The notes beneath the pieces are model-generated. The model had not been told where the DNA came from. It saw only the letters and a program-made list of their open reading frames with translations, and did not search any database. Below, one piece after another: positions 1 through 41,448 of a stretch of 41,448 bases of DNA; positions within the stretch are counted from its first letter, which is position 1; each line of letters opens with the position of its first letter. The stretch comes from a virus. Location of the stretch: IMG/VR virus record IMGVR_UViG_3300045120_000235, positions 1-41,448 of that record; one strand, given 5' to 3'. Position numbers and translations under genes: made by a program.

Positions 1-8
1 CAAGCTCA

Positions 9-134
9 GCAGACAACAAGGAACCGACCGATGAACCGCTCGCTGATGAAACGACCGACCAACCGGCTTGAGCGTCTTTTCGTCGATAACCGCGCGACGC
101 CGCGCGCCTATCGAATCGAAGCCGCCGCCGGCGC
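9..134. repeat. Terminal direct repeat (left copy), assembly or terminal redundancy
   Basis: These 126 bases are identical to 41323-41448. The repeat runs to the last base of the window, so the sequence is circular or terminally redundant with a unit of about 41,314 bp. The first 8 bases of the window do not match the corresponding bases upstream of the right copy (41315-41322). That suggests a trimmed contig end or a minor sequence variant. A repeat of about this length is typical of a k-mer overlap at the ends of an assembled circle. Confidence 0.95.
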
Positions 135-831
135 CGATGAGGCGACGATTTACCTCTACGACGTGATCGGCTACGACTGGTGGACCGATGGCGGCGTGAC
201 GGCCATGCAGTTCGCCAAGGATCTCGCGGCCATCAAGGCGAGCACGATCCACCTGCGCATCAATTCGCCCGGCGGCGACGTATTCGACGGCCGCGCGATG
301 GTGGCGTCGCTCCAGCAGCATTCGGCGAAGAAGATCGGCCACGTCGACGGCCTGGCCGCGTCGGCCGCGTCTTTCATCCTGATGCACTGCGATGAAATTG
401 AGATCACCGACGGCGCGATGATCATGATCCATAACGGGCAGACGTTCGCGATGGGCGATCGCCATGACCTGGGCAACATGGTCGCGCTGCTCGAGAAGGT
501 CGACGCATCGATCGTCGACGACTACGCCAAGAAGACCAAACTGTCGGCGGCCGAGTTGGCCAACATGATGGACCAGGAGACCTGGTTCACCGCGAAGGAA
601 GCCGTCGACATCGGCTTCGCGGATCGCATCGCGACGCCGGCGAACGCCTCGACGAAAACGAAGGCCTGCGCCACCTGGAATCTTTCGGCCTATGACCGCG
701 CGCCGGCGGCGCCCGATGCAGTGGTCGACGAACCGACGGAACCGGTCACCCCTTCGAACAACAGCGACACGGACAGCGAGCACGCCCATCGCCGGCGCCG
801 GCTTTCTGTAGTCGACAAGCATCCCGCGTAG
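31..831 (+). CDS. Prohead protease, ClpP/S49-like serine protease
   Basis: This 266-residue protein probably matures the procapsid by cleaving the capsid N-terminal delta domain. It has a ClpP-type fold: the oxyanion segment INSPGGDVFDG at about 77-87, the catalytic serine in GLAASAAS (Ser111) and a histidine in MIHNG (His134). A low-complexity Pro/Asp/Ser-rich tail follows residue 225. It lies between portal and capsid, the usual place for this enzyme. Its ATG lies 41 bp inside the end of the portal gene, as seen in the repeated copy at 41345. A second ATG at codon 6 is possible but less likely. Confidence 0.93.
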   Translation: MNRSLMKRPTNRLERLFVDNRATPRAYRIEAAAGADEATIYLYDVIGYDWWTDGGVTAMQFAKDLAAIKASTIHLRINSPGGDVFDGRAMVASLQQHSAKKIGHVDGLAASAASFILMHCDEIEITDGAMIMIHNGQTFAMGDRHDLGNMVALLEKVDASIVDDYAKKTKLSAAELANMMDQETWFTAKEAVDIGFADRIATPANASTKTKACATWNLSAYDRAPAAPDAVVDEPTEPVTPSNNSDTDSEHAHRRRRLSVVDKHPA

Positions 832-855
832 GAATCGCTCCCGCGCGTGTACCCG

Positions 856-877
856 AGCCGCCGAAAGGCGGCTTTTT
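856..877 (+). terminator. Intrinsic terminator between protease and capsid
   Basis: GCCGCC-GAAA-GGCGGC forms a perfect 6-bp stem closed by a GNRA tetraloop and is followed by five T. It sits in the 70-bp gap before the capsid ribosome binding site. Being inside a single-direction operon, it would act as an attenuator or be read through by antitermination. Confidence 0.8.
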
Positions 878-901
878 CATTTCCAACCCAAGGAAAAGAC
901 A

Positions 902-2137
902 ATGAGCACCAAGTCCATCCAGGCCCTGCGGGAGCGCCGCGCCGCTTTGGCGAAAGAGACCCGCAACATCCTCGAGCAGAATCCGGGCGCGACCTGGAAT
1001 GCCGACCACCAGAAAGTCTATGACGCCAACATGGACGAGATCGGCCGGATCGAAGGCGAGATCGATCGCATTCAGAAGGTCATGGATCTCGACGCCGACA
1101 AGGTGATCGCCGATGCGTCCCGCCAGGGCCGCCGCGGTGAGCCGCGCGAGGAAGGCGGTACCGATGAGCGTGGCCTCACCGCCAGCTTCATCCGCGGCGG
1201 TTACGAAGGGCTCAACGCCGACCAGCGCAGTGCCTTCCGCATCGCCAACACCATGTCGACCACCACCGGCTCGGAAGGCGGCTACACCGTGCGCACCGAC
1301 GTCGCCAAGTCGCTGCAGGATGCCCTCAAGCTGTACGGCGGTGTCCGCGCGGTCGCGGATGTCTTCACCACCGACCAGGGCAACGACCTGCAGTACCCGA
1401 ACTCCGACGGCACGGCTGAGACCGGCGAGCTGATCGGCCAGAACACCACCGCAACCGCGGCGGATCTGGTGTTCGGCACCACGCTGTTGAGCGTCTACAA
1501 GTTCAGTTCCAAGGTCGTTGCGGTGCCTTTCGAACTGTTGCAGGACAGTTCGCTCGATATCGAAGCGATCGTGCGCCAGCGCCTGGTCGATCGTCTCGGT
1601 CGCGTGACCAACACGTATTTCACCACCGGCACCGGCACGGCGCAGCCCAAGGGCGTCGTCACCGCGGCGGGCAGCGGCAAGGTCGGCACCACCGGCCAGA
1701 CGCTGACGGTCATCTACGACGACCTGGTCGATCTGCAGCACGCGGTGGATCCGGCCTACCGCAAGCTGGGCTGCGAGTGGATGTTCAACGACAGCTCGCT
1801 CAAGGTCATCCGCAAGATCAAGGACAGCCAGAACCGTCCGATCTTCGTGCCTGGCTATGAAACCGGCGTACCTGGTGGCTCGCCCGACACGCTGTTGGGC
1901 ACGCCGATCAACATCAATCAGGACATCGCGACGATGGCGGCCAACGCGAAGTCGATCTTGTTCGGCTACTTCAAGGCCTACAAGGTCCGCGACGTGATGG
2001 AGTTCACCCTGTTCCGCTTCACCGACTCGGCCTACGCCAAGTTAGGCCAGGTCGGCTTCATGGCCTGGATGCGCAGCGGCGGCACCTTCGTCGACGTCGG
2101 CGCCAGCCTCAAGTATTACCAGAACAGCGCCACCTGA
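902..2137 (+). CDS. Major capsid protein, HK97 fold
   Basis: This 411-residue protein is the icosahedral shell subunit. Residues 1-90 are charged and predicted helical or coiled coil, as in the HK97 delta (scaffold) domain. The rest matches the HK97 capsid pattern, for example TGSEGGYTV near 120, a spine and P-domain region with STTLLSVYKFSSKVVAVP, and FMAWMRSGGTFVDVGA near the C-terminus. AAGGA lies 8 bases before the ATG. The neighbouring protease probably removes the N-terminal domain. Flanking terminator hairpins on both sides suggest its transcript level is set separately. Confidence 0.94.
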   Translation: MSTKSIQALRERRAALAKETRNILEQNPGATWNADHQKVYDANMDEIGRIEGEIDRIQKVMDLDADKVIADASRQGRRGEPREEGGTDERGLTASFIRGGYEGLNADQRSAFRIANTMSTTTGSEGGYTVRTDVAKSLQDALKLYGGVRAVADVFTTDQGNDLQYPNSDGTAETGELIGQNTTATAADLVFGTTLLSVYKFSSKVVAVPFELLQDSSLDIEAIVRQRLVDRLGRVTNTYFTTGTGTAQPKGVVTAAGSGKVGTTGQTLTVIYDDLVDLQHAVDPAYRKLGCEWMFNDSSLKVIRKIKDSQNRPIFVPGYETGVPGGSPDTLLGTPININQDIATMAANAKSILFGYFKAYKVRDVMEFTLFRFTDSAYAKLGQVGFMAWMRSGGTFVDVGASLKYYQNSAT

Positions 2138-2171
2138 GTCCGGCAGATCCGGATCGCAAAACGTACCAACG

Positions 2172-2200
2172 CGCCCGGCTTCGGCCGGGCGTTTCTTTTT
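2172..2200 (+). terminator. Intrinsic terminator after capsid gene
   Basis: CGCCCGGC-TTCG-GCCGGGCG is a perfect 8-bp stem with a UUCG tetraloop, followed by GTTTCTTTTT. It lies between capsid and the next small gene. Confidence 0.85.
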
Positions 2201-2226
2201 CCAAGCCAATCCCAAGGAGTGGTGTT

Positions 2227-2481
2227 ATGTCCGAGTCGAAAGAAGCAAAAGAAGCCCGCGAGAAAGCGGAAGCCGAAGCCGCGGCCGCCAAGGCCGACGC
2301 CGGCAAGAAGGTCAAGGCGCGCGTGCTGGTGGCCACCAACGTCGACGACGAGCTGCATCAGCCCGACAGCGTGGTCCTGGTGTCTCCCGCGTTCGCGAAG
2401 GCCAACGCCCATGCCGTGGACACCGATCCAGCGGCCGTGAAATACGCCGAATCCCTCAAGAAGAAGGGCGGAGAAGGTTGA
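2227..2481 (+). CDS. Small protein after capsid, unknown function
   Basis: This 84-residue protein has a highly charged Ala/Lys/Glu-rich helical N-terminus (about residues 1-28) and a compact remainder containing KARVLVATNVDDELHQPDSVV. AAGGAG lies upstream of the ATG. Genes in this slot of HK97-like phages sometimes encode decoration or head-fibre proteins, but nothing here proves that. I do not recognise the family. Confidence 0.7.
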   Translation: MSESKEAKEAREKAEAEAAAAKADAGKKVKARVLVATNVDDELHQPDSVVLVSPAFAKANAHAVDTDPAAVKYAESLKKKGGEG

Positions 2482-2486
2482 TCGCA

Positions 2487-2506
2487 GGGGCCGGGTTTCC
2501 GGCCCT
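2487..2506 (+). terminator. Weak hairpin after the small head gene
   Basis: GGGGCCGG-GTTT-CCGGCCC can pair, but only TT follows it. It may pause transcription or be an eroded terminator. Confidence 0.3.
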
Positions 2507-2547
2507 TGCCGTGAGCCGTTTCCTCCGATCGCGATCGAGTAACTGAC

Positions 2548-3108
2548 ATGTCCCTGGCCACTCTCGCCGACCTCAAGACTTACCTGGGCATTGGCGTCGG
2601 CATCACCACGCCCGACGCCGAGCTCCAGCGGATGCTGGACATGGCGTCGAAGGTCGTGGAGCAGTACGTCGATCGCTCGCTGGTCTCCGCCGCGCGCATC
2701 GAGCGGCGGAACGGCTACGACACGGACGTGCTGATGCTGCGCGACACGCCGATCACCGCGGTGGCATCGCTGATGATCGACACGCTTCCGGTCACGGCCA
2801 GCGACGGCACCACGCCTGGCTACATTTTCCAGGACAACTCGATCTTCCTGATCGGTGGCCAGGTGTTCACGCGCGGCCGCAAGAACATCTACGTGAGCTA
2901 CACCGGCGGCTATGCCTCCAACGCGATCCCGGCCGATATCGTCCACTCGACGATCGAGATCGCCGCCCAGGCCTACCGCGAGAAGGAATGGATCGGTTTC
3001 CAGAGCAAGACGCTCGCCGGCGAGACGGTCGCTTTCACTCGAGGCTTCCTGCCGGATTCCGCCAAGATCGTGCTCGATCTCTATCGCCGGATGTATCCCT
3101 GTGATTAA
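2548..3108 (+). CDS. Head-tail connector protein, HK97 gp6-like
   Basis: This 186-residue protein opens with MSLATLADLKTYLGI and a predicted all-helical N-terminal half (DAELQRMLDMASKVVEQYVDRSL). That is the hallmark of the phage gp6-like head-tail connector family, which forms a ring under the portal. The C-terminal part has DIVHSTIEIAAQAYREKEW followed by a short tail. It overlaps the next gene by 8 bp. Its position between capsid and neck genes fits. Confidence 0.85.
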   Translation: MSLATLADLKTYLGIGVGITTPDAELQRMLDMASKVVEQYVDRSLVSAARIERRNGYDTDVLMLRDTPITAVASLMIDTLPVTASDGTTPGYIFQDNSIFLIGGQVFTRGRKNIYVSYTGGYASNAIPADIVHSTIEIAAQAYREKEWIGFQSKTLAGETVAFTRGFLPDSAKIVLDLYRRMYPCD

Positions 3109-3601
3109 CGGCGAGATCACTGGCGACAAGAAGGTCTACGCCTTCCTGGGCGATCTGAGCGAGCGCAGCATCGAGCGCGTCGATCGCGAAGTGGGCATGC
3201 AGACGCTGCTCATTTCCAAACTGGCGCAGCGCAAGGCCTCGGGCGGCGTCCTGAAATCGCACTCCGGAGAATTGGCGGCCGCGATCCAGGCCGGCACGTC
3301 GGTCCAGAAACAGCCGACGCGGATCACCGGAATCATCGGCCTCGCCGGCGCCAGCAAGAAGGTTTCGATCTACGGCGCCTCGCAGGAATTCGGCGCCACG
3401 ATCCAGGCGCACGTGCTGCAGGCGAAGGCGGGAAAAACGCTCCGCTTCCAATTGAACGGCAAGTTCACCTTCGCCAAGAAAGTGAACATCCCAGCCGTGC
3501 AGATCCCGGAGCATTCGTTCCTGCGCGCCGCAATGCGCGAGCAGGGTGAGGAAGCGCTTCGCGCGATCGCGTCGGCAGCGCAACCGAGGGGAATCTTTTG
3601 A
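3101..3601 (+). CDS. Neck/tail-completion protein, HK97 gp10-like
   Basis: This 166-residue protein has a GTG start at 3101 inside the end of the connector gene. I prefer that start to longer in-frame extensions because they would overlap most of the preceding gene. It has an N-terminal segment GLSERSIERVD-like (FLGDLSERSIERVDRE), then LLKSHSGELAAAI-like and HSFLRAAMREQ motifs typical of the HK97 gp10 family. These proteins join the filled head to the tail. It is translationally coupled to its neighbours on both sides. Confidence 0.78.
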   Translation: MINGEITGDKKVYAFLGDLSERSIERVDREVGMQTLLISKLAQRKASGGVLKSHSGELAAAIQAGTSVQKQPTRITGIIGLAGASKKVSIYGASQEFGATIQAHVLQAKAGKTLRFQLNGKFTFAKKVNIPAVQIPEHSFLRAAMREQGEEALRAIASAAQPRGIF

Positions 3602-4029
3602 ACCGCGAAGCCATTTACGCCGCGCTATTCACTCAGCTGTCGGCGATCCCTGGTCTCGTCACCACGTCCAGGATCTTGAAGCACTGGACCGACGTGCCGG
3701 GAGATCTGCAGCCGGCGCTCTATCAGGCGCAAGGTCGCGAGATCCCGCTCACGGTGACTGGCCAGCCCACGAAATGGGAATTGCGGCCGACGATCTACGT
3801 GTACGTGCGCACCGACGGACAGACGCCACCGAGCACGGCGATGAATCCGATCCTCGACCAGGTGGTCGCGATCGTCAACAAGCGGAACCCGATCACCAAC
3901 ACGAACAACCTGGGCGGCATCGCTGGCGTCGAGTGGGCCCGGTTGGACGGTGCGATCGAGACCGACGAAGGAACTCTTGGCAACCAGGCCGTGGCCATCG
4001 TGCCCGTCCTCATCCTGGTTACCGACTGA
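3598..4029 (+). CDS. Tail terminator/completion protein
   Basis: This 143-residue protein begins with NREAIYAALFTQLSAIPGL and continues with an alpha/beta pattern (PTIYVYVRTDGQ, ILDQVVAIVNK, VAIVPVLILVTD). The pattern is typical of the small tail-terminator proteins encoded just before the tube gene. The start is TTG at 3598, overlapping the TGA of the previous gene. GAGGGG lies 7 bases upstream and supports this rare start. Function is inferred from position and fold pattern. Confidence 0.7.
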   Translation: MNREAIYAALFTQLSAIPGLVTTSRILKHWTDVPGDLQPALYQAQGREIPLTVTGQPTKWELRPTIYVYVRTDGQTPPSTAMNPILDQVVAIVNKRNPITNTNNLGGIAGVEWARLDGAIETDEGTLGNQAVAIVPVLILVTD

Positions 4030-4056
4030 AACCCGGCGCAATGCCGTGAACCCCGA

Positions 4057-4078
4057 CCCGCCATTTCGGCGGGTTTTT
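4057..4078 (+). terminator. Intrinsic terminator before major tail gene
   Basis: CCCGCC-ATTTC-GGCGGG followed by TTTTT forms a compact terminator in the 68-bp gap before the tube gene. Confidence 0.82.
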
Positions 4079-4097
4079 ACTTTGTAGGAGAGTCAAA

Positions 4098-4886
4098 ATG
4101 CAGAATCTATTCGGGTCGGGTTTCCTGTACGGCGTACCGACCGCCGACGCGACGGGTGCCGCGATCGCCAACCCCACTCCGGTGCAGTTCGGCGTCCTGC
4201 AGGACATCAGCATCGATTTCAGTTTCGACAACAAGCAGCTGCACGGCCAGAACCAGTTCGCCGTCGCTGTCGGTCGCGGCAAGGGCAAGATTTCCTGCAA
4301 AGCGAAAGCCGCCCAGGTCAACGGCGCCCTGTTCAACTCGCTATTCTTCGGCGGCACCAACTCGGCCGGCATTTTGTCGGCCAACAACGACCTCGTGGGT
4401 GTGGCGATCCCGGCCACGCCGTTCACCATCACGCTGTCGACCACCAACACGCTCACCACGCGGCAGATCCCGAACAGCGGTACGTTCTACCGCGACCTCG
4501 GCGTGCGCAATGCGAGCGGCGTGCCGATGACTCGCGTCGCATCGGCTCCGACCACGGGTCAGTACACCGTGTCCAACGTCGGCGTCTATGTGTTCGCCGC
4601 AGCCGATGTCGGCCTGCAGGTCTTCATCAACTACGAGTACACCGCCACCAGCACCGTCGCGCAGAACCAGATCGTGGTCAACCAGGCCATGGGTTACGCG
4701 CCGACGTTCACCACCGTGCTGAACCAGCCCTACGCCGGCAAGACGCTGCACGTGCGGCTGTATCAGTGCATCACATCGAAGCTGTCCATGGCGTCGAAGA
4801 ACGACGAATTCACCATTCCGGAGTTCGATTTCGACGCCTTCCAGGATGCCTCGGGCAACGTTCTTGCCTACGGCTTGAGCGAGTAA
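4098..4886 (+). CDS. Major tail (tube) protein
   Basis: This 262-residue, mostly beta-strand protein is rich in Thr, Asn and Gly. The phrase VLQDISIDFSFDNKQLHGQNQFAVAV is typical of tube subunits. It follows the tail terminator gene and precedes the chaperone pair and the tape measure, the fixed siphophage order. A Shine-Dalgarno (TAGGAGAG) precedes the ATG. The terminator just upstream suggests its own dosage control. Confidence 0.86.
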   Translation: MQNLFGSGFLYGVPTADATGAAIANPTPVQFGVLQDISIDFSFDNKQLHGQNQFAVAVGRGKGKISCKAKAAQVNGALFNSLFFGGTNSAGILSANNDLVGVAIPATPFTITLSTTNTLTTRQIPNSGTFYRDLGVRNASGVPMTRVASAPTTGQYTVSNVGVYVFAAADVGLQVFINYEYTATSTVAQNQIVVNQAMGYAPTFTTVLNQPYAGKTLHVRLYQCITSKLSMASKNDEFTIPEFDFDAFQDASGNVLAYGLSE

Positions 4887-4894
4887 CCGCCACC

Positions 4895-5227
4895 ATGCCA
4901 ATCGTGAAAGTGAAGGGCATCGAAGTGGACTTCGGCGGCACGCCTCGCATCGTGCCGCCGTTGTCCCTGGGTGCGTTGGAACAGCTCCAGGAGGGCTTGT
5001 CCACGTTTACCGGCGATGTCAACGATCCGAAGCAGATCGCTTTGATCGTCGACTGCGCGCACGCGGCGCTGAAACGCAACTATCCCGAGCTCACGCGCGC
5101 GGACGTTGCCGACGGGATCGGGCTGGAAAACATGATGGAAGTCATGGAAGCCGTGATGGACGTCTCCGGCGTCAAGCGTAAGGCCAGGGAGGCAACCCCC
5201 ACGGGGGAAGCGACGCCGGCGGATTGA
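4895..5227 (+). CDS. Tail assembly chaperone (G-like)
   Basis: This 110-residue protein (MPIVKVKGIEVDFGG) lies between tube and tape-measure genes. That is the position of the chaperone that coats the tape measure during tube polymerisation. Its last codons overlap the start of a second reading frame in the -1 frame, as in G/GT systems. The ATG at 4895 follows the tube stop by 8 bp with only a weak ribosome site. Confidence 0.75.
   Translation: MPIVKVKGIEVDFGGTPRIVPPLSLGALEQLQEGLSTFTGDVNDPKQIALIVDCAHAALKRNYPELTRADVADGIGLENMMEVMEAVMDVSGVKRKAREATPTGEATPAD
5196..5209 (+). promoter_or_regulatory. Possible -1 ribosomal frameshift site in G/GT pair
   Basis: A run of five C (5196-5200) and a run of five G (5203-5207, then AA) lie inside the 3' end of the G-like gene. 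The -1 frame is open from 5182 through the T-like frame to 5475, so a slip here would produce a G-T fusion. Neither run is the classical GGGAAAG heptamer, so this is only a candidate. Confidence 0.35.
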
Positions 5228-5475
5228 ACATCGCGGAGGTGATAGCCCACGTCGCCGCTTCGACAGGGTGGACGTGGGACTACATCGCCGAGAACGTCGA
5301 TCTGGTCCGGCTTGCTGCGATGAACGATTACTGGCGCGGGCATCCGCCAGTGCACGCGATGGTCGCCGCGTATTTCGGCATCAAACCAGAAGAAGAAACC
5401 GCGCGTGAAAGTGCCGAACAGGATTTCTCCGCCCTGTTGTCGATGGGCGCGTTCAAAGAAGGGCCGCTGATATGA
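5224..5475 (+). CDS. Tail assembly chaperone second frame (T-like)
   Basis: This 83-residue frame begins NIAEVIAHVAASTGWTWDYI at a TTG that overlaps the stop of the G-like gene, and it overlaps the tape-measure ATG. The size, position and -1 relation to the upstream frame match the T part of a GT fusion. It may be made by frameshifting, by reinitiation at TTG, or both. The similar short proteins in phages and gene transfer agents have a Trp-rich start as here. Confidence 0.65.
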   Translation: MNIAEVIAHVAASTGWTWDYIAENVDLVRLAAMNDYWRGHPPVHAMVAAYFGIKPEEETARESAEQDFSALLSMGAFKEGPLI

Positions 5476-7907
5476 GCATCCAGGTAAAAATCGAAGGCGT
5501 CTACGGCGAATTCATCAGTGCGACGAAGCTGATGGCCGACGTGTTCGGCGGCCTCATGGATGGCATGAAGCAGGGCCTCAAAGAAATGTCCGATGAGGCC
5601 AAGGCGGACATGAAGGGCCACGAATCGGCCACCGAGCAGTTCGCCAACATCCTCAAAAACAACATGAAGGGCGTCACCGGCGCCGTCGAGGGCGTGAAGA
5701 TCGCCTGGGCGCAGCTGGCCGTCATCTTCGAAGCTGGCCACTTCCTCAAGGACGCCGTCCAGGAGACGATCGCCGCGACCGTCGAATCGCAGAAGCTCGG
5801 CCGCGCGCTCGGCGTCAGTGCCACGCAGGCAAGCTATCTCAAGGTCGCCATCGGCGACGTGCACGGCACCACCGACCAGTTCATCAACGTCGCCAAGGGC
5901 CTGGACGCGCAGGTTCGCAAGAACGAAAAGGCGATGAACGATTTCGGGCTGCAAACCCGGGATGCCAGCGGCCATCTGAAAGACCAGCAGACCCTCACCC
6001 TCGACGCACTCGAGGTGCTGCGCGGCTACAAAGAGGGCACCGATCGGAACATCGCCGCCACCCAGCTGTTCGGCAAGGGCGTCAACGTGACCAGCGAAAT
6101 GCTCGCGCTCAACGCCGAGAAGCTGGCCGCCGCCAAGGAAAAGGCCGACGCCTTCGGGCTGGCCACCGGCAAGGACGACGTCGACGCCGCGAACAAGTTC
6201 CGCGACGCGATGAACGATATGCACGACATTTTCGATGCCGTGATGAAGGCCGTGGGATCCGCGTTGTTGCCGGTGTTGAATGACCTGGCGCAGTGGTTCC
6301 TGGAGGATGGCCCGACGGCACTGATGGCGGTCAAGATTGCGATCGACATCGTCATCAGCCTGTTCAAGGGCCTGGCGTTCGCCGCGAAGGCCGCTTGGGA
6401 AGTGCTGCAGCTCGCCTTCACCAACATGAGCCGGATGGCTACCGGCTTCGGCCAGGTGTTCTACGACGTCATGCACGGCGACTTCGCCGGCGCCAAGGAT
6501 GCGGCGTCGTCGATGGTGAGCGATATGTCGACCAACATCGGCGAATCGTTCCAGCGAATCATGGACAAGGCCTCGGCTACCACCGACTCCCTGTCGGACA
6601 TGTGGGGCAAGGTCATCAACCCGGGCAAGACGCCCGACAGCGGCACCGAGAACGGCGGCACCGAAGATGCCGATATCGCCAAGAAGCCAAAGAAACACAG
6701 CGGCGCCGCCGAAGCGCGACGCGAGGCCGCGGAGCAGCGCCGGCTGCTGAAAGAAAAATACGACATGGTGATGGAGTCCTATAAGGGCGAGGAACAAGCC
6801 GCCCGGGACAACCTGACCAAAGTCCTCGAGATCCAGAAAAAGGAGCTCGTCGCCGCGACCGCCATGTATGGCGAGAAGTCCAAGCAGGCGATCGACGCCG
6901 CCAATCGCGTCGCGGAAACCCAGCGAAAGATCGATGAGCAGCAGGCGCAGATGGATCTCCGCCGCGCCGAATCGCATCGCGCCATCATGCGCATGCAGAT
7001 CGACAACGATCAGCGGGATGCCGAAGCCCAGCAGCAGATGGGCGAAATCACCTACGCCAAGTTGATCGAGCTCGAGCGCGGCTACGAGGACCAGCGATAC
7101 CAGCTGGAGCGGCAGTCGCTCGAGGACGAAGCGGCGATGAACATCGATCGCATCGCCGACCACCAGGCCACGCTGCTCAAGCTCGAGGAACTCGACCAGG
7201 CGCACGAAAACCGTCTGAGCGCCATCACTACCCAGGGCGCGCTCGAGCGTAACCAGACGCAGAAACAGGTCGAGGGCGTCATGGCCAGCGGCTTCGCCAA
7301 CGCGATCATGGGGATGGTGAAAGGCACCATGACGTTCAAGCAGGCGATGAAGTCGATGTTCTCGTCGATCCTGCAGGGGCTCGTGCAGATGCTCGTGCAG
7401 TGGGCGGCCAAGATGGCCGCCCACTACATCATGGATCGCATCATGCACAAGGCGAACCTGACCGCGAAGAAAGCGGCGGAGAAGGTTGCCGCGGCATCGT
7501 CGATCGCGACCAACGCCGCGTTGGCGGGATCCGCCGGCACCGCGTCGTTCGCCGGCGCTCCCTGGCCGATCGATATCGGCGCCCCTGCCTTCGGCGCGGC
7601 GATGGCTGCAGCAGCTGGCGCGTTCGGCGTCGGGCTCGCGGCCGAACAGGGCTTCGACGTGCCGGCCGGCATGAACCCGGTCACCCAACTCCACCAGAAA
7701 GAAATGGTGTTGCCGGCGGCGCAGGCGCAAGTCATCCGCGACATGGCAGACAGCGGCGTATCCGGCGCCGGCGGCGACCACTACCACATCCATGGTGCGC
7801 ACGACGCGCAGAGCTTCATGGACTTTTTGCGGCGTAATCCGGGGCAACTGTCGTCCGGCTTCAAATACGCCGTCCGCATGGGCCACCTGGTCGGGGTGAA
7901 GCTGTGA
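5472..7907 (+). CDS. Tape measure protein
   Basis: This 811-residue protein sets tail length. It has a helical N-terminal region and hydrophobic segments around residues 275-310 (IAIDIVISLFKGLAFAAKAAWEVL). A long coiled coil rich in Glu/Gln/Ala spans about 415-595, with KMAAHYIMDRIM near 645 and an Ala/Gly-rich membrane-like stretch near 690-720. It is short for a tape measure, which predicts a tail of roughly 110-120 nm using the usual 1.5 Å per residue rule. The ATG overlaps the stop of the T-like frame (ATGA). Confidence 0.92.
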   Translation: MSIQVKIEGVYGEFISATKLMADVFGGLMDGMKQGLKEMSDEAKADMKGHESATEQFANILKNNMKGVTGAVEGVKIAWAQLAVIFEAGHFLKDAVQETIAATVESQKLGRALGVSATQASYLKVAIGDVHGTTDQFINVAKGLDAQVRKNEKAMNDFGLQTRDASGHLKDQQTLTLDALEVLRGYKEGTDRNIAATQLFGKGVNVTSEMLALNAEKLAAAKEKADAFGLATGKDDVDAANKFRDAMNDMHDIFDAVMKAVGSALLPVLNDLAQWFLEDGPTALMAVKIAIDIVISLFKGLAFAAKAAWEVLQLAFTNMSRMATGFGQVFYDVMHGDFAGAKDAASSMVSDMSTNIGESFQRIMDKASATTDSLSDMWGKVINPGKTPDSGTENGGTEDADIAKKPKKHSGAAEARREAAEQRRLLKEKYDMVMESYKGEEQAARDNLTKVLEIQKKELVAATAMYGEKSKQAIDAANRVAETQRKIDEQQAQMDLRRAESHRAIMRMQIDNDQRDAEAQQQMGEITYAKLIELERGYEDQRYQLERQSLEDEAAMNIDRIADHQATLLKLEELDQAHENRLSAITTQGALERNQTQKQVEGVMASGFANAIMGMVKGTMTFKQAMKSMFSSILQGLVQMLVQWAAKMAAHYIMDRIMHKANLTAKKAAEKVAAASSIATNAALAGSAGTASFAGAPWPIDIGAPAFGAAMAAAAGAFGVGLAAEQGFDVPAGMNPVTQLHQKEMVLPAAQAQVIRDMADSGVSGAGGDHYHIHGAHDAQSFMDFLRRNPGQLSSGFKYAVRMGHLVGVKL

Positions 7908-9067
7908 GCTACAACACTTTCCCGACCCTGATCGGCGCGGCGTGGGACATCAAGAAAAAGACGCTCTTCTCCACGTCGATCGAGACGTCGTCGTCTGGCG
8001 CCGAATACCGCCTCGGCCGGTGGGGCAATCTCCCGCACTACGAATTCCAGATGAAGTTCTCCTACCTGTCGCAGGCCGATCGCGACACGGTAGAAGCGTT
8101 CGTCGTTGGCCAGGGCGGATCCATGACGCCGTTCCTGCTCAACATCCCGAACGACAATGCGAAGACCGCCCAGGCGTTGACCGGCGTCGTCAACGGCACG
8201 AACAAGATCTTCGTCGCGCCAATTCCTCCGCAAGCGCAGATAAACACCGCGCTTCCCCCGACAGCGTGTTTCAACGACTGGCAGGGCTCGCAGCTTCTGT
8301 TCTCGTTCTCTCGCAAGAATTGGTTGCTGCAGTCCGCTGACTGGACGAACGCATCGTGGAGCAAGCAATTCGTCACCATCACCGCCAACGCTGCCACGGC
8401 ACCGGACGGCACGGTGACGATGGACAAGGTGACCGAAGACGGCACCACGAACGGGCATTACATCAATCAGGGGCTGACCGCACAGATTGTCGGCACTCGG
8501 TATGCGATGTCGATTTACGCCAAGGAAACGGGCGTCGGCTCCAAACGCTATCTCGGCATCGTCGGCACGGGGTTCGCTGTCAACCAGCAAGCGGTGTTCG
8601 ACCTCGCCACCGGGACCGTTACGTTCACCGCCGGCGGCGCGACCGCGGCAATCATCGCGATGAGCGGCGGCGGTTATCGCTGCCTCATGTACACCGACGT
8701 CTGCAACATCACCACCCCAGCTGTGCAATACCGTCTGACCAATACAAGCAGCGCGGCTGCTCCTTCATATGCTGGCGACAGCACGAGCAGCTTGTACATG
8801 TGGGGCGCTCAGATGGAGCCTGGCTATTTCCTTGGCCCTTATGCCGGCGCATACATTCCGACGACAACGACAGCGGTAACGGTGACCGACTTCACGTATG
8901 ACGCCACCACGTTCACCTTCAACTCTGCGCCTGCGATTGGCTCCGCCCCGACGTGGACCGGCTACTACCTTTACCTGGTGCGCTTCAAGAACGACGACTT
9001 CGAAGTCAACCAGTTCATGGGCCGCATGTATGAAGTGGCCAGCATCGCGTTCCGGACCGTCCGATGA
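7904..9067 (+). CDS. DUF2460 distal tail protein with inserted carbohydrate-binding-like module
   Basis: This 387-residue protein starts at GTG 7904, overlapping the tape-measure stop. Residues 1-100 match the DUF2460 pattern: FPTLIGAAWDIKKKT, GAEYRLGRW and FVVGQGGSMTPFLL. The end (YLVRFKNDDFEV... VASIAFRTVR) returns to that family. Between them, about residues 125-330 form a beta-rich module with NWLLQSADWTNASW and YAMSIYAKE, a pattern seen in phage spike or fibre carbohydrate-binding modules. Standard DUF2460 proteins are about 200 residues, so this looks like a domain insertion displayed at the tail tip. Confidence 0.75.
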   Translation: MSYNTFPTLIGAAWDIKKKTLFSTSIETSSSGAEYRLGRWGNLPHYEFQMKFSYLSQADRDTVEAFVVGQGGSMTPFLLNIPNDNAKTAQALTGVVNGTNKIFVAPIPPQAQINTALPPTACFNDWQGSQLLFSFSRKNWLLQSADWTNASWSKQFVTITANAATAPDGTVTMDKVTEDGTTNGHYINQGLTAQIVGTRYAMSIYAKETGVGSKRYLGIVGTGFAVNQQAVFDLATGTVTFTAGGATAAIIAMSGGGYRCLMYTDVCNITTPAVQYRLTNTSSAAAPSYAGDSTSSLYMWGAQMEPGYFLGPYAGAYIPTTTTAVTVTDFTYDATTFTFNSAPAIGSAPTWTGYYLYLVRFKNDDFEVNQFMGRMYEVASIAFRTVR

Positions 9068-10041
9068 GCAAGACGGTTTCGGCGGGCTTCAAAACGATGC
9101 TCAACACGTCGCAGGTGCTGCTGGGCTGCGATCTCTATACGTTGACGCTTTCCGCCGGTGGCGTGTATCGAACGACCAACGCCCCCGTCGACATCGTCGT
9201 CGCCGGCAACACCTACCTGCACGAGGCCGCCGGCGTCATTCCGGGCATGGAGCGCGGGCCGATCAAGCTGGCCATCGGCCTGCAGGTGGAAAGCATCGAT
9301 GTGACGGTGAAGTTCGACCCGTCGACGTTGTGGCCAACGACCAGCACGCCTGGCGCGTTCGCCAACGCCGGCGGCTTCGACAACGCGCGGATCCAGATCG
9401 ACAAGTTGCTCACGCCCGATTTCGCGGACACCTCGCGCGGCGTCGTCAACCTATTCACCGGCGTGGTGAGCGATATCAACACCACCGACGCGCGCGTGAC
9501 GCTGCACTGCGCCAGCGACCTGATATACCTCAACGGCCAGTTCCCCCGGAACTACTTCCTGCCGTCGTGCAACAACGCACTGTTCGATCAGAACTGTGGC
9601 TTGAACAAGGCCACGTATGCCGTCAACGGAACGGCCACGGCCGGCAACACCGTCAAGGTGCTGACCGCCAGCGCGTTGACGCAGGCCACTGACTACTTCG
9701 CCCTGGGCTACGTGATCTTCAACACCGGGGCGAATGCCGGGCTCGTGCGCTCGGTGAAGTCGTCGGTGAGCGGCGCGCTGACGCTGCTATATCCGTTGCC
9801 CGTTGCGTGCGCCAACGGCGACACGTTCACTGCCTACCCGGGCTGCGACAAGCTCGAGGCGACGTGCCTGGCCAAGTTCAATAACCTCGGCCACCACCGC
9901 GGCTTCCCGTTCGTGCCCACACAGGAACAGATCGAGCTCGGATCTGCAGGCTCGGCGCCGTCGGATAGTTCGCTCGGGAGTGGTCTCGGCGGCACCGGCC
10001 GGGGCACCGGTGGCCAGCAGGGTTCGTTCAAGCAGAAATGA
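9064..10041 (+). CDS. DUF2163/BR0599-family tail tip protein
   Basis: This 325-residue protein carries the family pattern: an N-terminal beta domain with GNTYLHEAAGVIPG and a C-terminal domain with CDKLEATCLAKFNNLGHHRGFPFVP. The tail after residue 295 is Gly/Ser-rich. Cys residues in the C-terminal part (NNALFDQNCGLNK, PGCDKLEATC) probably bind a metal or form a cluster, as in lambda gpL. It overlaps both neighbours by four bases and forms a block with the DUF2460 and NlpC/P60 genes at the distal tail. Confidence 0.82.
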   Translation: MSKTVSAGFKTMLNTSQVLLGCDLYTLTLSAGGVYRTTNAPVDIVVAGNTYLHEAAGVIPGMERGPIKLAIGLQVESIDVTVKFDPSTLWPTTSTPGAFANAGGFDNARIQIDKLLTPDFADTSRGVVNLFTGVVSDINTTDARVTLHCASDLIYLNGQFPRNYFLPSCNNALFDQNCGLNKATYAVNGTATAGNTVKVLTASALTQATDYFALGYVIFNTGANAGLVRSVKSSVSGALTLLYPLPVACANGDTFTAYPGCDKLEATCLAKFNNLGHHRGFPFVPTQEQIELGSAGSAPSDSSLGSGLGGTGRGTGGQQGSFKQK

Positions 10042-10463
10042 CACCCGAAGAGCGCCGCATCGTCGAGGCCGCGCAGGCCTGGCTCGGCACGCCCTACCAC
10101 CACTGTGGCGACGTGCTCGGCTTCGGCGTCGACTGCGGAATGCTCCTGGTGCGCGTCTATTGCGATCTCGGTCTCGTGCCGATGCTGGATCCGCGCCCCT
10201 ACGCGCCCGATTGGCATCTGCACCGCAGCGAAGAGCGGTACCTGGGCTGGGTGGAGCAGTACGCGCGCAAGGTCGACAAACCGCGGCCAGGCGATATCCC
10301 GCTGTTTCAATTTGGCCGCTGCATTTCGCATGGCGGCATCGTGGAATCGATCGAGCCCGAGCCAATCATGATCCACGCCAACAGCCGCGCGGCGTGCGTT
10401 GAGCGGTCGGAAGTCCGCATGTTCGAAGACCGCTTCATGGGGTATTGGAGAATCATTTCGTGA
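10038..10463 (+). CDS. NlpC/P60-family tail peptidoglycan hydrolase
   Basis: This 141-residue cysteine peptidase corresponds to the lambda gpK-like tail tip hydrolase. It could act on the tail or open the cell wall during DNA entry. The catalytic Cys is in VDCGML (Cys33). The histidines in ISHGG (His98) and MIHAN (His113) complete a plausible triad. The N-terminal helix EERRIVEAAQAWLGTPYHH is typical of the family. It overlaps the neighbouring genes by ATGA/GTGA. Confidence 0.88.
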   Translation: MTPEERRIVEAAQAWLGTPYHHCGDVLGFGVDCGMLLVRVYCDLGLVPMLDPRPYAPDWHLHRSEERYLGWVEQYARKVDKPRPGDIPLFQFGRCISHGGIVESIEPEPIMIHANSRAACVERSEVRMFEDRFMGYWRIIS

Positions 10464-13400
10464 GCATTTTTGGCGGCAAGAAGCCAGCGGCACAAAAGGA
10501 CACGCACGCACTCGGCCTCGACTTCCAATCGGCTCAATACGGCAACTGCATCCCCGTTGTTTTCGGCCAGAACAAACTCGCCGGCAACGTGATCGACTAC
10601 ATGGATTTCCTGCCGGTCGCGCACAAGCAGAAGGCCCAGGGCGGCAAGGGCGGTCACCCGCCGTCGACCACCAGCTGGACGTATCAGGCGAGCTTCGTGA
10701 TCGGTCTGTGCGAAGGCCTGGGCACGATCGTCACTGTCTACAATGGCACCGGCGAAAACACGCTCGCCGGCGCCGGCGGCATCGGGTTCAATGGATCCGC
10801 GACGCAAGGCGTCTGGGCGCACCTCACCGGCACGCATGCGCTCAACTATTCCGCGACGTCGATCGCGTGTTTTCAGGACATGCAGCTGGGCGACACCGCG
10901 TCGCTGCCGAACCTCAACTTCGAAATCGCCGGCCGCAACCAGCTGGGCGGCGGCATCGTCGACGCAAACGCCGCCGACATCCTGACCGCGATCTGTACCG
11001 ATACCCAGATCGGCGTGAAGTTCACGGCGCTCGGCGACCTGACCGCGTTCCGGAATTACAGCACCGCCGCCGGCCTCTTCTTTTCTCCCGTCTACGACAC
11101 GCAGGCGCCGGCGTCGCAGGCGATCGAGTCGCTGCTGAAATACGCCAACTCCGCCGGCTATTTCAGCGAGGGCGTATTGAAGGTCGTGCCATACGGCGAT
11201 TCGGCGATCACCGCCAACGGCGCGACGTACACGCCGAACCTCACAGTGGTCGCGGATCTGGGCGCGAACGATTTCATGACGAACGGGCCCGGCCCGAAAG
11301 TCACGACGAAGCGGAAGTCGCCGGCGGACGCGCTCAACATCGTGCACGTCGAATACAAGGACCGGTCGGCGAAATACCGCACCATTCCCGTGACGGCATC
11401 GATCGACCAGGACGTCGTCGCCACCGGAAGCCGCACCGATCAGTCCGAATCGGTGGACATGATCACCCTGGCGTCGACCGCGCGCCTGGTCGCGCAGAAC
11501 CTGCTGCAGCGCATGTACTACATCCGGAACACGTATTCGTTCCGGCTCGCCTGGCGCTGGTGCTGGCTCGAGCCGACGGACATCGTGTCGCTCACCGATG
11601 TTGGCCAGGGGCTCAATCTCACCCCCGTCCGCATCACCAGCATTTCCGAAGACGAACACGGGCTGCTCAGCGTCGAGGCGGAAGAGCTGCCCGACGGCAT
11701 TGGTCACGGCGGCACCTACGCGACGCCGGCGGTCATCCCCACGAACACGGATCCGGACGTGGATCCGGGCCCGGTCACGGCGCCGTATTTCTTCCGCGCG
11801 CCAGGCTTCCTGGTCTCCGCCGGCGCGCCCGAGATCTGGGTGGCCGTCAACGGCGCCAACCCCATGTGGGGCGGCTGCGATGTCTATCTCTCGCAGAACG
11901 GCTCGAGCTACACCTACCTGTCGACGTTCGCGCGGAAATCGATCTACGGCTCGCTGACGAACACGCTGCCCAACGTCGCGGATCCGGACACCACCAGCGC
12001 GCCGAACGTCTCCCTGTACGCCGGCGGCGTGTTGCTGGGCGGTCTCGCGGCCGACGCCGACGAGTTCGTGACGATGGCGATGGTCGACACCGAGATTATT
12101 TCCTACCAGGCGGCGACGCTGGCGGCGGGCCCGTCCTACACGCTCGGCACGCGGATCCGCCGCGGCGGCTACGGCACCACCATCGCATCGCACAGCGCCG
12201 GCGCACCTTTCGTTCGCCTCGACGAGAACATCCTCCGGATCCCGATGGATGCGTCCCAAGTCGGCAGCGTCATCTATGTGAAATTCCTGAGCTTCAACGC
12301 CTTCGGCCGCGGCGATCGCACGCTGGCCATGGAGACCGCCTACCCGTACACCGTCGGCAGCAACATCGAATTCCCGGACGTGCCGGCGACGCCCGGCAGC
12401 TTCGCCGTCACCGGTGTCGCCGACGGCATCAACCTGACGTGGAACAACGTCAACCCGGCGGCCGTCGCGTGCACCAGCATCGAGCGCTGCGCGACGTCGG
12501 GCGGCACGTACACGGTGATCGCCCAGGTAGGGCCGACGGACACCATGTACCACGACGCCATGACCACGGGCGCCACCTGGTTCTACAAGATCCGCAGCCG
12601 TGGCCACCAGGTCTCCGGCGGCTGGTCGGCATACACCGCCTTCGCGAGCGGCACGGCCTACAACACGACCACCAGCGTCGCGGCCGCGCTCGCCGCCGCC
12701 AACGCCGCGCAAGCCGACGCGACGGCTGCGCTGGCCCAGCTGACCGATATCGCGAGCGATTCGCTCCTGACGCCTGGCGAGAAGCCGATCGTCATCAAGG
12801 ACCGGGACGCGCTCACGGCCGAGCAGGCCGGCATCGATGCCCAGGCCACGGCGTTCTCGATCACCACCGAGAAGACGACCTACGACACCGCCGTCACCGC
12901 GCTGACCACCTACCTGGCCACGCTGACGTCACCGGTCCTTTGGTCCAATTTGGGCGGCAACACCACGATCGTCGGCACGACCTTCCGGCAGAAGTTCCTC
13001 GACGTCTATGCAGCGCGCACGGCGCTGCTGAATAAGATCTACGCCGCGGCCAAGCTGCTCGCCGATACCGCCCAGGCAGCGGCCAACGCCGCGCAGGCCG
13101 ACGCAACGAGCGCCCTGGCCACGCTGACCGATATCGCGAGCGATTCGCTCCTGACGCCTGGCGAGAAGCCGATCGTCATCAAAGACCGGGACACGTTGAC
13201 GGGCGAGCAGTCGGGCATCGATGCCCAGGCGACCACGTACAGCGTCACCACCGAGAAGACGACCTACGACACCGCCGTCACGGCGCTGACGACGTACCTG
13301 GCCACGCTGACGTCGCCGGTGCTTTGGTCCAATTTGGGCGGCAGCACCACGATCGTCGGGACCACCTTCCGGCAGAAGTTCCTCGACGTCTACGCCGCGC

Positions 13401-16400
13401 GCACCGTGCTGCTGCAGAAGATCGCCGACGTCGTCACCTACGGCAACACCGCCGGCAACGGCACCAACGTCCTGTGGGACGAATACTCCCGCTACCTGAC
13501 GTCGACGCTGCCAACGATCAATCTCAACGTGTCCACGGCCGCGGCGGTTTCGGATTCGCTGGCCACCGGCGGATTCGCGCTGCAGCTGACCACCGCGAGC
13601 GCCACGAACGCCGAGTATTGCGTCTTCGGATCCAGCCCGATCGCGAACTTCAACCTGCCGCTGCCGCCAGGCAAATACATCGTCTCCGCCTACATGCGCG
13701 CCAGCGTGTCGGGCCACCTGGTTCGGTTTGTCATCAAGGACGACGGCAACACGGGACACTTCGGCGCGAATCTCGCGATCACCAACACCACGGGCTTCGT
13801 CCGCTACTCGCAGGTGATCGACACGACGGCGGCACCGGGCGCCAACCAGCTGCTCTACATCAACACCAACATGAGCGCGGTGTCTGGTCGCGTGGTCACG
13901 CTCGATCGCATCATGATTGAGCCGCAGGTGGGCGGCCTGACCACGCCGTCGCCGTACGTGCAGGGCAATCCCGCGCGCCTCGCGATCAATGCGCAGACGG
14001 CGGCCAATGCCGCCCAGGCCGACGCCACCAGCGCTCTGGCCACGCTGACCAATATCGCCAGCGACTCGCTGCTGACGCCCGGCGAGAAGCCGGTGGTGAT
14101 CAAGGACCGGGACGCGATCACGGCTGAGCAATCCGGCATCGATTCCCAGGCGACCGGCTACGGCATCACCACCGAGAAGACGACATACGACACGGCCGTC
14201 ACCGCGTTGACGACGTACCTGGCCACGCTCACGACGCCTGTGCTGTGGAGCACGTTGAGCGGCGACACCACGATCGTCGGCACCACTTTCCGGCAGAAGT
14301 TCCTCGACGTTTATGCCGCGCGCCAGGTCCTGCTGCAGAAGATCGCGGACACGGTGACGCTCGGCAACACCGGCGGCAACGGCATCAACATGATGTGGGA
14401 CGAACAGAGCCGGTTCACGGCCCTCCCGCAGTACGCCAACTACAACGACACGCTGACCACGTTCGCCTATGACGCCGCGACCACGATCGTCGGCGACGGC
14501 GGATCTTTCCAGGTCACCAGCGGCGCAGCGAACGCCAACGGCTTCTTCCAATTGAACGGTAGTTCGGGCGACTACAACATCCCGTGCCCGGGCGGGCAGA
14601 AATACATCCTGTCGTTCTACGCGCGCTGTTCGACCGCTGGCCACACCATCCGGCCACAGTACACGCGGGACGATGCGGTGAGCTTCAACTCGGCACCGGA
14701 TTTCACGCTGACCACCGCGAACACCTGGTACCGCGTGGCGCTTGTGGTGGATCTCTCGGCCGTGGCTGCGATCCGCAAGATCGCCGTCGGCGTGTTTTAT
14801 AACCGCGCGGCGGTCACTGGCCGCGTGACGAAATACGCCGGCTTCATGCTGGAGCCGATCATTGGTCAGCTGACAACGCCATCGCCCTGGGTGCTCGGTA
14901 CGGCCGGTCGGTTGGCGCTCACCGGCATCACCAACGCGGCGTCGGCGCAGGCCGCCGCAGTCGCCGCACAAGCAGACGCCACGAGCGCCCTGGCCACGCT
15001 GACCGACATCGCCAGCGATTCGCTCCTGACGCCGGGCGAGAAGCCGGTGGTGATCAAGGACCGCGACTCGATTACCAACGAGCAGTCGGGCATCGACTCG
15101 GCGGCCGATCTCTACCAGGTGGTGACCGAGAAGACGACCTACGACACGGCCGTCACGGCGCTGACCACGTACCTGGCCACCCTCACCACGCCAGTGCTGT
15201 GGTCGACGCTATCCGGCAACACCACGATCGTCGGCACCACTTTCCGGCAGAAGTTCACCGACGTCTATAGCGCGCGCCAGGCCTTGCTCAACAAGATTGC
15301 GAGCAACGCGCAGGGGCTGATCTACGCGCCGCGCTCCGGATCCGAGCAGCTGGTGAATGCGGACTTCGAATTCGGCACGGATAGCCCGCCGGTCGGCTGG
15401 GCGCTGAATTCCGCCACCGTTCTCTACGACACCACGACGCAGTTCGCCGGCACGCGCTCGATCAAGGTGACGTCGACGGCAACGAATGGCGGCATCCTGT
15501 CGGATCAGAAATACGGGATCTCCGTTGGCGGCCGGATCCGCGTGAGTGGCCAAGCCAAGCGCGTGAGTGGCACCGGCAGCGCATCGATCGCGGTGTCGTT
15601 CTTCGACAACACCGGCGCGGTCGTCAGCACCGTGAACGCCGGCACCACCACGTCTTCTTCTTGGACAGCCCTGACCGGTGTCTGCCAGGCGCCGGCGAAT
15701 ACGTCCTACTACCAGGTGAACTTGCGCTGCACCGTGAGCGGCGACGTGTGCGAGTTCGACAACATCCTGCTCGGCCGGCAGCGCGATCTCGACAACGACA
15801 TTGAGGACGGCGCCACGATGGGCCGCGTGTTGCTCACCGACCTTTCCAGCAATCGCGTGGGCCTGCGCGTGGCGGGTTCCGGCCATCGCATCGGCGACCA
15901 GCGCAACTTGCCGCAGATCACGATCACGAACCTGCAGTCGAAGGTGCCGACCGTCGTCACGTATACGTCGACGGCCACCACTGCGACGATCAGCGTCGCC
16001 GCCTTCACGGTCACGGCCGGCAGCGTGACGGTCAGCTACAGCGCCTCGAGCGTCGGCACGACTGGATCCGGCACCGTCACCTACTACCTCTACATGGACG
16101 ATCCGACGTACGCCGGCGGCACCCAGACGCTCGTGGCCACGACCACGGCGCTGGTCTGCTACCAGAACGACGGCCGCCTCCTGGTCGGCGTCTGCACGGT
16201 CATCTACACGGCCGGCGGTTCGGGTGGCGGCGGCAGCGGCGGCCATGACTGCGTCGCTGCCAGCATGTTCCTTCGCTTTGGCCACCGCGCCGGCGATGCG
16301 CAGCAGCTGCAGATGATCGACTGCATCGATTTGCCGGCCGGGCTACCGATTCACGCGCGCGCGATCGAGGCCATCAAGCAGAGCGTCGAAGACTGCGTGC

Positions 16401-16654
16401 TCCTGCGCACTGCCGGCGGCGCCGAGTGGGAAGGGAGCACCACCACGCCGTTCGACCTGGTGGGGGGCGGCAGCAAGCTCGCGCCCGACATGATGGACGA
16501 GATCGTCATCACCGATCGCGGGCCCGAGCGGGTCATCCTCGTGTGGCCAACCGGCCGGCAGCTGGTGGTGCGCATCAGCGTGGGCGGCGTCAGCTACGCC
16601 GCCGGCCGGAACCCGCTGCACCGCGTTTTCTCCCACAACACCATCAAGCCGTGA
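10460..16654 (+). CDS. J-like tail tip/host-specificity protein with repeated modules
   Basis: This 2,064-residue protein starts at GTG 10460, overlapping the previous stop with GGAG 9 bases upstream. A TTG 15 bases earlier is less likely. Residues 1-430 resemble tail-tip J/gp53-like proteins (LGLDFQSAQYGNCIPVVFGQNKLAGNVID). A fibronectin-type III-like domain lies at about 640-735. Four 113-residue repeats follow, two of them trailed by beta-sandwich carbohydrate-binding-like modules (GNGTNVLWDEYSRY, GGNGINMMWDEQSRF), and a third such module comes after repeat four. A Gly/Ser linker at about 1921-1932 precedes a C-terminal domain. It is the main receptor-binding candidate of the virion. Confidence 0.87.
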   Translation: MSIFGGKKPAAQKDTHALGLDFQSAQYGNCIPVVFGQNKLAGNVIDYMDFLPVAHKQKAQGGKGGHPPSTTSWTYQASFVIGLCEGLGTIVTVYNGTGENTLAGAGGIGFNGSATQGVWAHLTGTHALNYSATSIACFQDMQLGDTASLPNLNFEIAGRNQLGGGIVDANAADILTAICTDTQIGVKFTALGDLTAFRNYSTAAGLFFSPVYDTQAPASQAIESLLKYANSAGYFSEGVLKVVPYGDSAITANGATYTPNLTVVADLGANDFMTNGPGPKVTTKRKSPADALNIVHVEYKDRSAKYRTIPVTASIDQDVVATGSRTDQSESVDMITLASTARLVAQNLLQRMYYIRNTYSFRLAWRWCWLEPTDIVSLTDVGQGLNLTPVRITSISEDEHGLLSVEAEELPDGIGHGGTYATPAVIPTNTDPDVDPGPVTAPYFFRAPGFLVSAGAPEIWVAVNGANPMWGGCDVYLSQNGSSYTYLSTFARKSIYGSLTNTLPNVADPDTTSAPNVSLYAGGVLLGGLAADADEFVTMAMVDTEIISYQAATLAAGPSYTLGTRIRRGGYGTTIASHSAGAPFVRLDENILRIPMDASQVGSVIYVKFLSFNAFGRGDRTLAMETAYPYTVGSNIEFPDVPATPGSFAVTGVADGINLTWNNVNPAAVACTSIERCATSGGTYTVIAQVGPTDTMYHDAMTTGATWFYKIRSRGHQVSGGWSAYTAFASGTAYNTTTSVAAALAAANAAQADATAALAQLTDIASDSLLTPGEKPIVIKDRDALTAEQAGIDAQATAFSITTEKTTYDTAVTALTTYLATLTSPVLWSNLGGNTTIVGTTFRQKFLDVYAARTALLNKIYAAAKLLADTAQAAANAAQADATSALATLTDIASDSLLTPGEKPIVIKDRDTLTGEQSGIDAQATTYSVTTEKTTYDTAVTALTTYLATLTSPVLWSNLGGSTTIVGTTFRQKFLDVYAARTVLLQKIADVVTYGNTAGNGTNVLWDEYSRYLTSTLPTINLNVSTAAAVSDSLATGGFALQLTTASATNAEYCVFGSSPIANFNLPLPPGKYIVSAYMRASVSGHLVRFVIKDDGNTGHFGANLAITNTTGFVRYSQVIDTTAAPGANQLLYINTNMSAVSGRVVTLDRIMIEPQVGGLTTPSPYVQGNPARLAINAQTAANAAQADATSALATLTNIASDSLLTPGEKPVVIKDRDAITAEQSGIDSQATGYGITTEKTTYDTAVTALTTYLATLTTPVLWSTLSGDTTIVGTTFRQKFLDVYAARQVLLQKIADTVTLGNTGGNGINMMWDEQSRFTALPQYANYNDTLTTFAYDAATTIVGDGGSFQVTSGAANANGFFQLNGSSGDYNIPCPGGQKYILSFYARCSTAGHTIRPQYTRDDAVSFNSAPDFTLTTANTWYRVALVVDLSAVAAIRKIAVGVFYNRAAVTGRVTKYAGFMLEPIIGQLTTPSPWVLGTAGRLALTGITNAASAQAAAVAAQADATSALATLTDIASDSLLTPGEKPVVIKDRDSITNEQSGIDSAADLYQVVTEKTTYDTAVTALTTYLATLTTPVLWSTLSGNTTIVGTTFRQKFTDVYSARQALLNKIASNAQGLIYAPRSGSEQLVNADFEFGTDSPPVGWALNSATVLYDTTTQFAGTRSIKVTSTATNGGILSDQKYGISVGGRIRVSGQAKRVSGTGSASIAVSFFDNTGAVVSTVNAGTTTSSSWTALTGVCQAPANTSYYQVNLRCTVSGDVCEFDNILLGRQRDLDNDIEDGATMGRVLLTDLSSNRVGLRVAGSGHRIGDQRNLPQITITNLQSKVPTVVTYTSTATTATISVAAFTVTAGSVTVSYSASSVGTTGSGTVTYYLYMDDPTYAGGTQTLVATTTALVCYQNDGRLLVGVCTVIYTAGGSGGGGSGGHDCVAASMFLRFGHRAGDAQQLQMIDCIDLPAGLPIHARAIEAIKQSVEDCVLLRTAGGAEWEGSTTTPFDLVGGGSKLAPDMMDEIVITDRGPERVILVWPTGRQLVVRISVGGVSYAAGRNPLHRVFSHNTIKP
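12701..15298 (+). repeat. Four 339-bp repeats inside the J-like gene
   Basis: Copies lie at 12701-13039, 13084-13422, 14005-14343 and 14960-15298. Each is exactly 339 bp (113 codons) and most positions are shared. The shared core includes IASDSLLTPGEKP, TTEKTTYDTAVTALTTYLATL and TTIVGTTFRQKF. Copies 1 and 2 are separated only by a short linker. Copies 2-3 and 3-4 are separated by beta-rich modules of about 190-205 residues. The repeats probably form helical spacers along the fibre and are prime sites for recombination. Confidence 0.9.
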
Positions 16655-16663
16655 GGGCAGACC

Positions 16664-17125
16664 ATGTATTCCAAGCCTGATCAGAAACAGTTCCTGCAGG
16701 CGGCGCCGGCATCGGAAAAAGCCGAAGCCGTCGACGGCCTCGAGCCCGGCGAGTTCGTGGTGCAACTCGACACCGGCGAATTCGTCGCCGTGATCGCGCA
16801 AACCTTCATCGTCGAAGAGTCGGGGAACCCGTCGATCCATGCGCGGGCCCGCGTCGTCAATGCCGACGGCTCGGCCGCGCGCGATGCCAACGGCGATCAG
16901 ATCCAGACCGGCTTCTCGCATAGCACCAACCAGGTGGAGCTCGAGAACCTGGGCGGCATCACCGAGGTCCAGCGCGCGGTGCTCCTGGCCGTGCTCGGCG
17001 AGCCAGCGAGCCAGCTGTGGGCGGATCCGGTCCACGCGTCGGTGCTCGAGCACGCGAGCATCCGGACGAACATCGCGAGCGCTGCACATTCCGGCGTCGT
17101 TCCCGACGTCGGCCAACTACTGTAA
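16664..17125 (+). CDS. Small tail-region protein, unknown
   Basis: This 153-residue protein starts MYSKPDQKQFLQAAPAS, 9 bases after the J-like stop. It contains a beta-rich segment with EFVVQLDTGEFVAVIAQTF and IHARARVVNADGSA. No family is recognised. Placement after the fibre suggests a fibre-associated or assembly protein, but this is only context. Confidence 0.65.
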   Translation: MYSKPDQKQFLQAAPASEKAEAVDGLEPGEFVVQLDTGEFVAVIAQTFIVEESGNPSIHARARVVNADGSAARDANGDQIQTGFSHSTNQVELENLGGITEVQRAVLLAVLGEPASQLWADPVHASVLEHASIRTNIASAAHSGVVPDVGQLL

Positions 17126-17135
17126 GGAGAAGGGC

Positions 17136-17330
17136 ATGGCCAGGGTAAAAATCACCGTGACGCAGGCGGGTGGACCGATCGAAGTGCTGGTGATCAACGG
17201 CGGCGCGGAACGTCTCGCGGCGACGCTGCAGAAGAAGGGCGACTCGCACGAAGAGGAAGTCGCGGTGCCACAGGCGATCGTCTTGCGGGAAGACCACACC
17301 GCGATGCCCGAGGCGCCGGAAGCCGAATAG
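17136..17330 (+). CDS. Small acidic-tailed protein, last gene of tail operon
   Basis: This 64-residue protein, MARVKITVTQAGGPIEVLVINGG, has an acidic Glu/Pro-rich C-terminus. AAGGAGAAGGG precedes its ATG, a strong ribosome site. It is the last rightward gene before attP. Its TAG stop directly abuts the first TTTTTAGCG arm-type repeat. Function unknown. Confidence 0.65.
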   Translation: MARVKITVTQAGGPIEVLVINGGAERLAATLQKKGDSHEEEVAVPQAIVLREDHTAMPEAPEAE

Positions 17331-17375
17331 TTTTTAGCGAAGCCCGAAATTTTTAGCGCGGGCCTGAAAAGCACA

Positions 17376-17399
17376 AACCCCGCAAAGGTAAGCGGGGCT
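17376..17399 (-). terminator. Probable terminator between convergent operons
   Basis: CCCCGC (17378-17383) pairs with GCGGGG (17392-17397). Read leftward it is followed by TTTGTGCTTTT. It lies past the last leftward gene and could end that operon. The stem could also slow rightward transcription from the tail genes. Confidence 0.5.
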
Positions 17400-17410
17400 T
17401 GGCTTTGAAG

Positions 17411-17459
17411 TGGTGGCCAGGGAGGGAATCGAACCCCCGACACGGGGATTTTCAATCCC
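17411..17459 (-). other. attP core: 3' half of a tRNA-Phe(GAA) gene
   Basis: Read on the minus strand this is the anticodon loop UUGAAAA with its 3' stem, the T arm GGGGG-UUCGAUU-CCCUC and the acceptor strand CCUGGCC-A-CCA. That is the 3' half of tRNA-Phe. The 5' half (acceptor, D arm) is absent upstream, so this is not a full tRNA gene. It is the segment a phage carries to rebuild the host gene on integration. The integrase gene lies about 370 bp away and is flanked by the expected arm repeats. Confidence 0.85.
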
Positions 17460-17584
17460 TTGCCGCATTTTGCGGTTTTCCCTTTGCCGGCGCATCGTTA
17501 CGAATTCCGGCCGCTAAAAATTACCTTCAATCTTCCCGCTGTAACCCCTTGATTGCGCTACGCACCGGCCGGAGTTTTTAGCGG

Positions 17585-17833
17585 TCAATCGAGGTGGAAA
17601 ACCCAATCGGGCGGATCCCAATCCGACTCCCATTCGGCGATATTGAGCCAGCTGAGCACCTTGCCCTGGCCATCGGTCAGGAAGACACCGTACTGGCTGC
17701 CGAATAGTTCCATGCCGTACGAACGCACCACATAGCGGCTCGTGTGGCCGTCGAAGGTGAACGGCTCCGACAGTTCAAAGATCTTGGCGTCGGTGCGGAA
17801 GTTGTGCGCCTTGCCAATCGCGGTGGCGTTCAT
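17585..17833 (-). CDS. Small protein downstream of integrase, unknown
   Basis: This 82-residue protein has beta-strand-like segments (RYVVRSYGMELFGSQYGVFLTDGQGKVLSWL) and ends WDPPDWVFHLD. Its ATG overlaps the integrase stop (ATGA), so it is co-translated as the last gene of the leftward operon. It ends next to the inner attP arm repeat. No family recognised. Confidence 0.65.
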   Translation of the reverse strand: MNATAIGKAHNFRTDAKIFELSEPFTFDGHTSRYVVRSYGMELFGSQYGVFLTDGQGKVLSWLNIAEWESDWDPPDWVFHLD

Positions 17834-18828
17834 CGTGTTGGCTCCACTTTTCGCGGCAGCCGCTGGTAGACGCGCTGGAATGTCTTCTGGTCCAGGTGGC
17901 CGAGGATCTGCCAGTCGCGCGACTCGGTGCCGGCCTTCGCGCGCAGATCGTTGAACGTGAAGCGCGCCAGCGTCGGGTCCGCCTTTCGCGCCTTCTTGAA
18001 GGCCTTGTGCCAGAGCGTTCGAAAACCGGACGACGTGTATTCCTCGCCGCCTTCCGTCACCAGCCAGTGCAAGCTGGCGAACTCGCGCAGCGCAGTGCCC
18101 ATTTCATAGGCCTGCCGCAGCCCATCAGTCCAGGCGAACAGCAACGGCTGTCCGGTCTTCCTGGTCTTGACCAGCAACCCTTCCTTCGTAAAATCCGACC
18201 GCCGCAGCCGCAGGATGTCGCCCTGGCGCAAGCCGGTGATCGATGCGATGAACATCGCCGCGCGCACGATCGGCAGCGCCTTGACGAACACGGCCGCGAA
18301 TTCGCTGTCCAGGACGAAGCGATCGCGCGGCCGTTCCTTGAGGCGATCGATGAACCGCGTGGGGTTGTCCTTGAGCAATCCCTTCTTGCCGGCGAGCTTG
18401 GCCAGCTGCACCAGGACCGTGAGCTCGCGGTTGCACTGGACGATACTCTGGTCGCCGCGGGCCTCCTGCCATCGCGAGATCGCCGGCGCGTCGAAATCGG
18501 ACCAGCGAACATGGCCCCACACCGGCCGCAGGCTGGCGATGTATTTCTGGTAATCCTTCTCGGTGGATTCAGCCAGGTCACCCTTCTTCCGCTTGCGCGC
18601 GATCGCGCCCAGGAACAGATCCATCGTGGCGCTCATCGTCTGGCCAACCTTCTCGCCGGCGCCCCAGACGTCGGACCAGTCGGCCATCATCCGGTGGATA
18701 TCGGCGCCGTACGTCTTGCGCTGCAGCTTGCCCGCCGATGCGGGCACCATCATGTAGAGGGAGCCGCTGCGCTTGTCCTTGTAGCAATAGGACGGCAGAT
18801 GGCGGCTCTGGGAACGGGGGCGGGCCAT
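17830..18828 (-). CDS. int: Tyrosine-recombinase integrase
   Basis: This 332-residue recombinase probably inserts the phage into the host tRNA-Phe gene. The core-binding SAM-like domain lies at about 65-155. Catalytic-domain residues are Arg201 in TGLRQGDIL, a Lys near 221-224 in VKTRKTGQ, Arg296 in FTFNDLRAKAG, His311 in LGHLD and the nucleophile Tyr321 in FQRVYQR. The usual His of HxxR is Asn293 here, a tolerated variation. It lies 9 bp after the excisionase-like gene and next to attP. Confidence 0.93.
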   Translation of the reverse strand: MARPRSQSRHLPSYCYKDKRSGSLYMMVPASAGKLQRKTYGADIHRMMADWSDVWGAGEKVGQTMSATMDLFLGAIARKRKKGDLAESTEKDYQKYIASLRPVWGHVRWSDFDAPAISRWQEARGDQSIVQCNRELTVLVQLAKLAGKKGLLKDNPTRFIDRLKERPRDRFVLDSEFAAVFVKALPIVRAAMFIASITGLRQGDILRLRRSDFTKEGLLVKTRKTGQPLLFAWTDGLRQAYEMGTALREFASLHWLVTEGGEEYTSSGFRTLWHKAFKKARKADPTLARFTFNDLRAKAGTESRDWQILGHLDQKTFQRVYQRLPRKVEPTR

Positions 18829-18837
18829 GCGAAGAGC

Positions 18838-19080
18838 CTACGCCGCCTTCTTCGGGTGATCCAGCGCGCCTAGGTTGGGCTCGGTCTTCCGCGCCGTCCT
18901 GGTGCTGCTGGCGGGCATCAGCTTCGCTTCCACGGCCGCACGCAGCACCACGATGGCGCCGTGGCAGTCTTCCGTCGCCGGGATGCCATTGGCCGCGAAC
19001 CAGGCGAACTGCTTGGCCCGGTGCGTGGATCCGGTCAGCTCGCGCAGCTCGGCTTTCGACAGGCGTTCGATCTCGCTCAT
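18838..19080 (-). CDS. DUF4224-like protein, candidate excisionase
   Basis: This 80-residue protein begins MSEIERLSKAELRELTGSTHRAKQFAWFAANGIP. That is the DUF4224 pattern, a short helix-turn-helix found just upstream of phage integrases. The position, in front of int in the same operon, suggests a recombination directionality factor. The C-terminal half is basic. It overlaps the preceding gene by four bases. Confidence 0.75.
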   Translation of the reverse strand: MSEIERLSKAELRELTGSTHRAKQFAWFAANGIPATEDCHGAIVVLRAAVEAKLMPASSTRTARKTEPNLGALDHPKKAA

Positions 19081-19373
19081 TGCGTCCTTGGAGCCACGAT
19101 GGTGACGTCGCCGCTGTGCAGCAGCGAAACGGCATGGTTCATGTATTTGCGGTTGTAGGCGTTGTCCGGCGCAACGCCAAGGTGGAGCGACCAGTTGGCG
19201 ATGCGTTCGTCGAAATAGACCTTGTAGACGTCCGACTCATCGAAGGTCCAACCGTTCGGCAGGATCCCCATGCTGTCGTCCGCGGTCATATTTCCATCGA
19301 GCGAGACCATGTCGCCCTCAGTGATCTCGACGCCGTTTCGATCGATGAGTCCCGTCTTGCGCTGCATGGTCAT
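19077..19373 (-). CDS. YopX-like small protein
   Basis: This 98-residue protein contains TGLIDRNGVEITEGDMVSLDG near its N-terminus. That is the signature of the YopX family, common in phage early regions and of unknown role. The ATG at 19373 overlaps the previous stop (ATGA), so it is preferred over a longer frame starting at 19496. Confidence 0.7.
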   Translation of the reverse strand: MTMQRKTGLIDRNGVEITEGDMVSLDGNMTADDSMGILPNGWTFDESDVYKVYFDERIANWSLHLGVAPDNAYNRKYMNHAVSLLHSGDVTIVAPRTQ

Positions 19374-20077
19374 TTGCCCCAATCGCTCTGGTCCATTTCG
19401 TAGCAGAGCTCGAGGCGGGCAGCGTCGCGTGCTGCGAGGAACTGCGCGAACTGCTCCGGATCTCCGCCCTGGTCGGGATGTTTGCCCTTGATGCACTCCT
19501 TGAACCGCGCCTCAACCTCGCGCGATGTCAGCGTGTCGCTCGGCAGGAAACCGAGCACGTCTCGCCAGGGCGTGGTCGACGTCGACGGTGGCAGCGCCAG
19601 GAAGCCGACGAACGCACGGTTGAGCACTTCGGCGCCGCCATGCCGATCGATCGCGCGCATGGCGTCCAGCGTCGCGGCGATCGCGGCCAGATTGTCGGCG
19701 ACGCGGTCATAGCGATCGATGGCCATGCAGCGCGGCGGCTGCGAGCGATCAAAGCGGTCCGTCCAGTAAACCGCAACGCCTGGATCGTCGGGCTCGCGCT
19801 GGCCACTCTTCGGAAAGCCGTCAAGCCGCAGCGCCAGGTTCGTGCTTATCACCAGGTCGTCGTCGCTGATGCCCATCCGCGAAAGCTCGGCGCGGACCCG
19901 GTCGACGCCCTCGGCGATGGAAACCTCGCCTTTCCGGAGCCAGCTGCTCTGCGAGCCGTCGGATGCCCTGGCGCCGTATTCGCGCTTTTGCTTGCCGAAC
20001 TTGGCGCGCGTGCGATCGAGGCCGCGGGTTCTTTTCCAGCCGGTGGGCCATTGCAACGGGTAAGCGGGAATAGTCAT
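19370..20077 (-). CDS. J-domain (DnaJ-like) phage protein
   Basis: This 235-residue protein has a C-terminal J-domain-like segment: WRDVLGFLPSDTLTSREVEARFKECIKGKHPDQGGDPEQF (about 168-207), including the HPD tripeptide needed to stimulate Hsp70. The N-terminal 160 residues are unrelated to DnaJ and are a phage-specific domain. It may recruit host DnaK during replication or lysogeny control, but that is inference. It overlaps the upstream gene by four bases. Confidence 0.78.
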   Translation of the reverse strand: MTIPAYPLQWPTGWKRTRGLDRTRAKFGKQKREYGARASDGSQSSWLRKGEVSIAEGVDRVRAELSRMGISDDDLVISTNLALRLDGFPKSGQREPDDPGVAVYWTDRFDRSQPPRCMAIDRYDRVADNLAAIAATLDAMRAIDRHGGAEVLNRAFVGFLALPPSTSTTPWRDVLGFLPSDTLTSREVEARFKECIKGKHPDQGGDPEQFAQFLAARDAARLELCYEMDQSDWGK

Positions 20078-21117
20078 GCAATCTCCGGAAATTGATCATG
20101 TAGACGGCCGTCGAGTTGGCGGCCAGAAAGCTTCTTTCCGAAGCGTTGAAGCGGCGTGTCTTCGGTGCTCGGGTTGACGAACAGCTTCGAGTCGGTCTGG
20201 CCTCTGCCATAGGGCGCCCACTCGCCCCACTGCTTGAACAGGAAGGCGACGCCGGCGGCGGCGCACTGATCGCGCAGCGATCGCACCCACTCGGGATGCA
20301 TTGGCCGCGCGTCAGGCCCGGACTCGCCGCCGCAGATGACCCAGTCAACGCCCCACTCGTCGCCGATTCCGGTGTAGTCGCACCGCCGGCAGCACTCGTA
20401 AGCACCGGTGGTGGGGTCCATACGCATGTTGTCGGCATTGCGGCACGGTAGGCACACCAAGCCGTCGACAGTAAGGTCGATCGGCCCAAGCATCGGCTCG
20501 ATCGACAGGAACCGCACTGCTGCCGGCGTCTGCAGCAGCTTCGGCACGTCGCGACCAGCTTCATCCTGATTCACAACGGTGGCGCCGAGCCAGACATTCG
20601 GCATCGGGTTGCGCGACGACGTCGCGGTGATCCCTGACCAGCCGCCGGCTTCGGTGATCATTCGCTCCGCGTTGCCGATGCGCTTCGTCAGTAGCAGCCA
20701 GTCGAGGTTCGGCGTCTGGCGAATCAGCGAGAACAGGTCAGCGCGCCAGCTCGGCGGCACTTCATTGTCGAAAACATCGGCGAGAGAGGCGCAGAAGACC
20801 CGTCTGCGCACGGGTCGGAATGCCCACTTGTCACAGCGCGGGCAGTGGCGGGTGACGCCGGCTAGGGTGTTCTCATCGCCACGCCAACCGCATCCAACGC
20901 ATTCGAGGAATGCGGCGCGATCCCATCGAAGCGGCTTCTTCCAATAGTCGGCGCCGGTGCGAGAGCGCTCCTGGCCAGCGCCCCACTTCACGCGATGCCG
21001 GCGTTTATCCATGTCGGCTTCGGCGTAGCAGTGGTCGCACCCAGGCCCAACCTTCGTGCACCCAATCCACGGGTTAAAGGTTGAGTCGGTCCATTCGATG
21101 TGCGTGTGGTCAGCCAC
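20074..21117 (-). CDS. Gp37/Gp68-family (DUF5131) protein
   Basis: This 347-residue protein begins (GTG) ADHTHIEWTDSTFNPWIGCTK, the standard opening of the DUF5131 family. A Cys cluster CTKVGPGCDHCYAE near residue 20 resembles a radical-SAM-type metal site. Two further Cys pairs lie near residues 75-95 (CVGCGW, CPRCDK). The GTG at 21117 has AAGGA 8 bases upstream and is preferred over a longer ATG frame overlapping the neighbour. The biochemical role of the family is not established. Confidence 0.85.
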   Translation of the reverse strand: MADHTHIEWTDSTFNPWIGCTKVGPGCDHCYAEADMDKRRHRVKWGAGQERSRTGADYWKKPLRWDRAAFLECVGCGWRGDENTLAGVTRHCPRCDKWAFRPVRRRVFCASLADVFDNEVPPSWRADLFSLIRQTPNLDWLLLTKRIGNAERMITEAGGWSGITATSSRNPMPNVWLGATVVNQDEAGRDVPKLLQTPAAVRFLSIEPMLGPIDLTVDGLVCLPCRNADNMRMDPTTGAYECCRRCDYTGIGDEWGVDWVICGGESGPDARPMHPEWVRSLRDQCAAAGVAFLFKQWGEWAPYGRGQTDSKLFVNPSTEDTPLQRFGKKLSGRQLDGRLHDQFPEIA

Positions 21118-21271
21118 GGCTGGAATCCTTCTTCGTCGAACGCTCGCGCTTCTCGTTCTCGGTGAGGCAATAGAAATGGACGTAGCCGCCAAGGACCAGG
21201 CAGCGCGGCCCGACCTTGCCGCAGCGAAGGCAATGCCGACTCGTGTGCCCCCACGGCAGCTTCTTAGCCAT
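21110..21271 (-). CDS. Small zinc-ribbon-like protein
   Basis: This 53-residue protein begins MAKKLPWGHTSRHCLRCGKVGPRC and has a further Cys at VHFYCLTENE, giving a CxxC...C...C metal-binding pattern. The C-terminus is highly charged. It overlaps the upstream gene by 8 bp and the downstream gene by 8 bp. Function unknown. Confidence 0.6.
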   Translation of the reverse strand: MAKKLPWGHTSRHCLRCGKVGPRCLVLGGYVHFYCLTENEKRERSTKKDSSRG

Positions 21272-21506
21272 TGCGTTTCCGCGCCCGCTTGGCGATCTTG
21301 TTTCGCACCCGGTTCTTCTTCCGCACCTTCGCGGCGAATTTGGCCAGGTTGGTTTGCGCATTCAAGTTGATGGTCGTGGATCCCCGTTCGGCCAGTTCAC
21401 GCTCGGCCTCGGCCTGCAGGTGCTTGGGAACCTCCACGTATTTACTGCGCAGGTCTTTCGGAAGGGAATTGATATCCGAAACGATTTCGCCGGTGTATGG
21501 CTGCAT
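21264..21506 (-). CDS. Small basic protein, unknown
   Basis: This 80-residue protein has a helical middle (PKHLQAEAERELAERG) and a strongly basic C-terminus (KVRKKNRVRNKIAKRARKR), suggesting nucleic-acid binding. It sits tightly between two genes of the operon. No family recognised. Confidence 0.6.
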   Translation of the reverse strand: MQPYTGEIVSDINSLPKDLRSKYVEVPKHLQAEAERELAERGSTTINLNAQTNLAKFAAKVRKKNRVRNKIAKRARKRNG

Positions 21507-21507
21507 G

Positions 21508-21813
21508 TCAGCTGTTTCCTTTGGTTGGGATGTGCTTCAGTTGGAACTCGTGAATAAATCTATCGAGCTCCTTGTGGATGGCGTCCATGCGAGCCAAGTC
21601 CTTTAAGGTCGGTTCGTCGCTGGGATCGAGGACGCACATGATGCTGGCGAACAAGTGCTGCGCACCTGCAAAGAAGGCCATGCGCATTTCGTTCACCTGG
21701 ATTGGCGGAGCGGCTGGATCCATCGCAGCCATACGCAGACTGACGAACCCGGCCTCGATCAACAGGCCCTTCTCGATCAACTCGCGGGAGAGTTTTTCCA
21801 GGTCGTTGCTCAT
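21508..21813 (-). CDS. Small helical phage protein, unknown
   Basis: This 101-residue, mostly helical protein (MSNDLEKLSRELIEKGLLIEAGFVSLRM) is of a type common in proteobacterial phage early operons. It overlaps the upstream gene stop by four bases. No catalytic motif seen. Confidence 0.65.
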   Translation of the reverse strand: MSNDLEKLSRELIEKGLLIEAGFVSLRMAAMDPAAPPIQVNEMRMAFFAGAQHLFASIMCVLDPSDEPTLKDLARMDAIHKELDRFIHEFQLKHIPTKGNS

Positions 21814-22346
21814 GCTTCACCCGGGAACTTTCCGTCGACCATTTCAGCGAGGTCGGATCGGCCAGGGCACATGCTCAAGTCGACGCCCTTGATCGCGCAG
21901 TGCCAGTTATAGAGCGCGGCGGCCGTCGAAATGCAGTGGTGCAGCGCCTTCTCGTTCGGCGCCGGTGGGAGCTCTTCGAAGCGACCGTCGAAGAACTGAG
22001 CCGCCGGGCGTACCCAGATCTTGCCGTCGTCCTCGCCGCGATAGACGACTACTCGTGTTCCACGATTGTTCTCGTCTTCGCCTTGAGCGATCACTTCGTA
22101 GGTGGTGCCGCGCTTCACGTGCCGATATCGCGGCAGCACGTCGGCATTGGCGGCGTGCAGTGCCTTACCGGCGAGGTAAGCGACCAACCAGAACCAGTCT
22201 GCCGGGCGTTTCGCGCGATCGTGTGCGGTTCCCCACCGTTCGACCTGGTGCACGGCTTCAACATGCGTGCCGCGCAGGAACGCATCGATCTCCGGCGAGT
22301 TGATCAATTGCTTGAGTCGGTCAGCTTCGATCTGTTGCTGGTTCAT
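21810..22346 (-). CDS. DUF1653-like domain phage protein
   Basis: This 178-residue protein has an N-terminal helical part with VERWGTAHDRAKRPADWFWLVAYLAGKAL. A middle beta domain (YRHVKRGTTYEVIAQG ... VVYRGEDDGKIWVRPAAQFFDGRF) matches the DUF1653 pattern. The fusion is common in phages and its role is unknown. It overlaps the ParB-like stop by four bases. Confidence 0.7.
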   Translation of the reverse strand: MNQQQIEADRLKQLINSPEIDAFLRGTHVEAVHQVERWGTAHDRAKRPADWFWLVAYLAGKALHAANADVLPRYRHVKRGTTYEVIAQGEDENNRGTRVVVYRGEDDGKIWVRPAAQFFDGRFEELPPAPNEKALHHCISTAAALYNWHCAIKGVDLSMCPGRSDLAEMVDGKFPGEA

Positions 22347-24022
22347 TTCTTCACCGCCGCTTTTTTCATAGCCTTCTTCGCGGCCTTTTTCGGGGCCGGC
22401 TTTGGCGGCGCTGGCGCGCGCAGCAGCTGTGGTATCCAGTTCGCTGCAGCGAGCAGCGGATAAGCAGCAGCAGCGAGGGGTTTGCCCGTGAGCTTGTCCA
22501 GTGGTTTCGCCTTATCGGCGCCGCAGGCTTCGGTCACCGCTGTGACGATGTATGGCTTGGCTTGCTCGCTGAGCCATTGTTGCGAAAGCTGCCAGTGCTC
22601 CGCGAAAGTGACGCCGACAACTTTGGCGAACGCATGCACGTCCGGCTCCTGGGTGTCGTCAGCCAGGATCAGTTCCGCGGCCATGATGGCCAGAAGCTTA
22701 TCGACCAAGTGGTTGTTTTCCGACTTGATCAGCCAAGCAAGGATGCTGCCGTGTTGCTTGACGCCGGCGTCGATCTTTTTGGCCCACTCGGCGAGCTCCT
22801 GGATGCCCTTCGGATCCGTCGCCTTGATGGCTTGCGCAATCGTCGACGGCGCGTAGGGCATCGCCTCCAGCACGATCAGCGTCGCCGCCGGCTCGCTCCA
22901 CTTTCCGGTGAAAAACTGCGCCGCCATCGCCGCAGCCAGGCACGTGCGGGCCATGTAGCCGTCCTCGCGCAACTCGCGGCGCAAGATCGCCGTGCGCACG
23001 CCGTAGAGCTTGTCATTGGTCTCGCGTGTTCCGTCACCCTTGGGCTTGTTGGCGCCGGCCTTTTTCTTGCTCGCCGGCGCCTTCTCGCCGGGCTTGACCA
23101 TGCCTTTGTGCACGTCGATGTTGCCGTTGTGGCTGATCGTCACGATCACGCCGAGCTTGGGATCGGGTTTGCCGTCGCCGCCTTGCTTGTATTTCGCCTT
23201 CTCGCTGTAGTCGAACGACAGCCGGGCCTCCGCCCAGCCCCAACCTTTCGCGCGTTGCTTCGCCGCTTCGGCCTCGAGCTTGGCCAGCGCGAGCTTGTTC
23301 ACCAATTTGGAATCGGGCAGAGACGCAAAATCGCTGAACAAATCCTTGCGCGTCTTGCCGCCTGCCTTCTCGTACGCGTCGACGCCGACGAAGCGGCCGA
23401 GCGTGCTATCCAGGCCGATATCCTTTTCGACCAGCGCCTGGCGCAGCTGCTGCGGGCTGCGTAGCCATAGGGCATGCTCGCCGGCTTTCCAGGCCTTCAT
23501 CTGGGCGGGGTGATCGTCGACCAGCGCCAGGGCCATCATCTGATCGAGTGTTGCCTTGCCCGCGCGATACTCGGCCAGCAGCGATGGAGCGACGTTACCC
23601 AGGCGAAACCGTTGTTCGACATGCTTCTCGCTGGTGCCGAACCGCACGGCGATCTCGGCGGAGGTAAAGCCAGACTCCTTGGCCAGCGCCCGGAATGCTT
23701 CGAATTCGTCGGCCGGGTGCATCGCCTGTCGCACGACGTTCTCCGCCAGCGAGATCTCGGCGGCTTCCGCGCTGGTGACGATCCTGCAGGCGACGGGATG
23801 ATCGTCGGCGAGCGCGCCTTCCTTGGCGAGCAGCTGCAGTGCCTGCAGTCGGCGGTTGCCAGCCACCACCTGGTACTTGCCGGCGATCTCAACGACGGAA
23901 AGGTTTTGCAACAGTCCATGCGCCTGGATCGAGCCGGCAAGGTCTTCGATGCTGGCGCCGCCCGACTTGCGGACATTGCTCGCGGACGATGTGAGTTGGG
24001 ACAGCGGAATCGACAGAGTCAT
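22343..24022 (-). CDS. ParB-like nuclease/DNA-binding domain protein
   Basis: This 559-residue protein starts MTLSIPLSQLTSSASNVRK. The ParB N-terminal domain (about 1-100) includes GLLQNLSVVEIAGKYQVVAGNRRLQAL, and the CTP-binding GNRR motif is present. A helix-turn-helix region follows at about 110-180 (TSAEIAVRFGTSEKHVEQRF). The C-terminus is a Lys/Ala/Pro-rich tail. No ParA is encoded nearby, so partition is unlikely on its own. Its ATG overlaps the reverse transcriptase stop (ATGA), so it is translated from the same transcript as the DGR. Confidence 0.85.
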   Translation of the reverse strand: MTLSIPLSQLTSSASNVRKSGGASIEDLAGSIQAHGLLQNLSVVEIAGKYQVVAGNRRLQALQLLAKEGALADDHPVACRIVTSAEAAEISLAENVVRQAMHPADEFEAFRALAKESGFTSAEIAVRFGTSEKHVEQRFRLGNVAPSLLAEYRAGKATLDQMMALALVDDHPAQMKAWKAGEHALWLRSPQQLRQALVEKDIGLDSTLGRFVGVDAYEKAGGKTRKDLFSDFASLPDSKLVNKLALAKLEAEAAKQRAKGWGWAEARLSFDYSEKAKYKQGGDGKPDPKLGVIVTISHNGNIDVHKGMVKPGEKAPASKKKAGANKPKGDGTRETNDKLYGVRTAILRRELREDGYMARTCLAAAMAAQFFTGKWSEPAATLIVLEAMPYAPSTIAQAIKATDPKGIQELAEWAKKIDAGVKQHGSILAWLIKSENNHLVDKLLAIMAAELILADDTQEPDVHAFAKVVGVTFAEHWQLSQQWLSEQAKPYIVTAVTEACGADKAKPLDKLTGKPLAAAAYPLLAAANWIPQLLRAPAPPKPAPKKAAKKAMKKAAVKK

Positions 24023-25392
24023 GATTGGATCCTCGGGAAGTGGGACGGGAGTTCGATCAGTCGACCTTCCGAACGGAGATCGAAGTTGCGACGCCGAGTG
24101 GCGGCAGCGAGCCAGGGAAAACGGCGATGGAAGTCGCGGCGCAGCTGGTAGCTGCTCGCGTGGTCGAAGTGGCCTTCGTAGCTCGCCCAGATCGCGGAGA
24201 CGTCACGCAGATCCTGCGGCGTCACCTGCAGGCCGTGTGCGGTGACGTGGCGATACGCCCACCCAGACAACGCCTGGCGCGCGTGCGACACGACACGACG
24301 CCGAACGAGCGTGTGGGAAGGGCGGACGATGTAGCCGAGGAAGTCGATGCCGTCGGTCAGCGGCTGCAGGCGGATGTCGGCTTTCAGCGACAGGTTGAGC
24401 CGGCTGGCCAGGAACGCCTCAATCTGGTGTTGCCACGCGAGCAGCTGCTCGCGATCGCGATGCACCAGGACAAAGTCGTCGACGTAGCGCAGGTAGCGTT
24501 TCGCCTTGAGCACATGTTTGACGAACTGGTCCAGTTCGTTGAGGTACACGTTGATGAAGAACTGCGATGACAGGTTGCCGATCGGAATGCCGCAGCCCGG
24601 CGGCGCGTTCTCCAGCCGCTTGTGCGGCGGCACCTGGGCGCGTTCCTCGGCGCTGGCGCGGTAGTGCACGCCCTGCTCGAGGGGCGACAGGCGAAGCAGG
24701 GCGTGGACCGCGTGCTGTATCGGCAGCGATATCCCGGCGCGTTGCATGCGTGCCTTGAGCAGGCCGTAGAGGATCTTCCGCTTGACCGAGTTGAAGCAGT
24801 TGTGGATGTCCAGCTGCAGGAAATATCCGCCGCCCTGGCCGCTGGCGACTTGCCGAACGAACGCCACCAGCTGGCGAACCGCGGCGTGGGAACCTTTGCC
24901 GCTGCGGTTGGCGTAGCTGTCGGAAATGAAGGTCGGCTCGCAGACGGCCTCGAGCGGCGGCACCACCAGGTGATGCACCACGCGGTCGGCGAAATCAGGC
25001 GCGTGGATCTCGCGTGCCTTCGGCCGCGTGGCGATGAAACAGGTGGTCGGCCGCGGTGACCAGGTGCCGGCGTTGATCTGGTCCTGGATCTCGAGCAGGT
25101 TGTCCATCCAACGCAGTTCGAACTGCAGCTGGTTGACGCTGGGGCGCTTGCCTTGCCGCGCGCGCTGGAAAGCAGAAAGGATGTCCGGAAAGCGAATGCC
25201 TTCCGGTGCCGCACCGGGATACTCACCGGGCACGCCAGCGGGCCGCACGGCGAGGACGAAGCACTCGTTGTTGCGGTTGTTGGTGTTGGCGTTGCCGTTG
25301 TTGAAATTGAGGTACCACGCGTCCGAAGACGCATCCCCCGACACTTGCGACCCGGCCGCGCATCCCGTCGTGGCGTAGCGTGGCGTCGTCAT
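24019..25392 (-). CDS. DGR reverse transcriptase (frame includes the TR)
   Basis: The open frame is 457 residues. RT motifs are KAREIHAPDFADRVVHH (125-141), catalytic LDIHNCF (Asp195), IGNLSSQ (271-277, the IGxxxSQ form typical of DGR enzymes), YVDD (303-306) and GIDFLGYIV. The ATG at 25392 overlaps the avd stop (ATGA), which would place the template repeat in the first about 55 codons. The RT fold proper starts near residue 65. A GTG at 25233 would give a 404-residue enzyme starting right at the TR end, without an evident ribosome site. The true start is unresolved. Confidence 0.94.
   Translation of the reverse strand: MTTPRYATTGCAAGSQVSGDASSDAWYLNFNNGNANTNNRNNECFVLAVRPAGVPGEYPGAAPEGIRFPDILSAFQRARQGKRPSVNQLQFELRWMDNLLEIQDQINAGTWSPRPTTCFIATRPKAREIHAPDFADRVVHHLVVPPLEAVCEPTFISDSYANRSGKGSHAAVRQLVAFVRQVASGQGGGYFLQLDIHNCFNSVKRKILYGLLKARMQRAGISLPIQHAVHALLRLSPLEQGVHYRASAEERAQVPPHKRLENAPPGCGIPIGNLSSQFFINVYLNELDQFVKHVLKAKRYLRYVDDFVLVHRDREQLLAWQHQIEAFLASRLNLSLKADIRLQPLTDGIDFLGYIVRPSHTLVRRRVVSHARQALSGWAYRHVTAHGLQVTPQDLRDVSAIWASYEGHFDHASSYQLRRDFHRRFPWLAAATRRRNFDLRSEGRLIELPSHFPRIQS
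25222..25331 (-). repeat. DGR template repeat (TR)
   Basis: These 110 bases align without gaps to both variable repeats. The sense strand carries eight AAC codons and one AAT, the usual DGR design in which adenines are mutagenised during reverse transcription. The 3' 45 bases (from GAG TGC TTC onward) are GC-rich and identical in TR and VRs. They end with a G in the TR (sense) where both VRs have C, reminiscent of the IMH/IMH* distinction. The TR lies between avd and the RT core, in frame with the RT. Confidence 0.95.
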
Positions 25393-25826
25393 GCGTTGGC
25401 CCCAGAAACTGAGGCGGCCGGGGTACTCAGTATCTGTCCACGCTGGCCATGCCGCGGTTGCGGCTGGCCATTCTGGGAACTACGGTGCAAATCCTTTTTC
25501 CAGCCGCCGGCCTGCATGCCGAGCTCTCGGCAGATCCTGGCCAGCTGTTCGAAGCGTGCCTTGCTGGTGAACGCGCGCAGCAGGGCGGCGATCTGCAGTT
25601 CGCCCTTGAGCGTGTCGATCTCGCGCACCAGGTCGTCGACCAGGTCACGGCGATATCGCGGCTCCGCGTACGCCTGGCGCGCCAGCCTCAGCACCTTCCG
25701 CACCTGGGCGCGCAGATCCTCGCCCGTCGGGTACCGGTTGAAGCGCGAAAACTGCCGAACGGCCTGCTCGATTTCTAGGAGCAGGCGCTCGGACAGCTTC
25801 ACGATCGGCGGCGCGTGGAAGGTCAT
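25389..25826 (-). CDS. avd: Avd, DGR accessory variability determinant
   Basis: This 145-residue protein is predicted almost wholly helical up to residue 110 (LLLEIEQAVRQFSRF ... DLVDDLVREIDTLKGELQIAALLRAF ... FEQLARICRELGMQAGGWKK), the four-helix-bundle Avd pattern. Avd is a basic pentamer that binds RT and the TR-containing RNA. A 34-residue Gln/Pro/Ser-rich tail follows, longer than in BPP-1 Avd. Its 3' end abuts the TR, so this stretch may be constrained as DGR RNA. It lies between the second target and the RT. Confidence 0.87.
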   Translation of the reverse strand: MTFHAPPIVKLSERLLLEIEQAVRQFSRFNRYPTGEDLRAQVRKVLRLARQAYAEPRYRRDLVDDLVREIDTLKGELQIAALLRAFTSKARFEQLARICRELGMQAGGWKKDLHRSSQNGQPQPRHGQRGQILSTPAASVSGANA

Positions 25827-25857
25827 GGTATGCGGTCGGCTTTTTTCAGAAGGTCAA

Positions 25858-26415
25858 TTACTGACCGGGCACGCCAGCGGGCCGCACGGCGAGGACGAAG
25901 CACTCGCCGCCGCGGCTGTCGGTGTCGGCGGAGCCGTAGCTGAAAAAGAGGTACCACGCGCCCGAAGACGGATTCCAGGACGCGCGCCGACGGGTCCAGT
26001 ACCAATCGTCGGTCCGGATCCAGAAGAAGAAGTTGGGATCGCACGCGGGGTTATGGCGCGAGCGATCGATGATCGGCTCGAGTTCCTTGTCGTCGCCCAT
26101 CTGCCAGCCTTTGACGCCGCAGTGCTCGAGCTCGGCGGCGGCTTGCTCGCCTTCCTCGTGCGGCCAGGTGCGATCGCCGACGTTGATCGCCGCGACGATC
26201 ATGTTGTTCTGGAGCAGGTGGATCGCGCCGACGTCGCTGTTGGGCGCATCGTCGGGCAGCGGCTCGAGCGTGTGGCTCAGCTTGATGTAGAGCCGGTCGT
26301 CCCGGCGCCGCTCCGGAAGGGCGCGGTGCACGGTGCCCTCGCCCTCGGCGATGAATTGCGTGGGGAAGTGGCCGCACGTCGGGCAGTTGCTGACGCTGAT
26401 CGTGTTCTCGTCCAT
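25858..26415 (-). CDS. DGR target protein 2, DUF1566/C-type-lectin-like
   Basis: This 185-residue protein has an N-terminal region with CPTCGHFP (11-18) and a beta-rich middle. The C-terminal DUF1566-like domain spans about 83-185 (GVKGWQMGDDKEL, WYWTRRRASW, SSGAWYLFF, ECFVLAVRP). The variable repeat encodes the last 38 residues. Ten positions (Gly152, Phe157, Ser159, Tyr160, Ser162, Asp164, Asp166, Ser167, Gly169, Gly170) differ from the TR translation. There is no signal peptide or transmembrane segment. The TAA stop is one codon past the VR core. The ligand is unknown. Confidence 0.88.
   Translation of the reverse strand: MDENTISVSNCPTCGHFPTQFIAEGEGTVHRALPERRRDDRLYIKLSHTLEPLPDDAPNSDVGAIHLLQNNMIVAAINVGDRTWPHEEGEQAAAELEHCGVKGWQMGDDKELEPIIDRSRHNPACDPNFFFWIRTDDWYWTRRRASWNPSSGAWYLFFSYGSADTDSRGGECFVLAVRPAGVPGQ
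25861..25970 (-). repeat. DGR variable repeat VR2
   Basis: This aligns to the TR at an offset of 639 with no gaps. In the core 107 bp there are 14 substitutions and every one lies at a TR adenine. Nine AAY codons plus one GAC codon are altered. A 5-bp stem GGTCA/TGACC (25852-25866) sits over its 3' end and the stop codon. Confidence 0.95.
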
Positions 26416-26458
26416 TACGTTCTCTCAGTGGCACGGCTCGCGCCGCGGAAGGTTTTTT

Positions 26459-27028
26459 TCAAAGGGCAAACGACTGACCGGGCACGCCAGCGGGCCGCAC
26501 GGCGAGGACGAAGCACTCGTAGTTGCGGAGGTAGGTGTAGGCGTAGCCGCTGTCGAAAAGGAGGTACCACGCGACCGAAGACGGATCAGCCGCCCAGGGC
26601 GTGCGCGTCCAGTGCGAAGCGGCGTCGATATCGGGGAAGTAGTTGGTGTCAGCCGCAGGATCGTGCTTCGTCAGATCCCGGATCGCCTCGAGGTCTTCCA
26701 GGTCGGGATAGCGCCAGTCCTTGAAACCGAGCAGCGTGAGCGCAGCGCACAGCTTCTCGCCGGCGGCCCACTTCTGCCGCTTCGCGTGGATCTTCCGCGC
26801 GGTGACCCAGATATTGCGGCTGGCGACGTAGACCGCGACGTGATCGGTGCCGGCATAGTCGGCGGGCAGCGCGTTGCCGTCGGCGCCGATCTTGATGAAG
26901 CGCGCCGGCGCCGCGGTCTCGCCGCTGAACGAAAGCAGTTCGCCGGCGATCGGCGACAGGTCGGAGTCGCGCTTGATGTTGATGAAGCTCGCGCCGTTCG
27001 GCTCGATGCGGATGGAAATGTTCTGCAT
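26459..27028 (-). CDS. DGR target protein 1, DUF1566/C-type-lectin-like
   Basis: This 189-residue protein starts at ATG 27028 with AGGGG about 10 bases upstream. A longer frame to 27187 lacks a site and overlaps the neighbour. The N-terminal 80 residues are beta-rich. Residues 85-189 have the DUF1566 pattern: KWAAGEKLCAALTLLGFKDWRYPDLEDLEAI, SHWTRTPWAA, SSVAWYLLF, ECFVLAVRP. The diversified residues are Val152, Leu157, Asp159, Ser160, Tyr162, Tyr164, Tyr166, Leu167 and Tyr170. Asn169 keeps the template codon. Four tyrosines are typical of a selected binding face. No export signal is seen. Confidence 0.88.
   Translation of the reverse strand: MQNISIRIEPNGASFINIKRDSDLSPIAGELLSFSGETAAPARFIKIGADGNALPADYAGTDHVAVYVASRNIWVTARKIHAKRQKWAAGEKLCAALTLLGFKDWRYPDLEDLEAIRDLTKHDPAADTNYFPDIDAASHWTRTPWAADPSSVAWYLLFDSGYAYTYLRNYECFVLAVRPAGVPGQSFAL
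26474..26583 (-). repeat. DGR variable repeat VR1
   Basis: This aligns to the TR at an offset of 1252 with no gaps. In the core 107 bp there are 11 substitutions, all at TR adenines. The invariant 3' segment is identical to TR and VR2 apart from the terminal G/C difference. The coding frame continues five codons beyond it. Confidence 0.95.
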
Positions 27029-27054
27029 GACGGATCCCCTGGTGAGTGGGTGGG

Positions 27055-27306
27055 CTAGCGGATGGAACGGACGCGCTGCGGCGTGGCGTTGACGACAGGC
27101 ACGGCGACACCGATCAGGCGACACCACTCCTGCAGGGCCGCTTCGAAGCTCGGGTGCTTCGCCGTCTTGCGATCGCAGGGATGGCATTCCAGGCAGTGGC
27201 CGCCACCGCTACGCGGCGCACGGCGATCTTCGAAATGCTTGGGCGCCTTGCTGCAGGCGCAGGGCGGGACTTCGCCAGGCGCGTGCGTGATCTGGTGCTG
27301 GGTCAC
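27055..27306 (-). CDS. Small Cys-rich phage protein
   Basis: This 83-residue protein, (GTG) TQHQITHAPGEVPPCACSKAPKHF, has paired Cys (CAC, CLECHPC) and His residues consistent with a zinc site. The C-terminal part is FEAALQEWCRLIGVAVPVV. The GTG overlaps the upstream stop (GTGA), which decides the start. It is the gene immediately before DGR target 1. Function unknown. Confidence 0.65.
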   Translation of the reverse strand: MTQHQITHAPGEVPPCACSKAPKHFEDRRAPRSGGGHCLECHPCDRKTAKHPSFEAALQEWCRLIGVAVPVVNATPQRVRSIR

Positions 27307-27431
27307 GGGCCACCGCCTTCGGCGCGTTTGTTCGCGACCATGTCGGCCCAGCCGATAACGGCCATCCCGACGGCGAGCAGGGCGAACGCACCGAAGAACC
27401 CGACCACGATGCCGAACTGGAAGTCGCTCAT
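27303..27431 (-). CDS. 42-residue membrane protein
   Basis: MSDFQFGIVVGFFGAFALLAVGMAV provides one transmembrane helix, followed by a short charged cytoplasmic-type tail. Both ends overlap neighbouring genes (ATGA and GTGA), which supports translation. Function unknown. Confidence 0.6.
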   Translation of the reverse strand: MSDFQFGIVVGFFGAFALLAVGMAVIGWADMVANKRAEGGGP

Positions 27432-27670
27432 GCGCGCACCGGTTCGACGGGTTTGGCCAGCTGAATCGCGAGGTGCCTGGCTTCTTCGATAACGCGATGA
27501 TTCGCGACGCCGGCGGCGAGCATCTTCTGGCTCGCGGCGACGACGACCGCCTTGTTGACGCCGTTACAGCCACGCGCGCGGGCGATGGTGCGGCAGCGAC
27601 ACACCACCTGCTCGGTGGTTAGGTCAGCAGCCGCGCGCGCGGCACGATCGAAAGCGAGGATCTGTCCCAT
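27428..27670 (-). CDS. Small helical protein, unknown
   Basis: This 80-residue protein starts MGQILAFDRAARAAADLT. It contains CRCRTIARARGCNGVNKAVVV and is predicted helical. Start at 27670. It ends in an ATGA overlap with the 42-residue membrane protein gene. No family recognised. Confidence 0.6.
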   Translation of the reverse strand: MGQILAFDRAARAAADLTTEQVVCRCRTIARARGCNGVNKAVVVAASQKMLAAGVANHRVIEEARHLAIQLAKPVEPVRA

Positions 27671-27672
27671 GC

Positions 27673-27846
27673 TCAATGCCCTCCGGAGAAGAAGCCGCCC
27701 CACCAGAGCAACCCGAAGACCAGGGCGGCTCCGATCAGGGATCGGATGAAGTCGTGGGTGCCGGTCTTCTCCTGGCCGTCGCGCGTCAGCGCCGTGCCCA
27801 GGTTCATGCCGATGAGAATCACGTAGAGGATCTGGGGCAGGTGCAT
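27673..27846 (-). CDS. 57-residue membrane protein
   Basis: MHLPQILYVILIGMNLGTAL and DFIRSLIGAALVFGLLWWGGFF make two hydrophobic segments. The gene fits exactly between its neighbours, with stop-to-start gaps of 1-2 bases. Function unknown. Such two-helix proteins are common in phage early operons. Confidence 0.6.
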   Translation of the reverse strand: MHLPQILYVILIGMNLGTALTRDGQEKTGTHDFIRSLIGAALVFGLLWWGGFFSGGH

Positions 27847-27847
27847 G

Positions 27848-28060
27848 TCAGGCCTCGAGGGCAGCAGCTGCTGCGGGATTGGTGAGCGCCGAAGCCAACT
27901 TCGCGCGCGCTTCGTCCAGGCGCCGGCGGTGGCGCGCGAGGTCGTCGAGCATCGTTTTGTTCGGGTGCGCGTAGCGCGACAGCCTGGCGATGTTTGCCTC
28001 GGCGCCGACCATTGCCTGGAAAGCGGCGCGCGCGACCTCGAGCCGGGCTTCTGGAGTCAT
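27848..28060 (-). CDS. Small helical protein, unknown
   Basis: This 70-residue protein, MTPEARLEVARAAFQAMVGAEANIARL, is predicted as two long helices with a basic middle (ARHRRRLDEARAK). Its ATG overlaps the upstream stop (ATGA). Function unknown. Confidence 0.6.
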   Translation of the reverse strand: MTPEARLEVARAAFQAMVGAEANIARLSRYAHPNKTMLDDLARHRRRLDEARAKLASALTNPAAAAALEA

Positions 28061-28356
28061 TTCGCACCGCCGTTCAAACCCAGCCGCGCGTCGGCGCGTT
28101 CCATGCGCTTCACTTCCTTACGGCAGGCGGCACCGATGGCGAGCCATTCGTTACCTGCTGGCGTGAAGTTGGCGATGGAGTGGGCGGCAGCGTCCCGCAC
28201 AAATTGTCGGGCGAGCGTCCTGCGCAACGTGATGGCGTAAGCGACCTGGCCGCGCGTGAGGTTCGGGTTCTTCGCTGCCTTGTCCGCCTGATACACCCAG
28301 CCGGCGGCCAGGCGTTCCTGGCGCGACGCGGCGATGCTCACGACCGCCGCGATCAC
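28057..28356 (-). CDS. Small protein, unknown
   Basis: This 99-residue protein starts at a GTG overlapping the upstream stop (GTGA): IAAVVSIAASRQERLAAGWVYQ. It is helical and basic toward its end (CRKEVKRMERADARL). No family recognised. Confidence 0.6.
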   Translation of the reverse strand: MIAAVVSIAASRQERLAAGWVYQADKAAKNPNLTRGQVAYAITLRRTLARQFVRDAAAHSIANFTPAGNEWLAIGAACRKEVKRMERADARLGLNGGAK

Positions 28357-28637
28357 GCGGCCACCGACAAGGGAATGACGCGGCGGAACTCGATCATGCA
28401 GCCGCAAGCGATCCCGTTCTTGAACAGGGGAGTGGTGCGGCGCTCGAGGACGCCGGCGGCAACTAACGAGTCGGCGTAGCGATGACGATCGCCAGAACCG
28501 GCGCACTCGAATTCCGGGCCGAACGATTCCGCGACCGCCAGGTATTTGGCGGCCGTCTCGGCGTCGATCGGCGCACCGGCCCGGGCGAAGAGCCGGGCGA
28601 TGGCGGTCTGCAGCGAGAAGTCGGGCGGCTGGTACAT
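28353..28637 (-). CDS. First gene of leftward operon, unknown
   Basis: This 94-residue protein, MYQPPDFSLQTAIARLFARAG, includes AAKYLAVAESFGPEFECAG and a basic YADSLVAAGVLERRT segment. GGAG lies 6 bases before the ATG. The predicted transcript start lies about 25-30 bases upstream. It is the first gene under the operator-covered promoter. Confidence 0.68.
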   Translation of the reverse strand: MYQPPDFSLQTAIARLFARAGAPIDAETAAKYLAVAESFGPEFECAGSGDRHRYADSLVAAGVLERRTTPLFKNGIACGCMIEFRRVIPLSVAA

Positions 28638-28670
28638 CGGAGCTCCAACGCCAGTGGCGGCGCGGAGCTA

Positions 28671-28699
28671 AGTAAAGCAGCGCTTTACCTATGTGTCAA
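28671..28699 (-). promoter_or_regulatory. Leftward early promoter (pL-like)
   Basis: On the minus strand TTGACA (28699-28694), a 17-bp spacer and TTTACT (28676-28671) form a near-consensus sigma-70 promoter. The predicted start is near 28664, ahead of the 94-residue gene. The -10 hexamer is identical to that of the cro promoter, and both elements are covered by repressor-type palindromes. Confidence 0.8.
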
Positions 28700-28711
28700 G
28701 CGGTGCTTTAT
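28672..28711. promoter_or_regulatory. Two operators over the leftward promoter
   Basis: GTAAAGC-agc-GCTTTAC (28672-28688) is a perfect palindrome overlapping the -10. GTCAAGC-ggt-GCTTTAT (28695-28711) is a degenerate copy overlapping the -35. Their centres are 23 bp apart, about two helical turns. The same core TAAAGC-N3-GCTTTA lies over the cro promoter, so the CI-like repressor is the likely ligand. Confidence 0.75.
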
Positions 28712-28756
28712 CTGCTTGATCCGGGATGGGAAAAGCCCAGGAACACGACAGGGATT

Positions 28757-29350
28757 TTACAAGCTGGCGGCCCAGTGGTCTTCGGAGACGATCGCAAGCG
28801 GGACTCCCTCTCTTTTCAGCTCGACTGCCCTTTCGATTTTTCGGCCATAACTGGAATGTATCCAATCCCGCGAGCCGATTTTCCCGATAACCAGATATCT
28901 GGTGCGTTTGGTAGGCGCGCTAATTGCGTGGGCGCCGCGCTGTTCCAGTGCGTCAATTACTGCAGCGCGGCGCCCAAATGCAAAGGTGCCCGTGACGACA
29001 ACGATCGCGTCGCGGAACAAGAGTAGAGGTGCCGGCTCATCCAATGGCAGCGCTGACGAAAGGCTGGCAACCTCCGCCTCGGTGTTGAAGGTCTCGCCGC
29101 CAACAAACCGGCTCAGCGTGCCCAGCAAGTCTGATTCTTCGTCTGAATCGATAACCCCATCGACCAACGCGTCTGTCAGCCGTCGATAAAGCACGTCATA
29201 AGGGAATTTGTTGGCGAACGCACTATTCCGCTCGATCCAACTTTTAAGATAGCCAGCTTCGTCCGAGCTGCAATGGCCATCCGCGAGAACCCCGCGACAC
29301 ACCCCGATAAGCTCGTCGGTGGAACGATCCGCGCGCCGCGCAGCTGTCAT
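28757..29350 (-). CDS. BRCT-domain protein in repressor operon
   Basis: This 197-residue protein has an N-terminal helical, acidic region (DELIGVCRGVLADGHCSSDEAGYLKSWIE, then DGVIDSDEESDLL). A C-terminal BRCT-like domain follows at about 113-197 (AIVVVTGTFAFGRRAAVIDALEQRGAHAI, TRYLVIG, KIERAVELKREGVPLAIVSEDHW). BRCT folds of this type occur in bacterial NAD-dependent ligases and bind DNA ends or nicks. It is the third gene downstream of the repressor in the same direction, so it could be expressed in lysogens. The role in the phage is unknown. Confidence 0.75.
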   Translation of the reverse strand: MTAARRADRSTDELIGVCRGVLADGHCSSDEAGYLKSWIERNSAFANKFPYDVLYRRLTDALVDGVIDSDEESDLLGTLSRFVGGETFNTEAEVASLSSALPLDEPAPLLLFRDAIVVVTGTFAFGRRAAVIDALEQRGAHAISAPTKRTRYLVIGKIGSRDWIHSSYGRKIERAVELKREGVPLAIVSEDHWAASL

Positions 29351-29391
29351 GGAGGCGTGCGGCGCATTTTGCGAAAAAACACCCACGTGCG

Positions 29392-29685
29392 CTATTTCAC
29401 TTCCTCGGGGACCGTCGGCGCCACCGTGACCTTGCCGTCGGTGAACTCGATCGTGACGACCGAAACCCCGCCGATGCCGAAGATCCCGGCCGACGCCCAG
29501 CCGTAGTAGAGCTTGCCGTTGACGGCACTGATCGATATCGGCTTGCCGACCAGCTTCACGACTTCGGCCGTGGTCATGCCGACCTTCACCTGGCGCATGC
29601 CTTCCCAGTTGATCTTCTTGGCGTCGGCGGCGCCGGCGAAACTGATCAGCGCGAACAGGACAAGCAACGAGCGCAAGAGCTTCAT
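29392..29685 (-). CDS. Secreted BamE/SmpA-like small protein
   Basis: This 97-residue protein has a Sec signal peptide (MKLLRSLLVLFALISFAGAADA; no lipobox Cys). A domain with VKVGMTTAEVVKLVGKP and VTIEFTDGKV follows, the pattern of the SmpA/OmlA (BamE) fold. It begins 11 bases after the repressor stop, so it is probably co-transcribed with it. A periplasmic protein made in the lysogen suggests lysogenic conversion or exclusion, but that is inference. Confidence 0.7.
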   Translation of the reverse strand: MKLLRSLLVLFALISFAGAADAKKINWEGMRQVKVGMTTAEVVKLVGKPISISAVNGKLYYGWASAGIFGIGGVSVVTIEFTDGKVTVAPTVPEEVK

Positions 29686-29696
29686 AGAGCCTCCAG

Positions 29697-30377
29697 TTAA
29701 TCCACCCAGCTACCGAGCCAGCGGACGCGACCGATAATCTGCACCGGTTCGCGCTTGGCGTCCATGCGCCGGGCCTTGTTCCAACGATGATCAGCGTCGG
29801 GGTTGATCGATTCGAAGAATACGATGTCATCCAGGACCAGGCATCGCTTCGCGTAGATCTCCTTGCCGAGCTGGACGATGAAGATCGCCTTATGTTCCGG
29901 CTTCTTGTCGGACACGTCGAACAGGAGGGCATCGCCTTCCTTGATCATCGGCAGCATCGATTCGCCGCGGCCATACATCACGGCCAGGTTGCTGGCGAAC
30001 AGTCCCTTGCGCGCCAGGCTGTCGGCCTTGAACTTGAGTGCATGCGTCTCGGCGTATTCCTGGGCCTCGACACCGTTGCCCAACCCGACCGCCTGGGCAT
30101 ACCCGAGCACGTCTTCCCAATCGTCCCGCTTCGGTGCGCCGGATCCGCGCCGGATGAAATGCTCGATCGGCTTGCCGAGGATGCCGGCCAGGCCGGACAG
30201 GTTTTCCTTGCTGATGCGGCCCGTGGTTTCCCAACCAGTGATGGCCTGGGGCGACACGTCCAAGCGCTCGGCAATCTCTGCCTTCGTCTGGGGCGCGGCC
30301 GCGATCGCCGCCCGGATTAGGGCGGCTGTCTCTTCGTTGGTGAGGGGGTCCCGATCAAGCATGGATTGAATGCTCAT
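29697..30377 (-). CDS. CI-like repressor, HTH plus S24 domain
   Basis: This 226-residue protein has an XRE-type helix-turn-helix at about 30-60 (TKAEIAERLDVSPQAITGWE). The C-terminal LexA/S24-like domain has the Ser in GRGESMLPMIKEGD and the Lys in EIYAKR. I see no Ala-Gly or Cys-Gly cleavage site in the 45 residues before the Ser, so RecA-stimulated self-cleavage is not assured. The ATG at 30377 is preferred. The longer frame would cross the cro promoter. Divergent to the cro-like gene. Confidence 0.9.
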   Translation of the reverse strand: MSIQSMLDRDPLTNEETAALIRAAIAAAPQTKAEIAERLDVSPQAITGWETTGRISKENLSGLAGILGKPIEHFIRRGSGAPKRDDWEDVLGYAQAVGLGNGVEAQEYAETHALKFKADSLARKGLFASNLAVMYGRGESMLPMIKEGDALLFDVSDKKPEHKAIFIVQLGKEIYAKRCLVLDDIVFFESINPDADHRWNKARRMDAKREPVQIIGRVRWLGSWVD

Positions 30378-30401
30378 CTGCTTGCCAGGCAGGCGGAAGC
30401 A

Positions 30402-30438
30402 ATCAATGCTTGATGGACGGCTAAAGCTATGCTTTACT
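30402..30438 (+). promoter_or_regulatory. cro promoter and operator (pR-like)
   Basis: TTGATG (30410-30415), 17 bp, TTTACT (30433-30438) form the promoter. TAAAGC-tat-GCTTTA (30422-30436) is a palindrome of the same core sequence as the leftward operators and overlaps the -10. A further 13-bp palindrome ATCAA-tgc-TTGAT (30402-30414) overlaps the -35. The predicted transcript start falls at the GTG of the cro-like gene. Confidence 0.75.
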
Positions 30439-30444
30439 TTGGCC

Positions 30445-30681
30445 GTGAACGCCATCGAACGAGCCATCGACGCGGTTGGGGGTAAGCAGGTTGAGCTTGC
30501 TACTCGCATTTCCGTGACCCCCCAGGCAGTCAATCAATGGGTAAGCGGGCTGAGGCCCGTCCCGGCGAAGCACTGCATCGCGATCGAGACCGCCACCGGC
30601 GGCCAGGTTACCCGCCACGACCTCCGCCCGGACGTCTTCGGACCGCCGCCCAGCAACGAACCCCATTCGGTGGCTGCCTGA
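30445..30681 (+). CDS. Cro-like regulator
   Basis: This 78-residue protein, (GTG) NAIERAIDAVGGKQVELATRISVTPQAVNQWVSG, is a compact helix-turn-helix of the Cro/YdaS type, with a Pro/Ser-rich end. No Shine-Dalgarno precedes the GTG and the -10 box ends 6 bases upstream, so the mRNA may be leaderless. A longer ATG frame from 30370 would include the operator and is unlikely. It would repress the CI operon and pL, as in lambdoid switches. Confidence 0.82.
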   Translation: MNAIERAIDAVGGKQVELATRISVTPQAVNQWVSGLRPVPAKHCIAIETATGGQVTRHDLRPDVFGPPPSNEPHSVAA

Positions 30682-30682
30682 C

Positions 30683-30808
30683 ATGCGCCTGACGCTGTTG
30701 TGCTGGTCGATTCGTTGCGCACTGGTGGATGGCTCGTTCGATGCCGTCTATGCCGCGCACCGGGGCTTCGAAGCCAATCGTCGCGCGGCGACGGGGCAGG
30801 ACGCATGA
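30683..30808 (+). CDS. 41-residue early protein, unknown
   Basis: MRLTLLCWSIRCALVDGSFDAVYAAHRG is a small frame beginning just after the cro-like stop. It ends in an ATGA overlap with the next gene, which supports it as real. It may be a translational coupler or a small regulator. No family recognised. Confidence 0.5.
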   Translation: MRLTLLCWSIRCALVDGSFDAVYAAHRGFEANRRAATGQDA

Positions 30809-31413
30809 AGCGCAAGCTTCAATTCCTGCCGCCACGCCAGTCGCTGATCTACGCAGCGACGCGCCGCATGCTGGACGAGTCCGCCAGCTGCGTGCGCAAG
30901 TTCGCCATGCAGGTGGCCGATCTCTATTTCGCGACCACGGCCGTCGACCAGCGTCACGTGAAGTTTCGCTGGGGCGTGACGATCGACGAACTCTGCAGGG
31001 CAGAGAAGCACAACGCCCAGGTGCTCGGCCGCTACATGGACGGCACGGTGAAAGTGCTGCCGGCGGATCTCGAGGACGCCTGGGTGATGGCCTTGCCGAT
31101 GCCGTATCGGCAGGAGCTCGAGCGCGAACTTGCCGCGCGCCGCGGCATGTTGGCAGTGCCGATGCCGGAGCAGTGCGCTTCGGCCGATATCGGCACGGCA
31201 TCCGCCCTGGCCAAGGAATTCGGCGAGCTGTTCTCCGCGCTGGCGCCGGCGCTGGTCGACGGGCAGTTCACCGAAGCGGATCTGCCGAACCTGAAACGCA
31301 TCATCGCCGAGGGCGACGACCTGATCGGCGCGGTGCTGGCGGTGCGTCGCTGCGCGTTGGATGCGTTGCCGCAGGCGCAAGCAATCCGTTTTCGTCCTGT
31401 GAGGTCGGCATGA
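30805..31413 (+). CDS. Early protein at the CII position, unknown
   Basis: This 202-residue, mostly helical protein begins MKRKLQFLPPRQSLIYAATRRMLDE. The N-terminal basic half has VTIDELCRAEKHNAQVLGRYMDGTVK, possibly a helix-turn-helix-like unit. The C-terminal half is more acidic (SALAKEFGELFSALAPALVDGQF). It lies second after cro, where CII or replication-control proteins are usual, but I cannot assign it. It overlaps both neighbours. Confidence 0.65.
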   Translation: MKRKLQFLPPRQSLIYAATRRMLDESASCVRKFAMQVADLYFATTAVDQRHVKFRWGVTIDELCRAEKHNAQVLGRYMDGTVKVLPADLEDAWVMALPMPYRQELERELAARRGMLAVPMPEQCASADIGTASALAKEFGELFSALAPALVDGQFTEADLPNLKRIIAEGDDLIGAVLAVRRCALDALPQAQAIRFRPVRSA

Positions 31414-31613
31414 TCGAGCGCAAAGACCGGTCCTCCATCTTCGGGTTTTGTTCGGAAGAGGACGTCGGCAAGTTTATTGAGTCGGATTTTCGCATCCGGA
31501 ACGGGCTATGCCCGAACGGGCATGGGTTGATGGAAGGAACCGATTTCGGTCAGCAGTGCCCGACGTGCAGTTTCTTCTGCAACACGAAGGCTGAAAAGGA
31601 TTCGGTGCAATGA
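31410..31613 (+). CDS. Small zinc-ribbon protein
   Basis: This 67-residue protein has CPNGHG and CPTCSFFC, the two halves of a zinc ribbon. It is coupled at both ends by ATGA overlaps. Function unknown. Confidence 0.65.
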   Translation: MIERKDRSSIFGFCSEEDVGKFIESDFRIRNGLCPNGHGLMEGTDFGQQCPTCSFFCNTKAEKDSVQ

Positions 31614-32365
31614 AAGAGCACCCGATTCTGATGTCGGCACCAATGTCGCGCGCCCTGCTGGAAGGCAGGAAGACGCAGACGCGCCGAATCTGCAAACCGG
31701 CCGCCTTGCTTTCATTCGTGGTGGATCTTGGCGACGGCACGTTCGGCGACGAAGAGGGTGAGGTTCGATTCGCTTGCCCCTACGGCCGGCCAGGTGATCG
31801 GCTCTGGGTGCGAGAGACTTGGGCTGAGCTTTTGGCTGTTTCGCCAGCATCCGACCAGCCAATCCCAATAACAGACGGCGAGCGCCTGATTGAACCGCCG
31901 ACTAGCTATATCGACCCGCGCAGCGGAAACACGCGTTGGAATTACGACGGCCGTCTGATCGCATATCGGGCCAACAGCAAAATCGAGTTCTGCGATGGCG
32001 ACGGATTTATGGGCGACTTCGCCGATCGTCGAGACATGCCGCGCTGGCGCCCTTCGATTCATATGCCCCGCTGGGCTTCCCGCATCACGCTGGAAGTAAC
32101 AGAGGTCCGTGTGCAGCGGTTGCAGGACATCACCGAGCGCGATGCTCACGATGAAGGAGTTGATAGACCTCCGCGCCCGTTTCCCATCTGGGGCATGGGC
32201 GGTGGTACGGCGGCGGAAGCAAAAGCACAGGACCAATGGATACGCGAATTTGATAACTGGCATCGCGTGCACTTTGAGTGGCTGTGGGCGTCGATTCACG
32301 GCGCCGAAAACTGGCTGCTGAATCCTTGGGTTTGGGCCATCACATTTAAGCGAGTGGCACAGTGA
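31610..32365 (+). CDS. ASCH/PUA-like phage protein
   Basis: This 251-residue protein begins with MSAPMSRALLEGRKTQTRRI. It contains YGRPGDRLWVRETWAE and RWASRITLEVTEVRVQRLQDITERDAHDEGV, the standard set of a phage ASCH-like (PUA fold) family often labelled morphogenetic protein. These domains bind RNA or modified bases. The true role is unknown. It precedes the replication gene with a four-base overlap. Confidence 0.78.
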   Translation: MKEHPILMSAPMSRALLEGRKTQTRRICKPAALLSFVVDLGDGTFGDEEGEVRFACPYGRPGDRLWVRETWAELLAVSPASDQPIPITDGERLIEPPTSYIDPRSGNTRWNYDGRLIAYRANSKIEFCDGDGFMGDFADRRDMPRWRPSIHMPRWASRITLEVTEVRVQRLQDITERDAHDEGVDRPPRPFPIWGMGGGTAAEAKAQDQWIREFDNWHRVHFEWLWASIHGAENWLLNPWVWAITFKRVAQ

Positions 32366-33387
32366 CCGCGCCGCTCGTTCCGTCCGACTGCGATCTCCGC
32401 GACTTCCAATACATGCCGCTGGACGTCGTCCGGCTGCGCGACAGCGAACTGGTGACGGCCGTGACCGGCGAAGAGGCCTTCGTCGCGGTGCTGCTCTGGT
32501 GCGCGGCATGGCACCAGGTACCGGCCGCGAGCTTGCCCGACGACGATCGCCAGCTCGCGAACCTCGCCGGCTACGGCCGCGCGATCAAGGAGTGGTTGAA
32601 GGTCAAGGCCGGCGCGCTGCGCGGCTTCGTTCGCTGTGACGATGGCCGGCTCTATCACCCGGTCGTCGCCGAGAAAGCCAGGGAGGCGTGGGACGCGAAA
32701 CTGCAGCAGCGATATCGGACCGAGTGTGCGCGGATCAAGAAGGTCGCGCAGCGGCATGACGTGTCCCCAATCTACCCCACGTTCGACGAATGGCTGTCCC
32801 AAGGGACACGCGGCAAGTGTCCCGAGGGACAACCGCCAATGTCCCCAAAATGTCCCGAGGGACAGAGCATCCAAGGGAAGGGAAGGGAAGGGAAGGGAAT
32901 AGATATTCCTAACCCAACATCAGGACACACCCCGCCTTCGGCGGCTGGCTCGGTCGACGTCGAATCGAATGGCAGCGATCGCGTTGGCCAGTTCGAAGGG
33001 CACGAGGGCATCCCCAGCACCACACCGAACCCGGTGGCGCGCTTCGCCATCGCGTTGACCCGAGCAGGTTTCCAGATCACTTCGCAGAACCCGATCCTCC
33101 TGGCCTACGTGGCCGAGGGCGGCACCGTCGAACACCTGCTGCAGTGCGCGCAGCTGGACGACTGCACCGGCAAGAAGGCGGCATACCCGCTGGCCATCGC
33201 GCGCCGCGAGCTGGCGGAGAAAGCGTCGGCAGTGACAGCAGGCACGCCGCCGGCGTCGACACCCGCGCGCAGCCCGGACGGCGTCAGCCCTCGCGTCGAT
33301 CGAGAAACCGAGCGCCAGCACCTGGCCGAAAGCATGGCCGAGTTCTACCGGCAATACCCGGAAATGAGGCCTTCCCATGCGGCATGA
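32362..33387 (+). CDS. DUF1376-type replication initiator
   Basis: This 341-residue protein starts at a GTG. The N-terminal DUF1376 domain (about 15-125; RDFQYMPLDVVRLRDSELV, EAFVAVLLWCAAW) is that of the YdaU/gpO-like replication proteins. A linker follows at about 135-215, encoded by DNA with repeated palindromes. The C-terminal helical part is NPVARFAIALTRAGFQITSQNPILLAYV. An initiator with binding sites inside its own gene mirrors lambda O. No helicase-loader gene is evident next to it. Confidence 0.8.
   Translation: MTAPLVPSDCDLRDFQYMPLDVVRLRDSELVTAVTGEEAFVAVLLWCAAWHQVPAASLPDDDRQLANLAGYGRAIKEWLKVKAGALRGFVRCDDGRLYHPVVAEKAREAWDAKLQQRYRTECARIKKVAQRHDVSPIYPTFDEWLSQGTRGKCPEGQPPMSPKCPEGQSIQGKGREGKGIDIPNPTSGHTPPSAAGSVDVESNGSDRVGQFEGHEGIPSTTPNPVARFAIALTRAGFQITSQNPILLAYVAEGGTVEHLLQCAQLDDCTGKKAAYPLAIARRELAEKASAVTAGTPPASTPARSPDGVSPRVDRETERQHLAESMAEFYRQYPEMRPSHAA
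32762..32899 (+). other. Candidate replication origin with iterons
   Basis: TGTCCC-RA-GGGACA palindromes occur at 32795-32808, 32818-32831 and 32851-32864. Half sites TGTCCCC lie at 32762 and 32840. A purine tract of repeated AAGGG (about 32873-32899) and a short AT-rich run (AGATATTCC) follow. They lie inside the replication-protein gene, as the lambda origin does. Repeats are observed and origin function is inferred. Confidence 0.65.
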
Positions 33388-33559
33388 CCTGACCGACGAC
33401 GACATCCTCACCTTCACGCTCGCGGGCTGTAACGACGTCGAGGTCGCGACGTACGCCGGCACCAGCCTGACCGTCGCCCGCGCGCGCATGGCGCACGCGC
33501 TGCGCGACCACGCAAAGCCTAATAACCCTGTGGATAACCGCGAGGTTTCACGTGGTTGA
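33377..33559 (+). CDS. Small protein, unknown
   Basis: This 60-residue protein, MRHDLTDDDILTFTLAGCNDVEVATYAG, looks like a short helix-turn-helix-type domain. It overlaps the end of the replication gene by 11 bp and the next gene by 8 bp. Function unknown. Confidence 0.6.
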   Translation: MRHDLTDDDILTFTLAGCNDVEVATYAGTSLTVARARMAHALRDHAKPNNPVDNREVSRG

Positions 33560-33731
33560 AGAAGAAGACGACCAGCCAATGCCGCCGCCGCCGCCATCGC
33601 ACAACGTCAAGCAGACAGAGCGCGCGCGTCGACTGATGGCCGAGATCGCCGAGGTTCTGGGAATTGATCAGCAGGAGGGGACTGATGGAACTGCCAGCGG
33701 AAGCGCCACCGGCGCAAAAACCTCTGCATGA
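33552..33731 (+). CDS. Small Pro/Glu-rich protein, unknown
   Basis: This 59-residue frame starts at GTG 33552 with an acidic start, a run of prolines and one predicted helix (QTERARRLMAEIAEVLGI). The second half overlaps the following gene by 47 bp, which is long for this operon, so its reality is less certain. Confidence 0.45.
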   Translation: MVEEEDDQPMPPPPPSHNVKQTERARRLMAEIAEVLGIDQQEGTDGTASGSATGAKTSA

Positions 33732-33924
33732 GTCAGCAAACAACGCCGGCGTGGCAACCGGAAGCCGCAACGACTCAGCAAGTGAAAGCGTGACCCGGGG
33801 AAATCCGCTGGCAGCCTTCCTGGAGGGGCATTGGGAGCGCATTGGCCAGGACGTCGACTTCGTCTGGAATGGCCGCCACCGCAAACCGAGGATCCGCCAG
33901 GTGCTTCGTTGGGTGCGGGCATGA
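33685..33924 (+). CDS. Small protein, unknown
   Basis: This 79-residue protein starts at ATG 33685 with GGAGGGG upstream, a strong ribosome site. The first 40 residues are low complexity. The second half, NPLAAFLEGHWERIGQDVDFVWNGRHR, is compact. It overlaps the RusA gene by ATGA. Function unknown. Confidence 0.6.
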   Translation: MELPAEAPPAQKPLHESANNAGVATGSRNDSASESVTRGNPLAAFLEGHWERIGQDVDFVWNGRHRKPRIRQVLRWVRA

Positions 33925-34277
33925 CCGAAACGACAGCGCGCGCCGTACGCATCCCGATGCGGACAGGCAATGGCTTGAACGACCGCCTGCATCATTTCGC
34001 CAGGGCCAGGAAGGTCAAGGAAGCCCGCGGCAACGCGTGGATGGTGGTAATGCAGCGGGCCCGCAACTGGACGCTGCCTTGCACGATCACGCTCACCCGC
34101 GAAGGTCCGGGGACGCTGGACGACGACAACCTGCCCGGGGCGCTCAAGGCGATCCGGGATGGCGTCGCCGATGCATTCGGCACCGATGACCGGACACCGA
34201 AGATTCAATGGAAATACAACCAGGTGCGCACCAGGGAGTGGGGCGTGCTGGTTGAGTGGGAGCCGCGCGGGGAATGA
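33921..34277 (+). CDS. rusA: RusA-like Holliday junction resolvase
   Basis: This 118-residue protein is the usual RusA size. Acidic catalytic residues are in LDDDN (Asp67-69), with Lys76 and Asp80 in ALKAIRDGVADAF and Asp90 in FGTDD. It resolves four-way junctions formed during replication or recombination and may debranch DNA before packaging. It is coupled to both neighbours by four-base overlaps. Confidence 0.88.
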   Translation: MTETTARAVRIPMRTGNGLNDRLHHFARARKVKEARGNAWMVVMQRARNWTLPCTITLTREGPGTLDDDNLPGALKAIRDGVADAFGTDDRTPKIQWKYNQVRTREWGVLVEWEPRGE

Positions 34278-34528
34278 GCTACGACCACCTGACGCGGCCG
34301 GAAAATCATGTTGATCGCCGTGATCGGCGCCGGGTTCTTTCCCGGATGGCCAAGGAAGGCCCATGCACGTTCTGCAAGCACCGAGTCTGGGCGTTCATCG
34401 CCGACCGCTGGGTGTGCGAGCGTGACGCCGGCCGGAGCTTCCCGTTGTGCACGAAAGACAACAGGCAGCCCAGCTTCGAGCTGGACCACGAGACGATCAA
34501 ACAAGGGGAAAGCACCGGTGAACGATAA
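34274..34528 (+). CDS. Small Cys-containing protein, unknown
   Basis: This 84-residue protein, MSYDHLTRPENHVDRRDRRRV, has CTFCKHRV and later Cys (WVCERD, PLCTKD), suggesting a zinc site. It overlaps the next GTG start. Function unknown. Confidence 0.6.
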   Translation: MSYDHLTRPENHVDRRDRRRVLSRMAKEGPCTFCKHRVWAFIADRWVCERDAGRSFPLCTKDNRQPSFELDHETIKQGESTGER

Positions 34529-35039
34529 GGCGATCAAGAAGAAGCCACTTCCGGAGCGCATCGCCGGCCTGGACGTGAAGACGTCCTACCGCGACATCCG
34601 TGACGGCATCGGCGCCTGCGGCGCGCCCACGCTCACCGACCAGGACATCGCGGCCGCGCTTGGCATGGTGAAGACCCGGCTGGGCCCGTTTCCACCGATG
34701 GCCCTGGAAACGTATTTCGGATCCACGCTGCGCCACGAGCGCCGGCTGCGGGAGAAGTGGTCGGATCTGCACGAACAGGCCGACATGAGCACCACCAGCC
34801 GGATCATCTGCCGATTCAGCGCAGCGATCGCCATTCGCCAGTTCGCCGGCATCGTGCACTCGACGACCGACATGGCCGAATACAGCTACCTGCTCGTATC
34901 GCGGCCGCGCGACTTCGCCCAGGCGGTGCAGCTGGTCCTCGACTGGCTGGAGGTACTGAAAAGCGAAGGCCTCACCGAGCTGCGCAAATGCTGCCGCGAG
35001 GGCCGCGCCACGCTTGACTCCCGCGTGAATACGGCCTAA
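34518..35039 (+). CDS. Last early gene, possible late regulator, unknown
   Basis: This 173-residue protein starts at GTG 34518 with AGGGG about 10 bases upstream. It contains TSYRDIRDGIGACGAPTLTDQDIAAALGM and a helical C-terminus with DFAQAVQLVLDWLEVLK. It lies at the end of the early operon before a strong terminator, where lambda-like phages carry Q-type antiterminators. I see no recognisable Q motif, so the role is only positional. Confidence 0.6.
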   Translation: MNDKAIKKKPLPERIAGLDVKTSYRDIRDGIGACGAPTLTDQDIAAALGMVKTRLGPFPPMALETYFGSTLRHERRLREKWSDLHEQADMSTTSRIICRFSAAIAIRQFAGIVHSTTDMAEYSYLLVSRPRDFAQAVQLVLDWLEVLKSEGLTELRKCCREGRATLDSRVNTA

Positions 35040-35052
35040 ATTTCTATCAACC

Positions 35053-35086
35053 AAAGCCGCCCCTGGATTCCAGAGGCGGCTTTTTT
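35053..35086 (+). terminator. Early operon terminator
   Basis: AAAGCCGCC pairs with GGCGGCTTT around an inner CTGGA-T-TCCAG stem, followed by six T in total. It lies 14 bases after the last early gene and is the strongest terminator in the region. Confidence 0.85.
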
Positions 35087-35141
35087 ATTGCAACCACGCC
35101 TCGGCCCTCACGCCGGGGCGTTTTCATTTGGGAGATCGAAA

Positions 35142-35402
35142 ATGGCAAAGATGCGCGCCAAAATGCAGGTAGGCCACGTCCAGGCGTTCAAGGACAACGC
35201 CGGCAACACGACCCAGGAAACCGTCAACTTCCACGCCGTCTCCAAGAGCGGCGCCTACCCGGCCGACGGCCACGACGAAGACAACGACTACGCGCGCTGG
35301 AGTCCGAGCGCCAACCTGTCGATCAGCATCGCGAATCCCGCGCTGTTCGGTCAGTTCGAAGTCGGACAGAAGTTCTACGTTGATTTCACCGACGCCCCCT
35401 GA
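35142..35402 (+). CDS. Small beta-rich protein, unknown
   Basis: This 86-residue protein, MAKMRAKMQVGHVQAFKDNAGN, ends FEVGQKFYVDFTDAP. GGGAGA precedes the ATG. It lies between two terminators and so forms its own transcript or a late leader gene. Similar short proteins occur before lysis genes in related phages by my recollection. Function unknown. Confidence 0.65.
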   Translation: MAKMRAKMQVGHVQAFKDNAGNTTQETVNFHAVSKSGAYPADGHDEDNDYARWSPSANLSISIANPALFGQFEVGQKFYVDFTDAP

Positions 35403-35417
35403 TTGGGGCGTTTTCTT
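35392..35417 (+). terminator. Terminator overlapping end of the 86-residue gene
   Basis: ACGCCCC-CTGATT-GGGGCGT followed by TTTCTTC. The stem includes the gene's stop codon. It ends just before the tRNA. Confidence 0.75.
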
Positions 35418-35418
35418 C

Positions 35419-35492
35419 TGCGAGTTGGTCTAAAGGACGGACGCGGGACTCATAACCCCGAAATCTCGGTTCGAATCCGAGGCTCGCTACCA
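35419..35492 (+). tRNA. tRNA-like gene with CAT anticodon (Met or Ile2)
   Basis: The 74 bases fold as acceptor TGCGAGT with GCTCGCT-A-CCA, D stem GTCT/GGAC, and anticodon stem CGGGA/CCCCG with loop CTCATAA. The T arm is CTCGG-TTCGAAT-CCGAG, and the encoded CCA is present. A T-T mismatch at the first acceptor pair and an A-C mismatch in the anticodon stem are imperfections. A working phage tRNA is likely, but a degenerate copy is possible. The anticodon does not separate Met from lysidine-modified Ile. Confidence 0.72.
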
Positions 35493-35649
35493 CTTCGATC
35501 GATGCCGCGCTGAATGGGCCTCGACGGCAATGTCGCGACGACAACGCCGCCCTGCCAGTGACAACTCAATCTCCAAATGACGGAACGGAAAGGCGTGTGA
35601 AAACGCTGGCCCGCCCGGCATCGATCGATTTTCTTTTCAGGGGACCAGC
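35493..35649. other. Intergenic gap before lysis genes
   Basis: These 157 bases follow the tRNA and precede the first membrane-protein gene. I see no gene, clear promoter or terminator. AGGGGA lies 6-8 bases before the ATG at 35650. A late promoter might lie here, but no strong -35/-10 pair is visible. Confidence 0.5.
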
Positions 35650-36081
35650 ATGAGCCTTCATCAAGGGGCGGCAAACGCGGTCGCGCTCAAGCTCGCCGCT
35701 GCGAGCTCGGGCGTGGCCGCGCTGCTGAGTTGGGATGCTTCAACGGCATTGGTAGGCGTGCCGGTCAACGTGCTGATGGCCGCCCTCACGGGTGCGCTGC
35801 TCGGCGTTGCGTACGGCGCGCCAATCCCGGGTCGCTTTCGCCTGCTGGTCGTGGCCATCGTCAATGGCTTTCTCGCGGCCGCGTTCTCCACGCTGCTCAC
35901 CCATGCGCCGCTGATCGGTCCTTACCTGGATAAGGCGCCGGCGGCGGCACTCGCGCTGCTGCTGGGGTTTTCCGCGCGCTGGCTCGTGCCGGCTGTCGTC
36001 GAGAACCGCGCAGTGTTGTGGCCGATCTTCGTCGCGTGGCTGCGGCGAAAGCTCGGCCTTCCGGAAAAGGAGGCGTCATGA
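35650..36081 (+). CDS. Putative holin
   Basis: This 143-residue protein has three to four hydrophobic helices (VALKLAAASSGVAALL, VNVLMAALTGALLGVAYG, LLVVAIVNGFLAAAFSTLL, APAAALALLLGFSARWLV) and a charged C-terminus (WLRRKLGLPEKEAS). It opens the lysis block ahead of an endolysin. It would form the membrane lesion that times lysis. Holin identity is from topology and position. Confidence 0.7.
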   Translation: MSLHQGAANAVALKLAAASSGVAALLSWDASTALVGVPVNVLMAALTGALLGVAYGAPIPGRFRLLVVAIVNGFLAAAFSTLLTHAPLIGPYLDKAPAAALALLLGFSARWLVPAVVENRAVLWPIFVAWLRRKLGLPEKEAS

Positions 36082-36410
36082 ATCTTTTCCTCCAGGCCAT
36101 TTGTCTGCTCGCGGCCGCGGTGATCTTCCTCACCGTGCTCGCGCAGCTGGGTGATCACGAGAAATCGCCGGTCAGCCGTGACTTCATGGACCAGGTCCGA
36201 CATCACCTGTCGAAGCTGTCCTCGGTGGCCATCGCCGGCGGCGCGATCGCCGTGGCGCTGATCGTGCTGACCGATCGGCTGCCATCGGTGCCGCTGATCG
36301 CGTTCGTGGTCGGCACCGCGATGCGCCAGCTCACCCATCCGCATTCCTGGTGGGCGTTCGTGATTCGCGGGCGCCCCTACGTGCCATGCCGCAGGAGCCA
36401 AGTTCAATGA
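36078..36410 (+). CDS. Second lysis-region membrane protein
   Basis: This 110-residue protein has transmembrane segments FLQAICLLAAAVIFLTVLA and VAIAGGAIAVALIVL plus LIAFVVGTAM. AAAAGGAGG precedes the ATG, and the ATGA overlap couples it to the holin-like gene. It may be an antiholin or a holin partner. Confidence 0.65.
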   Translation: MNLFLQAICLLAAAVIFLTVLAQLGDHEKSPVSRDFMDQVRHHLSKLSSVAIAGGAIAVALIVLTDRLPSVPLIAFVVGTAMRQLTHPHSWWAFVIRGRPYVPCRRSQVQ

Positions 36411-36895
36411 GCAAGCCGATCGTAAACTGGACGCTCGCGCGCCAGATCCTCGCCGACTCGCTCTGCAGCATCATGGTGCGGTTCAACACGCAGGAAGCGC
36501 GCGTGATGCTGTTGGCCACTGGTGGCCAGGAATCGCGCTTCGTCGACCGGATTCAGATCGGCGGGCCCGCGCACGGCTTCTGGCAATTCGAAAAGGGTGG
36601 CGGCGTCAAGGGCGTGCTCACGCACCCGAAAACGGTTCGTTTCGCCGGCGCGATCTGTTCGCTGCATGGCATCCAGGCCTCGCTGAATGAGGTCTACGAC
36701 CGCCTGCCCCATGACGACGTGCTGGCGTGCTGTTTCGCGCGCCTGCTGCTGTACGCGGATCCAGCGCCCTTGCCGCGGCTCGGTGACGCCCAGGGCGCGT
36801 GGGACTACTACGTCCGCAACTGGCGCCCAGGGAAACCGCACCGCGAGTCCTGGGATTCCATCTACGAGGAAGCGCTCGCATGTTCGAATCTCTGA
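36407..36895 (+). CDS. Endolysin, lysozyme/transglycosylase-like
   Basis: This 162-residue protein has a lysozyme-like core: ATGGQESRF (Glu near residue 41), then HGFWQFEKGGGVKGVLTHP and a helical C-terminus (GAWDYYVRNWRPGKP). No signal peptide is seen, so export would depend on the holin. The ATG overlaps the upstream stop. It precedes the spanin genes, the usual lysis order. Confidence 0.78.
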   Translation: MSKPIVNWTLARQILADSLCSIMVRFNTQEARVMLLATGGQESRFVDRIQIGGPAHGFWQFEKGGGVKGVLTHPKTVRFAGAICSLHGIQASLNEVYDRLPHDDVLACCFARLLLYADPAPLPRLGDAQGAWDYYVRNWRPGKPHRESWDSIYEEALACSNL

Positions 36896-37314
36896 TTCTT
36901 CGCTTTGGCGTGGCCAAGGTGACCGCGGCGATCGGCGTGCTGCTGATCGCGATTTTCCTGTCGGGCCTGTTCGGCTTCGCCAAGTTCAAGGCCTGGTATT
37001 ACCACCACCAGGACGTCAAACACGTCGCCCAACGTGACCAGGCGCGCGCCGAGCGGGATATCGCCCGCAAGGATGAAGCGCAGGTAGAGCGCAGCAGCAC
37101 CATCAGCGCCAGCACGGTGGCTGCCCAGGACCAACACGCCGGCGCCCAGCGCGCGGCTACCACGCAGAGCAGTGAGGTGATTCGTGAACGTATTCGGCAA
37201 GTGCCTGTTGTTGTGCCTGTGCCTGATGATCCTGTCGTGCGGGCAGCTGCCAACGAAGCCGTCGCTCGAGCGCAAGCCGCCGCAGATCGCGTGCGCGGAG
37301 CGCCGCCCGGTTGA
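36880..37314 (+). CDS. Rz-like inner-membrane spanin
   Basis: This 144-residue protein has an N-terminal transmembrane helix (VTAAIGVLLIAIFLSGLFGF) and a periplasmic Ala/Arg/Gln/Glu-rich coiled coil (QRDQARAERDIARKDEAQVE). This is the i-spanin layout. It overlaps the endolysin end by 16 bp and contains the Rz1 frame in its 3' part. Confidence 0.82.
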   Translation: MFESLILRFGVAKVTAAIGVLLIAIFLSGLFGFAKFKAWYYHHQDVKHVAQRDQARAERDIARKDEAQVERSSTISASTVAAQDQHAGAQRAATTQSSEVIRERIRQVPVVVPVPDDPVVRAAANEAVARAQAAADRVRGAPPG

Positions 37315-37465
37315 CCCCGTGCCTGCAGCCCCTGCGTCCACGGACTGGCGCGCATGGGCTGCAGCGTTCGTGCAGGCCCTTGGCTGGGGTGCACAGAGCG
37401 AGGACTACCGAGCAGACACGGCCGATTGCCTGGATGCTCACCGGAAGGCAGGCGATATCCGCTAA
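37184..37465 (+). CDS. Rz1-like outer-membrane lipoprotein spanin
   Basis: This 93-residue protein starts at GTG 37184 with GAGGTGA upstream. The signal peptide NVFGKCLLLCLCLMILSCGQ ends in a lipobox (ILS-C), followed by a Pro-rich stretch. It lies out of frame within the Rz gene and runs past its end, the classic overlapping Rz/Rz1 pair that fuses inner and outer membranes at lysis. Confidence 0.82.
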   Translation: MNVFGKCLLLCLCLMILSCGQLPTKPSLERKPPQIACAERRPVDPVPAAPASTDWRAWAAAFVQALGWGAQSEDYRADTADCLDAHRKAGDIR

Positions 37466-37797
37466 TGCCCAAGGCACCTGGTAGGCACCGGCCCACGCAG
37501 GCCAGGGTGGCGCGTCACATGCCACCCGAGCCCAGCCGACAGGCACGCCGCGCGCTGTCGACGGCCAGTGCTGCATGGCGAGCCATCCGCAAGGAGCAGC
37601 TGGCCAAGGAGCCCTACTGCAGGACGTGCCGCCGGAAGGGTATCTGGCGCCTGGCCAACCAGGTGGACCACATCGATGGCGATGCGTCGAACGATGCACC
37701 CACGAACTACCAGAGCCTGTGCGGCCCATGCCATAGCAGGAAGACGGCGAGGGAAGACGGCGGCTTTGGCAACCGCAAGAGACGCGCGTCGACCTGA
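37465..37797 (+). CDS. HNH endonuclease
   Basis: This 110-residue protein has a basic N-terminus and an HNH core: YCRTCRRKG, QVDHIDGDASND, NYQSLCGPCHSRKT. Two CxxC pairs bind zinc, and His in VDHID is catalytic. HNH proteins beside the terminase genes assist cohesive-end cleavage in HK97-type phages. The start overlaps the Rz1 stop (TAATG). Confidence 0.88.
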   Translation: MPKAPGRHRPTQARVARHMPPEPSRQARRALSTASAAWRAIRKEQLAKEPYCRTCRRKGIWRLANQVDHIDGDASNDAPTNYQSLCGPCHSRKTAREDGGFGNRKRRAST

Positions 37798-37914
37798 TGC
37801 AATGAGGCATCAGGGCTGGCCAGGGCAGGGGGGAGGGCAAAAGTCCATCCGGCAGGCTGCATAACACGTGTGGTCAGCCGTTTATTTGCACCGTCAAAAT
37901 TGGGATTTGAAAAA
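37798..37914. other. Intergenic segment before terminase, candidate cos region
   Basis: These 117 bases between the HNH and small-terminase genes hold a G-rich tract (GGGGGGAGGG) and a palindrome CACGTG (about 37866-37871). In HNH-plus-P27-type packaging modules the cohesive-end site is usually here. Nothing in the sequence identifies the nick. Confidence 0.35.
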
Positions 37915-38370
37915 ATGAAGGGGCGAAAGCCGACGGCACCCCACCTCAAGCTGCTCCAGGGCACCTCCCGGCCGGATCGGGACGTCCCTGACGAGATCGG
38001 GTTCGACGCGGTCACGGATTTCCCGCCGCCGCCGATGCACTTGAACGTCGACGGCGTTGCAATGTGGTCGGATCTCGGGCCCCAACTGGTGGCCGCGAAG
38101 ATCCTGCAGACCGTCGATCTCTACGCGCTCCAGCAGCTTTGTTACTGCTGGCAGCGTCATTGCGCGAAGCAACGCGCGGGCATGGACATCACCGCGGCCG
38201 AAGACATGGCGCTGAAAGCGCTGTTCTCGGAATTCGGATTGACCTCCGCGTCGCGCCGAAAGGTGACCGCTGGTGCGGAAAAAAAGAAAGACAACCGCTT
38301 CGCGTCGAACGGCAAAGCGCCGGACGCCGGCGGCCCGCGTTCCAAGCCTCGAGGCAAACGGACCGCGTGA
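37915..38370 (+). CDS. Small terminase subunit, P27 family
   Basis: This 151-residue protein begins MKGRKPTAPHLKLLQGTSRPDR, the standard P27 opening. A helical middle (VDLYALQQLCYCWQRHC) precedes a basic tail. ATG 37915 is preferred over a GTG at 37870 because the family motif starts here. It recognises the packaging site and loads the large subunit. Confidence 0.85.
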   Translation: MKGRKPTAPHLKLLQGTSRPDRDVPDEIGFDAVTDFPPPPMHLNVDGVAMWSDLGPQLVAAKILQTVDLYALQQLCYCWQRHCAKQRAGMDITAAEDMALKALFSEFGLTSASRRKVTAGAEKKKDNRFASNGKAPDAGGPRSKPRGKRTA

Positions 38371-40048
38371 CTATGTCGCGATCGCGGTGGCCTATGCGCA
38401 GGCCGCGGTCGACGACAAGAAGGGGAAACACTTCGGACGACTGCTGCGCCTGGGTGCGCAGCGATTTCTCACTGATCTAAAACGCGCGCGCAAGAAGGAT
38501 GCGCCGTTTCGGTTTAGCGAGTGGCATGCCCACGACGTCTGCGACTTCATCGAGAAGTTGCCGCACGTCGAGGGCAAGTGGACGACCGAAGAGATCGTGC
38601 TCCACCCGGCGCACGTTTTCTTCCTGGTCAACCTGTTCGGGTTTCGAAAGCCGGACGGCACGCGGCGATTCACGTCGGCGCTGTTCGCGGTGGCGCGCAA
38701 GAATGCCAAGTCGACATTGGCCGCCGGAATCTTGCTGTATTGCCAGTGTTGCGAGGATGAGGAGGGCGCCCAGATTATTTCTGCAGCGACGACCGGATCT
38801 CAGGCGCGGATCATCTTCAACGTCGCGAAGCGGATGGTCGAGAAGACCATCGATCTGCGCGAGGCCTTCGGGTTGGCCTGTTGGGCGAATTCGATCAGCC
38901 GCGTCGAGGTCGGCGCCAGCTTCAAACCGATCAACGCGAAGGCCAGCACGCAGGACGGCTTGAATCCGTCGCACGTCGGCCTCGACGAGATCCACGCGCA
39001 CAAGACGCCGGATCTGTTGAACGTGTTGACGTCGGCCGCCGGCGCCAGGGCTTGCCCGCTCTGGCTTTACACCACGACCGAGGGATACACGAACCCAGGG
39101 CCGTGGAGCGAGATCCGGCAGTTTGCGATCCAGCTGCTCGAGGGATTGTTCGGCGACTCGGCCGATCACTTCCTCGCAGTGTTCTTTGCCGTCGACGCCG
39201 ACGACAAGGATTTCGACGAGAAGGCGTGGGGCAAAGCGAATCCGTTGATGGATTCGAACCCGCACCTGCTCGCGGCGATCCGCAAGGAGGCGATCGAAGC
39301 GAAGGCAATGCCTTCGAAGCTGGCGGAGTTTCAGATCAAGCGTCTGAACCGGCCCGCATCGGCGGCGAACGGTTTCATTCTGCTGCCGAAATGGCGCGCT
39401 TGTGATGGTCCAGTGGACCTGAAAGCGCTGTTGAAGGTGCCGTGCTGGGGCGGTTTGGACTTGGCCAGCACGCGAGATCTCTGCTCGTTCCGACTGATCT
39501 GGAAAGTCGACGGACGGATCCTGACATGGGGCCGGCGCTGGGTGCCAGAACACGCGGTCGCGCAGCGCACCGAACGCATGACGGTGCCCTACGCCGGCTG
39601 GGTGGCATCGGGTTACCTCGAGCAAACGCCGGGCGACGTCACCGATTACCGGGTGATCGAAGAAGCGGTGATCGAGGCCTGCAACACCTACAACGTGCAG
39701 ACCATTGGCTTCGACAAATGGAATGCGACGGAGCTGACCAGCCGCCTGGTTGAGCAGCTGCCCGAAGGGAAATTGCTCGAGTTTGTGCAAGGGCCGAAGT
39801 CCTACCACCCGGCGATGCAGGAGCTCGAGCGCGCGTACATCGGCGGCAAGCTCAATCACGCCGGCGACCCGGTTCTGAATTGGTGCGCGTCCAACCTGGT
39901 CGCGCGCAAAGACCAGAACTTGAACATGGCTCCGGACAAGAAACGTTCGGCCGACAAGATCGACGACATGTCCGCGCTGCTGATGGCAATCGGCGTCAGC
40001 GGTGGCGCCGAGTCCCAATTCATCCAACAAGGATTCGTGGTGCTCTGA
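38273..40048 (+). CDS. Large terminase subunit
   Basis: This protein is up to 591 residues. The Walker A-like motif is ARKNAKST (141-148), the Walker B motif HVGLDE (234-239), and the nuclease part has GGLDLAST and a final DDMSALLMAIG. It is the ATP-driven packaging motor and end-cutting nuclease. The GTG at 38273 gives a 98-bp overlap with the small subunit and keeps the DYVAIAVAYA segment. A GTG at 38387 would remove it. The start is uncertain. Confidence 0.93.
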   Translation: MRKKRKTTASRRTAKRRTPAARVPSLEANGPRDYVAIAVAYAQAAVDDKKGKHFGRLLRLGAQRFLTDLKRARKKDAPFRFSEWHAHDVCDFIEKLPHVEGKWTTEEIVLHPAHVFFLVNLFGFRKPDGTRRFTSALFAVARKNAKSTLAAGILLYCQCCEDEEGAQIISAATTGSQARIIFNVAKRMVEKTIDLREAFGLACWANSISRVEVGASFKPINAKASTQDGLNPSHVGLDEIHAHKTPDLLNVLTSAAGARACPLWLYTTTEGYTNPGPWSEIRQFAIQLLEGLFGDSADHFLAVFFAVDADDKDFDEKAWGKANPLMDSNPHLLAAIRKEAIEAKAMPSKLAEFQIKRLNRPASAANGFILLPKWRACDGPVDLKALLKVPCWGGLDLASTRDLCSFRLIWKVDGRILTWGRRWVPEHAVAQRTERMTVPYAGWVASGYLEQTPGDVTDYRVIEEAVIEACNTYNVQTIGFDKWNATELTSRLVEQLPEGKLLEFVQGPKSYHPAMQELERAYIGGKLNHAGDPVLNWCASNLVARKDQNLNMAPDKKRSADKIDDMSALLMAIGVSGGAESQFIQQGFVVL

Positions 40049-41385
40049 TGTTCGACTTCCTGAAAGCCAAGCAGCCGCCGAAGCCGATCGAACGCCTCGA
40101 GCCGGTCATGAATTGGACCGAGTTCCACGACGTGCCGTCGTCGGACGCGGTCCGCATGGGCCAGATCTTCGGCGGTTATCGCACCGACTCCGGCGCCATC
40201 GTCAACGAGCGGACCGCGATGCGCGTCTCCGCGGTCTATCGCTGCGTTAGCCTGATCGGCGGCGCGATCGCGACACTGCCCTGCAGCTTCTACAAGAAGA
40301 TCTCGCCGGAAGTGCGCGAGAAGGCGAACGACCATTCCTACTGGTGGCTGTTCAACGAAGAGGCGACGCCGCGCTTCACGGCCGCGACGTTCTGGGAATT
40401 CATCACGGGCCAGATGCTGCTGCGCGGCGACGGCATCGCCTACCTGGTGCGCGCCAACAAATACTCGCCGGTCGTCACCGGCGTGATTCCGGTCGCGCGG
40501 GATCACGTGACGATCCGCCGAAACGGGGACCGGCTGAGCTACACCATCGGCGACTTCCTCAAGGATGGCGGCTACGGCTACTTCACCGTGGACCAGGACG
40601 ACGTCCTGCACTTCCCTGGCGCCGGTTTCGACGGGATCTGCAGCAAGTCGGTGATCAGCTGGGCCGCGCGCCAGGCGATCGGCATCGCGATCAAGGCCGA
40701 CGAACACGCGGCGCAGACCTTCGGTTCTGGCGCGTCCATCCAGTACGCCGTGAAGTCGGCGAAGCAGATGACGCAGGACCAGCAGGAAAACTTCCGCAAT
40801 GCCTGGGTGGCGAAATACAGCGGCCAGGGCGTCAGTCAGATCCCGCTGGTGCTGACCGAAGGCCTCGAGGTCCAGGAACTGTCCATGACGGCGGTCGACG
40901 CGCAGCTGCTCGAGTCGCGCAAGTTCCAGGTGGTCGATATCGCCCGCGCGTTCGGCGTGCCGCCGCACATGCTCGGCGAGACGACCGCGAGCACGAGCTG
41001 GGGCACCGGCATCGAGCAGATGTCGATCGGCTTCGTGAAATACACGCTGCAGGCGCACCTCAACCGCTTCCAGCAGGAGCTCAATCGGAAGCTGTTCCCG
41101 CGTCTCGATCGCTATTTCGTCGAATTCAACGTCGACGGCCAGCTGGCGGGCGATTCGAAAACGCAGTCCGAGTATTTCAGCAAGGCGCTCGGCGGCCCTG
41201 GCACGCAGGGCTGGATGGTGGTCAACGAAGTGCGACGCCTGAAAAACCTCCCGCCGCTGCCTGGAGGCGACGAACTGGCGAAAGCCGGTGCCGCGCCGGC
41301 TCCAAAGCCGCCGGCGGACAACGCAGACAACAAGGAACCGACCGATGAACCGCTCGCTGATGAAACGACCGACCAACCGGCTTGA
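40048..41385 (+). CDS. Portal protein, HK97 family
   Basis: This 445-residue protein forms the dodecameric DNA gate. Family features include AMRVSAVYRCVSLIGGAIATLPCSFYKK near 60-88, QMLLRGDGIAYLVR, and ARAFGVPPHMLGETTASTSW near 301-320. The Pro/Asp/Glu-rich tail overlaps the protease start. It overlaps the terminase stop by TGATG. Confidence 0.94.
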   Translation: MFDFLKAKQPPKPIERLEPVMNWTEFHDVPSSDAVRMGQIFGGYRTDSGAIVNERTAMRVSAVYRCVSLIGGAIATLPCSFYKKISPEVREKANDHSYWWLFNEEATPRFTAATFWEFITGQMLLRGDGIAYLVRANKYSPVVTGVIPVARDHVTIRRNGDRLSYTIGDFLKDGGYGYFTVDQDDVLHFPGAGFDGICSKSVISWAARQAIGIAIKADEHAAQTFGSGASIQYAVKSAKQMTQDQQENFRNAWVAKYSGQGVSQIPLVLTEGLEVQELSMTAVDAQLLESRKFQVVDIARAFGVPPHMLGETTASTSWGTGIEQMSIGFVKYTLQAHLNRFQQELNRKLFPRLDRYFVEFNVDGQLAGDSKTQSEYFSKALGGPGTQGWMVVNEVRRLKNLPPLPGGDELAKAGAAPAPKPPADNADNKEPTDEPLADETTDQPA

Positions 41386-41448
41386 GCGTCTTTTCGTCGA
41401 TAACCGCGCGACGCCGCGCGCCTATCGAATCGAAGCCGCCGCCGGCGC
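41323..41448. repeat. Terminal direct repeat (right copy)
   Basis: Identical to bases 9-134 at an offset of 41,314. It carries the end of the portal gene and the first codons of the protease gene, showing how the two genes overlap across the circle junction. Confidence 0.95.
41345..41448 (+). CDS. Prohead protease, partial second copy (window end)
   Basis: The first 34 codons of the same gene as at 31, cut by the window end. This is duplication of the sequence ends and not a second gene. Confidence 0.9.
   Translation, partial: MNRSLMKRPTNRLERLFVDNRATPRAYRIEAAAG

Follow-up and report, generated by a model that had tools for sequence, protein, structure and literature searches.

A phage DGR within a predicted CI-controlled early operon and its small lectin-fold targets

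Phage DGRs are usually explained as host-range switches of tail fibres. In BPP-1 the cassette (mtd-avd-TR-brt) comes after the tail genes and shares their strand, its TR is intergenic and its target is a tail protein of 381 aa; VHML resembles BPP-1 in that its DGR is located with tail genes. A second point of reference is the pL operon of lambda, in which paired OL operators with the repressor word of OR lie over the leftward early promoter, transcription reads to xis and int, and cI is found upstream on the same strand.

Here, we describe a DGR from a window of 41,448 nucleotides (positions 1 to 41,448 of IMG/VR virus record IMGVR_UViG_3300045120_000235). With BPP-1 it shares adenine-specific TR-to-VR diversification, Avd, a reverse transcriptase (RT) and a C-terminal VR in a target of C-type-lectin fold, but its cassette is part of a CI-to-integrase operon, its targets comprise only 185–189 aa with Lcl_C as the only recognised domain, and its TR lies inside the RT reading frame. 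With the lambda pL operon it has in common the paired OL, an operator word that also occurs on the cro side, the run to xis and int and the same-strand cI upstream, whereas the gene content is replaced by the DGR, a ParB-like gene and unassigned genes. We propose, with a probability of roughly 0.7, that the DGR resides in a lambda-type pL early operon and that its targets would be made early and would act in the infected cell and not as tail ligands.

Gene order and past activity of the DGR

The earlier note had placed the DGR in a leftward gene string from 28637 to 17585 together with parB-like, excisionase-like and integrase genes, and this is borne out by gene calls, Pfam and PHROGs. Position 28637 holds as the operon head after pL, but the same-strand run actually starts at cI (approximately 30377). 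The minus-strand string is almost gapless, most junctions of the called genes being overlaps of 4 bp or gaps of less than 45 bp. DUF4224, integrase, ParB, RT, Avd and the two Lcl_C targets were assigned via Pfam and PHROGs. The operon begins with small genes without assigned function (27067–28637, gene calls), which are followed by target 2 (Lcl_C, 189 aa; 26459–27028; Pfam 4.4e-17), target 1 (Lcl_C, 185 aa; 25858–26415; Pfam 6e-11), Avd (25389–25826; PHROG 3206 with E=2e-11, Pfam bAvd being below its cut-off) and the DGR reverse transcriptase (24019–25392; PHROG 1423, 1e-93; RVT_1). Further downstream are a ParB-like protein (22343–24022; Pfam ParB_N and HTH_ParB), a stretch with a DUF1653 protein, a DUF5131 protein and unassigned genes (19077–22346; Pfam and gene calls), an excisionase-like DUF4224 protein (18838–19080; Pfam 9e-11), a tyrosine integrase (17830–18828; PHROG 1, 1.2e-25) and a last gene without assigned function (17585–17833, gene call). 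All of them are encoded on the minus strand, and the operon ends with an intrinsic terminator downstream of the integrase end (17374–17401, i.e., 17401–17374 in reading direction), the only strong one on this strand.

The cassette contains what is expected of a DGR: a DGR-type RT, an A-biased TR/VR pair, Avd and a lectin-fold target with C-terminal VR. It has been active in the past, and this activity was adenine-specific. Compared with TR (25230–25340, minus strand, located within the RT reading frame at its 5' end) the VR of target 2 (26482–26592, minus strand) differs at 11 of 23 adenines and at 3 of 88 other positions, the VR of target 1 (25869–25979, minus strand) at 14 of 23 and 4 of 88, respectively. 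Two near-identical relatives (L019 and L021) exhibit VR differences at 32 of 48 TR adenine positions and at none of 180 other VR positions, and outside the VRs they differ at 8 of 2773 positions. In several relatives, looked at unsystematically, hairpins lie 5–6 bases beyond the target stop and are candidates for the hairpin that is expected, with an IMH, downstream of the VR.

Promoter, operators and terminators

A promoter pL at 28671–28699, covered by operators with the core of the cro operator, had been claimed for this string, and exact as well as one-mismatch copies of the operator were indeed found there. This promoter (TTGACA-17-TTTACT, minus strand) has the highest sigma-70-like score (10/12) on the operon strand between approximately 29.8 and 17.4 kb, the runner-up reaching 8/12, and two copies of the cro operator lie over it. 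The window contains just two exact occurrences of the word TAAAGCNNNGCTTTA, one at 28673–28687, where it is the proximal OL operator and contributes the -10 of pL with its end, and one on the cro side at 30422–30436, where the operator TAAAGCTATGCTTTA is an exact match that overlaps the -10 of pR. A third copy with one mismatch (28696–28710) represents the distal OL operator, the end of which forms the -35 of pL. These three sites with at most two mismatches compare with 0.29 expected in the 41 kb window. The promoter pR beside cro (30445–30681, plus strand; YdaS/P22 Cro-like; Pfam YdaS_toxin 1e-24 and P22_Cro) is built on the same plan (TTGATG-17-TTTACT), and the CI-like repressor with HTH_3 and S24 domains is encoded at 29697–30377 on the minus strand (Pfam and PHROG 4; start codon approximate). 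A separate promoter just upstream of 27028, named in the earlier note as grounds for refutation, was looked for, and an internal promoter ahead of the DGR was rejected, as apart from pL no site on the operon strand scores above 8/12.

The arrangement recurs across the contigs compared. In nine phages, each with an operator word of its own, the palindrome found at cI/cro is repeated 1–2.75 kb further on, ahead of the DGR; in six of these phages both -35 and -10 are made from operator ends, and paired operators show a tandem spacing of 23–25 bp. The underlying test covered 61 rare palindromes in divergent gaps with 4.4 recurrences expected by chance, and it returned 26 recurrences at 0.7–3.5 kb downstream, 10 within 150 bp and 11 (of 47) elsewhere. 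Operator recurrence is demonstrable in only 9 of 31 contigs. For three cultured phages (Magia, LPPA56 and Haboob) the strict test gave none, so we do not extend the pL claim to them. In the relative G034 no other gene separates the target from pL (pL 16062–16103, target ATG 16154, avd 16595, RT 17026), and in G007 a canonical terminator lies between cI and OL.

These data also bear on another reading, namely that the cassette is switched on in the lysogen by read-through from cI and the SmpA-like and BRCT-like genes or from an internal promoter, and that the targets serve the lysogen, e.g., in superinfection exclusion. All three genes lie upstream of pL and are read in its direction, with no strong terminator in between but only weak hairpins of terminator type, and in Magia an annotated terminator directly before the proximal target hints at separate control at this point. 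We consider this reading unlikely because pL is the best site of the strand, cI and OL are separated by the terminator in G007, the target of G034 follows directly after pL, and OL-bound CI could itself block read-through.

Placement of the DGR in related phages

The observation is confirmed by sequence comparison and generalises to about thirty relatives. Of 30 related phage contigs, 27 have the DGR with its RT in an early run of genes that share one strand, the virion genes being on the other (judged from the largest ORFs): ORFs on the RT strand encode integrase, CI, ParB and methyltransferases, those on the opposite strand portal, terminase, tail and replication proteins. In the remaining three the DGR is well away from tail genes. 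It lies near the transposase gene in the Mu-like phage G014 and adjoins the primase gene in G038, and in both phages the tape-measure gene is 15 kb or more away. When both strands of 31 contigs were scanned, all 69 VRs were located on the RT strand, so VRs concealed in virion genes were rejected and no target shares the virion strand with the tail genes in the manner of Mtd-type systems. The predicted repressor-controlled early placement is supported by the nine operator words, the G034 layout and this absence of virion-strand VRs. From it we predict that the targets are produced early; they may act within the host and not on the virus particle.

In lambdoid phages the pL region is mosaic and rich in cargo, and the position of the DGR could be accidental, i.e., that of modular cargo tolerated in a variable region, the timing having no functional meaning. 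This is very improbable, as the early site persists across some thirty phages whose virions are unrelated, and in a Mu-like phage as well, and chance insertion should have yielded some late-strand placements.

Target proteins and comparison with known systems

In all 62 aligned targets Lcl_C is the sole Pfam match. An AlphaFold model (target 2) has pLDDT >90 across the lectin domain, and its top PDB match is 8q4e, the C-terminal domain of Legionella Lcl (Foldseek E 1.6e-05). Neither Pfam nor PHROGs recognises a tail-attachment domain of Mtd type. A known tail protein was rejected as identity of the targets: one target of the window and one of a relative gave no tblastn match in 50,697 phage records, and PHROGs returned only families without assigned function. 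A known defence function was rejected likewise (no PADLOC match), and inspection by eye showed no apparent signal peptide in the targets of the window. Among 307 phage pairs whose RTs are at least 60% identical, 173 have no virion-strand protein in common, and in ten such pairs the targets are 51–74% identical. The question raised in the earlier note, whether the targets are virion ligands at all, is sharpened because Lcl_C is their only recognised domain and they are kept across phages with unrelated virion genes.

Virion adhesins that are produced early from pL, stored and joined to the tails late, with the DGR still serving host range, are conceivable though on balance rather unlikely. BPP-1 sets a precedent, Lcl with the nearest solved structure is a surface adhesin, and the same lectin fold occurs within tail-fibre proteins of other phages, which makes an adhesin role plausible. 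On the other hand the targets are encoded with early genes opposite the virion strand in nearly all relatives, no virion-strand gene encodes one, they have no recognised part for attachment to a tail, and they are common to phages without detectable similarity of virion proteins. As they move between unrelated virions yet stay early, with Lcl_C as sole recognised domain, we infer a non-tail, intracellular role.

For an early operon with targets acting in the infected cell the following sequence of events can be proposed. In the lysogen CI on the paired operators over pL would silence the small genes, targets, avd, TR/RT, parB, xis and int. Once CI disappears upon induction, or while it is missing from a newly infected cell, a single transcript would provide the mRNAs of the targets together with Avd and the TR/RT RNA. 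Both C-type-lectin-fold proteins would then be produced early, and their genes would be rewritten on the phage DNA prior to replication or while it proceeds. The targets would be diversified binders of a variable component of the host or of a competing element. Tentatively, this may be extended to a widespread class of temperate phages, in which a repressor-gated DGR would diversify small early intracellular lectin-fold proteins against polymorphic components of the host or of rival phages and not against surface receptors. Defence sensors or proteins of superinfecting phages are examples of such components.

Full-text literature searches on DGRs with early genes, promoters, repressors or lysogeny gave no description of such an early-operon class, and the words early, temperate, integrase and DUF1566 are absent from the text of Roux et al. 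(2021). A conserved class with targets in a CI-controlled early operon, decoupled from the virion, would imply a different job for targeted hypermutation, which becomes testable by asking when the DGR is on and what the variable proteins bind. Additionally, the many independent operator words provide sequence evidence on how the lysis–lysogeny switch may gate a DGR.

Among known proteins the C-terminal domain of Legionella Lcl (8q4e) and DUF1566/Lcl_C proteins share the fold of the target domain. Among cultured temperate phages Magia, LPPA56, Haboob and Cruim01 are alike in having a DGR in the CI-to-integrase region, opposite cro or tail genes where these are annotated, and in Magia short lectin-fold targets are annotated as well; their RTs, however, are only 35–38% identical to that of the window. 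An RT of 63% identity (locus L163) is encoded in the genome of the cultured Rhodanobacter thiooxydans LCS2. The announcement of Magia refers to its DGR and to the short target genes but not to the early position (PMC7883833). In the Bacteroides hankyphage silencing of a CI-like repressor increases DGR activity (PMC12135933). In contrast with the system described here, hankyphage is a transposable phage with a tail-fibre target, and its repressor governs the whole lytic programme and not a pL operon that bears the targets.

Position of the DGR and its activity

In the window, a virus record of 41,448 bases, the head, connector, tape-measure and tail genes occupy the plus strand (902-17330), and the diversity-generating retroelement (DGR) lies in a minus-strand operon running from 28637 to 17585, whose genes were assigned to families with Pfam and PHROGs. 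Small genes at its head are followed by two lectin-fold (Lcl_C) targets (target 2, 27028-26459; target 1, 26415-25858), the accessory gene avd (25826-25389) and the reverse transcriptase gene (RT; 25392-24019). Downstream of the RT, on the same strand, are genes for a ParB-like protein, DUF1653, DUF5131 and DUF4224 proteins and a tyrosine integrase. Neighbouring genes mostly overlap by 4 bp or have only a short gap between them, and the operon ends at a strong intrinsic terminator (17401-17374, minus strand). At about 30.4 kb lie two divergent genes, one for a CI-like repressor (S24 and HTH) and one that is YdaS/Cro-like.

The earlier note was right in placing the DGR in the early operon and away from the tail genes, and this placement is a property of the whole phage group. 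RT relatives were drawn from IMG/VR, and 30 contigs whose RT is about 55% identical or more were compared over nearly their whole length; many contigs are fragments or circularly permuted. By a strand classification based on our own gene caller and ORF size, and backed by family tallies, the RT in 27 of them is part of a run of same-strand genes, with the largest ORFs on the other strand. ORFs on that other strand were assigned to portal, terminase, tail, primase and helicase families, those on the RT strand to RT, integrase, CI repressor, ParB and DNA methyltransferase families. The remaining three contigs also have the DGR distant from the tail genes: it adjoins a primase in G038, and in G028 some 20 kb separate it from a tail fibre. 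The third, the Mu-like transposable phage G014 (locus L019), carries the same DGR near its transposase gene and a long way from the tape-measure gene. The 31 contigs yielded 69 variable repeats (VRs), every one of them on the RT strand. Many relatives (L002, L007, L008, L009, L016, L027, L031, L040, L041, L051 and others) have a target lying 2-6 kb upstream of the RT, within the same early operon and in every case on the RT strand; in some of them it is a third target.

Past activity is recorded in the VRs of the window, which differ from the template repeat (TR) at 11/23 and 14/23 adenines versus 3/88 and 4/88 non-adenine positions. Between the nearly identical relatives L019 and L021, 32 of 48 template-adenine positions of the VRs differ, compared with 0/180 other VR positions and 8/2773 positions elsewhere.

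The TR of the window falls within the 5' end of the RT reading frame (25392-25230), as in L002-L051 and L065, and the start codon (ATG) of this frame overlaps the avd stop. RT mRNA and TR RNA are therefore one molecule, and a leader encoded by the TR may form part of the RT. In every relative checked whose RT is at least 54% identical, the RT frame continues open across the TR, although the TR peptide of L004 and L010 lies in a different frame.

Predicted repressor control

The claim that the leftward early promoter pL (28699-28671) is the only visible promoter of the operon and shares its operator core with cro was borne out. On the operon strand between about 29.8 and 17.4 kb, pL (TTGACA-17-TTTACT) scores 10/12 and all other sites at most 8/12. 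Exact copies of the word TAAAGCNNNGCTTTA stand at 30422-30436 (cro) and 28673-28687 (pL), and a third copy, with one mismatch, at 28696-28710; chance alone would give 0.29 matches when up to two mismatches are allowed. The promoter next to cro, pR (TTGATG-17-TTTACT), has the same plan as pL, with an operator covering the -10.

Rare exact palindromes were taken from divergent gaps upstream of the RT, and each contig was searched throughout for further copies. Of the recurrences, 26 lie 0.7-3.5 kb downstream, on the side of the DGR, 10 lie within 150 bp and 11 elsewhere, with 4.4 recurrences expected by chance in total. Operators of the type covering pL were shown in 9 of 31 contigs (window included), and their nine words all differ. 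Paired operators are spaced 23-25 bp apart, and in six phages the -35 consists of the end of the distal operator and the -10 of the end of the proximal one. In G034 (the record of L042) pL (16062-16103) is followed by the target ATG (16154), avd (16595) and the RT (17026), no gene separating the diversified target from its operator-covered promoter. Comparison across phages strongly supports the predicted CI control of the DGR operon; CI binding and early expression are themselves predictions from sequence.

Leaky expression in lysogens is possible, because the cI, smpA-like and BRCT-like genes precede pL on the same strand and the sole T-tailed hairpin there, after the smpA-like gene, is weak. 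In G007 (the record of L008) a canonical intrinsic terminator lies between cI and the pL operators (oriented position 36019); the window has no counterpart of it insulating pL from the cI transcript. One of the genes between cI and pL (29350-28757, minus strand) has a BRCT-like C-terminus as judged by eye, a lower GC content of 0.58 and a PADLOC match to the candidate defence family PDC-S48 (E 1.4e-6). It is possibly a defence gene expressed in the lysogen.

Nature of the targets

The 62 aligned full-length targets match only Lcl_C in Pfam and only two PHROGs, both of unknown function. Gene calls in the contigs give mostly 119-232 aa, and inspection by eye reveals no apparent signal peptide or transmembrane segment. 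In the AlphaFold model of target 2 the C-terminal domain reaches pLDDT >90, and the Legionella Lcl C-terminal domain is the best match to this predicted structure. As the fold is present also in tail-fibre proteins of other phages, we retain the alternative that the targets are virion ligands. Yet of 307 phage pairs whose RTs are at least 60% identical, 173 have no virion-strand protein in common (E 1e-5), and in ten such pairs (RT identity of at least 70%) the best-matching targets are 51-74% identical over nearly their full length. We infer that the targets are most likely not virion ligands, a point that the earlier note had raised as a question; their location in the cell or virion is likewise a prediction.

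Comparison with known phages

A candidate prophage host, if inducible, is Rhodanobacter thiooxydans LCS2 (L163, NZ_AJXW01000043.1), which encodes a 63%-identical RT. In the cultured temperate phages Magia, LPPA56, Haboob and Cruim01 the DGR is on the CI or integrase side; the Magia announcement mentions the DGR and its short targets, their position without comment (PMC7883833). Magia (L241) has an annotated terminator (11729-11758) directly upstream of its proximal lectin-fold target, a hint of antitermination or of a separate promoter at this site. In contrast, mtd-avd-TR-brt of BPP-1 follows directly behind bbp9-bbp12 on the same strand, Mtd being an annotated tail protein, and the RT of VHML lies among tail genes. 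The DGR of the hankyphage, whose target is a tail fibre, is induced by silencing a CI-like repressor (PMC12135933) and so provides an experimental precedent for repressor gating of a DGR, there with a tail-fibre target.

Follow-up and report, generated by a model that had tools for sequence, protein, structure and literature searches.

RNA guidance of the RT of a diversity-generating retroelement (DGR) has been worked out for BPP-1, which depends on a spacer 3′ of its template (TR) for both recruitment and priming (PMC12875486). A 2012 survey had already reported TRs that overlap the 5′ end of the RT open reading frame (ORF) and judged the spatial arrangement to be irrelevant to the mechanism. 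The minus-strand locus described here, from a viral record of 41,448 bp (hereafter the window), is a DGR that resembles that of BPP-1 in its gene order (target(s)-avd-TR-RT), in TR/VR differences specific to A, in the C-type-lectin-like nature of its targets and in having a homologous RT and an Avd (Table 1). However, whereas BPP-1 has one target, 144 nt of recruiting and priming spacer between TR and brt, and its scaffold RNA 3′ of TR, the window has two targets, a TR within the RT frame and a structured RNA 5′ of TR. The DGR anatomy itself (two lectin-like targets, Avd, TR and RT) is ordinary; the layout is the unusual part, and the large clade to which this locus belongs is without the BPP-1 type of spacer and has instead a covarying 5′ RNA, one helix of which brackets the template.

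Table 1 Features of the DGR locus in window coordinates
Feature	Coordinates	Strand	Description
Target gene 1	26459..27028	−	189 aa, Lcl_C (C-type-lectin-like) domain, VR1 C-terminal
VR1	26474..26583	−	differs from TR at 11 core positions, each a TR adenine, and by one G to C at 3′ edge
Target gene 2	25858..26415	−	185 aa, Lcl_C domain, VR2 C-terminal
VR2	25861..25970	−	differs from TR at 14 core positions, each a TR adenine, and by one G to C at 3′ edge
avd	25389..25826	−	145 aa; stop TGA overlaps RT start as ATGA
Structured RNA (model R1)	25328..25481	−	precedes TR; overlaps the end of avd and the start of RT
Helix H1	25437..25478	−	3-bp outer and 5-bp inner stem, separated by a 5-nt/4-nt internal loop (CAGAA/GCGT)
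P1, 5′ strand	25429..25434	−	GATACT; in avd tail
Helix H2	25417..25423 with 25336..25342	−	7 bp (5′ strand with 3′ strand)
Helix H3	25399..25415	−	25415-25411 with 25403-25399; 3′ strand includes putative RT Shine-Dalgarno GGGG
Helix H4	25355..25384	−	7 bp; 25384-25378 with 25361-25355
RT	24019..25392	−	457 aa, ATG at 25392
TR	25222..25331	−	inside RT ORF, same reading frame as VR
P1, 3′ strand	25218..25223	−	AGTATC; TR 3′ edge, inside RT ORF

A preliminary description had proposed a complete DGR at 24019-27028 with one TR and two targets; all components were found, the span was correct, and the whole record contains no additional TR-like copy. The RT carries the IGNLSSQ and YVDD motifs reported for it and matches a DGR profile (PHROG 1423, E = 1e-93), and the solved structure closest to its model is the BPP-1 DGR RT (8ub7, TM-score 0.88 by target length). 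Likewise, the supposed Avd-like protein matched PHROG 3206 ‘Avd protein of DGR’ (2e-11), with weak matches to Pfam bAvd (4.6e-4) and NCBIfam DivGenRetAVD (6.7e-6) that are both short of the curated cut-offs. The C-type-lectin-like character claimed for the targets was borne out by Lcl_C matches in both (4e-17 and 6e-11); the two targets share 41% identity over 143 aa, and the target model has a C-type-lectin-like fold whose best structural match is the Legionella Lcl C-terminal domain (8q4e, E = 4e-4). The mutable codons of target 1 (residues 152-171) map to the final strands and loops of that model, and by analogy with known DGR targets the mutable residues probably make up the ligand face. 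That earlier reading had passed over both the location of TR within the ORF of the RT and the structured RNA that precedes TR.

The three 110-bp segments (TR, VR1 and VR2) aligned without gaps, as had been stated, and our recount on the coding (minus) strand agreed with the 11 and 14 substitutions claimed for the 107-bp core: all 25 lie at TR adenines, for which, with 22 adenines in the core, the chance is ~6.7e-18. Beyond the core, three bases short of the 3′ end, each VR also has a C where TR has G, its one difference at a non-A base, and close relatives show the same G/C difference. From this fixed edge difference it follows that cDNA arriving at the VR begins 5′ of the differing base, and thus that helix P1 (see below) cannot itself be the first copied base pair. 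Where relatives share a TR and have similar flanks, VR differences were found at 14 of 23 A versus 1 of 88 non-A positions in one case and at 15 of 22 versus 0 of 85 in another. Such near-exclusive variation at TR adenines indicates that DGRs of this layout are active, and this particular copy is probably active as well. As regards the GC-rich hairpin with a 4-nt GRNA loop that BPP-1-like DGRs have 3′ of VR, reading by eye showed a candidate, CGCGGC-GCGA-GCCGTG, about 26 nt after VR1 and none within 60 nt after VR2.

The RNA upstream of TR was characterized in an alignment with 69 nonredundant close relatives, its helices being detected by mutual information; most of them had escaped RNAalifold when it was run on an initial alignment. 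Across the full structure, 94.8% of cells were paired versus 78.6 ± 0.5 in shuffles, and compensatory cells numbered 320 versus 70, a value reached by 0 of 500 shuffles. P1, the helix that spans TR by joining the avd tail to the TR 3′ edge, was 99.8% paired. Changes on both sides were seen at all 8 pairs of H1 (98.6% and 90.9% of cells paired), at all 7 of H2 (97.1%) and at 6 of 7 in H4 (89.2%). H3, which includes the putative Shine-Dalgarno 7 nt upstream of the RT ATG, was 95.3% paired with both-side changes at one pair only, so that its pairing is weakly tested because it is mostly invariant. An Rfam search of the window gave zero matches at E ≤ 1, the RF03018 (RT-15) model included. The minimum-energy fold of the single GC-rich window RNA was no better than shuffles (z = −0.47), with P1 absent, and a position-free search for TR-flanking helices was too noisy in single loci and convincing only with homology anchoring. 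Applied to loci outside its building set, the R1 model again located the element 5′ of TR. In a blind scan of 119 Lysobacteraceae genomes it gave 6 matches, all at DGR RTs with P1 and all already in our locus set, which indicates that R1 is specific while adding no members; its one match on the 3′ side of TR, at the canonical locus L042 (E = 0.012), is not strong enough to serve as evidence.

Both strands of P1 and most of the helices lie in coding sequence, and the pair-count shuffles do not preserve relatedness among the sequences; the covariation might therefore stem from overlapping protein coding, relatedness or a DNA-level signal rather than from a functional RNA. We regard this as very improbable, because the most variable P1 pair (AU, CG, UA, UG or GC), which occupies the second codon position in both genes and alters amino acids of both Avd and RT, nevertheless pairs in 68 of 69 relatives, and because sliding the partners by 1-3 columns, with relatedness kept, abolished the signal. 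Moreover, pairing reappears in distant loci with different sequences: there, 0 of 2000 permutations gave P1 covariation as high as observed, and P1 is also present at RT-15 loci. Comparative analysis thus establishes the covarying helices, P1 across TR among them. Since BPP-1 requires its 3′ spacer, one could still suppose an ordinary BPP-1-like DGR, with a functional 3′ spacer RNA hidden in the RT coding sequence after TR and the upstream RNA being secondary. This is unlikely, although less so than a coding origin of the covariation, given that differences at fourfold sites are at least as free just after TR (0.63) as in the RT core (0.55), whereas the ATG-TR segment and TR are constrained (0.33 in both), that a mutual-information scan of the alignment found no strong covarying pairs downstream of P1, and that canonical relatives retain a separate Rfam-detectable RNA 3′ of TR. 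By these measures, the RT gene downstream of TR shows no RNA-type constraint.

Nor is the overlap of TR and RT likely to be an ORF artefact, in which RT translation would in truth begin at a GTG where TR ends or at a rare start codon beyond it, with the upstream frame open by chance; to this explanation we give slightly less weight than to a hidden 3′ spacer. The window and many relatives do have in-frame GTG codons close to where TR ends, RT residues 1-63 are predicted to be disordered, and the N segment has little protein-type codon bias. However, several relatives have no start codon anywhere from TR up to the core, and the frame is open from the ATGA through TR to the core in 69 of 69, the other two frames being interrupted by stops in 25 and 65 of them. 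ATG-to-core lengths take 21 different values, all of them multiples of three; the ATGA overlap of avd and RT is found in at least 66 of 69; and the ORF is kept open even in four relatives with a shifted TR frame (the VR frame was assigned in relatives by Asn content, as an ORF-length criterion misassigned several loci). TR accordingly belongs, on this comparative evidence, to a conserved RT frame: residues ~21-57 are its translation, and the conserved core begins at about residue 64-68, with 31 nt, all within the ORF, between the TR 3′ end and the core. A noncoding spacer after TR is absent in the window and in all 69 relatives.

In the RT tree, 76 relatives (72 of them short-spacer) separate from 19 canonical ones with an SH-aLRT of 100; four nested in the clade (L182, L186, L208 and L230) have longer TR-core distances. 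Members include phages and prophages of Lysobacteraceae and loci in Geobacter, Nitrospirota, Desulfobacterota and others. The same layout and helix are seen in distant relatives, Rfam RT-15 DGRs among them. The canonical DGRs tested have RT-14 or RT-9 RNA 3′ of TR, and several spacer-less relatives have RT-15 RNA 5′ of TR.

Taken together, we consider it likely that this is a phage DGR of a large RT clade that uses an RNA scaffold 5′ of TR instead of a 3′ spacer and works as follows. A single transcript would bear avd, TR and RT; on its folding, H1-H4 would arise upstream of TR, and P1 would join the avd tail to the six bases at the TR 3′ edge, fixing the template edge against the scaffold. 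The 5′ RNA would thereby take the role of the BPP-1 spacer, presumably through binding by RT-Avd, and RT with Avd would copy TR from the P1-held edge, miscopying adenines; the candidate priming site is the invariant CUGAG adjoining P1. The cDNA would then replace VR1 or VR2, diversifying two lectin-like proteins. H3 may in addition act as a translation switch: it would mask the RT Shine-Dalgarno (ribosome-binding site) until ribosomes that complete avd unfold it and reinitiate at the ATGA overlap, and the resulting RT would have a disordered N-terminal tail formed by translation of TR. If so, one transcript could serve either as template or as RT message. This reading names exact base pairs for mutation and predicts where the cDNA starts, and it would correct annotation, as both the RNA and the likely RT start of this branch are missing from the databases searched.

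As regards described RNAs, the 2012 survey named the overlap only and did not describe the RNA, the conserved frame or the TR-spanning helix. Rfam RF03018 (RT-15) lies, like the window RNA, directly 5′ of TR in spacer-less DGRs and shares its element order: a 3-bp stem, a 5-nt/4-nt internal loop, a hairpin, a linker and a branched domain. The RT-15 linker pairs with the TR 3′ edge as P1 does, but the sequences and the branched domain are unlike, and the annotated RT-15 structure is without P1. In the literature searched, RT-15 is nowhere described as a DGR RNA on the 5′ side, although an earlier mention is possible. We propose here a group of RT-15-like 5′ DGR RNAs; the window RNA has all of its marks (5′ position, 5/4-loop hairpin, TR-edge linker and branched domain). 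More tentatively, as a generalization that we hold to be somewhat less probable than its opposite, DGR RNAs might fall into two classes, the known 3′ scaffold and a widespread, undescribed 5′ scaffold, in which P1 would position primer and template and a base of the invariant CUGAG would prime the cDNA; the phage branch would use its template RNA as RT messenger too, making folding and RT translation mutually exclusive. Finally, H1 resembles Rfam RF02921 (RT-14) in its 5-nt/4-nt internal loop hairpin and AGA motif, which suggests homology with the RT-14 hairpin; RT-14 sits 3′ of TR in canonical DGRs, whereas H1 lies 5′ of it, and if the two are the same hairpin, one ancestral RNA would have moved across TR.

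The region at 24019-27028 had been read from sequence as a diversity-generating retroelement (DGR), and this reading was upheld. The template repeat (TR) aligned without gaps to the variable repeats of targets 1 and 2 (VR1 and VR2), and all core differences, 11 in VR1 and 14 in VR2, fell at TR adenines on the coding strand as initially claimed, with a chance probability of ~7e-18 given 22 adenines in 107 bp. One extra difference per VR, in which a TR G three bases from the 3′ end is C in the VR, is also present in close relatives and is similar to the IMH*/IMH difference of BPP-1. A T/A-rich stretch lies 3′ of each VR (TTTGAAAAAAACC and TTCTGAAAAAAGCC; 26473-26450 and 25860-25838, minus strand), and CAGTAATTGG-TTTTGG follows the VR in many relatives; this stretch is a possible integration-site signal replacing the BPP-1 hairpin.

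Repeats and P1 helix strands in the window
Feature	Position	Sequence	Strand	Location
TR	25222-25331			
VR1	26474-26583			
VR2	25861-25970			
P1 5′ strand	25434-25429	GATACT	minus	avd tail
P1 3′ strand	25223-25218	AGTATC	minus	TR 3′ edge

The protein assignments of the preliminary description also held. The reverse transcriptase (RT) matched PHROG 1423 (1e-93), with the BPP-1 DGR RT (8ub7) as best solved-structure match of its model, and Avd matched PHROG 3206 (2e-11). The two target genes are paralogous (41% over 143 aa), each with an Lcl_C domain. Target 1 is modelled with the proposed C-type-lectin-like fold, Legionella Lcl being its nearest match, and its mutable codons lie at positions between residues 152 and 171, plus one at 185. 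A ParB-like gene (22343-24022, minus; ParB_N 1.7e-8) is probably part of this operon (target1-target2-avd-RT-parB), because its ATG overlaps the RT stop. The window, an entire IMG/VR record of 41,448 bp, belongs to a temperate siphovirus and encodes an integrase, a terminase, a portal, and head and tail proteins. Terminase and portal lie at its right end (38273-41448) and head protease and capsid at its left (1-831), an arrangement that fits a near-complete phage genome with circular permutation; a search of the record for a direct terminal repeat found none.

In comparisons of relatives that share a TR and diverge by 1.5-12% in their flanks, nearly all VR differences lay at TR adenines (A versus non-A: 14/23 versus 1/88, 15/22 versus 0/85 and 19/23 versus 0/87), from which we infer that the window DGR is active. 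The clade-wide rate of 57% at A versus 0.1-0.3% elsewhere is biased, because the TR/VR finder penalised non-A differences; VR-to-VR comparisons are less affected. Two collected loci are of separate note: viral contig L056 (6253-7739) has a CRISPR-DR2 repeat array as well as a DGR-type RT, and its TR/VR differences are not limited to adenines, and L072 (3619-4844) has a 669-bp direct repeat over the VR/TR region, in which 15/16 differences coincide with adenines in the downstream copy.

The TR lies inside the RT reading frame, in the frame of the VRs; the avd stop and RT ATG overlap as ATGA, and there is no ATG, GTG or TTG between TR and RT core. RT relatives were gathered from IMG/VR and GTDB genomes, and close ones with named hosts were nearly all from Lysobacteraceae. 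Of 69 nonredundant close relatives, window included, at least 66 had the ATGA overlap. All 69 kept the RT frame open from ATG through TR to core, the other two frames having stops in 25 and 65. The TR used the VR frame in 65 and was shifted in four, where the ORF was open too, and the ATG-to-core distance took 21 values, every one a multiple of three. RT residues 1-63, which contain the translated TR, had AlphaFold pLDDT <50. In one branch (L014, L015, L021, L022, L034) the RT-frame ATG lies within the 3′ part of the TR, an alternative TR/RT overlap. A TR overlapping the RT 5′ end is structural group 3 of a 2012 survey, which considered the arrangement irrelevant to mechanism (PMC3521204).

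An Rfam scan of the window gave no match. Mutual information across the 69 relatives revealed a group of helices upstream of the TR, the strongest signal joining the avd tail to bases directly after the TR in a TR-spanning helix, P1. By pair counts in a MAFFT alignment of these relatives, built without regard to pairing, the structure was paired in 94.8% versus 78.6% in shuffles, with 320 versus 70 compensatory cells (0/500 shuffles as high), and the signal collapsed when partners were slid one to three columns. For P1, 99.8% of cells were paired, its versions being GACACT/AGTGTC, GAAACT/AGTTTC, GATACT/AGTATC and some less common ones; hexamer search patterns fixed three bases per strand and left the variable bases free. 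Coding is not the explanation of this covariation, since the most variable pair, at second codon positions, alters amino acids of both Avd and RT. Beside P1, CTGAG (upstream) and GTGAG (TR edge) are invariant in 69/69, each only partly paired, and the putative RT Shine-Dalgarno (GGGG or GAGG, 7 nt before the ATG) lies within H3, one of the upstream helices.

In BPP-1, the spacer between TR and brt is said to fold, recruit RT-Avd and prime (PMC12875486); it spans 144 nt, whereas the window has no such space. Fourfold sites argue against an equivalent 3′ spacer concealed within the RT gene, as they are freer after the TR: differences were 0.63 over the first 20 codons there and 0.55 in the core, versus 0.33 upstream of and within the TR. 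Judged from these substitutions, RNA-type constraint does not extend beyond P1, and this is the clearest sign that the scaffold lies 5′ of the TR.

With such a 5′ scaffold, one shared transcript would fold and P1 would bring the 3′ edge of the TR up to the scaffold. RT and Avd would copy the TR from this edge, miscopying adenines, and the cDNA would then replace VR1 or VR2. The invariant CTGAG and GTGAG are candidate priming sites. As H3 would cover the likely Shine-Dalgarno, the folded RNA is expected to prevent RT translation, and ribosomes translating avd to open H3. What appears to be new here is the 5′ RNA and P1, of which our literature search, with several key papers outside its reach, found no published description; the overlap was already known.

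A quick, midpoint-rooted RT tree separated 76 relatives (72 short-spacer) from 19 canonical loci, those with a BPP-1-type spacer, including BPP-1 (SH-aLRT 100). Within the short-spacer clade, L182, L186, L208 and L230 have 84-286 nt from TR to RT core and retain a match to R1, our covariance model of the 5′ RNA. Three VRs occur in some relatives (among L012, L004 and L010), and one L012 VR (6865-6969) lies downstream of the RT. In loci outside its building set, R1 matched upstream of the TR in Geobacter, Thiodictyon-type, Nitrospirota, Desulfobacterota and others, some matches being strong (5e-22 to 1e-8) and many weak; P1 anchored on R1 in distant relatives pairs nnnYACUG with AGURnnn-type strands and covaries (0/2000 permutations).

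Canonical loci with an Rfam match have RT-14 or RT-9 between TR and RT, and six spacer-less loci, including phages Magia, Cruim01 and LPPA56, have RT-15 directly upstream of the TR, with P1 as CAATCTG/CAGATTG or GAATCTG/CAGATTC, mismatched in some. The motif CAGA[AT]..CAG[CT][GA] occurs 3′ of the TR in 9/19 canonical loci (1.5 expected) and 5′ of it in 46/69 window-clade loci (4.6 expected), with no enrichment in other spacer-less loci. RT-15 and the window RNA have a common order of elements: a 3-bp stem, a 5-nt/4-nt internal loop, a hairpin, a linker of 13-14 nt that contains the P1 strand, and a branched domain. The 5/4 loop of the window RNA also occurs in a hairpin of RT-14, which lies on the opposite side of the TR, and there are hints, short of proof, that the two may be one RNA shifted across the TR.

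Follow-up and report, generated by a model that had tools for sequence, protein, structure and literature searches.

A DGR template repeat read in frame within the reverse transcriptase gene of a viral cassette, with codon selection ahead of the repeat and a covarying RNA fold around it

We saw that, in a diversity-generating retroelement (DGR) cassette of viral origin, the template repeat (TR) is situated entirely within the open reading frame of the reverse transcriptase (RT), where it is read in the frame of the VRs. The best explanation of the cassette as a whole, to which we assign a probability of about 0.8, is a DGR that keeps its entire template RNA inside a translated mRNA, with a conserved RNA fold and a working cycle in which the RNA would act as message and as template. 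At the level of sequence, the analysis establishes the reading frame, the geometry of the avd-RT coupling, codon selection, a ribosome-site motif and base-pair covariation.

The window, i.e. the whole stretch of DNA that was analysed, has a length of 41,448 bases and makes up a virus record in IMG/VR; its minus strand carries two lectin targets, avd and RT:

24019..25392, minus strand: RT ORF, 457 aa (ATG at 25392, stop at 24021-24019)
24022..25200, minus strand: RT core by AlphaFold and Foldseek, confident from about residue 68
25389..25826, minus strand: avd-like accessory protein, 145 aa (TGA at 25391-25389; PHROG Avd, 2e-11)
25389..25392, minus strand: ATGA, four-base overlap of the avd stop (TGA) and the RT start (ATG), kept in relatives
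25858..26415, minus strand: target gene 1, Lcl_C/DUF1566 C-type lectin (VR1 at 25860-25970)
26459..27028, minus strand: target gene 2, Lcl_C/DUF1566 C-type lectin (VR2 at 26473-26583)

The RT matched Pfam RVT_1 (8.5e-16) and the PHROG reverse transcriptase family (1e-93); its translation contains the motifs of a DGR-type RT, IGNLSSQ ([ILV]GxxxSQ) and YVDD (YxDD), and the closest RT folds found in PDB by Foldseek were the BPP-1 DGR RT entries, with 8ub7 as the best. Matches of the avd product to NCBIfam Avd and Pfam bAvd were both under the curated cut-offs; we counted the protein as Avd-like, and a search of PDB by sequence gave no match to it. Both VRs make up the C-terminus of Lcl_C proteins, as in DGR targets. 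One VR differs from the TR at 11 adenines and no other base, the second at 14 adenines and one other base; we counted this pattern as the substitution at template adenines typical for a DGR.

Two side features of the cassette can be mentioned. A second ATGA overlap (24019-24022) links the RT stop codon to the beginning of a ParB-like ORF (22343-24022, minus strand), and the three genes avd, RT and ParB-like seem to form a single coupled run. Also, a shared stretch resembling TYTGAAAAAAxCCxxCCGC is present 3′ of both VRs (about 25840-25860 and 26450-26472, minus strand); it is possibly part of a homing signal.

The elements of the RT reading frame that concern the TR are:

25221..25331, minus strand: TR, in the VR frame and within the RT ORF, by TR/VR comparison
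25332..25389, minus strand: pre-TR codons of RT, MTTPRYATTGCAAGSQVSGDA, not template, under codon-level selection
25221..25226, minus strand: IMH*-like GTGAGT at the TR 3′ end; the VRs have GTCAGT, with the G/C difference at 25224

As proposed in an earlier sequence-only reading of this DNA, the RT frame begins with an ATG that shares bases with the avd stop (ATGA, 25392-25389) and crosses the TR in the VR frame without a stop codon; the TR is read as SSDAWYLNFNNGNANTNNRNNECFVLAVRPAGVPGE, and the frame runs on into the RT core (about 25200 onward). The same reading placed a fallback start, GTG at 25233, 'exactly past' the TR. This was an error of position: TR/VR identity continues to 25225 and the GTxAGT, and GTG 25233 is a Val codon inside the TR; we rejected it as a start located directly after the TR. 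At the end of the homology, GTGAGT in the TR faced GTCAGT in the VR in 121 of 122 TR/VR pairs, the difference that separates IMH* from IMH. In the window and most relatives, the RT reads GAG TNT where the targets read CAG, usually followed by a stop (VR2 of the window extends a few codons beyond CAG before its stop). The TR is separated from the RT core by only about 24 nt, about eight codons, and this stretch of the window contains no ATG, GTG or TTG. As assignment of the VR frame by the longest open frame gave wrong results for some GC-rich loci, aligned peptides were used instead.

Relatives were taken from viral contigs (80) and from genomes (80). Loci with both avd and RT and with RT core identity of at least 56% made up a comparison set of 88, the window included; the relatives are Xanthomonadaceae-type prophages, with Arenimonas, Lysobacter, Stenotrophomonas, Xanthomonas, Pseudoxanthomonas and Dokdonella as the closest named genomes. 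Stops or frameshifts in homologues between the avd stop and the RT core had been named as what would speak against the translation of the TR. We looked for them and found that the phase was kept in 86 of 88 loci, with 22 distinct lengths ranging from 134 to 218 nt, and that ATGA was kept in 87 of 88 (the exception, L065, has TGATG). Of the two loci out of phase, L024 has Ns in its sequence and is near-identical to L018, which is intact; in L025 the stretch from the first RT codons to the TR (1144-1344) carries a single frameshift, which is either a sign of a dead RT or a sequencing error. With at least 21 length changes and a one-in-three chance for each to keep the phase, the lower-bound P of such conservation arising by chance is about 1e-10. 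L096 and L099, both sister lineages, have a stop between TR and RT.

All 75 non-redundant loci were open from the ATG to the core in the RT frame, with 0 and 1 open in the other two frames. Openness alone is weak evidence, because a frame is open over this length in about 0.16 of shuffled GC-rich sequences of such composition; as proof of translation it was rejected, since BPP-1 and Magia are also open and lack codon selection. In several more distant DGRs (L101, L103, L106, L108, L111 and others), the RT frame opens within the TR itself; this is another mode of TR/RT overlap.

The segment between the ATG and the TR is not template, thus it provides a clean test of codon selection. For its 19 codons pN/pS was 0.33 in the RT frame versus 1.21 and 1.68 in the shifted frames; for the segment after the TR the values were 0.21 versus 1.7 and 1.5, and for the RT core 0.29; pairwise values of this kind are not mutually independent. 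The same kind of test revealed no frame signal in the spacer of BPP-1 relatives (0.77/0.92/0.80) or in the pre-TR segment of Magia relatives (0.87/0.88/0.83). Judging by these codon comparisons, the pre-TR segment evolves as protein.

A ribosome site is conserved upstream of the RT start, at a suitable distance from it:

25400..25403, minus strand: Shine-Dalgarno GGGG (G[AG]GG, -11 to -8 of the RT ATG), by column counts

Position -11 was G in 72 of 74 loci, -10 was G or A in 72 of 74, and both -9 and -8 were G in all 74; the full G[AG]GG was present in 71 of 75 non-redundant loci. The Shine-Dalgarno sequence is thus GAGG or GGGG, with the variable position taking both bases able to pair with U.

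One could argue that the true start of RT translation is an internal GTG close to where the TR ends (25248 or 25233), the openness upstream being a result of GC-rich sequence and the VR frame. Open frames are indeed common at this composition (the 0.16 per sequence given above), the RT of BPP-1 is open back through its TR with no sign of translation there, and GTG at these TR positions is retained by many relatives. These GTGs, however, are TR codons set by the template; none of the in-frame GTGs of RT (25344, 25248 and 25233) has a Shine-Dalgarno sequence; three loci (L054, L060 and L087) have no alternative ATG, GTG or TTG upstream of the core; finally, neither codon selection before the TR nor in-phase length changes would be expected of an untranslated leader. 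We consider the internal start highly improbable. Use of the upstream ATG, as the earlier reading had it, gains support from the pre-TR codons, from the G[AG]GG site and from the three loci with no other start.

The same stretch carries an RNA fold. A consensus fold derived from an alignment of 30 loci has five helices, P1-P5:

25429..25434, minus strand: P1 5′ strand, avd 3′ coding end, pairs with 25218-25223
25218..25223, minus strand: P1 3′ strand, RT codons just past the TR, by covariation
25417..25423, minus strand: P2 5′ strand, in avd, pairs with 25336-25342
25336..25342, minus strand: P2 3′ strand, RT codons 17-19, by covariation
25399..25415, minus strand: P3 hairpin (25415-25412 with 25402-25399), RT Shine-Dalgarno in its 3′ arm
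25349..25390, minus strand: P4/P5 stem, starting with the last base of the start codon and covering RT codons 1-15, in the consensus fold

Helix P1 encloses the TR, and one of its pairs was found as CG (10), AU (8), UA (6) and UG (5); all seven pairs of P2 covary; P3 was present in most individual folds too. Pairing was observed in 97.6% of cells versus 86.5% in shuffled alignments and changes on both sides of a pair numbered 72 versus 16 in shuffles and 5-14 with partners slid (slid structures paired in 22-46%); these figures are to be read with the fold and the pair counts coming from the same alignment and with shuffles that ignore relatedness. Single-sequence MFE folds did not exceed shuffled GC-rich sequence in stability, and P1 was absent from the MFE fold of a long window RNA; as the individual folds are unexceptional, the fold rests on covariation. 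A search for a helix 3′ of the TR revealed nothing with comparable covariation, and Rfam gave no match.

The TGAGT sequence is invariant on both P1 strands (25429-25434 with 25218-25226, minus strand); it reaches beyond the Watson-Crick pairs and takes in the universal G/C difference between TR and VR. This extension is maybe a non-canonical G-A motif. The TGAGT/TGAGT pair of P1, sought in outgroups as well, was found only in the window clade.

With such a fold in place, the stretch between the ATG and the TR might be kept solely as folded DGR RNA, its translation being incidental; beside the covarying fold itself, the very few synonymous changes seen in this stretch among close relatives would fit. 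As the pre-TR segment folds, we repeated the codon test at unpaired bases only: pN/pS was 0.32 versus 1.39 and 2.01 in the shifted frames, and a disjoint set of 26 pairs yielded 0.38 versus 1.32 and 1.53. At paired sites the value was 0.49; the frame signal was stronger where bases are unpaired, which speaks against selection on RNA alone. Moreover, regions flanking the TR in BPP-1 and Magia have no frame signal, and folding does not need indels between the avd stop and the RT core to come in multiples of three. A purely RNA-level role is thus very unlikely, if marginally less so than the internal GTG start.

The protein encoded by the leader and the TR is another matter. AlphaFold assigned pLDDT of about 33 to residues 1-62 and mostly >80 to the rest; according to this model the N-terminal tail of RT (about 56 residues, TR-coded in part) is probably disordered. 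The tail could still be a functional part of the protein, e.g. an Asn-rich arm binding template RNA or Avd, and this would account for a TR kept in the VR frame in two clades. Purifying selection on the leader peptide agrees with this suggestion, as does the VR-frame TR of the window and VP58.5 clades, with two origins (see below). On the other hand, the VR already fixes the TR codons, and the tail is predicted to be disordered. Furthermore, in L019 (4811-4982) two compensating shifts around the TR place it in another frame with the RT still open from ATG to core; the exact TR-coded residues thus seem dispensable, if the contig is correct. Finally, the variable base of TNT, the RT codon after GAG, is the covarying base of P1, thus the residue (Tyr, Phe or Cys) follows the RNA pair. 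We find a functional tail unlikely, if far from negligible; the TR-coded residues may well have no role at the protein level.

The RT tree comprised 148 rows. The trait, the translated TR, was present throughout the window clade (43 rows, support 100) with the exception of L025, and the VP58.5 clade (seven rows, support 100) had it as well; some BPP and MAG rows were assigned the trait by an automatic label, too, without backing from the codon test. Between the two clades is a branch of length 0.57 with support of 99, and clades with an untranslated TR are placed close to each of them; as this branch separates the two, the trait had at least two origins. Common descent of the window clade and the VHML/ACA-type elements in one RT clade was not observed.

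The category of TR/RT overlap, as well as TR translation for a VHML-like phage, are prior knowledge. Schillinger 2012 defined a 'group 3' with TRs overlapping RT ORF ends (PMC3521204), a layout label from annotation. In the accessible text of a 2023 paper (PMC10612066), the TR of ACA1, a Pseudoalteromonas phage with a VHML-type DGR, is said to be translated as an N-terminal RT extension and called uncommon, a statement that comes there without selection or RNA analysis. ACA1 resembles the window in having a four-base avd/RT overlap (in the annotation avd ends at 2261 and RT starts at 2258). Vibrio phage VP58.5 gp20 has the same layout as ACA1, and its clade passes the codon test: in frame, pN/pS was 0.18 for the TR and, for the segment after the TR, 0.38 versus 1.24/1.14. 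The window clade shares the hallmarks of the VHML/ACA type, the ATGA overlap of avd and RT and a TR whose RT frame is the VR frame; the VHML/VP58.5 type differs in its distant RT clade and in its RNA fold. Its TR comes a few codons after the ATG and is followed by about 43 translated codons; in the VP58.5 clade TR and core are about 130 nt apart. The VP58.5 helix around the TR has its 5′ arm over the Shine-Dalgarno region, and this arm stops immediately upstream of the RT ATG. A literature search, mostly outside subscription journals, returned no account that tests selection, covers the window clade or describes the RNA fold.

BPP-1, a Bordetella phage (RNP structures 8ub7-8ubf), is like the window in its avd-TR-RT order and RT fold, in an avd 3′ end that pairs with sequence on the 3′ side of the TR (in BPP-1, with the 3′ spacer), as well as in A-specific mutagenesis and a lectin target (known for the window from its sequence). 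Its RT frame is open through the TR, with no RT-frame signal in TR and spacer; brt has no clear ribosome site (PMC12875486). In the window, by contrast, the structured part precedes the TR on its 5′ side, and translation of RT passes through it; the BPP-1-type combination of an untranslated TR and a structured TR-RT spacer was not found in the window clade. Burkholderia phage Magia also resembles the window in an RT frame that is open through the TR from an upstream ATG, and is so annotated; it differs in that pre-TR codon selection is absent and the TR is outside the RT frame. The annotated RT start of Magia (L165 3827-5110; relatives L316-L395), which includes the TR, is probably misannotated, judging from codon comparison.

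The comparison with BPP-1 suggests how the arrangement could have come about: the clade may have lost a BPP-1-like 3′ spacer and, with no start site left between TR and RT, an upstream start was forced, making translation of the TR a by-product of compaction. The short distance from TR to core, devoid of ATG, GTG and TTG in the window, is in line with such a loss, as is the lack of a strongly covarying helix 3′ of the TR, where BPP-1 has a structured spacer (PMC12875486); the VP58.5 clade, however, shares the trait yet retains its 130 nt. We see this scenario as evenly balanced; it is compatible with the translated-TR reading, as its evolutionary cause.

In the translated-TR DGR, as sequence comparison shows it, translation of RT begins at the ATG overlapping the avd stop and proceeds through a short leader and the TR in the VR frame to the core, and the RNA from the last roughly 45 nt of avd to just past the TR folds as P1-P5, a conserved element that would hide the RT ribosome site. 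The following working cycle can be proposed: ribosomes ending avd would open P1-P3, restart on ATGA and make RT through the TR. Coupling of avd and RT and hiding of the ribosome site are what the sequence suggests. In the absence of ribosomes, the RNA would refold, RT-Avd would bind, presumably at the 5′ element, and copy the TR with errors at A; the error-bearing copy would then home into the two lectin VRs. One RNA would thus alternate between RT message and RT template.

One could speculate further, and here we are distinctly more tentative, that the arrangement is an autoregulatory switch: the template-competent fold would hide both the RT ribosome site and the start codon, only translation of avd would open it, and each transcript would be either message or template. 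Newly made RT-Avd may capture its own RNA through a recognition element 5′ of the TR, rather than 3′ as in BPP-1, and such a switch would have arisen twice.

DGR templates are usually viewed as noncoding RNA, and the earlier statement that the TR is noncoding in most DGRs agrees with Roux 2021, where TRs were intergenic in most cases (PMC8144416). Here template, structured RNA, avd 3′ end and RT start share one stretch, with selection at each level. Annotations of DGR RT starts need a test of codon selection; translation of the TR is supported for the window clade and for VP58.5, and probably not for Magia. With such a cassette, the balance between making the enzyme and copying the template in a DGR becomes testable.
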